Part shown: positions 1 to 42,080 of the stretch, one piece after another
Layout: each line of letters starts with the position of its first letter
Numbering within the stretch: position 1 is the first letter of the stretch
Virus record (IMG/VR): IMGVR_UViG_3300028394_000134
Span: 1 to 42,080 of that record
Length of the DNA: 42,080 nucleotides
Origin: a virus
Reading direction: 5' to 3' (one strand)
The notes under the pieces: model-generated
The model's input: only the letters and a program-made list of their open reading frames with translations
Database searches by the model: none
What the model was told of the DNA's origin: nothing
Program-made: the position numbers and the translations under genes

Positions 1-2
1 AA

Positions 3-152
3 CCAAAACCCGTACAACGTCTGGAAATGGCCCACGCCGCAGCCACCGTAGAAGCCGCGAACCTCGGCTACTGCCAACTGTTCCATTTCAAATGCGCGGG
101 GGACCGGACCTGTGACGCATGGTTGATGGGCGGCCCAATCACGAACCTCTGA
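3..152 (+). CDS. 3' end of an unidentified gene (5' truncated)
   Basis: This frame is open from the window edge to a TGA at 150-152, giving the last 49 residues of a protein whose start lies outside the window. The visible part has a basic, alanine-rich stretch, three cysteines (YCQ, KCAG, TCDAW) and ends in GGPITNL. The two other forward frames hit stops within the first 110 bases. It sits just before the large terminase, where many phages keep the small terminase subunit, but nothing in these residues identifies it as one. I do not recognise the family. Confidence 0.4.
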   Translation, partial: PKPVQRLEMAHAAATVEAANLGYCQLFHFKCAGDRTCDAWLMGGPITNL

Positions 153-161
153 CCTTTTCCA

Positions 162-190
162 ACTTCTGTAAACACTGTAGAAGTATAAAT
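162..190 (+). promoter_or_regulatory. small hairpin with a TATAAAT box upstream of terminase
   Basis: ACTTCTGTA (162-170) can pair with TGTAGAAGT (176-184) through six Watson-Crick pairs followed by two G:T wobbles and an A:T, with a five-base loop. It runs directly into TATAAAT at 184-190, which matches a sigma-70 -10 box. No convincing TTGACA is found 16-18 bases upstream. The element could be a promoter with an operator-like palindrome for the late genes, or an untranslated-leader hairpin in front of the terminase gene. Seen: the hairpin and box. Inferred: any regulatory role. Confidence 0.3.
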
Positions 191-212
191 CCCGCCTCTA
201 CAGGAACCCCTC

Positions 213-1679
213 ATGTCATCCATCGAACTTCTCCCTGAGGAAGCCGCGAGGAAATACGCGCAGCTTCTGAATCGTGCGGTCAAGTTGACCAAGCAACAGA
301 AGGCGCATGACAGCTTCATCGACTTCGTAAAGTACGTATGGCCGGGGTTCGTGGCCGGTCGGCACCACAAGATCGTGGCCGACAAGCTTGAGCGCGTGGC
401 GAACGGAACCCTCAAGCGCCTGATTGTGAACATGCCCCCGAGGCACACGAAGTCTGAGTTTGCGAGCTTCCTGTTCCCGGCGTGGTTCATTGGCCGTATG
501 CCGACGAAGAAGATCATGCAGGCGACTCATACTGCGGATCTGTCAATCAGGTTCGGTCGCAAGGTCCGTAACCTGATGGATGGCCCGGACTACCATGAGG
601 TATTCCCAGCGGTTAAGCTTCGGGCTGACAGCAAGGCTGCGTATCGGTGGGAGACGGACGACGGCGGGGAGTACTATGCTGCGGGTGTCGGGTCGAACAT
701 TGCCGGTCGCGGTGCTGACTTGTTCATTGTCGATGATCCGCACTCCGAGCAGGACGCTCAGTCGCCCACGGCCCTTGAGGCTGCGTGGGACTGGTACATG
801 TCGGGGCCTCGCCAGCGGTTGCAGCCGGGCGGGGCGATTGTGTTGGTGATGACGAGGTGGGGCGACAAGGACATGACTGCCCGTCTGTTAAAGCAGATGG
901 CGACGGATCCCAAGGCCGATCAGTGGGAGGTGGTCGAGTTTCCGGCAATCTTGGACAGCGGCAAAGCCCTCTGGCCGGAATACTGGAAGCTGGAGGAACT
1001 GGAGAAGATACAGGCGTCCATTACCCCTTCGAAGTGGCAAGCGCAGTACATGCAGCAGCCGACCTCGGACTCGGCGGCCATCATCAAGAGGGAGTGGTGG
1101 AACATCTGGGAAAGCTCGAAAATCCCACGATTACAGTATGTTATGCAGTCTTATGATACTGCTTACTTAAAGACGAGGACTGCGGATTACACGGCGATTC
1201 AGACTTGGGGGGTGTTTTATCCGAGGGAGGATAGCCCGGCGAATGTGATCCTTCTGGATGCGAAGAAGGGTCGGTGGGAGTTTCCGGACCTGAAAAGGAT
1301 AGCCTTTGAAGAGTACAAGTATTGGGAACCTGACACGGTTTTAATCGAGGCCAAGGCTGCGGGAATGCCGTTGACGCAGGAACTTCGGCAATTGGGAATA
1401 CCGATTGTTAACTTTACGCCGAGCCGGGGGAATGACAAACATGCCCGTGTGAATGCTGTGGCTCCGTTGTTTGAGTCGGGGCTGGTGTGGAGGCCGGACG
1501 CTTCGTGGGCGGAGGAGGTTGTTGAGGAAATCGCGGCCTTTCCGTTCGCGGAACATGATGATATGGTTGACTGTGCCACGCAGGCGTTGATGCGTTTCCG
1601 GCAGGGCGGGTTTATCGCTCATCCTGAAGACTACCAGATGGACGACCGTCCACGGACCACGAACAGGGTTTACTACTAA
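213..1679 (+). CDS. terL: terminase large subunit
   Basis: This is the ATP-driven DNA-packaging motor and nuclease that loads the genome through the portal. The 488 residues have the two-domain plan of the family. The ATPase half carries a P-loop variant MPPRHTKS at residues 74-81, a Walker B strand DLFIVDD at 169-175 and the coupling-type motif LVMTRWGDKD at 211-220. The RNase H-like nuclease half has the expected acidic residues: D315 in SYDTAY, E379 in VLIEAK and the D449/D450/D453 cluster in EHDDMVDCA. Length is normal. The ATG at 213 follows an AGGAA-type ribosome site at 203-206. The stop overlaps the portal start by one base (TAATG), indicating translational coupling. The motor is of the general T4/P22 kind; the exact packaging mode (headful or cohesive) cannot be read from the protein. 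Confidence 0.95.
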   Translation: MSSIELLPEEAARKYAQLLNRAVKLTKQQKAHDSFIDFVKYVWPGFVAGRHHKIVADKLERVANGTLKRLIVNMPPRHTKSEFASFLFPAWFIGRMPTKKIMQATHTADLSIRFGRKVRNLMDGPDYHEVFPAVKLRADSKAAYRWETDDGGEYYAAGVGSNIAGRGADLFIVDDPHSEQDAQSPTALEAAWDWYMSGPRQRLQPGGAIVLVMTRWGDKDMTARLLKQMATDPKADQWEVVEFPAILDSGKALWPEYWKLEELEKIQASITPSKWQAQYMQQPTSDSAAIIKREWWNIWESSKIPRLQYVMQSYDTAYLKTRTADYTAIQTWGVFYPREDSPANVILLDAKKGRWEFPDLKRIAFEEYKYWEPDTVLIEAKAAGMPLTQELRQLGIPIVNFTPSRGNDKHARVNAVAPLFESGLVWRPDASWAEEVVEEIAAFPFAEHDDMVDCATQALMRFRQGGFIAHPEDYQMDDRPRTTNRVYY

Positions 1680-4144
1680 TGGCCGCACCTTACTCTGGAA
1701 TTGCGCAGGCCCTTCCGAACAACCCGATGGCGATGGACGGTGGTCCGGGGATGGAGGTCGATATCCCCGATGACGATCTTCCGGAAGCGGGCGGCGACGT
1801 AACCATTGAGCCTGACGAGGATGGCGGGGCCACGGTGATCTTTGGCCGGGACATCGAGTCGTTGGATGTATCGTCTATTGGGTTTGGCGACAATCTCGCT
1901 ACTGTTTTGGAAGACACTGATCTGGCGAAGATCAGTCAGGACCTTTGCGGGTTGATTGAGGATGATAACAGCGGTCGTGCGGATTGGGAGAAGGCGTATG
2001 AGGAGGGGCTTACGTTGCTTGGCCTCATCTATGAGGAGCGCACGGAGCCGTTTAATGGTTCTACTGGTGTCGTGCATCCTCTTCTCAACGAGGCGGTAAC
2101 GCAGTTTCAGGCTCAGGCTTACAAGGAAATGTTGCCTGCGAGCGGTCCTGTTCGGACGCAGATTGCTGGGAACGCCACTCCGGAGAAGGAGGCGCAGGCC
2201 CAGCGCGTGAAGGACTACATGAACTACCAGATTACGGTCGAGATGGAGGAGTATGATCCCGACTACGACCAGATGCTGTATTACCTTGGCTATGGTGGAT
2301 CGACCTTCAAGAAGGTCTACTACGACGGGGACTTGCAGCGGGCGGTATCGCCTTATGTGTTGCCGAAGGATTTGATTGTACCGTATTCGGCGCGGGATTT
2401 GATGACGGCGGAGCGTGTGACGCATGTGTTGAGGGTGTCGGAGAACAACCTTCGCAAGCAACAGGTCAGCGGGTTTTATAGGGATTTGGACATGTCGCCC
2501 CCTGCGGAGCCGATGCGTGACCAGATCGAGGAAAAGACGGACAAGATTACGGGCGTGGAGCCCTCGGGGGATACCGAGGAGTACACCCTGTACGAGTGCC
2601 ACTGCTCCCTTGATATTCCCGGCTACGAGGACAAGGATGAGGACGGCGAGCCGACCGGGGTCCAGTTGCCGTATATTGTAACAATCGACTCATCGAGCGG
2701 CGACATTCTGGCGATTCGTCGTAACTTTAGTGAGAACGATCCGAAGCGGCGCAAGCGCCAGTATTTTGTACACTACAAGTTCATGCCCGGACTTGGGTTC
2801 TATGGGTTTGGGCTGGTGCATTTGCTGGGGAATTTAGCGAGATCATCGACCTCGGTCCTCCGACAGTTGATTGATGCGGGGACCTTGGTGAACATTCCCG
2901 CTGGCTTCAAGGCCAAGGGGATGCGCATTCAGGATGCGGAAAGCCCGATTCAGCCCGGCGAGTGGCGGGATGTGGACGCTCCCGGTGGGGCGCTTCGCGA
3001 TAACCTCATGCCGCTTCCGTACAAGGAGCCAAGCGCGACCCTTATGCAACTGTTAGGGTTTTGCGTGACAGCCGCCGAGAAGTTCATTGGGTCGGCGGAC
3101 CTTGGAATGACAGACTCCAATCAGGAAATGCCGGTTGGTACGACCATCGCATTGCTTGAGAGAGGAAGCCGCGTTCTGAGCGCCGTGCATAAGCGCCTGC
3201 ATTACGCGCAGAAGCAGGAATTAAAACTTCTTGCTCAGGTGTTTGCGGAGTATATGCCTCAGGAGTACCCGTACACGGTTGAGAATGCGCAGCCGAACAT
3301 CATGCAGCAAGACTTCGATCAGAAGGTCGATGTCATTCCTGTCAGCGATCCCAACATCTTCTCGATGACGCAGCGGATTGCCTTGGCGCAGCAACAGCTT
3401 GAGCTATCAAAGGCTGCACCGCAACTCCATAATACGTATGAGGCGTATCATCGGATGTACTCGGCGTTGGGTGTGAGGGATATCAACTTGATCCTCCCAC
3501 CACCGCCCAAGCCACAGCCTGAGGGACCGGCGATTGAGAACGCTCGGGCCATGACGGTGCCGAATGGTGCGATTCCGTTGAAGGCGTTTCCGGAGCAGGA
3601 TCATCTGGCGCACATTGATGCGCATGTGGCGTTCATCAAGACGCCGCTTATCCAGAACTCGCCTCAGGTGTACGGGATTTTGCTGGCTCATGTGTTTGAG
3701 CATGTGTCCTTTGCTGCGATGAAGCAGGTCGAGATCGCCTTGAAGGAGCTGACGCAGCCTCAGATGGATCCCCGTAGCGGGCAGATGATGCAGCCTAACC
3801 CGCCTCCGCCCGAGATGATCCAGTCGAATGCTGCAAAGCTTGAGGCTGCGATGGTCAATCAGATCATGGCTGCGATTGCTCCGCCGCCCCCGGACGCTGC
3901 GACCAATCCTCTGCTTCAGATCCAGAATAGGGACTTGGACATCAAGCAGAAGGCGCTTGAGTTGAAGATGGATGAGGCTGCGCACAAGCTTGATCTTGAG
4001 GATCGCCGTCTTCAGGTGAAGGAGGAGACGGACGCCGAGCGTCGCCAGTCCAATGAGGACATTGCGCAGCTTCGTGCTAATGTATCCATCGAGCGAGCCA
4101 ATCTTGCGAATAGGGCTGCTGCTGCGAGGAAGGGTCAGCAATGA
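1679..4144 (+). CDS. portal protein (P22-like, long form)
   Basis: The portal is the dodecameric ring at the capsid vertex through which DNA is packaged and ejected. This 821-residue protein starts one base before the end of the terminase stop codon. Its length and position fit the long podoviral portals. Recognisable conserved text includes FNGSTGVVHPLLNEAV near residue 120 and EMPVGTTIALLERG near residue 490, both typical of portals in uncultured podoviruses. An acidic N-terminus (about residues 20-65) precedes the core. The C-terminus from about residue 735 is strongly charged and heptad-like (IKQKALELKMDEAAHKLDLE), predicting a long helical barrel or coiled coil, as in P22 gp1. The stop overlaps the next start (ATGA). 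Family assignment rests on remembered conservation and context; the portal role is secure, exact subfamily is not. Confidence 0.88.
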   Translation: MAAPYSGIAQALPNNPMAMDGGPGMEVDIPDDDLPEAGGDVTIEPDEDGGATVIFGRDIESLDVSSIGFGDNLATVLEDTDLAKISQDLCGLIEDDNSGRADWEKAYEEGLTLLGLIYEERTEPFNGSTGVVHPLLNEAVTQFQAQAYKEMLPASGPVRTQIAGNATPEKEAQAQRVKDYMNYQITVEMEEYDPDYDQMLYYLGYGGSTFKKVYYDGDLQRAVSPYVLPKDLIVPYSARDLMTAERVTHVLRVSENNLRKQQVSGFYRDLDMSPPAEPMRDQIEEKTDKITGVEPSGDTEEYTLYECHCSLDIPGYEDKDEDGEPTGVQLPYIVTIDSSSGDILAIRRNFSENDPKRRKRQYFVHYKFMPGLGFYGFGLVHLLGNLARSSTSVLRQLIDAGTLVNIPAGFKAKGMRIQDAESPIQPGEWRDVDAPGGALRDNLMPLPYKEPSATLMQLLGFCVTAAEKFIGSADLGMTDSNQEMPVGTTIALLERGSRVLSAVHKRLHYAQKQELKLLAQVFAEYMPQEYPYTVENAQPNIMQQDFDQKVDVIPVSDPNIFSMTQRIALAQQQLELSKAAPQLHNTYEAYHRMYSALGVRDINLILPPPPKPQPEGPAIENARAMTVPNGAIPLKAFPEQDHLAHIDAHVAFIKTPLIQNSPQVYGILLAHVFEHVSFAAMKQVEIALKELTQPQMDPRSGQMMQPNPPPPEMIQSNAAKLEAAMVNQIMAAIAPPPPDAATNPLLQIQNRDLDIKQKALELKMDEAAHKLDLEDRRLQVKEETDAERRQSNEDIAQLRANVSIERANLANRAAAARKGQQ

Positions 4145-7100
4145 ACAAGAAGTTTGGCCTCTTGAGCCTTTCGGATCGCGTCCGCGCAGCGGGCCGTGGT
4201 CGGGATACCGTGCTGGCGCATATCACGCCAGAGGAGGCCGCTTTCCTAAAAGCGCGTGGCGGGCGGGGGACTATCAATCCGAAGACCGGGCTTATTGAAC
4301 TGGAAGAGGATGGTTTCTCTGGCGGCTTCACTGACACCTTTACTGGTTTCTCTGGCGGCTTCACTGACACCTTTACTGGTTTCTCTGGCGGCTTCACTGA
4401 CACCTTTACTGGTTTCTCTGGCGGCTTCACTGACACCTTTACCGGCTTAAATGACACCTTTAACTCCGCTTTTGTTGACTTTACAGGAGCCAATAATTCT
4501 GCATTTGACACCTTTACTGGTTTCTCTGGCGGCTTCACTGACACCTTTACTGGTTTCTCTGGCGGCTTCACTGACACCTTTGTAGACACCTATGTAGACC
4601 CCAACGTTAATACCTTTGTAGACACCTATGTAGACCCCAACGTTAACACCTTTGTAGACACCTATGTAGACACCTATGTAGACCCCAACGTTAACACCTT
4701 TGTAGACACCTTTGTAGAACCTTTCGTAGACCCCAACGTTAACACCTTTGTAGACACCTTTGTCGAACCTTACGTTGACACTTTTGTCGAACCTTACGTT
4801 GACACTTTTGTCGAACCTTACGTTGACACTTTTGTCGAACCTTACGTTGACCCCTACCAAGTTTTAAACGACTTCGTTGACCCCTTTGCAGGGTTCGACG
4901 GTTTAAAGGAAGATGACGTTACCGGCCCTGAAATCGACCCAAAAACGGATATTACCGAGACCGATGATGAGTTGAAGCCTGATGTTGAAGTACCGACAAC
5001 TACTACACCAGATGATGCTACCCTCAAGAGTTATCCCGGAGTTCTCCCAGACGGCACTCGTAAGGGTGAGCCGGGGTACAATGAGAAGGTTCTTCAACTC
5101 ATTGAGGACGTTAAGAATGGAATTTCTCCCGGTCGGAATATCTATGGTCCGGGCGTTCTCCCAGACGGCACCCGCAGGGGTGATCCGGGATACGCTGAAA
5201 AGTTGCAGGCTCTTGTGGATGGTGTGAACGCCGGAACTATCTCTGTTGTGGCTAACAGCACTTTCAACCCTGATCTCTATAAGAAGACGAAAGACGCTGT
5301 TGACCTGACGGGCGGTACGACAACGGGTAATGTTCTAACGGGAGGTACGGCAACCGGCGATGTTCTGACAGATGGTACGGCAACCGGCGATGTTCTAACG
5401 GGAGGTACGACAACCGGCGATGTTCTGACGGATGGTACGACAACGGGTAATGTTCTGACGGATGGTACGACAACATTCTCATACACGGATCCGACGGCGA
5501 GCTACCGTTATGACATACTTGGCAACTTAAGCCCGGACGCCTTCTATCGTTCGCAGTTCTCCCCTCAGTTTGCCAACGAGATTTACTCGAACGTCAATCC
5601 CAACTTCTCGATAGACGAGCAGGGGAATCCGGTAGATGCGAACGCGCCTACGACGGGCGACGTTACGACCGCGCCGTTGGCTGGCGACTTTGTGGATGCG
5701 CAAGGGAACCTCATCACGGATACCGTGGGTAGGTTGAAGCCCGGCGTTGATCTGTCAATGTATGCCGAGCCCTCTGACGGCAAGGAAAGCAATTTTTCGG
5801 CGCTGTACGACAATGCCCCAACCCCAACCCCTCGCCCAACTCAATCCGAGTTGGATGCTTACAATAAGCCCGGCCTAGCAGCAGCCATATCCATAGCAAA
5901 CGACTTATCTTCTAAAACTCTGAGGGGCGAGGATGTTCAACTTCGTCCATCCCTTGATCTTTCGGCGGAAGAGCGAAAGGCCGCAATCCAGACCATTGCC
6001 TCTGAGATCGACTATCGTTCAAAACTGAGCAACCCTGATTTAATTCAGGAAGCTTTGGGCGTCTCTGGGGTTATCCGCAATCGTCTGGAAAACGGCGAGT
6101 GGGGTGACAACCTTGTTGATGTCGTCAAATCCCCATATCAGTTCTCGGGGTGGAATGCGAATGCCCGTGGGGATCCCAATAGAGATCCAACCCTAGTCCC
6201 CACAGACAGTGCGAAGTATAGGGCCGCCGAGATCGCCTATGACCAGACTTTTGGCAAGGGGGTTGATGTTACGGGTGGTGCTTTGAACTTTTATGCACTT
6301 CGCAGCATGAAAAGTGGAGAGCCTCCAAGCTGGGCGGATGGCAAGGATGCCGTGACGGTTGGTCCTACAACTTTTGTCTACGGTATTGATCCGGGTGGAA
6401 GCAACCGAAACGTAGCTTCGACGGGTCAGCTTCCTCCGGGGGTGTCTTCCTACAATCAAATAACTCCCCCTGCTGACATCCCAATAAAGGGTACTGGTAC
6501 TTCAACTGATCCAATAAGGGGTTTGGATTACACCACTAGTCCGTCAACAATAGACAAAGCTGTCAACGCCATCCCCGGAGCTGCGGTTGACCTCGGCCTT
6601 GGAGCGATGATCCCGTTGTACGGCGCGGGGATCCTCGCTGGTAAGGTCATTGGTTGGGCGACCGGAAGTGACTTCCAGTCTCCGGGATCTAGAATTGCGG
6701 AGGGCGTGTTTGGTGGTCCGGGAAGTTTTGGCAACGCTCCGGCGAGTGCGGTCACGAAGGATTACACTCGTCCTGCGGAAGCTCCGGCTGAGATTTCTCG
6801 TCTTTCCCAGACAGCCGGTGGAACTCCCATCATCTCTGAGCCCGCCACTGGTCCGATCCAGTATCCTCCCGCCACGATTGGTGAGGGCGTAACAACTCAG
6901 AGTGCAGTTCCTCCGGGAGCCACTTCTTTCGGGCAGAACTTCAACGCCTCTACTCTTCCGGGAGCCACTTCTTTCGGGCAGAATATCCGCACCAACTTCA
7001 CGGGCGGTATGTCCTATACCCCTGAAGAGGGTGCTGTCGCTCGTTCTGTCACAGGGGATCAGACAACAGGGGGTGTTGTCCCGAAGGAGTATCAGGCTCC

Positions 7101-7833
7101 ATTCACGGCTCCTGATAGGGCTTACATTCTTCCCGAGGAACTGGCGTTTGCTGGAAAACCTGAAACACCATCTCTGTTGGATTATCAGCCGCCCGGTCAA
7201 AGCTACGAGCTTCCCGATTACGTGGCGCGAATGGGGGAGCCGCAGCCCTACAGCCCCCCGTTCCAGCCCATCAACAAGCAGTATGCTCTTCCCGAGGAAC
7301 TGGCGAACCTCGGCAGGCCTGCAACTTCGTCCCCGTTGGATTATGCCAACCCCTCTACCAAGTACGTTCTCCCGCCTTCAGCGGGTGGCGTTAGTCCTCC
7401 CGGACTAACAAGATCCCCCGATGTTTCGTCGGCTCGCTCCATGATATCTTCTACGGGATCTGGTTTCACCGGGTCCTCGATTGATGGTACGCTGTCACGT
7501 AGCGGTGGAATTTCCAGTCTCGGAGGTGGTGGTGGCGGCGGAACCAACGTCTCTGTTGGTGGCGGCGGTGGCGGTGGCGGCGGGGCTGCAAGGCCCACTA
7601 CCACTTCTGGCTCACTCGGATCTGTTGCTGCGCGAAACTTTGATTTTCAAGGAATTGCTGGCGCAAATCGTCAGTTTAAATCTCCTGTTGTGGGAAGTGG
7701 TCGCACGGTTGACTTTGGTACGCCCTCGCGACAGCTTGCGTATGATCTGAACTTGCCCGCCATCCAGCAGGCTGCAATGAACCCGAACAGCTACAGAGGC
7801 TATCTGTCGCAATACAAACAACTCTTCGGCTAA
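4141..7833 (+). CDS. large repeat-rich virion-type protein with SleB-like cell-wall hydrolase domain
   Basis: This 1230-residue protein overlaps the portal stop (ATGA). Order of parts: residues 10-57, a module (RAAGRGRDTVLAHITPEEA...INPKTGL) also present in the 531-residue protein at 25242; 58-240, tandem repeats of FSGGFTDTFTG, then VDTYVDPNVNTF, then VEPYVDTF; 300-360, two copies of a GVLPDGTRxGxPGY unit; 391-445, ten-residue repeats GGTTTGNVLT; about 605-755, a domain that fits the SleB/Hydrolase_2 fold; then Pro/Ala/Gly-rich C-terminal repeats (LPEELAxxGxP) and poly-glycine at about 1130-1150. In the hydrolase part E622 (TIASEID) is in the position of the catalytic glutamate, followed by VIRNRLENGEWG, QFSGWN (667-672), NFYAL (716-720) and PSW (729-731), all hallmarks of SleB-like lytic enzymes. 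It probably acts on peptidoglycan as a virion component, but a structural role is inferred from context only. Confidence 0.75.
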   Translation: MNKKFGLLSLSDRVRAAGRGRDTVLAHITPEEAAFLKARGGRGTINPKTGLIELEEDGFSGGFTDTFTGFSGGFTDTFTGFSGGFTDTFTGFSGGFTDTFTGLNDTFNSAFVDFTGANNSAFDTFTGFSGGFTDTFTGFSGGFTDTFVDTYVDPNVNTFVDTYVDPNVNTFVDTYVDTYVDPNVNTFVDTFVEPFVDPNVNTFVDTFVEPYVDTFVEPYVDTFVEPYVDTFVEPYVDPYQVLNDFVDPFAGFDGLKEDDVTGPEIDPKTDITETDDELKPDVEVPTTTTPDDATLKSYPGVLPDGTRKGEPGYNEKVLQLIEDVKNGISPGRNIYGPGVLPDGTRRGDPGYAEKLQALVDGVNAGTISVVANSTFNPDLYKKTKDAVDLTGGTTTGNVLTGGTATGDVLTDGTATGDVLTGGTTTGDVLTDGTTTGNVLTDGTTTFSYTDPTASYRYDILGNLSPDAFYRSQFSPQFANEIYSNVNPNFSIDEQGNPVDANAPTTGDVTTAPLAGDFVDAQGNLITDTVGRLKPGVDLSMYAEPSDGKESNFSALYDNAPTPTPRPTQSELDAYNKPGLAAAISIANDLSSKTLRGEDVQLRPSLDLSAEERKAAIQTIASEIDYRSKLSNPDLIQEALGVSGVIRNRLENGEWGDNLVDVVKSPYQFSGWNANARGDPNRDPTLVPTDSAKYRAAEIAYDQTFGKGVDVTGGALNFYALRSMKSGEPPSWADGKDAVTVGPTTFVYGIDPGGSNRNVASTGQLPPGVSSYNQITPPADIPIKGTGTSTDPIRGLDYTTSPSTIDKAVNAIPGAAVDLGLGAMIPLYGAGILAGKVIGWATGSDFQSPGSRIAEGVFGGPGSFGNAPASAVTKDYTRPAEAPAEISRLSQTAGGTPIISEPATGPIQYPPATIGEGVTTQSAVPPGATSFGQNFNASTLPGATSFGQNIRTNFTGGMSYTPEEGAVARSVTGDQTTGGVVPKEYQAPFTAPDRAYILPEELAFAGKPETPSLLDYQPPGQSYELPDYVARMGEPQPYSPPFQPINKQYALPEELANLGRPATSSPLDYANPSTKYVLPPSAGGVSPPGLTRSPDVSSARSMISSTGSGFTGSSIDGTLSRSGGISSLGGGGGGGTNVSVGGGGGGGGGAARPTTTSGSLGSVAARNFDFQGIAGANRQFKSPVVGSGRTVDFGTPSRQLAYDLNLPAIQQAAMNPNSYRGYLSQYKQLFG
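4312..4857 (+). repeat. three adjoining families of in-frame tandem repeats
   Basis: A 33-base unit (GGTTTCTCTGGCGGCTTCAC... encoding GFSGGFTDTFT) occurs at 4312, 4345, 4378 and 4411, and again at 4519 and 4552 after a 75-base spacer of partly related sequence. Copies are nearly identical in DNA. It is followed by a 36-base unit encoding VDTYVDPNVNTF (4582-4617, 4618-4653, 4666-4701 and a longer variant to 4749). Last come 24-base units encoding VEPYVDTF (4762, 4786, 4810, and a final variant at 4834-4857). All units keep the reading frame. The near identity at silent positions indicates recent expansion by slippage or unequal recombination. Confidence 0.95.
5311..5475 (+). repeat. 30-base in-frame tandem repeat
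   Basis: A 30-base unit beginning GGCGGTACGACAACGGGTAA is repeated at 5311, 5341, 5371, 5401 and 5431, with a partial sixth copy from 5461. It encodes GGTTTGNVLT-type decapeptides with D/G and A/T substitutions. Copies differ at only a few positions. The repeat lies in the linker before the hydrolase domain of the 1230-residue protein and probably forms a flexible or beta-rich spacer. Confidence 0.95.
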
Positions 7834-7844
7834 GGAGAATACCA

Positions 7845-8072
7845 ATGGCAAACCTCACCCGTGCAATCAGCACTGCTAAGTATGGTCAAGCGGCTTCCCC
7901 CCGTGCGAAGCAGCAGGACGTTTCCATCGAGATGAATCAGGACATCGTTCGTCAGGGCATTGTTCCGAGGACCTATGCTGAAGGCATGTCGATCCCTGCC
8001 GCCCCGAAGGGTGAACAGACTGCCCGTGGCTTTGGGGCGATGCTTCGTCCCCAGAAGTACACTGTCAGCTAA
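7845..8072 (+). CDS. conserved small phage protein, function unknown
   Basis: A 75-residue protein with a strong ribosome site (AAGGAG at 7833-7838) seven bases before the ATG. It is neutral to basic, has no membrane segment, and ends in a motif (ARGFGAMLRPQKYTV) that I recall as recurrent in uncultured podovirus genomes. It follows the large repeat protein with 11 bases between and is probably co-transcribed with it. The function is unknown; the position next to portal and head genes suggests a minor virion or assembly protein. Confidence 0.7.
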   Translation: MANLTRAISTAKYGQAASPRAKQQDVSIEMNQDIVRQGIVPRTYAEGMSIPAAPKGEQTARGFGAMLRPQKYTVS

Positions 8073-8083
8073 GGTGATCTGTC

Positions 8084-8557
8084 ATGTCCACAACGGAAGA
8101 GAAACAGGAAAAGTTTGCCATTGAGATGGCGGCGAGCGCCAGCAAAGGCGCTCTTGTTGAAAAGATTACCTTTGCGGGTATTCCAATTCTGTTCTCTTGC
8201 GTTGTGTACCTGATGAGCGCGCTTTCTTCGGCGAATAGCGAAATTATCCAACTGAAGTCCAAGATCGCCGTGGTCGTGAACGCTGATAACAAGGCAATCC
8301 CTCCGCAGGGGACGACCATTGATATGGCTCAGATCCGGGAACATCTATCTGACCAGATTGCCAAGGTCGAAAAGGAAAGCGCCTTGGCCCGTGCCGCCAT
8401 GACCTTGGACCGTGAGCGGTCGATGTCGGCGGTTGAGAAGTCTCGCCTCGACATGGCGGCAGACGCCGCGCAAGCTAGATCCGCCATACGTTTCGACATG
8501 ATGAAGTTGGTGGCGGAACTCGATAAGCGAATCACCCTCATCGAGAAGGGGAAGTGA
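8084..8557 (+). CDS. single-pass membrane protein with coiled coil
   Basis: The 157 residues begin with a short charged N-terminus, then one hydrophobic segment at about 27-46 (ITFAGIPILFSCVVYLMSAL). A long charged helical region follows with coiled-coil character (DQIAKVEKESALARAAMTLD, then VEKSRLDMAADA). That is the plan of an inner-membrane protein with a long periplasmic or cytoplasmic helix. It opens a cluster with a secreted protein, a holin and an endolysin, so an i-spanin-like or lysis-related role is possible. The partner lipoprotein expected for a spanin pair was not found, so I leave the function open. Confidence 0.7.
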   Translation: MSTTEEKQEKFAIEMAASASKGALVEKITFAGIPILFSCVVYLMSALSSANSEIIQLKSKIAVVVNADNKAIPPQGTTIDMAQIREHLSDQIAKVEKESALARAAMTLDRERSMSAVEKSRLDMAADAAQARSAIRFDMMKLVAELDKRITLIEKGK

Positions 8558-8943
8558 TGAGATGCTTTCTGGCTTTCACCATCCTCCTGTTCTCATCCGC
8601 TGCCCTTGCAGATAGCTGCGAGGTCGCTTCTCCTGACTGGACGGGCCGTGTTTGGTCGCGACCTTCGTCGTGCAGCGTCACGAAGTCTGGACCGACAACT
8701 GAGATAATCATTGGGGCGAGGGATACCTTCTGGGATGTGACGGGGAATATTGGACGCCACATCATTCCGGGATTTATCTGGAACAAGAACGATGGGTGGT
8801 ATAGGGACACTTCTAGGGATCAGGTCATCTGGGAAGGATCTGTCAAGCAGACTTCAGCCTCCTGTTCTGTTGGAGGCATGGCTTCTGGGGGATGGGACTT
8901 CTCAAACGGGATGCGAATCTGTCTGCCTAAAAGGGGACCATAG
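8557..8943 (+). CDS. secreted four-cysteine protein, function unknown
   Basis: The ATG at 8557 overlaps the preceding stop (TGATG); a GTG three bases earlier would only add one residue. The first 18-20 residues (MRCFLAFTILLFSSAALA) form a classic Sec signal peptide with an ALA-D cleavage site, leaving about 109 mature residues. The mature part has four cysteines (DSC, SSC, ASC, RIC), enough for two disulfides, and is rich in Trp and Gly (DWTGRVWSRP, GGWDFSNG). It is therefore expected in the periplasm or outside. It lies between a coiled-coil membrane protein and a C-tail membrane protein just before the holin. Export, envelope targeting and superinfection interference are all possible; no family was recognised. 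Confidence 0.7.
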   Translation: MRCFLAFTILLFSSAALADSCEVASPDWTGRVWSRPSSCSVTKSGPTTEIIIGARDTFWDVTGNIGRHIIPGFIWNKNDGWYRDTSRDQVIWEGSVKQTSASCSVGGMASGGWDFSNGMRICLPKRGP

Positions 8944-9407
8944 TGGATCCGCTCACTCTTCTAGCCGCAGCAAAGGTAAGCTTTGAGGCCCTGAAGGCGG
9001 GCATTGCCGTTGGCAAAGAACTTCAGGGCATGGCGAAAGACATGGGCTCGCTGTTTGATAGCGTAGCCGCGATCACCCGTGTTGCCGCAGATCCCAAGGG
9101 CAACCTGATGGCGGGTAAATCCGCGCAACAGATTGCAATGGAGGCTTATGCCGCAAAGGCAGAAGCCGACTCAATGATGGAGCAGTTGAAAAACCACTTC
9201 ATTGGTGAGTTTGGCCTAGCGGCGTGGGATCAAGTTCTGTCAGCGACAACACAGATAAAGAAAGACCAGAAGGCGGCGGCTCTTGAAGCGGAGAAGGCTT
9301 CGGAGGAGTTGATGAATACCATCGCACTTTGGGGCACGGTCTTCCTCATTGTAATCGTGGTTATCGCCTGCCTGATCCTCATCACCTTTGGGCTCGTTCG
9401 TCGGTAG
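8943..9407 (+). CDS. C-terminally anchored membrane protein, function unknown
   Basis: A GTG start at 8943 overlaps the previous TAG by one base (TAGTG). The 154 residues are mostly amphipathic helix, rich in Ala, Lys and Glu (for example KKDQKAAALEAEKASEEL). They end in one strong hydrophobic segment at about 128-151 (WGTVFLIVIVVIACLILITF) and a short basic tail LVRR. This is the topology of a tail-anchored inner-membrane protein with a cytoplasmic helical body. It sits directly before the 3-TM holin and may belong to the same lysis cluster, but its role is unknown. Confidence 0.7.
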   Translation: MDPLTLLAAAKVSFEALKAGIAVGKELQGMAKDMGSLFDSVAAITRVAADPKGNLMAGKSAQQIAMEAYAAKAEADSMMEQLKNHFIGEFGLAAWDQVLSATTQIKKDQKAAALEAEKASEELMNTIALWGTVFLIVIVVIACLILITFGLVRR

Positions 9408-9416
9408 GAGAAAAAA

Positions 9417-9938
9417 GTGGATCTCATCGCAAAGTTTGGACCCCTTCTTGGACAGATTGCGCCTTCCATCGCCACGGCGCTTGGCGGTCCTCTTGCGGGG
9501 GTTGCTGTCAGAACCCTGTCAAACGCCCTGTTCGGCCATGAGGATGGGACAGAGCAACAGGTTTCGGACGCTCTGTCCTCCGCTACCCCCGATCAGCTTG
9601 CTACGATCAAGAAGATCGACGCCGACTTCAAGGTTCGGATGAAGGAACTTGACATCGACCTTGAGAGGATCTCCGCAGGGGATCGTGACAGCGCCCGGCA
9701 AATGCAGCGCGATACGAAGGATTGGGTTCCCAAGGTCCTTGCCATCGTCATTACGCTTGGCTTCTTTGGCATCCTGATCTGGATGCTCCTCAACGGAATG
9801 CCGAAGACCGGAACAGAGGCGCTTCTGATGATGTTGGGCGCTTTGGGGACGGCGTGGACCGGCGTGGTTAACTTCTATTACGGCTCGTCCGCTGGGTCTA
9901 AGGCCAAGACGGACGCCCTTTCCATGAAGGACAAGTGA
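9417..9938 (+). CDS. holin of the GTA 3-TM type
   Basis: Holins form inner-membrane lesions that let the endolysin reach peptidoglycan. The 173 residues match the plan of the gene-transfer-agent 3-TM holin family. It has an amphipathic N-terminus (LIAKFGPLLGQIAPSIATAL), a charged central helix ending in DRDSARQMQRDTKDWVPKVL, then hydrophobic segments (AIVITLGFFGILIWMLL; ALLMMLGALGTAWTGVVNF) and a YYGSSAGSKAKTD tail. The NFYYGSSAGS ending is very characteristic. The start is GTG, 10 bases after the previous stop, with AGGAGA upstream. One base separates its stop from the endolysin start, so the lysis pair is translationally linked. Confidence 0.85.
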   Translation: MDLIAKFGPLLGQIAPSIATALGGPLAGVAVRTLSNALFGHEDGTEQQVSDALSSATPDQLATIKKIDADFKVRMKELDIDLERISAGDRDSARQMQRDTKDWVPKVLAIVITLGFFGILIWMLLNGMPKTGTEALLMMLGALGTAWTGVVNFYYGSSAGSKAKTDALSMKDK

Positions 9939-9939
9939 C

Positions 9940-10449
9940 ATGCAAGAGAATTGGGATGAGAGCTTTGAGATGGTACTTGCCCATGAGGGGGGTTTTGTGA
10001 ACCATCCAAAAGATCCGGGGGGCATGACCAACTTGGGCGTCACCAAGGCGGCTTGGGAGGGCTATGTCGGAAAGTCCGTTGATGAGACCTTCATGCGCAA
10101 GCTTACGCCTGAAGTGGTCAAGCCCTTCTACAAGGCAATGTACTGGGACAAGATCAAAGGGGATCAGCTTCCTGCTGGTGTGGACTATGCCGCCTACGAC
10201 TTAGCGGTAAACTCCGGCGTTGGTAGGGCTGCAAAGTTCTTGCAGGAGATTGCGGGCGTTACAGTGGACGGGGTTCTTGGCCCGAAGTCTATGGGAGCAA
10301 TCAGAGAGTGCGACCCGGAACAGACTGCGGAAGCCATCTGCGACATGCGCCTTGATTTCCTGAAACGCCTGCCAACTTTCGAAACTTTCGGAAAAGGTTG
10401 GACGATCCGGGTCAACGATGTGAAGGCCAAGGCAGCGGAGATGGCGTGA
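9940..10449 (+). CDS. endolysin, glycoside hydrolase 108 type
   Basis: This enzyme cleaves the glycan strands of peptidoglycan at the end of infection. The N-terminal half has the family 108 signature: HEGGFVNHPKDPGGMTNLGV with catalytic E16 directly after H15, then an AYDLAVNSGVGRAAKFLQ segment. The second half (from about residue 95, VDGVLGPKSMGAI) matches the PG_binding_3 peptidoglycan-binding domain usual in this family. At 169 residues it is of normal length. It has no signal peptide or SAR segment, so it depends on the preceding holin for release. The stop TGA overlaps the next ATG. Confidence 0.93.
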   Translation: MQENWDESFEMVLAHEGGFVNHPKDPGGMTNLGVTKAAWEGYVGKSVDETFMRKLTPEVVKPFYKAMYWDKIKGDQLPAGVDYAAYDLAVNSGVGRAAKFLQEIAGVTVDGVLGPKSMGAIRECDPEQTAEAICDMRLDFLKRLPTFETFGKGWTIRVNDVKAKAAEMA

Positions 10450-10613
10450 TGGCAAAGAAGCCGATCTGGGATAAGTCCCGACCGTCAGGTCTTGGCGCTC
10501 CGAAGAAGCTATCCTCCAAGCAGAAGACCTCTGCAAAGGCGGCGGCAAAGAAGGCTGGACGCCCGTATCCAAATCTCGTTGACAACATGATGGCGGCGAA
10601 GAGGGGGAAGTGA
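10449..10613 (+). CDS. small basic phage protein, function unknown
   Basis: The ATG at 10449 overlaps the endolysin stop (TGATG). An in-frame start further upstream would lie wholly inside the endolysin gene and is unlikely. The 54 residues are very rich in Lys, Ala and Ser (KKLSSKQKTSAKAAAKKAGR) and end in NLVDNMMAAKRGK. Such short basic proteins recur next to lysis and head genes in uncultured podoviruses. Binding to nucleic acid or packaging into the virion is plausible from charge alone. Function unknown. Confidence 0.65.
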   Translation: MAKKPIWDKSRPSGLGAPKKLSSKQKTSAKAAAKKAGRPYPNLVDNMMAAKRGK

Positions 10614-10867
10614 TGGCTAAGTCACCCGCATGGCAGCGCAAGGAAGGTAAGTCCGCCAAGGGCGGGCTTAATGCAAAGGGCCGAGCTTCCTACAACAAGG
10701 CAAACCCCGGAAAACCGGGGCTAAAGGCCCCGCAGCCTGAGGGTGGTCCCCGCAAGGCAAGCTTTTGTGCCCGTATGACAGGCATGAAGAAGAAGCTGAC
10801 TAGCGCAAAGACCGCCAACGATCCAAACTCCCGCATCAACAAATCCCTAAGAGCGTGGAAATGTTGA
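10613..10867 (+). CDS. small basic phage protein (DUF6321-like)
   Basis: Starts at the ATG overlapping the previous TGA at 10613, with a GGGGAAG ribosome site. The 84 residues are strongly basic. The text SPAWQRKEGKSAKGGLNAKG and the later KASFCARMTGMKKKLTSAKT with a C-terminal SLRAWKC resemble a family I recall as DUF6321, found in many phage and environmental contigs. Two cysteines are present. No catalytic pattern is visible. It forms a tight group with the preceding 54-residue gene. Confidence 0.7.
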   Translation: MAKSPAWQRKEGKSAKGGLNAKGRASYNKANPGKPGLKAPQPEGGPRKASFCARMTGMKKKLTSAKTANDPNSRINKSLRAWKC

Positions 10868-10896
10868 GGTGCTGACAGAAAATCAAGGAAACCAGA

Positions 10897-11094
10897 ATGA
10901 CAGATGTTTACATTATTGACAGATTGATTAAAGTAATCCGCGAGCGGCAGCAAACTGTCACTGAAGCGATCACAGAAGGCTCGGTTCAGGATTTTGCCGC
11001 TTTCCGCCACCTCCGGGGAAAACTCGAAGTGTGGAAGGAAGTTGAGGATGAACTTCGCCTTCTGCTGAAGAAACAGGAAAGACATGACGAGTAG
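10897..11094 (+). CDS. small helical protein, function unknown
   Basis: A 65-residue, highly charged protein with AAGGAAA 11 bases before its ATG. Nearly all of it should be alpha helical, with heptad-like spacing in the second half (LRGKLEVWKEVEDELRLLLK). Its last 11 bases overlap the start of the GroES-like gene, so the two are probably translated together. No family was recognised. Confidence 0.65.
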   Translation: MTDVYIIDRLIKVIRERQQTVTEAITEGSVQDFAAFRHLRGKLEVWKEVEDELRLLLKKQERHDE

Positions 11095-11569
11095 TCTGAT
11101 ACTTCCAACGCACCTTCAAGCAAAGCTTGAAAAAGAAAATGTTTCACGTGAAACATCTGATTCGGGGGCACTAGATGCAGCCTTTGTCCCCGAGGCCGAT
11201 AGGGTCTTTGACCCAACAAAGCTCCCAGACACAGCCCTTGCCCGTCTCCCGCAACCTACGGGTTGGCGACTTCTTGTGCTTCCCTACCGTGGGAATGCCA
11301 AGTCAAAGGGCGGCATTCTCTTTGCAGATCAGACGGTTGAGCAGAATAGCCTAGTCACGGTTGTGGCTTATGTGCTTCTTGTTGGCCCTGACGCCTATAG
11401 CGATAAAGCTAGGTATCCAAGTGGGCCTTGGTGCAAGAAAGGTGACTGGGTAATCATCGGTCGCTACGCCGGGGCGCGTTTCAAGATTGAGGGTGGGGAA
11501 GTCCGCATCATCAACGAAGATGAAATCCTCTCAGTAATCGCTGATCCTTCAGACGTTTCCAACGTCTAG
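11084..11569 (+). CDS. GroES-like co-chaperonin (Cpn10 fold) with N-terminal extension
   Basis: Co-chaperonins cap the GroEL ring during protein folding; phage versions (T4 gp31, RB49 CocO) support capsid-protein folding. Residues about 59-155 align by eye with the Cpn10 fold. They hold an entry strand TGWRLLVLPYRGN, a mobile-loop region with KSKGGILFADQT (GIL in the place of the hydrophobic GroEL-binding tripeptide), VGPDAY, KKGDWVIIGRYAG and the closing EVRIINEDEILSVI. The domain is of normal length. The preceding 58 residues are an extra, polar segment and contain the parS sequence at codons 19-24. The gene lies immediately upstream of the scaffold and capsid genes, which fits a capsid-folding role. 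Its start overlaps the upstream gene by 11 bases. Confidence 0.82.
   Translation: MTSSLILPTHLQAKLEKENVSRETSDSGALDAAFVPEADRVFDPTKLPDTALARLPQPTGWRLLVLPYRGNAKSKGGILFADQTVEQNSLVTVVAYVLLVGPDAYSDKARYPSGPWCKKGDWVIIGRYAGARFKIEGGEVRIINEDEILSVIADPSDVSNV
11140..11155. promoter_or_regulatory. parS: perfect parS-type palindrome (ParB binding site)
   Basis: The 16 bases TGTTTCACGTGAAACA form a perfect palindrome identical to the consensus centromere site bound by chromosomal ParB/Spo0J proteins in most bacteria. It lies within codons 19-24 of the GroES-like gene, in the extension that precedes the folded domain, and is read there as NVSRET. No second full copy was noticed elsewhere in the window, although partial half-sites occur (for example ACGTGAAAC near 22234). 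No parA or parB gene with the usual HTH is visible in the window, so binding would have to be by a host or distant phage ParB. The sequence match is direct observation; function is inference. Confidence 0.85.
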
Positions 11570-11591
11570 CAGCGCAGCAATGGAGATTGCT

Positions 11592-12464
11592 ATGTCAGAA
11601 AACGGTGAAGTGGAAGACGACGGCTCTATTGAGATCACTCTTGAGGATACCGAGTCTACAGGAACCCCCGTCGTAAAGAAGGTTGAGGTCTCCTCTGGAG
11701 ACACTGACCTTCAGGACCACTCCGAATCTGTCAGGAAACGGATCGACAAGCTGACCTACCGGGTCCGGGAGGCCGAACGCCGCGAACAAGCCGCGCTTGA
11801 GTTTGCCAAGGGCTTGAAGGGTCAGTTGGATACCTATCAGGAACGGGCTCATGTTCTTGACCGGACGTTGGTCAACGAGTTTGACAACCGCCTGAAGACC
11901 CAAGAGAAGATGGTCAAGGACGAACTTCGTCGCGCCATCGACGAGGGGAATGTTGACGCTCAGATCACGGCGCAGACGGCTCTTGCAAATTTAGCTGTGG
12001 AAAACGACAAGCTTAGGCAATCTAAAAACCGCCGCGATAATGAGGATCGGCACAGGGCCGCGATCCAAGCCGCGCCTCCCCCTAGGGTTGAGCAGCAAGC
12101 CCCCCGCCCGGACCCGAAGGCTCAGTCTTGGGCGGAACGGAATGAGTGGTTTGGCAGCGACAAGGCTATGACAGCTACGGCGTATGCTATTCATGCTGAC
12201 CTTGTGGAAGCTGAAGGGTTCGATCCTACCTCCGACGATTACTATCAGGAGCTAGACAGTAGGATCCGCAACGAATTCCCCCACAAGTTCAAATCCGCTC
12301 AGGGGAATACCCGCCCGCAGTCCGCCGTGGCCTCCGCCCGGACGACCGTGAAATCTAGCAACAACAAGGTGAAACTGTCTGAAAGCCAGATCAGGGTTGC
12401 CAAGTCGCTAGGAGTTAGTTTAGAAGAGTATGCTAGACATGCTCGGATACAGCAGCAGGGTTAG
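11592..12464 (+). CDS. capsid scaffold protein
   Basis: Scaffold proteins guide capsid shell assembly and leave before DNA packaging. The 290 residues are acidic at the N-terminus, then strongly helical and charged (VREAERREQAALEFAKGLKG, further heptads to about residue 150). A Pro/Gln-rich linker follows (APPPRVEQQAPRPDPKAQ), then a WAERNEWFGSDKAMTATAYA segment typical of podoviral scaffolds, and a basic C-terminal helix that would contact the coat protein. I prefer the ATG at 11592 because GGAG lies seven bases before it; an ATG at 11580 would add four residues. Position between co-chaperonin and capsid genes supports the call. Confidence 0.82.
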   Translation: MSENGEVEDDGSIEITLEDTESTGTPVVKKVEVSSGDTDLQDHSESVRKRIDKLTYRVREAERREQAALEFAKGLKGQLDTYQERAHVLDRTLVNEFDNRLKTQEKMVKDELRRAIDEGNVDAQITAQTALANLAVENDKLRQSKNRRDNEDRHRAAIQAAPPPRVEQQAPRPDPKAQSWAERNEWFGSDKAMTATAYAIHADLVEAEGFDPTSDDYYQELDSRIRNEFPHKFKSAQGNTRPQSAVASARTTVKSSNNKVKLSESQIRVAKSLGVSLEEYARHARIQQQG

Positions 12465-12468
12465 TCAA

Positions 12469-12930
12469 ATGACTGTTAACCGTACTCCTAGATCAGAGAC
12501 TGTCCGCGATAAAGAATCGCGCCCACTTGTGTGGAAACCCCCGTCCAGTTTGGACGCACCCCCGGCTCCCGAGGGGTACAAGCACCGTTGGATCCGTATG
12601 GAAGCCAACGGACACGACGACCGGAAGAACGTTTCCGCACGTACACGCGAAGGCTTTGAGCTAGTTCGCGCCGAGGAATACCCAGATTGGGATCTCCCCA
12701 CCATCAACGACGGCAAACATGCTGGCGTTATCGCAGTTGGAGGATTGGTCCTTGCGCGTATTCCAGATGAACTTGTTCGCCAGAGGACTGATTACTTCCG
12801 GAAGCAAACTCAACAGCAGCTTCAGGCGGTAGACAACGACCTTATGCGTGAGCAACACCCTTCAATGCCTATGGTTCGTCCCGAGCGACAATCACGGGTA
12901 ACTTTCGGCGGAAATCGTTCCTCCGAATAA
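12469..12930 (+). CDS. head-region virion protein, function unknown
   Basis: 153 residues starting at the ATG five bases after the scaffold stop; an upstream in-frame ATG at 12430 would overlap the scaffold by 35 bases and add 13 residues. The text KPPSSLDAPPAPEGYKHRWI, GHDDRKNVSARTREGFE and DGKHAGVIAVGGLVLARIP, followed by a Gln-rich helix, is a pattern I recall in the capsid block of many uncultured podoviruses. It therefore looks like a conserved virion or capsid-assembly protein. The biochemical role is unknown. Confidence 0.72.
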   Translation: MTVNRTPRSETVRDKESRPLVWKPPSSLDAPPAPEGYKHRWIRMEANGHDDRKNVSARTREGFELVRAEEYPDWDLPTINDGKHAGVIAVGGLVLARIPDELVRQRTDYFRKQTQQQLQAVDNDLMREQHPSMPMVRPERQSRVTFGGNRSSE

Positions 12931-12947
12931 CCACAAGGATCTGAGCA

Positions 12948-13565
12948 ATGGCAAATATCAATGCCTCGTTCGGGCTTCGCCCGTATCGTATGCTTGGAAG
13001 CGGCGCGAACACCAATGGCGACATTGTGTTCTCTATTCAGACTGCGGCTACTGCCGGTTCTTCCAGCGTGATCTATCAGGGCACTCCTGTTATCCCGCTG
13101 GCGAACGGCATGATTGATGTTGTCGGCTCTGCTGCTGGCGGCACTGTCCCCCTTCTGGGCGCGTTTCTTGGCTGTAACTACATTGACCTTACGGGCAAAC
13201 CCCGTTGGTCGCCCTTCTACCCCGGCACCGCTGCTTGCTATGCGAACTCCATTGCTACTGGCATCGTCTCCGCCCACCCCGATCAGGCTTTCCTGATTAA
13301 CTGCGATGCTGCGGCTGCGGACGCTCTTGTCCACGCCAACGCCAACTTTGCTACCGCGACAACCGGCAGCACTGTTTCGGGCCTGTCTGCTGGCAAGCTC
13401 GCCGTCTCGACGGCTACCACGACCAATACTCTCAACATGCGCATTCTTGGCTTCGAGGACACTCCTGCCAGTTCGGATGCTGCTGCTGCTGGTCGTCTGG
13501 CTATCGTCCTCCTCAACAACCACTTCTACCGTTATAATGCTAACGGTACTGGTGCGGGTATCTAA
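12948..13565 (+). CDS. probable head decoration or minor capsid protein
   Basis: The 205-residue product is rich in Ala, Gly, Thr and Asn, low in charge and predicted to be mainly beta strand. It begins ANINASFGLRPYRMLG and ends LNNHFYRYNANGTGAGI. It lies 14 bases before the major capsid gene, with a CAAGGATCTGAGCA ribosome region. This position and composition are typical of capsid decoration (cement) or spike-like proteins in podoviruses of aquatic bacteria. The specific role is inferred. Confidence 0.65.
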   Translation: MANINASFGLRPYRMLGSGANTNGDIVFSIQTAATAGSSSVIYQGTPVIPLANGMIDVVGSAAGGTVPLLGAFLGCNYIDLTGKPRWSPFYPGTAACYANSIATGIVSAHPDQAFLINCDAAAADALVHANANFATATTGSTVSGLSAGKLAVSTATTTNTLNMRILGFEDTPASSDAAAAGRLAIVLLNNHFYRYNANGTGAGI

Positions 13566-13579
13566 AGGGAGTTTGAACA

Positions 13580-14488
13580 ATGGCAATCACTCGTTCACAA
13601 CTCCTTAAAGAACTGGAGCCGGGCCTTAACGCCCTCTTTGGTATGGAGTACGACCGCTACGACAACGAACACGCTGAAATCTTCGATACGGAGACTTCGG
13701 ATCGTGCGTTTGAGGAAGAGGTTATGCTGTCTGGCTTCGGTCAGGCCCCTGTAAAGGGCGAAGGCGCAGCCATCGTGTATGACACGGCTGGCGAAGCTTT
13801 CACTGCTCGCTACACCCACAACACCATCGCGCTGGCTTTTGCGATCACTGAGGAAGCTGTAGAGGACAACCTCTACGACAAACTCAGCGCCCGCTATACC
13901 CGTGCGCTGGCTCGCTCGATGTCCAACACCAAGCAGGTGACGGCTGCGTCCATTCTGAACAACGCCTTCTCGTCCAGCTATCTGGGCGGCGACGGCGTTT
14001 CGCTCATTAATAGCGCGCACCCCACCACTGGTGGCGGCAACTGGTCGAATACTCTGGCGACTGCTTCGGATCTGAACGAGACTTCTCTCGAACAGGCTCT
14101 GATCGACATCGCTGGTTTCATCGACGAGCGTGGCATCAAGGTTGCCCTGCGTGGCATGAAGCTCATCATCCCGGCGAGCCTTCAGTTCACTGCCGAGCGT
14201 ATCCTGAAGTCCGAGCAGCGTGTCTCGACAAGCGACAACGACATTAACGCTCTGAAGTCTGGTGGCTACATGCCTCAGGGCTTCACCGTTAACCACTTCA
14301 TCACCGACACGGATTCTTGGTACATCAAGACCGATGCCCCGAACGGTATGAAGCACTTCGTTCGTTCGCCTATCAAGACGGCGATGGAAGGCGACTTTGA
14401 AACGGGCAACGTCCGTTATAAAGCTCGCGAGCGTTACAGCTTCGGCTGGTCTGACCCCCGTGCGATGTACGGCTCCCCCGGCGCGTAA
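13580..14488 (+). CDS. major capsid protein
   Basis: This 302-residue protein is the likely main shell subunit. It has an HK97-fold-like layout seen in Mu gpT-type coat proteins: an early acidic helix (SQLLKELEPGLNALFGMEYD) and the EVMLSGFGQAPVKGEGAAIVYDT strand region. These are followed by FAITEEAVEDNLYDKLSARYTRALARSM, AASILNNAF, INSAHPTTGGG, and a C-terminal SFGWSDPRAMYGSPGA. No protease gene or cleaved delta domain is evident. The ribosome site AAAGGGAG is 10 bases before the ATG. A strong terminator follows 27 bases after the stop, as expected for a highly expressed capsid gene. The scaffold is encoded separately upstream. Confidence 0.88.
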   Translation: MAITRSQLLKELEPGLNALFGMEYDRYDNEHAEIFDTETSDRAFEEEVMLSGFGQAPVKGEGAAIVYDTAGEAFTARYTHNTIALAFAITEEAVEDNLYDKLSARYTRALARSMSNTKQVTAASILNNAFSSSYLGGDGVSLINSAHPTTGGGNWSNTLATASDLNETSLEQALIDIAGFIDERGIKVALRGMKLIIPASLQFTAERILKSEQRVSTSDNDINALKSGGYMPQGFTVNHFITDTDSWYIKTDAPNGMKHFVRSPIKTAMEGDFETGNVRYKARERYSFGWSDPRAMYGSPGA

Positions 14489-14515
14489 CTGCACTTGGAA
14501 GACCTCTGAAACGAA

Positions 14516-14543
14516 GGGGCCGGTATTGTACCGGCCCCTTTTT
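14516..14543 (+). terminator. intrinsic terminator after the capsid gene
   Basis: GGGGCCGGTA (14516-14525) pairs perfectly with TACCGGCCCC (14529-14538) over ten base pairs around a TTG loop, followed at once by TTTTT (14539-14543). This is a textbook Rho-independent terminator on the plus strand. It separates the capsid gene from the small virion genes downstream and is the clearest terminator in the window. Confidence 0.93.
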
Positions 14544-14605
14544 CATGTATACTGTTTTTTGTCCCTGACTGCCCCTTGGCAGACACCCCACGACAGGAGA
14601 ACATA

Positions 14606-15085
14606 ATGGGAACGTCAACATTCTCTGGACCAATTAAAGCTGGTCCTATCAAGTTCACGACCGGCACGACACTTGGTCAGGACGTAGCCAACACCGGCAA
14701 CGTCGTCCTCATGCAGTCAGAAGCTGTCACGCAGGCCGGTCCCGGTGCGGATGGCGTCTACACGACAAACATTGTCCTCCCTGCGGGCAGCACGATCACC
14801 GATATCAAGCTCTATGTCGGCGTGATTTGGAGCGGCGTTGCTTCCACGCTTGGTATTGGTACGAGTGCTTCCGCCACGGCTTTGACCGCAGCGGCTGCGG
14901 TTGCTGGCGGAACCCTTGGCATTATCACTGCCACCGCTGGCGCTGATGCGACTCGTATCGGCAACTGGTACAGCGTCGGTGGCGGAACCCTTGATGTTCG
15001 TATCAAGCTCACCTCTACAAATACGGGCACTGGCACTGGTTGGTTGGTTGTCAGCTACGTTCAGCCCGGTGTCATCAACCCCTAA
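14606..15085 (+). CDS. small virion protein, function unknown
   Basis: 159 residues; the ATG at 14606 has CAGGAGA nine bases before it, so I prefer it over an in-frame TTG at 14576. The N-terminus GTSTFSGPIKAGPIKFTTGT is of a kind that recurs in uncultured podovirus structural proteins. The rest is Gly, Ala and Thr rich and strand-prone (VYTTNIVLPAGSTITDIKLY; WYSVGGGTLDVRIKL; WLVVSYVQPG). This fits a small beta-sandwich virion protein such as a decoration or fibre-like protein. It follows the capsid terminator, so it probably has its own promoter or relies on read-through. Confidence 0.68.
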   Translation: MGTSTFSGPIKAGPIKFTTGTTLGQDVANTGNVVLMQSEAVTQAGPGADGVYTTNIVLPAGSTITDIKLYVGVIWSGVASTLGIGTSASATALTAAAAVAGGTLGIITATAGADATRIGNWYSVGGGTLDVRIKLTSTNTGTGTGWLVVSYVQPGVINP

Positions 15086-15097
15086 TAGGAGGCTCTG

Positions 15098-15496
15098 ATG
15101 GCTGACGCAGTTGCCACACAGACCCTCTTTCAGGGGGATAAGGTCCTAGTTATGAAGTTCACCAATGCCTCGGATGGCACGGGTGAGTCCGCTGTAACCA
15201 AGGTGGATGTTTCCACCTTGGCCTCCTATCAGGGTAAGGCTTGCACGGGCGTCCAGATCGACAGGATCTACGGACTGACGCACGGCATGGAGGTTCGTTT
15301 GCTGTGGGGAGCCTCGACAAACGTCACCATCCTGACGTTCCCGCAGAACGCCGCTCAGACGATGGACTTCGATAGCTTCGGTGGTCTGGACAACAACGCT
15401 GGCACGGGCAAGACGGGAAACATCCTGTTCACCACGCTCGATGCTTCTTCCGGGGATGCTTACACAATCATCCTTGTAATGCGAAAGCTCTATTGA
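15098..15496 (+). CDS. small virion protein, function unknown
   Basis: 132 residues with a strong TAGGAGG ribosome site eight bases before the ATG and a 12-base gap from the previous gene. The sequence is strand-rich and uncharged in the core (GKACTGVQIDRIYGLTHGME, VRLLWGASTNVTIL, NILFTTLDASSGDAYTIILV). It resembles small beta-barrel structural proteins and is probably co-expressed with the 159-residue protein upstream. No family recognised with confidence. Confidence 0.66.
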   Translation: MADAVATQTLFQGDKVLVMKFTNASDGTGESAVTKVDVSTLASYQGKACTGVQIDRIYGLTHGMEVRLLWGASTNVTILTFPQNAAQTMDFDSFGGLDNNAGTGKTGNILFTTLDASSGDAYTIILVMRKLY

Positions 15497-15507
15497 GGAG
15501 AAATACA

Positions 15508-15810
15508 ATGGCTATGTCTCGCGGTGGAATTGGGCGTGAGGTTGCTGGTGCCCGCATGAAGAAGCGGGCGATGGGCGCTTCGCGTCAGGGTCAGCGTATG
15601 GCCCCCGACATTATGACCGACATGCCTATGAAGGCTGCGGCCCCTGCAATGCCTATGGCCGCTGCGCCGATGGCGATGAAGAAGGGCGGCGTTGCCAAGA
15701 AGGGCAACAAGGATCCCTCCAAGACCCCCTCGTTCAAGAAGGGCGGCTCTGCCTCTAAAAAGGGTGGCCTCGCCATCATAATGATGATGGGCAAGGGGAA
15801 GAAGAAGTGA
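15508..15810 (+). CDS. Lys/Met/Ala-rich basic mini-protein
   Basis: The ATG at 15508 follows GAGGAGA, giving 100 residues; an in-frame TTG at 15493 lies on the ribosome site itself and is rejected. Composition is extreme: clusters of Met (MPMKAAAPAMPMAAAPMAM) and repeated KKGG elements (MKKGGVAKKG, FKKGGSASKKGG), ending IIMMMGKGKKK. It is strongly basic, probably disordered, and a candidate for nucleic-acid contact or packaging into the virion. It is the first of four adjacent basic or Gly-rich mini-genes (15508-16612). Confidence 0.65.
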   Translation: MAMSRGGIGREVAGARMKKRAMGASRQGQRMAPDIMTDMPMKAAAPAMPMAAAPMAMKKGGVAKKGNKDPSKTPSFKKGGSASKKGGLAIIMMMGKGKKK

Positions 15811-15968
15811 AAAAGCCAACCAAAGCGCAAGCGAAGGTCGGCAAAGTCATGCACGAGTTCAAGACCAAATCCCTTCATTCTGGATCGAAGAAAGGTCCGT
15901 TGGTCAAGAACCCAAAGCAGGCTATTGCCATCGCCTTGTCTGAGGCTGGTAAATCCAAGAAGGGATAG
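15807..15968 (+). CDS. DUF6496-like small protein (GTG start)
   Basis: A 53-residue protein starting at GTG 15807, which overlaps the preceding TGA (GTGA), with AAGGGGA just upstream. The text KVGKVMHEFKTKSLHSGSKK and then VKNPKQAIAIALSEAGKSKK matches the conserved core of the family I recall as DUF6496 (VMHEFK, KNPKQAIAIALSEA), widespread in bacteria and phages. The C-terminus is Lys-rich. It is a complete, normal-length member; its function is unknown. Confidence 0.75.
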   Translation: MKKPTKAQAKVGKVMHEFKTKSLHSGSKKGPLVKNPKQAIAIALSEAGKSKKG

Positions 15969-15972
15969 GATC

Positions 15973-16320
15973 ATGGACAACGATAAAATCATCACGGTTT
16001 CCCCCGGAAAACAATATGTTCGTGGGGATACGCCGAACGAAAGACGTAAGACCGCCAGCGATTTAGCAGATTCCTCGCTCCGTAAACAAAAAGAATTAAA
16101 CGCGCGGCACAGGCTGGAAGGAGTAGAAACGTATTCGCCTGAAAAGGCGGAAGAATTTAACCAAGCCGATAAAAAGACTGGAATGCTAATAAGAGGTTAC
16201 TCGGAAGAAGTTGATAAAGATGGATACAAGAAAGGCGGCATGGTCTCCATGAAGAGTGGCGGTTCCGTCCGTGGCGCGGGGGTCGCCCAGCGCGGTCAAG
16301 GTAAAATGAGGATGTTCTGA
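15973..16320 (+). CDS. small protein with C-terminal KKGG/RGAG tail
   Basis: 115 residues from the ATG at 15973, four bases after the previous stop. The first two-thirds are polar and helical (NERRKTASDLADSSLRKQKE, VETYSPEKAEEFNQADKKTG). The tail changes character to YKKGGMVSMKSGGSVRGAGV and QRGQGKMRMF, a Gly/Lys tail similar to endings in neighbouring genes and in other uncultured podoviruses. Function unknown; probably a virion-associated protein. Confidence 0.65.
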   Translation: MDNDKIITVSPGKQYVRGDTPNERRKTASDLADSSLRKQKELNARHRLEGVETYSPEKAEEFNQADKKTGMLIRGYSEEVDKDGYKKGGMVSMKSGGSVRGAGVAQRGQGKMRMF

Positions 16321-16321
16321 T

Positions 16322-16612
16322 ATGGCCGGTAAATCACCAACAGGACTAATGAATATTGGCATGTGGGAGGGGTCCAAGGAGGACGTTTCACAGGACAAGA
16401 AGCTTGCCAAAAAGCGCGGCATGTCTATGAAGGAGTGGGAGTCCTCCGAGGCTGACACGAAGCACGACACCCAGAAGTCCATGAAGGGCCTCAACCACGG
16501 TGGCATGGTTTCGGGGTATGCTGAAGGCGGCATGGTCTGCAAGGCTGGCGGCGGTATGGTGACGGCCAAGGGTCAGGGTATGGCTCGTACTAAGTCTACC
16601 TCGGTGTGCTAA
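16322..16612 (+). CDS. small protein with Gly/Met-rich C-terminal tail
   Basis: 96 residues; ATG at 16322 is one base after the preceding stop. The body is charged and helical (KEDVSQDKKLAKKRGMSMKE; SSEADTKHDTQKSMKG). The tail repeats GGM units (HGGMVSGYAEGGMVCKAGGG) and ends MARTKSTSVC with a terminal cysteine. The tail is related to that of the gene before it (GGMV, then a G-x-G-M-x-R segment). Function unknown. Confidence 0.62.
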   Translation: MAGKSPTGLMNIGMWEGSKEDVSQDKKLAKKRGMSMKEWESSEADTKHDTQKSMKGLNHGGMVSGYAEGGMVCKAGGGMVTAKGQGMARTKSTSVC

Positions 16613-16613
16613 T

Positions 16614-17300
16614 ATGGCCCTTTCGGGAACAAAGACGTTTGAACTTGATGTAGCTGAGTACATCGAGGAAGCCTATGAGCGGTGTGGTCTGGAGATCCGT
16701 ACAGGATATGACCAGCGCACTGCTCGCAGAAGCTTGAACCTTTTGCTTGCCGAGTGGGCTAATCGTGGTCTCAACCAGTGGACCATTGAGAGGGTGACAA
16801 TTCCTGTCACATCCGCCAGCGCCAGCTATAATCTCCCCGCATCTGTCATCGACTTCCTGACTGTTGTCGTTCAGATGCCCAACAACAGTAGTAGCATCGC
16901 CAACATTGATCTGACGGTGGATCGGATCAGCCGCGACTATTACCTGAACATTCCAAACAAGACCACAACGGGCCGTCCCGTCCAGTACACAATCAACCGC
17001 ATGATTACGCCGGTTCTGTACCTCTGGCCTACGCCAGACCAAGCCTATGACCTGATCGTTGACAGATTGGTCCGCATGGACGATGCCTCGTCCGGCGTAA
17101 ACACCGTTCAGGTTCCCTTTCGGTTCTACCCATGCCTTGCTGCGGGACTAGCCTACTACATCGCCATGAAGAAGGCTCCTGACAGGATTCAGCTTCTTAA
17201 GGCTGCGTATGAGGAGGAGTTTGACCGCGCCATGAGCGAGGACCGTGATCGGGCGTCCCTTTCGCTTACCCCGGTGAGGGACTGGTATAGGGTGGTTTAG
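16614..17300 (+). CDS. head-tail adaptor protein (P22 gp4-like position)
   Basis: 228 residues, mainly helical, with a first segment (AEYIEEAYERCGLEIRTGYD, then RRSLNLLLAEWANRGLNQWT) that recurs at the start of head-tail connector proteins of uncultured podoviruses. A strand-rich middle ends in LYLWPTPDQAYDLIV, and a C-terminal helix carries YEEEFDRAMSEDRDRASLSL. The size and the position after the capsid and before the tail hub fit a ring docking under the portal, like P22 gp4 or T7 gp11. Start is one base after the previous stop. Confidence 0.72.
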   Translation: MALSGTKTFELDVAEYIEEAYERCGLEIRTGYDQRTARRSLNLLLAEWANRGLNQWTIERVTIPVTSASASYNLPASVIDFLTVVVQMPNNSSSIANIDLTVDRISRDYYLNIPNKTTTGRPVQYTINRMITPVLYLWPTPDQAYDLIVDRLVRMDDASSGVNTVQVPFRFYPCLAAGLAYYIAMKKAPDRIQLLKAAYEEEFDRAMSEDRDRASLSLTPVRDWYRVV

Positions 17301-17301
17301 C

Positions 17302-17607
17302 ATGGCTAAATACACCCAAGGCTCAGTTGCGATTGCTCTATGCGACAGGTGCGGGTTTCAGTACCCGTTCCGCAGCCTGCGCAAGCAATGGAATGGCTTC
17401 AAAAACTGCATCCACTGCTGGGACAGTAAGCATCCTCAGTTGGACCCGATCTATCCACCGACCGAGCCGCAGGCTATCTTTGAGCCACGCCCGTCTCGGG
17501 TTGAGCCTATGGATGTTCCTGTTGGTCAGGAGATTTTTCCCTTCATCCAGAACACCAGCCTTCAGGGCGTTATGGCTGTTGGTATCGTTACCGTGGGGAT
17601 TACCTAA
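17302..17607 (+). CDS. zinc-ribbon virion-region protein
   Basis: A 101-residue protein with two CxxC pairs, CDRCG (residues 14-18) and CIHCW (36-40), separated by 17 residues containing FRSLRKQWNGF. This is a compact zinc-ribbon or knuckle. The rest is Pro-rich (YPPTEPQAIFEPRPSRVEP) with a hydrophobic C-terminus (LQGVMAVGIVTVGIT). It lies between two head-tail adaptor genes and overlaps the second (TAATG). I recall similar CxxC...CxxCW proteins in uncultured podovirus tail blocks. A structural zinc site in the connector is a reasonable guess. Confidence 0.7.
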   Translation: MAKYTQGSVAIALCDRCGFQYPFRSLRKQWNGFKNCIHCWDSKHPQLDPIYPPTEPQAIFEPRPSRVEPMDVPVGQEIFPFIQNTSLQGVMAVGIVTVGIT

Positions 17608-18242
17608 TGGGCTGGACCTACACAACACTTGTTCAAGCGATCAAGGATTTCACTGAATACAGTGAGACCAGCTTTGTCGCGAACATCGACACGTTCATCC
17701 AGAACTGTGAAGAACGTATCCTGTATTCCGTTGATTTGGCTGTGTTTCGTAAGAACGATACCGGGACGATGACGGCGGGCAACCCGTACATGGCTGTCCC
17801 AAGCGACTTTCGGGCTCCTCTTGGAATGAGCGTTACCGTCAGCGGGACACGGACTTTCTTGCTTAACAAGGATGTCGAGTACCTTCAGGAGTACAATCCG
17901 ACGGGTGCGCAGGGCACCCCGAAGTATTATGCCTTGTTCGACGTTAGCAACTTCCTCCTGTCACCGACTCCAAACGCTGCTTTGGTGGCAGAGCTTCACT
18001 ACTGGTACAGCCCACAGTCGATTGTCACGGCGGGAACTACGTGGATTGGGACAAACGCCGAGCAGGCCCTTCTTTACGGGGCGTTGTTCGAGGCGTACAC
18101 CTACATGAAGGGCGAACCGGAAATCCTTAACCTCTATAATCAGAGGTTTGCAGAGGCTCTGACCCGCCTGAAAAACTTTGGTGAGGGCCGAGAAGACACC
18201 GACTCCTACCGTGATGGTCTCATTAGAATAAAGGCTACCTAA
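17607..18242 (+). CDS. second head-tail adaptor or tail-tube protein
   Basis: 211 residues. A helical N-terminus (LVQAIKDFTEYSETSFVANI, DTFIQNCEERILYSVDL) precedes a strand-rich core with VPSDFRAPLGMSV, TPKYYALFD and LSPTPNAALVAELHYWYSP. A helical end follows with EQALLYGALFEAYTYMKGEP. The TPKYYA...F...LSPTP...Y..L.YWY pattern is typical of phage adaptor proteins of the T7 gp11/P22 gp4 class and follows the same layout as the 228-residue protein upstream. It is likely another ring of the short tail. The start codon overlaps the previous stop. Confidence 0.7.
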   Translation: MGWTYTTLVQAIKDFTEYSETSFVANIDTFIQNCEERILYSVDLAVFRKNDTGTMTAGNPYMAVPSDFRAPLGMSVTVSGTRTFLLNKDVEYLQEYNPTGAQGTPKYYALFDVSNFLLSPTPNAALVAELHYWYSPQSIVTAGTTWIGTNAEQALLYGALFEAYTYMKGEPEILNLYNQRFAEALTRLKNFGEGREDTDSYRDGLIRIKAT

Positions 18243-18533
18243 ATGTATGTAGAACCCGCACAGGTCAGCACGTTTCAGGTCGATGTTGAGACCTCAAACA
18301 ACGGCGGTCATTCCCCCGAGTTTTGGGCAAAGCGGGCCGCTGACAGAATTGTTCAGGTCGCGGACACCGCTCACCCTGCTATTCGGGAGCAGGCGCAGGC
18401 ATACAAGGCTGCAATCGAAGTCGTTGTGCTTGAGCACATAAATCGTGCTATAAAGTGCGACAGATCGACGGTCAGTTATCTGGTGTCAGAGGCTGGTCAT
18501 CCTCAACTGGCCGAACATCTCAGGAGGCTGTAA
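18243..18533 (+). CDS. conserved small phage protein, function unknown
   Basis: 96 residues, start directly after the previous TAA. The segment GGHSPEFWAKRAADRIVQVA followed by AHPAIREQAQAYKAAIEVVV is a pattern I recall from uncultured podoviruses and pelagiphages, always in the tail block. It is helical with a basic end. Role unknown. A strong AGGAGG near its 3' end serves the next gene, whose ATG overlaps its stop. Confidence 0.72.
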   Translation: MYVEPAQVSTFQVDVETSNNGGHSPEFWAKRAADRIVQVADTAHPAIREQAQAYKAAIEVVVLEHINRAIKCDRSTVSYLVSEAGHPQLAEHLRRL

Positions 18534-18991
18534 TGGCTTTTACCGGAAACTTCATGTGTACGTCGTTCAAGCTCCAGCTTCTGACGGGGACACACGCTTT
18601 CACAACAACTGTGACCCGTGGCAGCACGGCAGCGGACACGTTCAAGATCGCGTTGTACACCTCGTCTGCTACGCTTGATGCGTCTACGACGGTCTACAGC
18701 GCGACGAACGAAACCACGAATACGACTGGATCTGCCTACACGGCAGGCGGTAATACTCTTGCCAGCGCCACTACCACCTCCAGTGGTACGACGGCCTACG
18801 TTGATTTTGCGGACTCCTCGTGGACTACGGCGTCCTTCACAGCCCGTGGTGCGTTGATCTACAACTCCACGCAAAGCAACAAGTCGGTTGTGGTTCTGGA
18901 CTTTGGCTCGGACAAGACCGCTTCGGCGGGTACGTTCACTATTGTCTTCCCGACCAACGATGCCAGCAACGCTATCATTCGCATAGCGTAA
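18533..18991 (+). CDS. tail-region structural protein, function unknown
   Basis: 152 residues from the ATG overlapping the previous stop, with AGGAGG at 18522-18527; a longer in-frame start at 18455 lies inside the upstream gene and is rejected. The sequence (MCTSFKLQLLTGTHAFTTTV; DTFKIALYTSSATL; TARGALIYNS; VVVLDFGSDKTAS; TFTIVFP) is Ser/Thr-rich beta strand and resembles a fibre- or baseplate-associated protein family common in aquatic phages. No catalytic site is visible. Confidence 0.72.
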   Translation: MAFTGNFMCTSFKLQLLTGTHAFTTTVTRGSTAADTFKIALYTSSATLDASTTVYSATNETTNTTGSAYTAGGNTLASATTTSSGTTAYVDFADSSWTTASFTARGALIYNSTQSNKSVVVLDFGSDKTASAGTFTIVFPTNDASNAIIRIA

Positions 18992-18998
18992 TGCTTAG

Positions 18999-19967
18999 AT
19001 GGCTGACGCAATCGTAGCCTTTGAAGGGTGGAACAGATCCCAAGGATGGGGTCTGGGAGCGTTTGGAACAGGCTCTATAGCGATTGGCGTTGCGACAGGT
19101 TCCACGGGATCTGTCGCGATCACGGCGGATGCGAACGTAAGCGTCACTGGAGTTGAGGCGACAGGTTCCGTAGGGTCTGCCTCCGTTGTTGCAGACGCCA
19201 ATGTCGATCTGACGGGAGTCTCTGCCACCGGGTCCGTGGGGACCGCAGAGGTTACGGCAGACGCAAATGTTGATACGACGGGAGTCTCTGCCACTGGGTC
19301 CGTAGGAACCGTCACCCTTGTTTACGACGCCAATGTCAGTGTCACGGGGTTGTCTGCTACAGGCTCCGTTGGCGATGTAACCCTTGTCTACGATGCCAAT
19401 GTCGATCTAACAGGCGTCTCTGCCACTGGCGGAATTGGGTCGGTAGACATTACGGCGGATGCCAACGTCGATCTGACAGGTGTCTCTGCCACTGGTGACA
19501 TTGGAACTGCTACCGTTACGGCGGATGCCAACGTCGATCTGACAGGTGTCTCTGCTACGGGAAGTGTGGGGTCCGTAGATGTTACCGCAGATGCCAATGT
19601 CTCGCCTACTGGCGTTTCCGCCACGGGCGATGTTGGGTCGGTAGCGGTACAGTTCCCAATAGATGTCTTTGCTGTTGGTGTCTCGGCCACGGGTGCTGTT
19701 GGATCCGTCGCGATAACTCTCGACACTAATGTGTATGTTGCAGGAGTCAGCGCGACAGGGTATGTTGGGGTCGTTCTTGTATGGGGGCAGATTGTCCCTG
19801 ACCAAAACCCGAATTGGACGCCAGTCTCCCCGTCTCAGACCCCGGCTTGGTCGCAGGCGGTGCCTTCTCAGGTTCCAGTTTGGACTCAGGTATCCCCTGC
19901 TCAGTCGCCCGCTTGGACGCCTGTATCTCCATCCCAAAATCCCGGATGGACCCCGATAGCCGCTTAG
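18999..19967 (+). CDS. tandem-repeat tail or fibre protein
   Basis: 322 residues. After a short N-terminus (MADAIVAFEGWNRSQGWGLG), residues 26-267 are eleven 22-residue repeats built on TGVSATGSVG and ending in DANV. They are followed by five 11-residue repeats around W-x-x-V-x-P-S-Q-x-P (269-322). The first array should form a regular beta solenoid or beta-rich rod; the second is Trp/Pro-rich and could be an extended or adhesive tip. Similar VSATGSVGSV repeats are familiar from marine phage tail proteins. It precedes the main fibre gene, so a fibre or adhesin role is likely. Confidence 0.7.
   Translation: MADAIVAFEGWNRSQGWGLGAFGTGSIAIGVATGSTGSVAITADANVSVTGVEATGSVGSASVVADANVDLTGVSATGSVGTAEVTADANVDTTGVSATGSVGTVTLVYDANVSVTGLSATGSVGDVTLVYDANVDLTGVSATGGIGSVDITADANVDLTGVSATGDIGTATVTADANVDLTGVSATGSVGSVDVTADANVSPTGVSATGDVGSVAVQFPIDVFAVGVSATGAVGSVAITLDTNVYVAGVSATGYVGVVLVWGQIVPDQNPNWTPVSPSQTPAWSQAVPSQVPVWTQVSPAQSPAWTPVSPSQNPGWTPIAA
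19074..19799 (+). repeat. 66-base in-frame tandem repeats, eleven units
   Basis: Eleven units of 66 bases encode 22-residue repeats with a conserved TGVSATG core and a DANV end. The first and last two units are more diverged, while units in the middle (around 19400-19600) are close to identical in DNA, suggesting recent internal duplication. The frame is kept throughout. Confidence 0.93.
19803..19964 (+). repeat. 33-base in-frame repeats, five units
   Basis: Five consecutive 11-residue units with a W-x-x-V-x-P-S-Q-x-P pattern (for example QTPAWSQAVPS, QSPAWTPVSPS) make up the C-terminus of the 322-residue protein. DNA copies are diverged more than the protein, so the pattern is under selection. 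Confidence 0.88.
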
Positions 19968-19977
19968 GAGATACGTG

Positions 19978-22221
19978 ATGGCTAGTACCTATTCGACAAA
20001 CCTTGGTATTGAACTGATCGGCACGGGCGACCAATCCGGCACTTGGGGTGCGACGACCAACACAAACTTTGGTACGCTCGTAGAACAGGCCATCGTCGGG
20101 TATAGCACACAGGCTGTCACGGATAGCGGTGTAGCTACAGTTCTCCTGATCTCCAACGGTGCGTCGTCCACGGGCCGCAACTACGTCATCGCCCTGACAG
20201 GTGCCCTCACCGCCGCTCGAACCGTCGAGGTTCCTGCGGTCAACAAGCCCTACATCTTCTTCAACAGCACCACGGGCGGTTTTGCCGTCACGGTGAAAGT
20301 CACTGGTCAGACGGGCGTGGTCATCGCCAACGGCAAGAAGGCTATCGTCTATACCAACAGTACCGATGTCATCGAGGTCGCGAACGCTCCTGCCACGGAA
20401 GCTGGTACGCAGACCCTGACGAACAAGACCCTGACAGCTCCTGTCATCGCGACCATCGTCAACACCGGAACCCTGACGCTTCCGACTTCCACGGATACGC
20501 TTGTTGGTAGGGCCACTACGGATACCCTGACGAACAAGACCCTGACAGCTCCTGTCATCGGGACTATCGTCAACACCGGAACCCTAACGCTTCCGACTTC
20601 CACGGATACGCTGGTTGGTAGGGCCACTACGGACACCTTGACGAACAAGACGCTGACTTCCCCGCTCATCGGCACAGTCATCGGCGGCACGTCTGCCTCG
20701 TCCTCCCTGACCCTGCAATCCACCTCCGGCGTTGGCACTACCGACAGCATCCTCTTCAAGGTCGGCAATAACGGCGCTACGACCGCGATGACTGTCGATA
20801 CCAGCGGCAACGTGGGGATTGGGACGAGTTCGCCTAGCACCAAAACGGTTATTAATTTTACTGGCGGAACCTCCTCATATACAAACCCTTTGAGGTTAAT
20901 TAATGTAGCAGGTGGAGCATCTGGTTGTGACATACAATTTGCTGGCACTTATTCTGCCACAGCCCCCGATAACGCATTTACAGCAGGAAGTATTGGAGGG
21001 CTGACCACATCAGGTTCGTCAAACGGTAGCGGAGCTTTGATATTTAAAACACAGCTTAATGGTACATTAAGCGAGACTATGCGCATCGACTCCAGCGGCA
21101 ACGTGGGGATTGGAACGAGTTCGCCGGTAAGAAAGCTAGACGTAAGAAATACATCCACAGACTATCAACTTCATTTAGGGGACACTGCATCAACGACGCT
21201 CGGATATGAATTGGGACGCGAAAACACAGCCGGTTTATTTAAGTTTTATGGCAATCAAAGTGGCGCAACGGGCTACATATTCAGTGGCGCTGATGGTGAG
21301 CGTATGCGCATTGACACCAGCGGCAACGTGGGGATTGGGACAAGTTCGCCAGCAAGTAGGTTGGAAGTCGTGGGGGCAAACGTACTTGTAAAATCGACAT
21401 CAAGTTCTGGATATGCAGGGTTTTACGCAAACGCTGCTACAGGAAATGCGGCATACAATTTCTTTGCGATTAATGGCACAGAAACTGCGCGTATTTTTAG
21501 TGATGCAGGCAATGGTATTTATTTTGGTACAGGCTCTTCCGGCACAGAACGTATGCGCATCGACTCCAGCGGCAACGTGGGGATTGGGACGAGTTCGCCT
21601 ACTGAAAAACTTGACGTTAGCGGAAACTCTAGGGCGGGTATTGCTACCTCATCGGATGTTTATTTCAAAGCGCAAAACTCCGCAGGCTCTTTGTTTCTTT
21701 TACAGAAATCAACCAGTGCCGTTATTTACACGCCAACTTCTCAACCTTTGATTTTTGACATTGCTGGCGAACGTATGCGCATCGACACCAGCGGCAATTT
21801 GTTGGTAAGCGCAACCATAACCCCAACCATAGGCACAAACACTATTGGAAATATTGTTACAAACAATGACATAGGTTCTGGCTCGTTGCTGCTTGGAACC
21901 AATGGGTCTTATCTTGGTCGTCGCGGCTCAGATGGTTCAACCATTTTAAATACCGGACAAGCCAATATTATATTCAGTCGCGGCACATACGGTTCCACAA
22001 CGATTAGTATGTCCATCGACATTAGCGGCAACGTCATTGCTGGTGGGTCTGTTGCTCTAGCAACCACGGCTACCAACGGCTTCTTGTACGTTCCGACTTG
22101 TGCTGGGACGCCAACAGGGACACCAACAGCCGTAACGGGCATGGCCCCCATAGTTATCAACACTACCAACAACAAGCTATATTTCTATTCCGGCGGCGCA
22201 TGGCGCGACGCTGGTCCGTAA
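19978..22221 (+). CDS. modular tail fibre protein
   Basis: 747 residues from ATG 19978 (GGAGATACGTG upstream; a GTG three bases earlier adds one residue). The N-terminus ASTYSTNLGIELIGTGDQSG is a well-known start of fibre-like proteins in aquatic podoviruses and probably anchors it to the tail. Next come two full 37-residue repeats and one partial copy (TLTNKTLTAPVIGTIVNTGT core). The rest alternates between a constant 15-residue linker (RIDSSGNVGIGTSSP) and variable blocks with many Gly, Ser and Thr residues. The NVGIGTSSP motif is typical of phage fibres. The end (PIVINTTNNKLYFYSGGAWR) is also a common fibre terminus. Function: receptor contact. No intramolecular chaperone domain was recognised. 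Confidence 0.82.
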   Translation: MASTYSTNLGIELIGTGDQSGTWGATTNTNFGTLVEQAIVGYSTQAVTDSGVATVLLISNGASSTGRNYVIALTGALTAARTVEVPAVNKPYIFFNSTTGGFAVTVKVTGQTGVVIANGKKAIVYTNSTDVIEVANAPATEAGTQTLTNKTLTAPVIATIVNTGTLTLPTSTDTLVGRATTDTLTNKTLTAPVIGTIVNTGTLTLPTSTDTLVGRATTDTLTNKTLTSPLIGTVIGGTSASSSLTLQSTSGVGTTDSILFKVGNNGATTAMTVDTSGNVGIGTSSPSTKTVINFTGGTSSYTNPLRLINVAGGASGCDIQFAGTYSATAPDNAFTAGSIGGLTTSGSSNGSGALIFKTQLNGTLSETMRIDSSGNVGIGTSSPVRKLDVRNTSTDYQLHLGDTASTTLGYELGRENTAGLFKFYGNQSGATGYIFSGADGERMRIDTSGNVGIGTSSPASRLEVVGANVLVKSTSSSGYAGFYANAATGNAAYNFFAINGTETARIFSDAGNGIYFGTGSSGTERMRIDSSGNVGIGTSSPTEKLDVSGNSRAGIATSSDVYFKAQNSAGSLFLLQKSTSAVIYTPTSQPLIFDIAGERMRIDTSGNLLVSATITPTIGTNTIGNIVTNNDIGSGSLLLGTNGSYLGRRGSDGSTILNTGQANIIFSRGTYGSTTISMSIDISGNVIAGGSVALATTATNGFLYVPTCAGTPTGTPTAVTGMAPIVINTTNNKLYFYSGGAWRDAGP
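20413..20661 (+). repeat. 111-base in-frame tandem repeat
   Basis: Two nearly identical 111-base units (20413-20523 and 20524-20634) and the first 27 bases of a third lie in the stalk part of the fibre gene. They encode 37-residue units of the TLTNKTLTAPVI type. Very high identity between the two full copies points to a recent duplication. Confidence 0.92.
20788..21798 (+). repeat. dispersed 45-base repeat in the fibre gene
   Basis: A nearly invariant block encoding (MR)IDSSGNVGIGTSSP (ATGCGCATCGACTCCAGCGG and onward) occurs at about 20788-20835, 21079-21126, 21304-21351 and 21553-21600. A shorter copy is at 21774-21798 and a degenerate one near 22010. Blocks are spaced about 220-290 bases apart. 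The linkers are GC-rich and conserved at silent positions, while the sequences between them are AT-richer and unrelated to each other. Confidence 0.93.
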
Positions 22222-22322
22222 TGAGGGGTAGTAACGTGAAACTTGGTCTGACTATCCAAGAACTATCCGCCAAGAACGACGCGCTTGAGGCTCGTCTCGC
22301 TAAACTGGAGACCGTACAATGA
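22221..22322 (+). CDS. very small coiled-coil protein
   Basis: The reading frame from ATG 22221 (overlapping the fibre stop, TAATG) encodes 33 residues. A GTG at 22236 preceded by GAGGGGTAG would give 28 and is equally plausible. The peptide is one amphipathic helix with a heptad pattern (LTIQELSAKNDALEARLAKL), that is, a short leucine zipper. Its stop overlaps the next ATG (ATGA), so it sits in a tightly coupled series and is probably translated. It may trimerise or associate with the fibre. Function unknown. Confidence 0.55.
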   Translation: MRGSNVKLGLTIQELSAKNDALEARLAKLETVQ

Positions 22323-22648
22323 GCATCACTACCACTTGGGTCATCGAGCAGATGTCCTGCTACCCCACAGCCGAGGGCCAGACGGACGTTGTGTTCAACG
22401 TCGCATGGCGCGTTAACGCCACCGATGGCACCTACAGCGCCACCGCTTACGGCACTGCGGGCGTCACCTACGAGGCTGGCTCACCCTACACCCCCTTCGC
22501 TGATCTGACGCAGGATCAAGTTGTTGGGTGGGTTCAAACGTCTATGGGCGCGGAGCAGGTCGCCAGCATAGAGGCTGGGCTTGCCACCAACATCGCCAAT
22601 CAGGTAAACCCTCCTACTGTGACGCCTCCACTGCCGTGGAGCGCGTAA
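22319..22648 (+). CDS. conserved phage protein (DUF7936-like), fibre-associated
   Basis: 109 residues. The text TTWVIEQMSCYPTAEGQTDV, VAWRVNATDGTYSATAYGTA, YTPFADLTQDQVVGWVQTSM and a C-terminal NPPTVTPPLPW matches a family I recall (DUF7936) found directly downstream of fibre genes in many marine and freshwater phages. It is a small beta domain followed by a helix. The constant position suggests a fibre accessory protein. No catalytic residues evident. Confidence 0.75.
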   Translation: MSITTTWVIEQMSCYPTAEGQTDVVFNVAWRVNATDGTYSATAYGTAGVTYEAGSPYTPFADLTQDQVVGWVQTSMGAEQVASIEAGLATNIANQVNPPTVTPPLPWSA

Positions 22649-22666
22649 ACCTAGAAAGGAACTACC

Positions 22667-22828
22667 TTGGAAAACCTCTCGATCACGTTGCCTGTCCAAG
22701 CTTGGAACGTAATTCTCAACGCCCTTGGTCAGCGTCCATACGCTGAAGTCATGGAGTTGGTTGCGGAACTCAAGAAGCAGGCTGACGCGCAAGTGAATGC
22801 TGCTCCGCAGGAACCCACAGGGGAATAA
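22667..22828 (+). CDS. small conserved protein (TTG start)
   Basis: A 53-residue reading frame starting at TTG 22667, seven bases after AAAGGA. No ATG is available before residue 29. The peptide is helical with NLSITLPVQAWNVILNALGQ and VMELVAELKKQADAQVN; the first part recalls short conserved phage proteins of the form ITLTVDxxNxILxALG near tail genes. It is followed two bases later by a holin-like gene. Function unknown. Confidence 0.6.
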   Translation: MENLSITLPVQAWNVILNALGQRPYAEVMELVAELKKQADAQVNAAPQEPTGE

Positions 22829-22830
22829 CA

Positions 22831-23004
22831 ATGAACGACACCAAGGTCGTGGTCGATGGTGCAATCGCCACGGGGGCCATAACGCTTCCGTGGTGGGCGG
22901 TCCACTTGAATGAGTGGGCGGGCCTAGGCATCACCGTCTGCGGCCTTGTCCTTGTTATTTTCCGTATCGCACTTGCCTATCGTGAGTGGAAGAACAAGGG
23001 CTAA
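22831..23004 (+). CDS. putative T7-like small holin
   Basis: 57 residues, ATG two bases after the previous stop. A first semi-hydrophobic stretch (GAIATGAITLPWWAV) is followed by HLNEW, a clear membrane segment (AGLGITVCGLVLVIFRIALA) and a basic end YREWKNKG. This closely follows the layout of T7 gp17.5, where a LNEW motif precedes the membrane segment and a W-K-K tail ends it, and that gene also lies behind the tail fibre gene. It is thus a second holin candidate besides the 3-TM protein at 9417. The similarity is by eye and short, so the call is tentative. Confidence 0.6.
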   Translation: MNDTKVVVDGAIATGAITLPWWAVHLNEWAGLGITVCGLVLVIFRIALAYREWKNKG

Positions 23005-23008
23005 TGCA

Positions 23009-24859
23009 ATGGCGCTTCAAAAACTTCAGTTCCGCCCCGGTGTCATTCGCGATGTAACGGGCTATACAAATGAAGGCGGCTGGCGTGACAGCAACCTGAT
23101 CCGTTTCCGTTTGGGTTTTCCGCAATCCATTGGTGGATGGATAAAATACGCCTCTGGTAATCCATTCCTCGGCATCTGTCGGTCGATGCTGAATTGGGTG
23201 ACGCTCATTGGGTCCAACCTTCTGGCTTTTGGGACGAACCTCAAATACTACGTGGAAGAGGGTGGCACCAACCACGACATTACACCTATCCGCAAGACCG
23301 TCACGCTCAATAACCCCTTCACCGCCACCACCGGATCCAGCGTCATCGCTGTATACGAAGTCGCACACGGCTGCGTTAACAACGACTATGTGACTTTTAG
23401 CGGTGCTACATCACTCGGCGGAACCATCACCGCAACGGTTTTGAACAAAGAGTTTCAAATTACTTACGTCGATCTCAATAACTACAAGATAACTGTCAGC
23501 GCCACCGCAAACGCGTCTGACACTGCGCAGGGCGGGTCTGCCGTCGTAGCGGCGTATCAGATCAACACGGGCCTCAACACGCAGATCGGCGGCAACGGCT
23601 GGGGTTCGGGGACATGGGGCCGTGGTACGTGGGGAAGTGGTACAACTTCTTCCGCCAGCAACACACTGCGCCTGTGGGCGCAGGACAACTACGGTGAGGA
23701 TTTGGTTTTCAACGTCAGGAACGGCGGCGTCTATTACTGGTATGGGACAAACCCGTCATTCACTCGGGGCGTGACGCTTGCGTCGTTGTCCACGGACACT
23801 CAAACACCGACCTTGGCTCTTCAGGTTATTGTGTCTGACAGAGATCGCCATGTGATCGCGCTTGGTGCAAACTATGGTGGCGTTACCGCGCAGGATCCCC
23901 TCATCATCCGGTTCTCAAGCCAAGAGGATCCGTTCACGTGGACTTCCCTGCCGACGAATACGGCGGGTGATCTGCGTCTTGGGTCCGGATCAAAGATCAT
24001 TCGCGGCGTGGAGACGAAACGCGAAATCGTGATCTTCACTGACATCGCTGCCTATTCGCTCCAGTTCGTTGGCCCTCCCTACACCTTTGGTATTACGCAG
24101 ATCGCTGCTGGCATAAACGTCAACGGGTACAACAGCTTCGCGACGGTGGACGATACGATCTACTGGATGGGGAGCAGCAGCTTTTATGTCTATGCCGGTC
24201 AGACGGCCCCGCTCGTATGCCCGCTTCAAGACTACATCTTTGACAACTACAACAGCACACAGTCGGATAAGGTTTTTGCGGCGGTGACGGCTGAATACAG
24301 CGAGATCACTTGGTTTTATCCTTCCGCTGAATCGGAAGAGAACGACCTGTATGTGACCTATAACTTCGCTGACAGGGTTTGGTCGCATGGGTCGATGGCT
24401 CGTACAGCATGGATTGACAGCGGCATTCGCCCGTACCCGCTCGCGGCGTCCACGGACCAATACCTGTACTATCAGGAGTATGGGACGGACGACGGCAGCA
24501 CGACCCCGGCTACGCCCCTCAACTCCTACATCGAGAGTGCGCCCATCGACATCGGAGACGGTGACAAGTTCTCGTTCGTGCGCCGTGTGATCCCGGACGT
24601 TTCGTTCTTTAACGCCACGAACAGCCCGACGGTTGACTTCATCATGAAGACGCAGAACTACCCCGGCTCGAACTACCAAAGCGGGTCTGACTCGGCTGTT
24701 GTCAGGACATCGACGGTTCCCGTGGACCAGTATACTCAAGTCTGCGACGTTCGCCTCAGGGGCCGGTCTGTCATCCTAAGGGTGGAAAGCAACAAGGTCG
24801 GAACTCGCTGGAGTCTTGGGTCGCCTCGCATTGAGACGCAAGTCGATGGTAAACGCTAA
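23009..24859 (+). CDS. tail hub / packaged-DNA stabilisation protein (P22 gp10-like)
   Basis: 616 residues from ATG 23009; a longer frame from 22946 would overlap the holin gene and lacks a ribosome site. The N-terminus LQKLQFRPGVIRDVTGYTNE and GGWRDSNLIRFRLGFPQSIG is highly characteristic of the tail-tube or hub protein of uncultured podoviruses, equivalent in place to P22 gp10. The body is strand-rich with a propeller-like look (GVYYWYGTNPSFTRG, DRDRHVIALGANYG, TIYWMGSSSFYVYAG, RVWSHGSM). It probably closes the portal channel and carries the fibres. The next gene's ATG overlaps its stop. Confidence 0.75.
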   Translation: MALQKLQFRPGVIRDVTGYTNEGGWRDSNLIRFRLGFPQSIGGWIKYASGNPFLGICRSMLNWVTLIGSNLLAFGTNLKYYVEEGGTNHDITPIRKTVTLNNPFTATTGSSVIAVYEVAHGCVNNDYVTFSGATSLGGTITATVLNKEFQITYVDLNNYKITVSATANASDTAQGGSAVVAAYQINTGLNTQIGGNGWGSGTWGRGTWGSGTTSSASNTLRLWAQDNYGEDLVFNVRNGGVYYWYGTNPSFTRGVTLASLSTDTQTPTLALQVIVSDRDRHVIALGANYGGVTAQDPLIIRFSSQEDPFTWTSLPTNTAGDLRLGSGSKIIRGVETKREIVIFTDIAAYSLQFVGPPYTFGITQIAAGINVNGYNSFATVDDTIYWMGSSSFYVYAGQTAPLVCPLQDYIFDNYNSTQSDKVFAAVTAEYSEITWFYPSAESEENDLYVTYNFADRVWSHGSMARTAWIDSGIRPYPLAASTDQYLYYQEYGTDDGSTTPATPLNSYIESAPIDIGDGDKFSFVRRVIPDVSFFNATNSPTVDFIMKTQNYPGSNYQSGSDSAVVRTSTVPVDQYTQVCDVRLRGRSVILRVESNKVGTRWSLGSPRIETQVDGKR

Positions 24860-25152
24860 TGGATGTCAGGCTTGTCTTTCCGAGGTTCACAAGTCCGCCT
24901 GCGGACTATGACCGGAAGTATTTTGCCGATCTTGTGAGGGCGCTGGACACCCTAATCAACGTCGTTCAGGCACCGGGCGAAGGTCGGCAGACCACGATTG
25001 TCCTGACGAACTTGGCGAACAACGACTACAATCTTGAGCCGGGAACGATGTTCGAGGTTGGCGGGGCGCTGCGGGTTTCTGTCATCTACAGCCCCTACGT
25101 CAAGGGGATATCATCTTCCGGGTCTGTCGGATCTGTCACGGTGACGACATGA
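24859..25152 (+). CDS. small tail-region protein, function unknown
   Basis: 97 residues with start overlapping the hub stop (TAATG). It has a short helical part (DYDRKYFADLVRALDTLINV), then strands (RQTTIVLTNLANNDYNLEPG, FEVGGALRVSVIYSPYV), and ends in SGSVGSVTVTT. The ending echoes the GSVGSV units of the repeat protein at 18999. Likely a small virion accessory protein. It is the last gene before an 89-base spacer. Confidence 0.65.
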   Translation: MDVRLVFPRFTSPPADYDRKYFADLVRALDTLINVVQAPGEGRQTTIVLTNLANNDYNLEPGTMFEVGGALRVSVIYSPYVKGISSSGSVGSVTVTT

Positions 25153-25241
25153 CTTGTTTTTCTGGGACTTACAGGGTACTTTTGGGAGCCAGTAACAGGC
25201 TCTGGTCCTGCTTAGAACCCTTCAGATCATAGGAACTAGCT
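25153..25241 (+). promoter_or_regulatory. spacer with small hairpin before the ejection-protein block
   Basis: This 89-base gap is one of the few non-coding stretches. It contains a five-base stem GAGCC (25186-25190) / GGCTC (25198-25202) with a seven-base loop and no T-tract, so it is not a good intrinsic terminator. A TTGTTT...TACTTT pair spaced 17 bases (25154-25182) could be a weak promoter. The gap separates tail genes from the block of ejection proteins and may hold a transcription signal, but nothing strong is seen. Confidence 0.25.
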
Positions 25242-26837
25242 ATGCAGGGCACTGATCTCCTTCGCGATCCCGGTATTCAAAAGGCTCTCAGCCGTTCCAA
25301 GTTCACGGAACGGGATGTGCCGAAACTCAGCACGGCCATCGGTGACGCCTATGCGGGTCTGACATCCGAGGAGAAGCAGGCACTTCAGGGGCTTGCCGAG
25401 GAGCTTGACACCTTCCCCGTTCCCAAGCTCATGGCCTTCGGGTCTCTTCTGGAATACCTGAAGAAGAACAAGGATCGGTACGAGGAAGTCATCAAGAAGC
25501 TCTATTCCTCCAAGCTCATCAACGAGGGTGATCTTCCGGAGGAGTACGACGACCGCCTGTTCGCCATCATTGAAGGCATGGTCCATCAGGCCATGATGAA
25601 GAAGCCCGAGGGCGGTGGGCCGAATATGCCCGCTCCGATGCCCACGGCCCCCGGCTACAAGAAGGGCGGGATTGTCGGCCTGCATGAAGCCGCGCAGAAG
25701 GTGAAGAATGCTGGCCGCAACGACGATACGATGCTGGCGCATATCACGCCTGAAGAGGCGATGCTTCTGAAGAGCCGTGGTGGTGAGGGCAGCATCAATC
25801 CGGAGACGGGTCTTCCGGAGTACGGGTTCTTCTCGTCCATTGGTAGCTTCTTCAAATCGGCTGCACCTATCGTTCTGCCCATCCTCGGAAACATGGTCGG
25901 TGGTCCACTTGGGGCTGCGGCGGGCGCTGGTGTGGGATCTCTAATCGGCGGTGCATCGCCTGCCAGCGCCATGAAGAGCGCGCTGTTTGCGGGGGCTATC
26001 GGATTTGCGGCGTCAGGCGTCAGTAGCATGATGCAGGGCGGCACCTTCATGGGCGGCGTCGAGAACGCCCTCCCCGGTTCGATGGGCGGTGGCTTGAATA
26101 CCGTTGGTGGAGGCGGGGCGCAGAAGGGCTTCCTTGAGTCCATGATGGGTGGCCCGAGTACACCGGCTACTCCGGAGGGGATGGTCCCGACAGCTACTGG
26201 CGCGGGATCCCCCAGCATCCAAGGGGATCTAAACCGACCCGGCGCTCTTTATGAGGCTCCAACTGGAGACAAGGGTTTTGAGAGTTTCCAGAAGGGTGTT
26301 TCAAGCGGGTTTGCTGGCGACACATTGAAAGCACCTGTATCATCGGGCGGCGCTCTCAGCGGTCTCGGCGGTCTGGTAGACAAGACCGGGGCGTGGATTA
26401 AGGCGAACCCGCTGACTTCGGTTGGTATCGCTGGCGTCGGCGGAGCCTTGATCGCAAGCTCGATGGGGGGAAAAGGATCTACCCCCGGTCCTCTTGTTCC
26501 GCGCCAGACAGGCAACGATCTTCTGGCTTCGAACCCCGGTCGCTACGCCTTCAATATCAATGATTTTACTGCCATTAAGCGGCCCGCTACCTCCCCTGTC
26601 ATCCCCTACCAGCCCGGAGGCTTGGGTGCCATCAGGATGGCGATGGGCGGCGTAGCCGCTCGTGGTGGGAAGATTGACGGACCCGGCACGGGAACCAGCG
26701 ACTCAATCCCTGCGCGTCTCAGTGACGGCGAATTTGTCATGACGGCGAAAGCTGTCAGAGGCGCTGGCGGTGGTGACAGAATGAAGGGCGCTCGTAAACT
26801 TTACGAGATGATGCACAAATATGAGCGGATGGCTTAA
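25242..26837 (+). CDS. putative ejection / internal virion protein with shared N-module
   Basis: 531 residues, with AGGAACTAGCT before the ATG. The first 110 residues are helical and charged (RYEEVIKKLYSSKLINEGDL). Residues about 140-195 hold a KKGG element followed by the module AAQKVKNAGRNDDTMLAHIT...INPETGL, also found in the 1230-residue protein at 4141. A long Gly/Ala hydrophobic, glycine-zipper-like region follows (GNMVGGPLGAAAGAGVGSLI, SALFAGAIGFAASGVSSMM). The C-terminus has DGPGTGTSDSIPARLSDGEF and VMTAKAVRGAGGG, a pattern seen in ejection-type proteins of related phages. Glycine zippers suggest membrane insertion during genome delivery. Role inferred. Confidence 0.65.
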   Translation: MQGTDLLRDPGIQKALSRSKFTERDVPKLSTAIGDAYAGLTSEEKQALQGLAEELDTFPVPKLMAFGSLLEYLKKNKDRYEEVIKKLYSSKLINEGDLPEEYDDRLFAIIEGMVHQAMMKKPEGGGPNMPAPMPTAPGYKKGGIVGLHEAAQKVKNAGRNDDTMLAHITPEEAMLLKSRGGEGSINPETGLPEYGFFSSIGSFFKSAAPIVLPILGNMVGGPLGAAAGAGVGSLIGGASPASAMKSALFAGAIGFAASGVSSMMQGGTFMGGVENALPGSMGGGLNTVGGGGAQKGFLESMMGGPSTPATPEGMVPTATGAGSPSIQGDLNRPGALYEAPTGDKGFESFQKGVSSGFAGDTLKAPVSSGGALSGLGGLVDKTGAWIKANPLTSVGIAGVGGALIASSMGGKGSTPGPLVPRQTGNDLLASNPGRYAFNINDFTAIKRPATSPVIPYQPGGLGAIRMAMGGVAARGGKIDGPGTGTSDSIPARLSDGEFVMTAKAVRGAGGGDRMKGARKLYEMMHKYERMA

Positions 26838-26839
26838 TC

Positions 26840-27913
26840 ATGGCTGATGTAACAACAACAGAACAGATCGTCCGCGAAGCCCCAGATATTGAAGCCTATA
26901 AGCTTGGGCTTTTAGATGCGGCGCAACAACGGTCAAAGATCCGTGTAGATATTCCGGACATAACTGTTGCCGGTCAGACGCCCGAGCAAGTCAAGGCAAC
27001 AGAACTGGCGGCGCAGGGCATAGGATCCTACCAGCCGTTTCTGAACACGGCGTCCTCGCTCTATGGTCAGGCGGCGCAGGGCTACGGGGCTGTACCGTCC
27101 TATGGGGCAGCGGGCATTGAGGCTGTCAGAACGGGCGGTAACGCTGCGGTCGATCTGTCATTGCAGGGCGCGCAGGCCTACAATCCGAACTCCGCCCAGA
27201 ACTTTATGAACCCCTACCAGCAGGCTGTCACCAACGAGGCCACAAAGGAGATGCAGCGTCAGGCTGCAATCCAACAGGCTCAGAACCAGTCGCAGGGTGT
27301 GAAGTCTGGCGCGTTTGGTGGCAGTCGTCAGGGCGTCCAAACCTCGGAGCTTGCCCGCAATCTGGCGGACATTCAGAGCAAGCGGATCTTTGAGGACTAC
27401 TCCACGAACTACAGTCAGGCTCAGACGGCGGCGATGAACGCCTTCCAGAACCAGCAGTCGCGTCTCCAGCAGGCGGGGAACACGGCCCTTGGTGCGGGGA
27501 CCGCGCTCGGTCAGGCCAATATCTCTGGCGGACAGTTGACGCAGGGCGCTTCGGCGGGGCTCGGGGGCCTTGGAACATCGACCGCGAACCTTGGACAGTT
27601 GACCTCGGGCCTTGGTCAGGGGGATGCTTCGTTCCTGTACAACACGGGCTCGCAGAACCAAGCCTTCCAACAGAAGGTTCAGGATGCTGACAGGGCCAAT
27701 AAGCTTCAGTATGAATACGAGCCGTTCCAACGGATCTCGTTCCTCAGTGATATCTACAAGGGTGCGCCGTCCTCGCAACAGACGATCAGTCAGGCGACTT
27801 CCCCGTCTGCATCCATCCTTTCTCAGGCTGGTGGTCTGGGCATTGCGGGTTTGGCGGCGTATAACTTGTTCGGTGGTAAGTCGGGTGCTGCATCTGCGGT
27901 TGGTGGGGGTTAA
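26840..27913 (+). CDS. putative internal virion (DNA ejection) protein
   Basis: 357 residues, two bases after the previous stop. Composition is dominated by Ala, Gln, Gly and Asn. The text includes AQNFMNPYQQAVTNEATKEM, GAFGGSRQGVQTSELARNLA, and DYSTNYSQAQTAAMNAFQNQ. The NPYQ..V...E and GAFGGSR motifs are familiar from internal virion or injection proteins of podoviruses in aquatic Alphaproteobacteria. It ends with a Gly-rich hydrophobic stretch (GLGIAGLAAYNLFGG). Probably ejected with the genome; no enzyme motif visible. Confidence 0.68.
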   Translation: MADVTTTEQIVREAPDIEAYKLGLLDAAQQRSKIRVDIPDITVAGQTPEQVKATELAAQGIGSYQPFLNTASSLYGQAAQGYGAVPSYGAAGIEAVRTGGNAAVDLSLQGAQAYNPNSAQNFMNPYQQAVTNEATKEMQRQAAIQQAQNQSQGVKSGAFGGSRQGVQTSELARNLADIQSKRIFEDYSTNYSQAQTAAMNAFQNQQSRLQQAGNTALGAGTALGQANISGGQLTQGASAGLGGLGTSTANLGQLTSGLGQGDASFLYNTGSQNQAFQQKVQDADRANKLQYEYEPFQRISFLSDIYKGAPSSQQTISQATSPSASILSQAGGLGIAGLAAYNLFGGKSGAASAVGGG

Positions 27914-27916
27914 ACG

Positions 27917-29656
27917 ATGAACGATCCTGTCCTTGACCGTGCGATGTTCCGCAACCAAGCCCCCGTATCGTCCTACGGGACGGGGATAACGTCCAATGTG
28001 GCGTCCCCCGATGAGAACGCTCGCGCCTTGCAGATGGCGTTTCAGACAACCGGCTATGCTGGGGGTGGACAGGTTATCAATGGGGTGAAGCACTTCAAGA
28101 AGGGTGGTGATAATAACATCTCCCCTTCGACGGACGTTGGTGATGTCTTGGACGATTACGTGGATACACCGTCCGAGTCCTCGGGGCTCCCCCCTAACTT
28201 TAAGTTCTCGGAACCTTCTACCTCCTTCAAGTCCCCCGAGGTACAGGCGCTCTATGACGCTACGCTTGCTGAGACCGGCAATCCGAACGCTGCGATGGCT
28301 AGGGTTCTGCGGGCGTATCCGAATGAAATGATGATGGCTTCTCCGCCTCCCGTTCCCGGTCCACGGGGCGGCGGGTTTAGGCCTGCGGCTCCGAGGTTTA
28401 CCCCGACCCCGGCCCCCGGACCATTGCCCCCACGCTTCGTTCCGGGGACCTTGGCCTCTCAGCCTGCGGGCGGCCCTCCCCCTGTTGTTGCCGCCCCGGC
28501 TGCGGGCGGTGCGCGCTACCCTTCTCCTCCCGCTGCACCTTCCCAGATGACTGGAAGTGCGGCGAATGCTGGAAGGACGATGGCGGGGGTTCTTGCTCCT
28601 GCCGCAGTGGCTACAGCGGCGGGTATTCCCTCGCTTGGCGAACTTCGGGGTATGGCAGAAAGGTCGAGGGATCGCCTCGACAATCCTCCGGAGGCTGCTC
28701 CAGAAGCTCCTGCTATCGTGCAAAGGCCGTTGCCCCCGCAGACGGGTTTGTTTCCGGGCTTTCGTCCGAAGCCTCCTACTCCCACCCTCACTCCCGAACA
28801 GGTGGATGCAAAGAACCTTGCCAGTTTCACGGAGGAGTCTGCGAGCGTTCCTACGGCAAAGGATCTTCAGGATCCTAGGTATAAGCGCATCGGAACATCC
28901 GTGTACGATTACTTCTTTGGCGGAAAAACAAAACCCACTGCGGGGGTTGGGGCAGTTGAAGCAAAGCCTCCTGCGGCGGCTGCACCAACTGCCGAAACGT
29001 CTGCCGCTGCTGCTGCCCCTCCTCTTCCTCCGAAGAAGCCGGAGGAGGAAAGCGGTATCAGCAAGCGCCTTACGCTTCGCATTGATGAGTTGAAGCAGGA
29101 GCGTGAGGCCAACAAGGCGCAACGCCGTGAGAACCAGCTTCTTTCGTTGATGCAAGCGGGCTTTGCTGCGGCTGCGGGGAAAAGCTCCAGCGCAATTACC
29201 AACATTGGCGCTGGTGGTGCTGCCGGTATTGCGACCCTTGCGGATCTTGAGAAGACCCGTCGTGCGGAAGATACTTCGCTCCGTAAGGAAGGCCTTGAGC
29301 TTGAGTTGGCGAAGGAGAAGTTGATAGAGTCTGCTAAGGAACGGGCTGCTGCGCGGGACGAGCGTGGCTTGTCGCGTGACATAACGGGCTTGAGAGCTGT
29401 TGCGGATGCAAACAAGGGCCTCGTCATTTCCTACGAAAATCAAATACTTACGCTTGAAAGGCTTCAGGATGTCGCCGGGCTTCCTGATGAAAAGAAAAAA
29501 GAATACGGGCAGCTCATTGCGCAGAAACAAGCCGAAGTTGATCGTCTTAGGCTTGAGTATAAACAACAGGCCCAAGGACTATTGCCAAAGGGCATGAAAT
29601 CCCCCAACCTAGATTTTCCAACCGAAGTCCTTAGTTCAAGCCCCACAAGGAAATAA
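27917..29656 (+). CDS. Pro/Ala-rich virion protein with coiled coil
   Basis: 579 residues, three bases after the previous stop. The N-terminal part includes AGGGQVINGVKHFKKGG, then a Pro/Ala-rich disordered centre (for example PTPAPGPLPPRFVPGTL and repeated AAAPPLPPKKPEEE). The C-terminal third is a strong coiled coil (LRIDELKQEREANKAQRREN, LELELAKEKLIESAKERAAA, KKEYGQLIAQKQAEVDRLRL). It sits between the ejection proteins and the giant protein, so it is probably another ejection or internal protein. An 805-residue open frame on the opposite strand is a by-product of base composition. Confidence 0.65.
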   Translation: MNDPVLDRAMFRNQAPVSSYGTGITSNVASPDENARALQMAFQTTGYAGGGQVINGVKHFKKGGDNNISPSTDVGDVLDDYVDTPSESSGLPPNFKFSEPSTSFKSPEVQALYDATLAETGNPNAAMARVLRAYPNEMMMASPPPVPGPRGGGFRPAAPRFTPTPAPGPLPPRFVPGTLASQPAGGPPPVVAAPAAGGARYPSPPAAPSQMTGSAANAGRTMAGVLAPAAVATAAGIPSLGELRGMAERSRDRLDNPPEAAPEAPAIVQRPLPPQTGLFPGFRPKPPTPTLTPEQVDAKNLASFTEESASVPTAKDLQDPRYKRIGTSVYDYFFGGKTKPTAGVGAVEAKPPAAAAPTAETSAAAAAPPLPPKKPEEESGISKRLTLRIDELKQEREANKAQRRENQLLSLMQAGFAAAAGKSSSAITNIGAGGAAGIATLADLEKTRRAEDTSLRKEGLELELAKEKLIESAKERAAARDERGLSRDITGLRAVADANKGLVISYENQILTLERLQDVAGLPDEKKKEYGQLIAQKQAEVDRLRLEYKQQAQGLLPKGMKSPNLDFPTEVLSSSPTRK

Positions 29657-29658
29657 TC

Positions 29659-32600
29659 ATGGCAATTTATGCGGTGGACGCTCCGGATGGGATGACATAT
29701 CAACTTGAAGCTCCGGATGGGACACCTCCGGAGCTTGTTTCCTTAAAGTTTCAGAGGGACGTATATCCCGGTATTCTTCGCAAAAAGAACAAGCCTGCCC
29801 CGCCAGAGGAGAAACAATCGTCCCTCCGTCAGGTGGCCGACGTTCCGCTTCAGGTTGGCAAGGGCGCAGTCTCTGGCGTCAGGATGATTTCGGACGCCTT
29901 TGGTGCAGGCAGTGATACGTCTAATACCATCAGGGGTGTTGAGGATTACCTTGGCGGTCTTCTGTCAGCCAAGTCACAGAAGAACGCCCAAGAAATTTCT
30001 CGCATCATGAACGATGCGAAGGACAAGGGCGTATGGGATCAGGTTGTTGCGGCTGTAAGAGCAATCGGAACTGCTCCCGTTGATCTTGTGTCAAATGCCC
30101 TAGGAACATCGGCTCCCGCAATCATCGCCGGTCTCCTCGCCCCAGAAGCCGCTATTGGTGCGGCTGTTGCCGCTGGTGTTGGCGCAGTGATAGGTGCCGG
30201 GTCCATCAAGGGCTCGATCTACGACGAGGTAAAACAGGAACTTGCAGGCAAGCTTCCCCCAGAGGAAGTTGAGAAGCGCGCTCAACTCGCACAGCAGTAC
30301 AACGGGGAGAACCTTGACCAGATCCTTTTAGGCGCTGGTTTCGGAACCCTTGATGCTGTCACAGGAGCTAACCGGATCCTTACCAACGTCGCCAGAAAAA
30401 CCGCCGGTAAAACGGCAATTATGGGCGGGGAAAAGGAAGCAGGGAAGAGTCTCCTAAAGCGCACAGCCTTGGGCGCTGCCGAAGAAGCTCCGCTTGAGGC
30501 TCTTCAGGGCGGACAAGAACAACTTGCCCAGAACCTAGCCATCCAACGCGAAGGCATCGACCGCCCGACATGGCAGGGTGTTGCTGGACAGATGGCGCTT
30601 GAGGGTGGAGCAGGCGCTCTGGCCGGTAGTGTTACCTCCGGAGCCTTTGGCAAGCGCCCCGAGCCCATCATCCCACCAACAGGTACATCCACCGCACCCC
30701 CTCCTCCAAACGCTGCCGCCGGAGCGGTTGTTCCTCCCGCGCCGCCCCCGGTCCCCGGACTTCCGTCCACGGGTGGGCCTCTGGCGACCTCGGGGTCCGT
30801 GGCCCAGACACTAGCACAGCCCCCTGCCGCCGTTGTTGGAAACCCCATCGCGGCGAAGCAGTTTGCTCAGGCTGTTCAAGCCCAGCAACTTGCGGCACAG
30901 GCTGGCGCTACATCTTCCGCACCGCAGGCGGGTCCGACACCTATTGTGGTTCCGCAGCCCAAGGATCTCTTCTCCACCTCTGCCACACCTATTGCTCCTG
31001 CTCCAACACAGGTAGCACCCGCAGCCCCGGCTTCGGCCCCCCTCGCTCCGACGACCCTTGCCCTTCCGCAGGGTCTTGCGGGGGCAAAACTGAGGTACGA
31101 TAAGACGCCGCTTGTTTTTGAAAACGATACCGACAAGGCCATCTACATTGTTCAGGGTAAGAACAAGTCGAAGGCGCATGAGGAATACCGTAGGTGGCTC
31201 CTTGGTCAGGGTTTCACGGATGCCACAATCCAACGTGAAGGGAATCGGGTAAAGAACCGGATCGACAGCCTGATGCGGAGGGCTCCCGGCGCATCCACGA
31301 TTACCGTTCCGCAGATGAGGCCGCTGGGTCTAGTCTTCACAGGACAGGCCCCGTCTGTTCAGCCTCCTGTGGCCTCCCCAGTGGCCGCCCCTGCGCCTCC
31401 CGCGCAGGGTCAACAACAAGCTCCCGAAATCCTTCAACTGATCGAAGCACTCAAGGCACAGAAACCTTCTGTCAGTTCGGCCCCGGTTGTCGCTCCTCCG
31501 ACCACGGCCCCGGTGGTGAGTCCGGCCCTTTCCGAACAAGAGGTTCTGGCTCCTCAAGAAAACATTCTTGTCAAACCCCCTACACCTTTCAACCCGACAC
31601 CTGAAGTGCATAAGACGAAGACTCTTATGACGCGCATGAAGGCTGTTCCGAAGATAGACGTTGCTCCAATGGTTGTTGAACTGTCGGACGTTGTTTCGTC
31701 CGAGGTTCCCGGATACGAAGACGCCCTGCAACCAAGAGATAGGGACCAAAAAGCTTCTGACGCTTGGATTGCTGAGACAGCCTACACGGATTTTAACCCA
31801 GAGCGGTTGATATTTGATCCGTCCGCAGATCGCGGAGCGCCAATCGTAAATGAAAACGGTCATGTCGAAAGTGGCAATGGCCGCATCATGGTGCTTCGCA
31901 CGGTGTATGGAAAAAAAGATCAAGCCTTTGCGGATGCCTACAAGCAAGAGTTGGTAAAGAATGGGTTTGACATTTCGGGGATGAAGAACCCCGTTCTTGT
32001 TCAACGCCGCACAACACCCTTGTCAAAAGATCAAGTTACCGATTTTACAGAGGAACAGAACGACGAGGATAAACTTTCGAGAGGGGCTACCGAGATCGCT
32101 ATCAGCGATTCCAGAAAGATAACTCTGGAGATGCTCGATGCAATTCCTCCGGGGAGGGATTACACGCATCCTGACTTCCTTGCGAAGATGCTTGGTAAGT
32201 TCTCTAAGGATAATCGTGGAAGGCTGTTGGACAAAGACGGGAACATCAGTAAAGAAGGACTTCAGCGTATAAGAAATGCGGTGTTCGCCAAGGCGTATGG
32301 GGATCCCGAAACAATACGTCGCATGTCTGAGGTTCAAGACGATAATATAAAGTCCATAACAAACGCCTTGCTCGACAACGCAGCGATATTCGCAAAGCTC
32401 AGGGTCGAGATGAACAAGGGAAACATATCAAAAGAGTTTTCTTTTGAACCCCTGCTTGATGCAATTAATCGAATCTCTGAAATGAGAAGCGAAAACATTA
32501 AGCTAGAAAATTATCTGTCCCAAAGGGATGCGTTCGATACCATCCCCCCAATGACAGAAAAGTTTATGCGCCTCTTCTTCAGCGAGAAGTCGAGAGCCCT

Positions 32601-35600
32601 TGGTCGTGAAAAAATATCAAGGGGTCTTCACTTCTACGCTTCAGAGGCCTTGAAGGATATTGGAGAGAACGCGGAGAAGCTCGGTATCGCAAAGAAATCA
32701 TCAAGCGATATTTTAGATGAGGCCATAAGGGTCACGCACGGCGTTGAAGTTCAAGAAGGCCCCGGTCTTTTTGGGGAGATGGCACCTGTTGTCAGAGAGA
32801 ACATCCAACCACCGACCGTGGAAACTGCACCCCCTCTCGCGGCGATAACCGTTACGGGGAGGAAGCGCGTCAAGCTTAACCCCGTTGACGGATTTATAGT
32901 TCGCGTCACGTTCTCGGATGGAACGGTGTCTGAGATACAAAGGATGGACACCTATACTACGATGGGTGTGCCGGGGTGGCATGACATTAACAAAACCAGT
33001 ACGCAATCTTCGTTTCTTGGAAATAATGAAGGGTTGGCGATACAAGAGCTTCTAAGAAAGAAGAACGCAGAGAAGTTTGCACCTCTCGACAACATGCAGC
33101 CTATTACTGCGGAGGACATTGTTCAGAAACCTGCGAAGGAGTACGACTGGAGCAAGGCCTTCGACGGTAGGGTTCCCGGCAGGATAGTTTACACAGGGGA
33201 AAACTCCGGTCTCATTCGTGGGTATTCCATAATGAGTGGAAGCCCTGTCTACATGGCCCTCAATAAGCGTGGTCAACACACCACGCATGATGTCGCCTCT
33301 TACACGGGGGCTCTTTTTTCAAAGAGCGAGCTTGATGCTTTACGCGAACAAAGAGAGCGTCTGATAGACGAGGCAAAAGCTCGGAACGACGCAAACCCAA
33401 ACGGTCCCTTCTCGTCCGGTGAAAGGGTAGTGGCCTCTGAAAACTTCCCGAAGGATCTCCTTGGGGTTGCGAAGGGTCTTTTGGATATGCTCGGGATTAA
33501 CTCCCGTGTGTACATCACCACTGTAGAGGACGCTGCAAACGGACGTTTTGATGGGCCGTTTGCAGCCATCGAGTCTGCGCAACTCGATCAACAGTCTTAC
33601 GGAACAACACGTAGGTTGAGCAATGGGGATCACTATATCGCCTTGCGCATTCGTCCACGGTCCTCTGCCAATCTTGAAACCTTGGCGCATGAGATAGGCC
33701 ACATCCTTGAGAAGGACGAGTGGAAGAACACTGACAGCGCCACCAAGAGCGCCGTGATGGCGGCATTTGACAACTGGTCCGTTAGCAACAAAGGGACATC
33801 TGCATCTCAACATATTGAAGCGTTGAGGCCGCATACGACAGGTCGTATGGATGCGATGGATGTTGCGCGTAGGGCTCCAAACATGAAGTCGGAGGAGCTT
33901 CGTCCGTACTGGAAGTCTTTCAATGAATGGTTCGCTGACCAAGTTGCTCGTTGGGCTACGTCTTCGGAGCGTCCCGTCTCTGTCGTTGAGAAGTTTTTTG
34001 CTCGTATCGGAGCTGCGTTGCGCGGGCTCTATTCCTCTGTATCTGGAAGGAAGTATCTGCCCACGGACGCCATGAAGGCGTTTCTTGATGCTCGTGGTCC
34101 TTCCAACATATCGGAGGTCGTGGCGCAGGATCAGCAGTCCGACTTCTTCAGTGGTGCATCCAGCAGCATGGCATCTGCGTCTGGATCAGGCTCTATCTCC
34201 GCACAGAACGCTGCGCTTACAAGTGCCGTAAACGGAAACCCGCAGGGGATAGTCAATCTCCCCGGCGGCCCGACCGCTCAACTAAACTCCGAGAGGTGGT
34301 CGAAGATCACAGGCTCGGTGCGCGAGTTCTTCGACACATGGTACACGGTGGATAAGTTTCCGATCCTGTCAGAGTTCAGAAACCTTCTGTTCGGCAAGAT
34401 TGGCATGTCTACGCAGAAGGCGAAGGATCTTTCGGGAATCATCTCAAAGGGAACCCAAGAGGTTCAGGCGCAGACGTATGCCTACCTCACCACACCCAAC
34501 GCTGATCCATCGTCAATCACTGACGAGAAGGTTCGTGCCGCTGCGGTGGAGGTGAAGAAGGAGATCAACCGTACCGCGAAGGAGATGGTGGATAACGGCT
34601 ATCTTACCGCCGATAGCCTAGCCAAATACTACGATCAGTACCTCCCCCGTATGTACCTCTATTACGAAATGACAGGTCGTGGGATTAAGACGAGCAACAT
34701 GGGCATTAGCCCCCGCGAGTATCTGAAACTTCGTAACGAGGATTTCTCGCCCGAAGAGCGTCAGCTTATGGGTGAGATCAAGAACCCCGCCTTCCTTTCG
34801 TATGTCGCTCTGTCACGTCCTCAAAAGGACATGGCTATGGCGGACTACTTTGATAACATTGTGCAACAGACGGGCGTAAAGTGGATTGCGGACAACAGCC
34901 TTGTTGATTATCGCGGCCATAAGGTCACTCCGTACTGGCTTGCCAATGAAGCAAAAACTCTTCGTAGTTTGGCCGAGCTGACAGAAAAAACAGATCCTGC
35001 CGGTGCGCAGATGATGGTTGATCGTGCCAACGAAATGCGGGATGTTGCTGACCGCGCCATTGGAAGTCAGTCAGAGATCCTTCCTGAAAACTACAAGCGT
35101 CTTCCGGACAGCCATCGCTACGGTGCGCTGCGCGGGGCTGTGATCCAGAAGGGTATCTACGACGACATCATCGGAACCTTTGTTGCTATCCCTGTCAGCG
35201 AGAAACCCTTCATGCAGGCTTTGCTTGGGGACGAGCGAAGCACCATCGTCAAGGCAAACCAGCTCTGGAAGATGATGAAGGTCACGCTCAACGTGCCTTC
35301 GCAGATCCGCAACATGGTGTCGAACGCCATCGCGTTGAACGTCTTCGGCGGCGTCCCATTCTACCGGATCGCTCCGCTCCTTCTTCGTGCTTCCAAGGAA
35401 GTGTCGGAGAACGGTACGTTCTGGCAGGAGGCGCAGAAGTACGGCATCACTGGCGGAACCATGTCGTCCGCTGAGTTGATCCAGATGCGCTCCACCCTTG
35501 AGTCGTACCTTCGCAAGGGCGGCGGAAAAGATATGATGGGGGCCTTCGCCGCCATGCGTATCGCTGCTGGCAATGTTATCGGTGCAGCCTCCGACATCTA

Positions 35601-36639
35601 CCAGAAGACGGAAGTCCTGTTCAAAATGGTGCAGTTCATCCATGAGCGGGAGAAGGGATCTACGCCGTCGCAGGCTGTTGATGCTGCGAACGATGCGCTG
35701 TTCGATTACACGAAGGTAAACCCGAACATCCGCTTCCTGCGTAACTCACCCATCGGTCTGCCCTTCGTTACCTACTACTACAAGGTGCTGCCGAAGCTGG
35801 TGGAGACGGCCTACAAGCACCCGACTCGGTTTGCTCCGTATGTCGCGCTGGCGTTGTCTATCCCCTACCTCACGATGTCCGTCCTCGACATCGACTCGGA
35901 CGACTACGAGTCGCTTCGCAAGAGCCTGCCCGAGTACATCCGGAACAAGGGATCCCTGTTCATCATGCCTTGGAAGGACGAGAAGGGACGCTGGCAGTAC
36001 TTTGATCTCGCCCCCTTCTTCCCGTGGGCGGCGTTTACCGATCCGATCATACAGGCGACCCTTCGTCAGGATCCCAAGGGGGGTGCGGCGGAAGCAGCAA
36101 AACTCATCACCCCGTCAGGTCCCATCGTCACGGTGCTTGCGGCAATCGCAACAGGACGGGATCCGTTCACCGACAAGGAAATCTTGGACCCTCGCCAGAC
36201 CCCCGAGAACAAGGCGCTTGCGCTCATGTCCTACGTCTGGAACCAGACGCTGCCCTCGATGCTGGCGATTGATCTCGTCAATCCGCAGAACGCCTCGGGT
36301 GCAATCCCCCGCCTGTACAACGACGCCTTCGGAGACGGGACGGGTCTCGACAAGCGTGGTCAGCCAAAGCCTGAGTTTCTGGCAAACGCCGCCCGCTTGT
36401 TTGGTGCGAACATCAGCCCGCTGGATCCTGTCACCCAGCGCGCCCTGAACATCAACCACATGCTCGCCCAGATCCGCGCCTCCGAAAGCCTGCGGGCACA
36501 GGTTGCAAAGGATCAAAGCCTAGTCCCCAACAAGCGTATGCAGGAGATCAACTCCCTGAACGAGAAGATCAAGAGCGACTACAAGAAGCTACAGGAGTAC
36601 GCGCAGGAAACTGCCCGTGCCACCAGCCTCAAGAAGTAA
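29659..36639 (+). CDS. giant polyvalent protein: DdrB/ParB-like domain, HEIGH metallopeptidase, LPD38-like region
   Basis: 2326 residues with an AAGGAAA ribosome site. Visible parts: 1-30, DAPDGMTYQLEAPDGTPPEL; about 145-190, a Gly/Ala hydrophobic segment able to insert in membrane; 340-475, a Pro/Ala linker; 475-560, a charged helical domain; about 680-840, a DdrB/ParB-superfamily domain with NENGHVESGNGRIMVLRTVY (G739-N-G-R742), NPVLVQRRT and FTEEQNDEDKLSRGATEIAI; about 1290-1440, a zincin with H1344-E-I-G-H1348 and a later FNEWFADQVARWA in which E1423 is a likely third ligand; from about 1860, helices with MKVTLNVPSQIRNMVSNAIA resembling LPD38. This domain mix defines the polyvalent proteins described by Iyer and colleagues, delivered with phage or plasmid DNA. 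No helicase or methylase domain was seen. It likely acts early in the host. Confidence 0.8.
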   Translation: MAIYAVDAPDGMTYQLEAPDGTPPELVSLKFQRDVYPGILRKKNKPAPPEEKQSSLRQVADVPLQVGKGAVSGVRMISDAFGAGSDTSNTIRGVEDYLGGLLSAKSQKNAQEISRIMNDAKDKGVWDQVVAAVRAIGTAPVDLVSNALGTSAPAIIAGLLAPEAAIGAAVAAGVGAVIGAGSIKGSIYDEVKQELAGKLPPEEVEKRAQLAQQYNGENLDQILLGAGFGTLDAVTGANRILTNVARKTAGKTAIMGGEKEAGKSLLKRTALGAAEEAPLEALQGGQEQLAQNLAIQREGIDRPTWQGVAGQMALEGGAGALAGSVTSGAFGKRPEPIIPPTGTSTAPPPPNAAAGAVVPPAPPPVPGLPSTGGPLATSGSVAQTLAQPPAAVVGNPIAAKQFAQAVQAQQLAAQAGATSSAPQAGPTPIVVPQPKDLFSTSATPIAPAPTQVAPAAPASAPLAPTTLALPQGLAGAKLRYDKTPLVFENDTDKAIYIVQGKNKSKAHEEYRRWLLGQGFTDATIQREGNRVKNRIDSLMRRAPGASTITVPQMRPLGLVFTGQAPSVQPPVASPVAAPAPPAQGQQQAPEILQLIEALKAQKPSVSSAPVVAPPTTAPVVSPALSEQEVLAPQENILVKPPTPFNPTPEVHKTKTLMTRMKAVPKIDVAPMVVELSDVVSSEVPGYEDALQPRDRDQKASDAWIAETAYTDFNPERLIFDPSADRGAPIVNENGHVESGNGRIMVLRTVYGKKDQAFADAYKQELVKNGFDISGMKNPVLVQRRTTPLSKDQVTDFTEEQNDEDKLSRGATEIAISDSRKITLEMLDAIPPGRDYTHPDFLAKMLGKFSKDNRGRLLDKDGNISKEGLQRIRNAVFAKAYGDPETIRRMSEVQDDNIKSITNALLDNAAIFAKLRVEMNKGNISKEFSFEPLLDAINRISEMRSENIKLENYLSQRDAFDTIPPMTEKFMRLFFSEKSRALGREKISRGLHFYASEALKDIGENAEKLGIAKKSSSDILDEAIRVTHGVEVQEGPGLFGEMAPVVRENIQPPTVETAPPLAAITVTGRKRVKLNPVDGFIVRVTFSDGTVSEIQRMDTYTTMGVPGWHDINKTSTQSSFLGNNEGLAIQELLRKKNAEKFAPLDNMQPITAEDIVQKPAKEYDWSKAFDGRVPGRIVYTGENSGLIRGYSIMSGSPVYMALNKRGQHTTHDVASYTGALFSKSELDALREQRERLIDEAKARNDANPNGPFSSGERVVASENFPKDLLGVAKGLLDMLGINSRVYITTVEDAANGRFDGPFAAIESAQLDQQSYGTTRRLSNGDHYIALRIRPRSSANLETLAHEIGHILEKDEWKNTDSATKSAVMAAFDNWSVSNKGTSASQHIEALRPHTTGRMDAMDVARRAPNMKSEELRPYWKSFNEWFADQVARWATSSERPVSVVEKFFARIGAALRGLYSSVSGRKYLPTDAMKAFLDARGPSNISEVVAQDQQSDFFSGASSSMASASGSGSISAQNAALTSAVNGNPQGIVNLPGGPTAQLNSERWSKITGSVREFFDTWYTVDKFPILSEFRNLLFGKIGMSTQKAKDLSGIISKGTQEVQAQTYAYLTTPNADPSSITDEKVRAAAVEVKKEINRTAKEMVDNGYLTADSLAKYYDQYLPRMYLYYEMTGRGIKTSNMGISPREYLKLRNEDFSPEERQLMGEIKNPAFLSYVALSRPQKDMAMADYFDNIVQQTGVKWIADNSLVDYRGHKVTPYWLANEAKTLRSLAELTEKTDPAGAQMMVDRANEMRDVADRAIGSQSEILPENYKRLPDSHRYGALRGAVIQKGIYDDIIGTFVAIPVSEKPFMQALLGDERSTIVKANQLWKMMKVTLNVPSQIRNMVSNAIALNVFGGVPFYRIAPLLLRASKEVSENGTFWQEAQKYGITGGTMSSAELIQMRSTLESYLRKGGGKDMMGAFAAMRIAAGNVIGAASDIYQKTEVLFKMVQFIHEREKGSTPSQAVDAANDALFDYTKVNPNIRFLRNSPIGLPFVTYYYKVLPKLVETAYKHPTRFAPYVALALSIPYLTMSVLDIDSDDYESLRKSLPEYIRNKGSLFIMPWKDEKGRWQYFDLAPFFPWAAFTDPIIQATLRQDPKGGAAEAAKLITPSGPIVTVLAAIATGRDPFTDKEILDPRQTPENKALALMSYVWNQTLPSMLAIDLVNPQNASGAIPRLYNDAFGDGTGLDKRGQPKPEFLANAARLFGANISPLDPVTQRALNINHMLAQIRASESLRAQVAKDQSLVPNKRMQEINSLNEKIKSDYKKLQEYAQETARATSLKK

Positions 36640-36640
36640 C

Positions 36641-38092
36641 TCAGATCAGCCACTCCTTGTAGCCCTCCGACAAGACCTCGCTCGCGATGTTGATCTTGTT
36701 CCGGAGGGCTTTGAGGATCTTCTCCTCGACCGTGCCTTCCGTCACCAGATCAATGTAGGTCACGTTGTTCTTCTGGCCGATCCGGTGGGCACGGTCCTCG
36801 GACTGAATGCGAACCTCCAAATCGAAGCTGTTCGTGTAGTACACGACCGTCGAGGCCTCAGTTAGCGTCAGCCCATACCCGCCAGTGCGGGACTGACCCA
36901 CAAAGAACCGTAATGGCGATTTCGGTTCCTGAAAATCTGTCACGATCTTCTGTCGGTCCTCGGCCCCGGTGCTTCCGGCATAGACGGCCACGGACCCCGG
37001 ACCATACTCCTTCGCCAACGCAGCTTGGATGTTGTTCAGATCCTGAACAAAAACCGCCCAAATGATTACCTTCCCGGAGGTTTCCTCCAGAAGCGCCATC
37101 AACTCGTCAAGCTTGTTGGTGGGGAACTTCTCCACCGACCCGTCATCCGTCTTCACAAACCCCGAGCAAATCTGTTGCAGGCGTAGGATCTGCGTCAGTA
37201 CGTTCTGCGCTGTCACCATGTCCCCCTGTTCCAAGAAGGTCACGGCGTTGTCCTTCATCTGTTTGTAAGCCCGTGCCTGCCACTCGTTCATCTCGACCGA
37301 CCGCTTTACGTAGACCTTCTCAGGGAGATCGAGGCAGTCCTTCTTCAGGATGCGATACGAGAAGCCGTCCAGCTTGCTCGATAACTCGTCGAGGTTCTGA
37401 TAGCCGACAACCTGATTGAAGCTGTGCGACCCAAGGTTGCGCCTGACGATCCTCGCATATCTGTTTTGGAACGAGAAGAATGACCGATGGCCGAGGTGCC
37501 AAGGCCCCAAGAAGGTACACTGGCTATAGAGATCCATCGGGGATTGCGTGATCGGGGATCCCGTCATGATGCGGCGGAACGCTGCGTGACCGCCGACCTT
37601 CATGATGTTCTTGGTGCGCTTGGCCTTGATGTTCTTGATCGTCGTGCTTTCGTCCACAGCCACCATGCACTTGCAGGACTTCACAAACTTCAGGGCGTAC
37701 TCGGTCCCCTTGTCCGTGGACAGTGCTTCGATGTTCATAACCACAATGCGCAGGCGCTCGCTTGGCTTGAGGGCCGCGTCCAACGGACCACGGGCCTTCT
37801 TCGTCATCGACGGGGACCATCCGACAATATCTGTGGTCTCTAAGATAACGTCTGGCATGTGCTTGGTGATCTCAAGCCGCTCCCAATTCTTGTAGACCCC
37901 CTTGGGTGCGATGATGAGCGCCCCGTTCAGTTGTTTCTTGGCGTACAAGAAGCCTATGGTGTCGATCAGGATCTTCGATTTGCCCGTACCCATCTCGCAG
38001 AACAGGGCGTAGTCAACCTTGTTGAGGGACTTTTTTAGGGCTTCAACCTGATGCTCAAAGGGCTTAAGTTTGAAGGCGTAGCTTTCTGACAT
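36641..38092 (-). CDS. SNF2-type DEAD/H helicase
   Basis: The only minus-strand gene. 483 residues from the ATG at 38092, which has GGAGAACA upstream; an alternative ATG at 38125 adds 11 residues without a good ribosome site. Motifs in order: Q-like FEHQ (12-15), Walker A EMGTGKS (33-39), Ia IIAPKGVY (60-67), II VDEST (146-150), III TGSPI (177-181), later RTGGYGLTLTEASTVVYY, and VI RIQSEDRAHRIGQ (428-440). SNF2 ATPases translocate on duplex DNA; phage members are found in replication or recombination modules. Its stop lies one base from the stop of the giant gene, with no room for a terminator. Confidence 0.92.
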   Translation of the reverse strand: MSESYAFKLKPFEHQVEALKKSLNKVDYALFCEMGTGKSKILIDTIGFLYAKKQLNGALIIAPKGVYKNWERLEITKHMPDVILETTDIVGWSPSMTKKARGPLDAALKPSERLRIVVMNIEALSTDKGTEYALKFVKSCKCMVAVDESTTIKNIKAKRTKNIMKVGGHAAFRRIMTGSPITQSPMDLYSQCTFLGPWHLGHRSFFSFQNRYARIVRRNLGSHSFNQVVGYQNLDELSSKLDGFSYRILKKDCLDLPEKVYVKRSVEMNEWQARAYKQMKDNAVTFLEQGDMVTAQNVLTQILRLQQICSGFVKTDDGSVEKFPTNKLDELMALLEETSGKVIIWAVFVQDLNNIQAALAKEYGPGSVAVYAGSTGAEDRQKIVTDFQEPKSPLRFFVGQSRTGGYGLTLTEASTVVYYTNSFDLEVRIQSEDRAHRIGQKNNVTYIDLVTEGTVEEKILKALRNKINIASEVLSEGYKEWLI

Positions 38093-38149
38093 CGAACTGT
38101 TCTCCGTTCCAATCCGTATTAACATAATCTTTATTTTATATCAACACGG

Positions 38150-38178
38150 TTGACACTGCCCGAATCAGTGGGTAGGTT
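38150..38178 (+). promoter_or_regulatory. candidate plus-strand promoter of the replication block
   Basis: A perfect -35 box TTGACA (38150-38155) is followed 17 bases later by TAGGTT (38173-38178), a three-of-six match to TATAAT. It lies in the 121-base divergent region between the minus-strand helicase and the gene at 38214, exactly where outward promoters are needed. On the opposite strand a TATAAA box (within 38130-38142) near the alternative helicase start could serve the helicase. The spacing is ideal, the -10 is weak. Confidence 0.4.
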
Positions 38179-38213
38179 GAGAACCAGAATAGGAATGGAG
38201 GCACCAGAAAGAA

Positions 38214-38990
38214 ATGTTCTCTTGGATCCGAAAGAAGAAGGTTGTCATTCGTTGTTTCACAACGATACCGGCCCTTCCAGAGATGTTTCCCATAAGCCGG
38301 TTGTCGAAGGTAACGCCTACTTGGTGGCGTGAGACGCCCGCTTATGGGCCGGAGCATGTCACGGACAAGGATGGGAAGAAGCGTCACAGTTTTCAACCGG
38401 CCAAGATGGCTCGGACAATCAAGCACTGTTATGCTCTTCAAAAGCTTTGGGAGCGGGGGATCTGCGTTCCGGCGTGGAGCGAGTTGACCATCAACACGAT
38501 GCAGGATGGGAAGTCGCACGGCGTTTCTCCGACAGAGAAGAAGTCTGGTAGCCAGCATTCTCCTGTCCAGTATCCGGGGATGGTATCTCCGGAGTGGATC
38601 AACTGGAAGGCGCATTCCCCTTGGCTGATCTACACCGAGAGGTATGTCCAGTTCTACGTGACGGATGCGTTCTACCACAACAAGTCGCATAACTGGATGA
38701 CGATGCCGGGGGTGATCGAGTTTTACCACCAGCACCATTCGAACGTGAACATGATGTTCAGGGCACCCGCCCAAGGAACAATGGTTAAGTATGATTTTCC
38801 CGCAGGGGAAATGCTTTGCTACCTGATCCCCATGTTTGATGAGGAATACGAGATTATCTGCGAGACGGTTTCGCAGAGCGAGTATGATAAGCTTGAGTGG
38901 GCCAAGAAGTTTTCTTTCCGCCCAGCCAAGTTTACAAGGGACCAAGAGATTGGTGGATGTCCCATCCATAAAGGGAAGATAGAACTGTAA
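38214..38990 (+). CDS. conserved phage protein, function unknown
   Basis: 258 residues, first gene of the rightward replication block. GGAGG lies 12 bases before the ATG, a little far. The N-terminus is basic (FSWIRKKKVVIRCF), the centre has WINWKAHSPWLIYTERYVQF and NWMTMPGVIEFYHQHHSNVN, then MVKYDFPAGEMLCYLIPMFD. The pattern of a strand-rich NWK..SPW....G...F.....P.G....Y..P region resembles a cupin-like phage family of unknown role found in T4-like and other phages. I do not assign a function. Two late cysteines and several His are present but no clear metal site. Confidence 0.65.
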   Translation: MFSWIRKKKVVIRCFTTIPALPEMFPISRLSKVTPTWWRETPAYGPEHVTDKDGKKRHSFQPAKMARTIKHCYALQKLWERGICVPAWSELTINTMQDGKSHGVSPTEKKSGSQHSPVQYPGMVSPEWINWKAHSPWLIYTERYVQFYVTDAFYHNKSHNWMTMPGVIEFYHQHHSNVNMMFRAPAQGTMVKYDFPAGEMLCYLIPMFDEEYEIICETVSQSEYDKLEWAKKFSFRPAKFTRDQEIGGCPIHKGKIEL

Positions 38991-39005
38991 CGGGAGAACT
39001 CCAGA

Positions 39006-39323
39006 ATGACAGTGTACGTGACTCAGGAACTGAAAGGTCGCGATTTGTCTGGAGCCCTATCCTTCGGAGAACTGGAGGTGTTGGTTCGAGCAAACGTGGC
39101 GGTAACAGATGAAAGCGTGGATGACATAATAGAGAACATGTATGACGCGCTTGGGGATTTCAAAACAAAGGAAGACTATCTTCTTTTATCGGGTGATCCT
39201 GTAATCATCGGGATCGCTTTCATGGTTCTGTCCTATTACAGCTTCTCCGACGAAGGTCCGTTTAGGGTTTTGCGGTGGGATAGGATTGAAGAACGGTACG
39301 TGTCGATGACGATTAGCGGCTGA
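39006..39323 (+). CDS. hypothetical protein
   Basis: 105 residues with CGGGAGAA ahead of the ATG. An acidic protein with a mixed fold (VYVTQELKGRDLSGALSFGE, DDIIENMYDALGDF, PVIIGIAFMVLSYYSFSDEG, FRVLRWDRIEERYVSM). The last part reads like a small strand pair. No family was recognised. It lies between the 258- and 183-residue genes in a co-directional group and is probably expressed early. Confidence 0.6.
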   Translation: MTVYVTQELKGRDLSGALSFGELEVLVRANVAVTDESVDDIIENMYDALGDFKTKEDYLLLSGDPVIIGIAFMVLSYYSFSDEGPFRVLRWDRIEERYVSMTISG

Positions 39324-39336
39324 GAAAGGAAACAGC

Positions 39337-39888
39337 ATGGCATACAACTTCGAAGACGTTGCGATGAGCCTACAGGAGGTGGACGAGAAGGGTCTGTCTC
39401 GGGTGTCCTCGCTTGTTAAACAACAGATCGCCCTAGAAAGCCGGGTTGAGGATCTGGAAGCCGAACTTAAGGCGACCAAGGCCCAGCTTACCAGCATCTC
39501 CGACGACCTTCTTCCTGCCGCTCTGTCCGAGCATGGCTTGAAGACGTTGAAGATGGCGGACGGCAGCGAGGTTTCTGTCACCAAGAACTACGGCGCGTCC
39601 ATCCCCAAGGACAAGACCGCCGAGGCGTTCGAGTGGTTGCAGAAGAACGACTTTGCTGACATCATCAAAAACCAAATCAGTGCGTCATTTGGTCGCAACG
39701 AATCTAACCGTGCGAACGATCTGTTCGGGCGGCTTGAGAATGAAGGCTACACGCCTTCGCAAAAGCAGTGGGTTGAGCCAATGACGCTCAAGGCTTTTGT
39801 CAAAGAGCAGGTCGAGTCTGGAAGAGAAATTCCTTCCGACCTGTTTGGTATCTTCATTGGCGAGAAAGCAAAGATCCGGAGAAAGTAA
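39337..39888 (+). CDS. replication-region protein with coiled coil, function unknown
   Basis: 183 residues with GAAAGGAAA before the ATG. Residues 25-60 form a coiled coil (SRVEDLEAELKATKAQLTSI). The C-terminal region has GSEVSVTKNYGASIPKDKTA, FEWLQKNDFADIIKNQIS and PMTLKAFVKEQVESGREIPS. I recall a similar protein upstream of the SSB-like gene in related phages, always in this order, suggesting a role in replication or recombination. The next gene follows directly after its TAA. Confidence 0.65.
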   Translation: MAYNFEDVAMSLQEVDEKGLSRVSSLVKQQIALESRVEDLEAELKATKAQLTSISDDLLPAALSEHGLKTLKMADGSEVSVTKNYGASIPKDKTAEAFEWLQKNDFADIIKNQISASFGRNESNRANDLFGRLENEGYTPSQKQWVEPMTLKAFVKEQVESGREIPSDLFGIFIGEKAKIRRK

Positions 39889-40704
39889 ATGGCAAACGCA
39901 GTTGCAAAGAAAGACACGGCGACTTCAGTGGTAGCCTTTGAAGGCTTCGAGCAGTACGCCAACGCAGGCATGGAGGATGTGCGTACAGAGGACCTTTCGG
40001 TTCCTTTCCTGCGCATCCTTGCGCAGCTCTCCCCTCAGGTGAACAAGAGGGACGGGGCCTACGTGGAAGGTGCCGAGGCTGGCATGATCTACAACACGGT
40101 AGCGAACGAGGCGTACAACGGGGAAGACGGTATCTTGGTCGTTCCCTGCTACTACAGCCGTCGCTACGTCGAGTGGAAGCCTCGTGAGAAGGGCGGCGGG
40201 TACGTGAACAGCTACGACGCCGAGGATCCCATCGTAAAGAGGGCTCACCGGGATGATCGTGGTAACGACGTTCTTCCAAACGGAAACCTCCTGACGAACA
40301 CGGCACAGTTCTTCGTGTTGCTTCTGCATCCGGAGAATGGTCCGCAGCGGTGCCTGCTTACGATGACAAGCACCCAACTGAAGAAGGCTCGCAAGTGGCT
40401 GACACAGATGCAGTCGCTACAGGCGAAGGGTAAAAATGGGATGTACACACTTCCCATGATGTCTCAGAAGTACGTGATCCGTACTGTTGAGGAGCGTAAC
40501 GACAAAGGCTCGTGGTTCGGCTGGGAAGTCTCGCGTAGCGGGCCGCTGAACATGGATGTCGAGAGTGATCTGTTTGAATTGGGTCTTGCGTTCGCCAAGT
40601 CTGTCAAGGCTGGCGAAGTTAAGGTCAAGGAAGAAATGGGGACCGAAGAGTCTGAGCGTGGTCCCCGCTCTAGTCGAGAAGTTGATGACTCTGTTCCCTT
40701 CTAA
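39889..40704 (+). CDS. SSB-like single-stranded DNA-binding protein
   Basis: 271 residues, start immediately after the preceding TAA. Two features point to ssDNA binding: the position just before a primase, and an acidic C-terminal tail ending in DDSVPF, close to the DDDIPF tip by which bacterial SSB recruits partners. The body has strand-rich segments (GEDGILVVPCYYSRRYVEWK, NTAQFFVLLLHPENG, YTLPMMSQKYVIRTVEERND) that could form an OB-type fold, with EDLSVPFLRILAQLSPQVNK at the start. This is a phage-specific family, not a close relative of Ssb. The functional call is inference from tail and context. Confidence 0.65.
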   Translation: MANAVAKKDTATSVVAFEGFEQYANAGMEDVRTEDLSVPFLRILAQLSPQVNKRDGAYVEGAEAGMIYNTVANEAYNGEDGILVVPCYYSRRYVEWKPREKGGGYVNSYDAEDPIVKRAHRDDRGNDVLPNGNLLTNTAQFFVLLLHPENGPQRCLLTMTSTQLKKARKWLTQMQSLQAKGKNGMYTLPMMSQKYVIRTVEERNDKGSWFGWEVSRSGPLNMDVESDLFELGLAFAKSVKAGEVKVKEEMGTEESERGPRSSREVDDSVPF

Positions 40705-40730
40705 CGAGGTTACGTAGTCACTCAATGTGG

Positions 40731-40761
40731 GGGGCGTACCGTCCTAAAAACGGTGCGTCCC
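40731..40761 (+). promoter_or_regulatory. long hairpin between SSB-like and primase genes
   Basis: GGGGCGTACCGT (40731-40742) can pair with ACGGTGCGTCCC (40750-40761) over 12 positions, ten Watson-Crick and two G:T wobbles, around a seven-base loop CCTAAAA. It fills much of the 80-base spacer, 24 bases upstream of the primase ATG. There is no T-tract after it, so a simple intrinsic terminator is unlikely. It could be an attenuator, a processing or mRNA-stability element, or part of a replication origin. Confidence 0.5.
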
Positions 40762-40784
40762 TTCCTCTCGATGGAGCCTTAGAA

Positions 40785-42080
40785 ATGGACCTCGCACAAC
40801 GGTTCTTCGACCTATTCAGGGGTAACGACAGAGCCCACGGAACTTTTAACGTACAGACCGACCGAGAAAGGGACGGCAAGAAGCAGGGGGTTGCTCGCGT
40901 TCTCAAGGAAGCTACGACCGTAGAGCATTGGTCGAACCACATCCTAGGGAAGCAGGGCCTCGGCATCATCCCCATCAAGGACAACAACTCCTGTCATTGG
41001 GGCGCTATCGACATTGATATCTATAACCTCGACCACAAGGTTTTGAACTCAAAGGTTCAGAAGCTTGGGGTTCCGGGGATTATCTGTCGTAGCAAATCAG
41101 GCGGCGCCCATATGTTCTTCTTCTTCAAGGAGGAAGTGTCGGCCTCGGCCCTCCAACCAAAGCTCAAGGACATCGCATCGCTGCTGGGCTATGCTGGCTC
41201 CGAGATATTTCCGAAGCAGACTGAAATCCTTGTGGAGCGTGGCGACACAGGGAACTTTCTGAATATGCCATACTTCATGGGAGAGGACACAACACGCTAT
41301 GGCTTCAACGGGGAGGGGATATCACTCGGGCTTTCAGAGTTTCTGGACTATGCGGAGGGTGCGAAACTTGGGGTCGATTTCTTTCTCGATATCAAAACGG
41401 ATATGGTCAAGGATGACAGCATCCTTCCGAATGGACCCCCCTGCCTTCAGCACCTATGCGAAGAAGGTTTCGCGGAAGGCGGTCGGAACAACGCGCTCTT
41501 CAATCTTGGCGTGTATGCCCGTCTGTCGGATAAAAAGGGCTGGGAAACCGTCGTCCAGAACTTCAACACCAAGTACATGACGCCGCCGCTGCCCGCCAAC
41601 GAGGTGGCTGGCATCATCAAGCAGCTTCAAAAGAAAGACTACTTCTACAAGTGCGACGACCAACCCATCGCCAGCTTCTGCAACAAGAACCTCTGCATGA
41701 CGCGCAAGTTCGGCGTCGGCCCCGGCCAACTCAACAACGAACTGTCAAGCCTGACAAAGATCAACGGCGATCCACCAATCTGGTTGCTCAACGTAGACGG
41801 TAGCCGAGTAGAACTAAGCACCGAAGCCCTTGTTTCCCAAGCGATATTCCAGCGTGAGTGCGTGGCACAGGTCAATAAGTACCCCGTCGGAATGAACGCG
41901 AAGTCGTGGCAGGCAAGAATGCAAGTCCTGCTGAACAACCTGACAATCATCGAGGTTCCGCCAGACGCCACCCTAAAGGGAGCCTTCGAGGATCTTCTGG
42001 CATCCTTCTGCTGCGACCGTGCGAAAGGCGTCGAGCGTGAAGACATCCTGCAAGGCATTGCCGTCTGGACAGATGGTAAG
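40785..42080 (+). CDS. archaeo-eukaryotic-type primase (3' truncated by window end)
   Basis: The frame from ATG 40785 (GGAG eight bases upstream) stays open for 432 codons to the window edge. The N-terminal part carries AEP-primase hallmarks: NNSCHWGAIDIDIYNLDHK with the catalytic D76-x-D78 pair, then GVPGIICRSKSGGAHMFFF with the S103/H109 motif, and a later EILVERGDTGNFLNMPYF. From about residue 205 a PriCT-like helical region follows (GFAEGGRNNALFNLGVYARL, PPLPANEVAGIIKQLQKK). A cysteine cluster (FYKCDD, SFCNKNLCMTRKFG) may bind zinc. The rest (about 300-432) could lead into a helicase domain outside the window. It probably primes phage DNA synthesis. The arrangement resembles TOTE-system-type and podoviral primases; exact family uncertain. 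Confidence 0.82.
   Translation, partial: MDLAQRFFDLFRGNDRAHGTFNVQTDRERDGKKQGVARVLKEATTVEHWSNHILGKQGLGIIPIKDNNSCHWGAIDIDIYNLDHKVLNSKVQKLGVPGIICRSKSGGAHMFFFFKEEVSASALQPKLKDIASLLGYAGSEIFPKQTEILVERGDTGNFLNMPYFMGEDTTRYGFNGEGISLGLSEFLDYAEGAKLGVDFFLDIKTDMVKDDSILPNGPPCLQHLCEEGFAEGGRNNALFNLGVYARLSDKKGWETVVQNFNTKYMTPPLPANEVAGIIKQLQKKDYFYKCDDQPIASFCNKNLCMTRKFGVGPGQLNNELSSLTKINGDPPIWLLNVDGSRVELSTEALVSQAIFQRECVAQVNKYPVGMNAKSWQARMQVLLNNLTIIEVPPDATLKGAFEDLLASFCCDRAKGVEREDILQGIAVWTDGK

Follow-up and report, generated by a model that had tools for sequence, protein, structure and literature searches.

Phage-plasmids and extrachromosomal prophages such as P1, N15, and some mycobacteriophages supply the ParA, the ParB, and the parS of their partition systems themselves, and those parS sites are dissimilar to the word described here. 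On bacterial chromosomes, the loading of ParB at the parS word as a CTP clamp, its spreading, and ParA-driven partition are established (for example PMC7053999; summarised in PMC12704722). In phi29, a virulent phage of Bacillus, Spo0A restrains the lytic cycle and Spo0J (ParB) helps to trap the genome in the spore, according to a paper (PMC9437464) that cites Meijer et al. (2005, EMBO J 24:3647). In our site scan the phi29 genome contained four exact parS-type sites, and neither a ParB nor an integrase was found in its relative B103. The phage described here resembles phi29 in bearing a chromosomal-type parS word and, as would be expected of exploitation of the phi29 type, carries it with no ParB or integrase found of its own. 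It differs in being an unrelated tailed phage with a single site in a gene linker, and whereas host ParB has been reported to act on phi29 DNA in a setting tied to Bacillus sporulation, such action is presumed here. Relative to chromosomal ParABS systems, phage sites share the same 16-bp word and the same spectrum of variants, but show no clustering at an origin, have no parAB nearby, and usually occur in single copy. With phages of the P1/N15 type the present phage shares the proposed role, a centromere for unintegrated phage DNA, but in it no parA or parB was found. Our search of open-licence papers recovered neither a solitary chromosomal parS in lytic phages beyond the phi29 case nor an account of the breadth of parS across phages. 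With phi29 already known, what is new is that the site occurs in an unrelated phage family, that a single parS has relocated within that family, and that parS extends so broadly across phages; the finding would extend phi29-type use of host ParB to unrelated phages, ParB binding being deduced from the DNA sequence.

The window, by which we mean the whole 42,080-base stretch of DNA that was analysed, spans an entire viral record and contains genes for terminase, portal, GroES, a scaffold-like protein, capsid, an SNF2-type helicase, Pam3-like proteins, and primase. The record is a partial genome of a lytic-looking tailed phage, incomplete because its archaeo-eukaryotic (AEP-TOTE) primase ORF (40725-42080) runs off the end. 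A parS-type palindrome, TGTTTCACGTGAAACA, lies at 11140-11155 (no strand assigned) and is the proposed nucleation site for host ParB. All 16 of its bases match the chromosomal parS consensus TGTTNCACGTGNAACA, and it is the sole parS site in the window at up to three mismatches, a level at which dinucleotide shuffles of the window gave a mean of 0.14 sites. The original prediction of a perfect parS site was confirmed by this exact and unique 16-mer, and the chance that it had quoted agrees with the figure of about 1e-5 that a uniform model gives for an exact match in 42 kb.

The palindrome begins 56 bases past the start codon of a gene encoding a 161-aa GroES/Cpn10 co-chaperonin (11084-11569, + strand; PF00166, phrog_3188, and protein alignment), where the codons GTT TCA CGT GAA ACA specify V-S-R-E-T. 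A protein alignment of 18 relatives places these codons in a linker between the N-terminal segment and the core of GroES; the core is well conserved, whereas the linker is indel-rich and non-conserved, and the protein would therefore tolerate the parS codons, as had been proposed for this N-terminal part. The sequence evidence supports TGTTTCACGTGAAACA as a genuine parS-type element within a tolerant coding stretch. Downstream lie a scaffold-like gene (11580-12464), a further ORF (about 12430-12930), a gene at 12948-13565 that precedes the capsid gene, and the capsid gene itself (13580-14488), so the site does stand just before the scaffold and capsid genes, as first described. Elsewhere in the window, a 1230-aa protein (4141-7833) contains tandem repeats of GFSGGFTDTFT and the related units VDTFVEPYVD and TTTGNVLTDG.

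Loss of the palindrome in close relatives had been named beforehand as a refutation, and the site withstood this test. All 16 bases are kept at this GroES position in the two closest relatives, L002 (92% protein identity) and L003 (88%), while about 20% of the flanking positions vary among the three sequences. Windows of 16 bases that are fully invariant make up only 9 of 188 (~5%) in the vicinity of the site. This pattern is suggestive, though not proof, of conservation beyond drift in the window's own lineage, the three sequences giving the comparison modest power.

The complete records of 48 relatives were scanned together with the window (49 records; 1.18 Mb by summed lengths). With up to two mismatches allowed, 20 of the 49 have parS, always as a single copy, against about 0.3 sites predicted by uniform chance, and the backwards palindrome used as a control occurs in none of the 49. 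When 840 palindromes of equal composition were ranked by their matches in 589 kb of relatives, parS came second with 10 (mean 0.27); the palindrome above it, with 11, owes its rank mostly to one conserved homologous capsid-gene codon motif plus scattered single matches. Flanks and gene contexts resolve the family sites into about a dozen distinct genome places: upstream of GroES at 1.0-1.3, 2.7-2.9, 5.6, 7.3, 7.6, 10, and 12.6 kb (overall range 1 to 15 kb), within GroES, directly 3' of the capsid gene, and about 9 kb downstream. On the GroES tree the parS label requires 12 changes, and well-supported branches force at least seven of these; in the window's clade the site is in GroES, while the exact site of the sister L004 lies 7.6 kb away from the GroES gene. 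The solitary site thus moves between genome positions within the family. The suggestion that it might be a remnant of host DNA did not survive this comparison, given that it is flanked by phage genes with conserved counterparts in relatives, whose own sites lie at many other places.

The strength and distribution of the family sites vary. Those of G006, G009, G017, and G036, with two mismatches each, are less secure, and the sites of G006 and G009, which lie in a conserved coding motif, are the weakest in the family. In the cultured Pelagibacter phage HTVC027P, parS lies in an intergenic gap at 16412 with one mismatch, and the site is present in one of nine named relatives. Not every relative has it: five long ones (35-58 kb) contain no parS at two or fewer mismatches, and none was found at two mismatches in the partial assemblies of SAR11-type single-cell genomes that contain family members.

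Profile searches recovered no partition genes that would accompany the site. Chromosomal-type ParB (TIGR00180) scored over the cut-off in 0 of 44 family records, 0 of 13 named parS phages, and 0 of 48 IMG/VR parS records, with weak matches below the cut-off in a few records, and the ParB HTH (PF17762) and ParA-type (PF13614) models each found nothing in 34 records while responding in control genomes. The window itself yielded none of the three models, consistent with the original statement that it has no parA or HTH-type parB; since the record is a fragment, absence from the window alone proves little, and that statement draws its support from HTVC027P, which is complete at 57.6 kb, and from the three longest relatives, of 59.6, 60.1, and 61.6 kb, all of them without a recognisable chromosomal-type ParB, ParB HTH, or ParA. 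For the family, a parB in the stretch that the record does not cover is accordingly disfavoured, although this particular phage could still have one. The only ParB-superfamily domain in the window is a ddrB-like domain (PF18763, residues 665-784) in a 2326-aa protein (29659-36639) that has no detectable ParB HTH. parA and parB in cis, which would mark an autonomous phage or plasmid ParABS system, were not found. Integrase searches of the family records were negative save for one match below the cut-off in G040, and use of parS as an integration or attachment site was rejected on this ground; among the sampled named phages, DSS3P8 alone has an integrase. In Microbacterium phage Quhwah, which has an exact parS inside a DNA-binding-protein gene, a weak ParB-like match below the cut-off was seen at 49577-49834 of the record.

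The excess of parS extends well beyond this family. In IMG/VR, the exact parS and the variants TGTTCCACGTGGAACA and TGTTTCACGTGGAACA were each found in at least 120 stretches, whereas two control palindromes reached 1 and 10. A scan of 50,697 named phage records with an N-padded query recovered exact parS in 286, TGTTTCACGTGGAACA in 147, and TGTTCCACGTGGAACA in 58, and the two control palindromes in 0 and 0. Among the matches listed, the hosts of these phages are mainly Listeria, Bacillus, Lactobacillus, Actinobacteria, and Pseudomonas, with Microbacterium, Arthrobacter, Gordonia, Enterococcus, Stenotrophomonas, Ruegeria, Vibrio, and others also represented; small microviruses and inoviruses appear as well, and Escherichia or Salmonella phages do not. 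CCACGTG(A/G) forms predominate in Pseudomonas phages. Klebsiella phages are among the matches for one variant, TGTTCCACGTGGAACA, and to our knowledge their hosts are without chromosomal ParABS; these matches count against a reading based on host ParB. Conservation or recurrence of parS is non-random in the window, its relatives, IMG/VR, and named phages alike, and the excess in unrelated viruses suggests that many phages may borrow the host's chromosome-segregation machinery.

Placement and copy number differ among these viruses. By record annotation, 10 of 13 sites sampled from 13 named lineages are intergenic, and several of these genomes have two to four sites. The inovirus bajarodino virus 6 (PQ006149.1; 5.9 kb) has six exact parS sites, of which five are intergenic. 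An array of twelve parS-type sites is packed into about 5 kb (8906-13878) of a 116-kb viral contig, L167, whose record has no ParB above the model cut-off; two further contigs, L097 and L124, have five parS-type sites. An exact parS also occurs in single-stranded DNA microviruses of 4-6 kb, namely Spiroplasma phage 4 (position 693) and several gokushoviruses. Separately, parS-type sites were observed inside the direct terminal repeats of Pseudomonas phages phiPsa374, phiPsa267, and others (H279-H281, H312, and H313) and of Vibrio phage phi 3.

Because the site appears to be a genuine parS and no phage parA or parB is recognisable, recruitment of host ParB is its natural reading, as originally predicted, and the alternatives differ in whether ParB is the reader and in what the phage would gain. 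ParB spreading from parS might silence or time the transcription of adjacent phage genes, which in the window are those of the capsid block. Overproduced ParB is reported to potentiate repression of parS-adjacent promoters in Pseudomonas (PMC5521831), and in the window the scaffold and capsid genes closely follow the site. The proposed special link to the capsid block is nevertheless weakened because parS moves around the genome: relatives have it 1-15 kb upstream of the GroES gene, some 9 kb downstream, or 3' of the capsid gene, and the genes that neighbour it vary widely among named phages. We consider such regulation unlikely. Position-independence, low copy number, and the lack of phage par and integrase genes mean that a centromere fits better than a regulator of nearby genes. 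Replicated phage genomes could also act as a decoy, their many parS copies titrating host ParB to the phage's benefit by disturbing SMC loading or the segregation of the chromosome. After replication these copies could outnumber the host's few sites, and the arrays in L167, L097, and L124 would suit this function; single sites in each family member speak against it, a titration device being expected to favour arrays, as does the fact that many hosts can do without ParB or need it only mildly, and the decoy seems to us improbable.

Protection is another conceivable gain, with parS marking phage DNA as chromosome-like and shielding it from, for example, a defence that senses topology or the lack of ParB/SMC on foreign DNA; this would account both for parS in phages that have no integrase and for its indifference to position, but is speculative, and we give it very little weight. 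The palindrome might otherwise be read by a different DNA-binding protein, of the phage or of the host, for which the mostly unannotated phage proteome and the ddrB-ParB domain of the 2326-aa protein leave room. Against such a reader, the parS word and its permitted variants (T/C at position 5, A/G at position 12) recur without a common proteome, the recurrence spans tailed dsDNA phages, microviruses, and inoviruses, and a ParB HTH was not found in the phages tested, all of which make a binder other than ParB very unlikely. Chance, or codons of the GroES linker that were carried along neutrally, could draw on the fact that the GroES position is common to only three sequences, all close relatives, but with ~1e-5 per exact site in 42 kb and enrichment across the family and across phages far above controls, it is hardly credible; on the sequence evidence, the site at 11140-11155 is not a chance match.

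We therefore return to host ParB recruitment, and consider it probable that the 16-mer is a functional chromosomal-type parS acting in cis on a phage that appears to have no ParB, with host ParB positioning or segregating the unintegrated genome. Host ParB would load on the phage parS as a CTP-dependent clamp, slide to adjacent phage DNA, and assemble a partition complex on which host ParA, and possibly SMC, would act. The phage genome would then be treated as a chromosome origin, placed on the nucleoid or at the pole, and handed to daughter cells while unintegrated in slow, starved, or dividing cells. We infer ParB binding, its spreading, and a benefit in positioning or inheritance from the sequence comparisons, and prefer this gain over silencing, titration, or protection, though the benefit is the less certain part. 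More tentatively, and at a confidence that stops short of calling it probable, borrowing of the host centromere may be a general and repeatedly evolved strategy of non-integrating phages, including inoviruses, microviruses, and tailed phages, in which a solitary, moving parS would lead to host-driven positioning and inheritance, and thereby to a carrier state without integrase or par genes in both sporulating and non-sporulating hosts.

How virulent phages persist in slow or starved cells without integrating, whether by pseudolysogeny or in a carrier state, is a long-standing question. A centromere on the phage genome that is read by the host would, if true, be a concrete mechanism for such persistence. 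It would also mean that ParB, a widespread marker of the chromosome, is commonly recruited by phages, and that parS may serve as a sequence-based clue to phages that infect ParB-bearing hosts.
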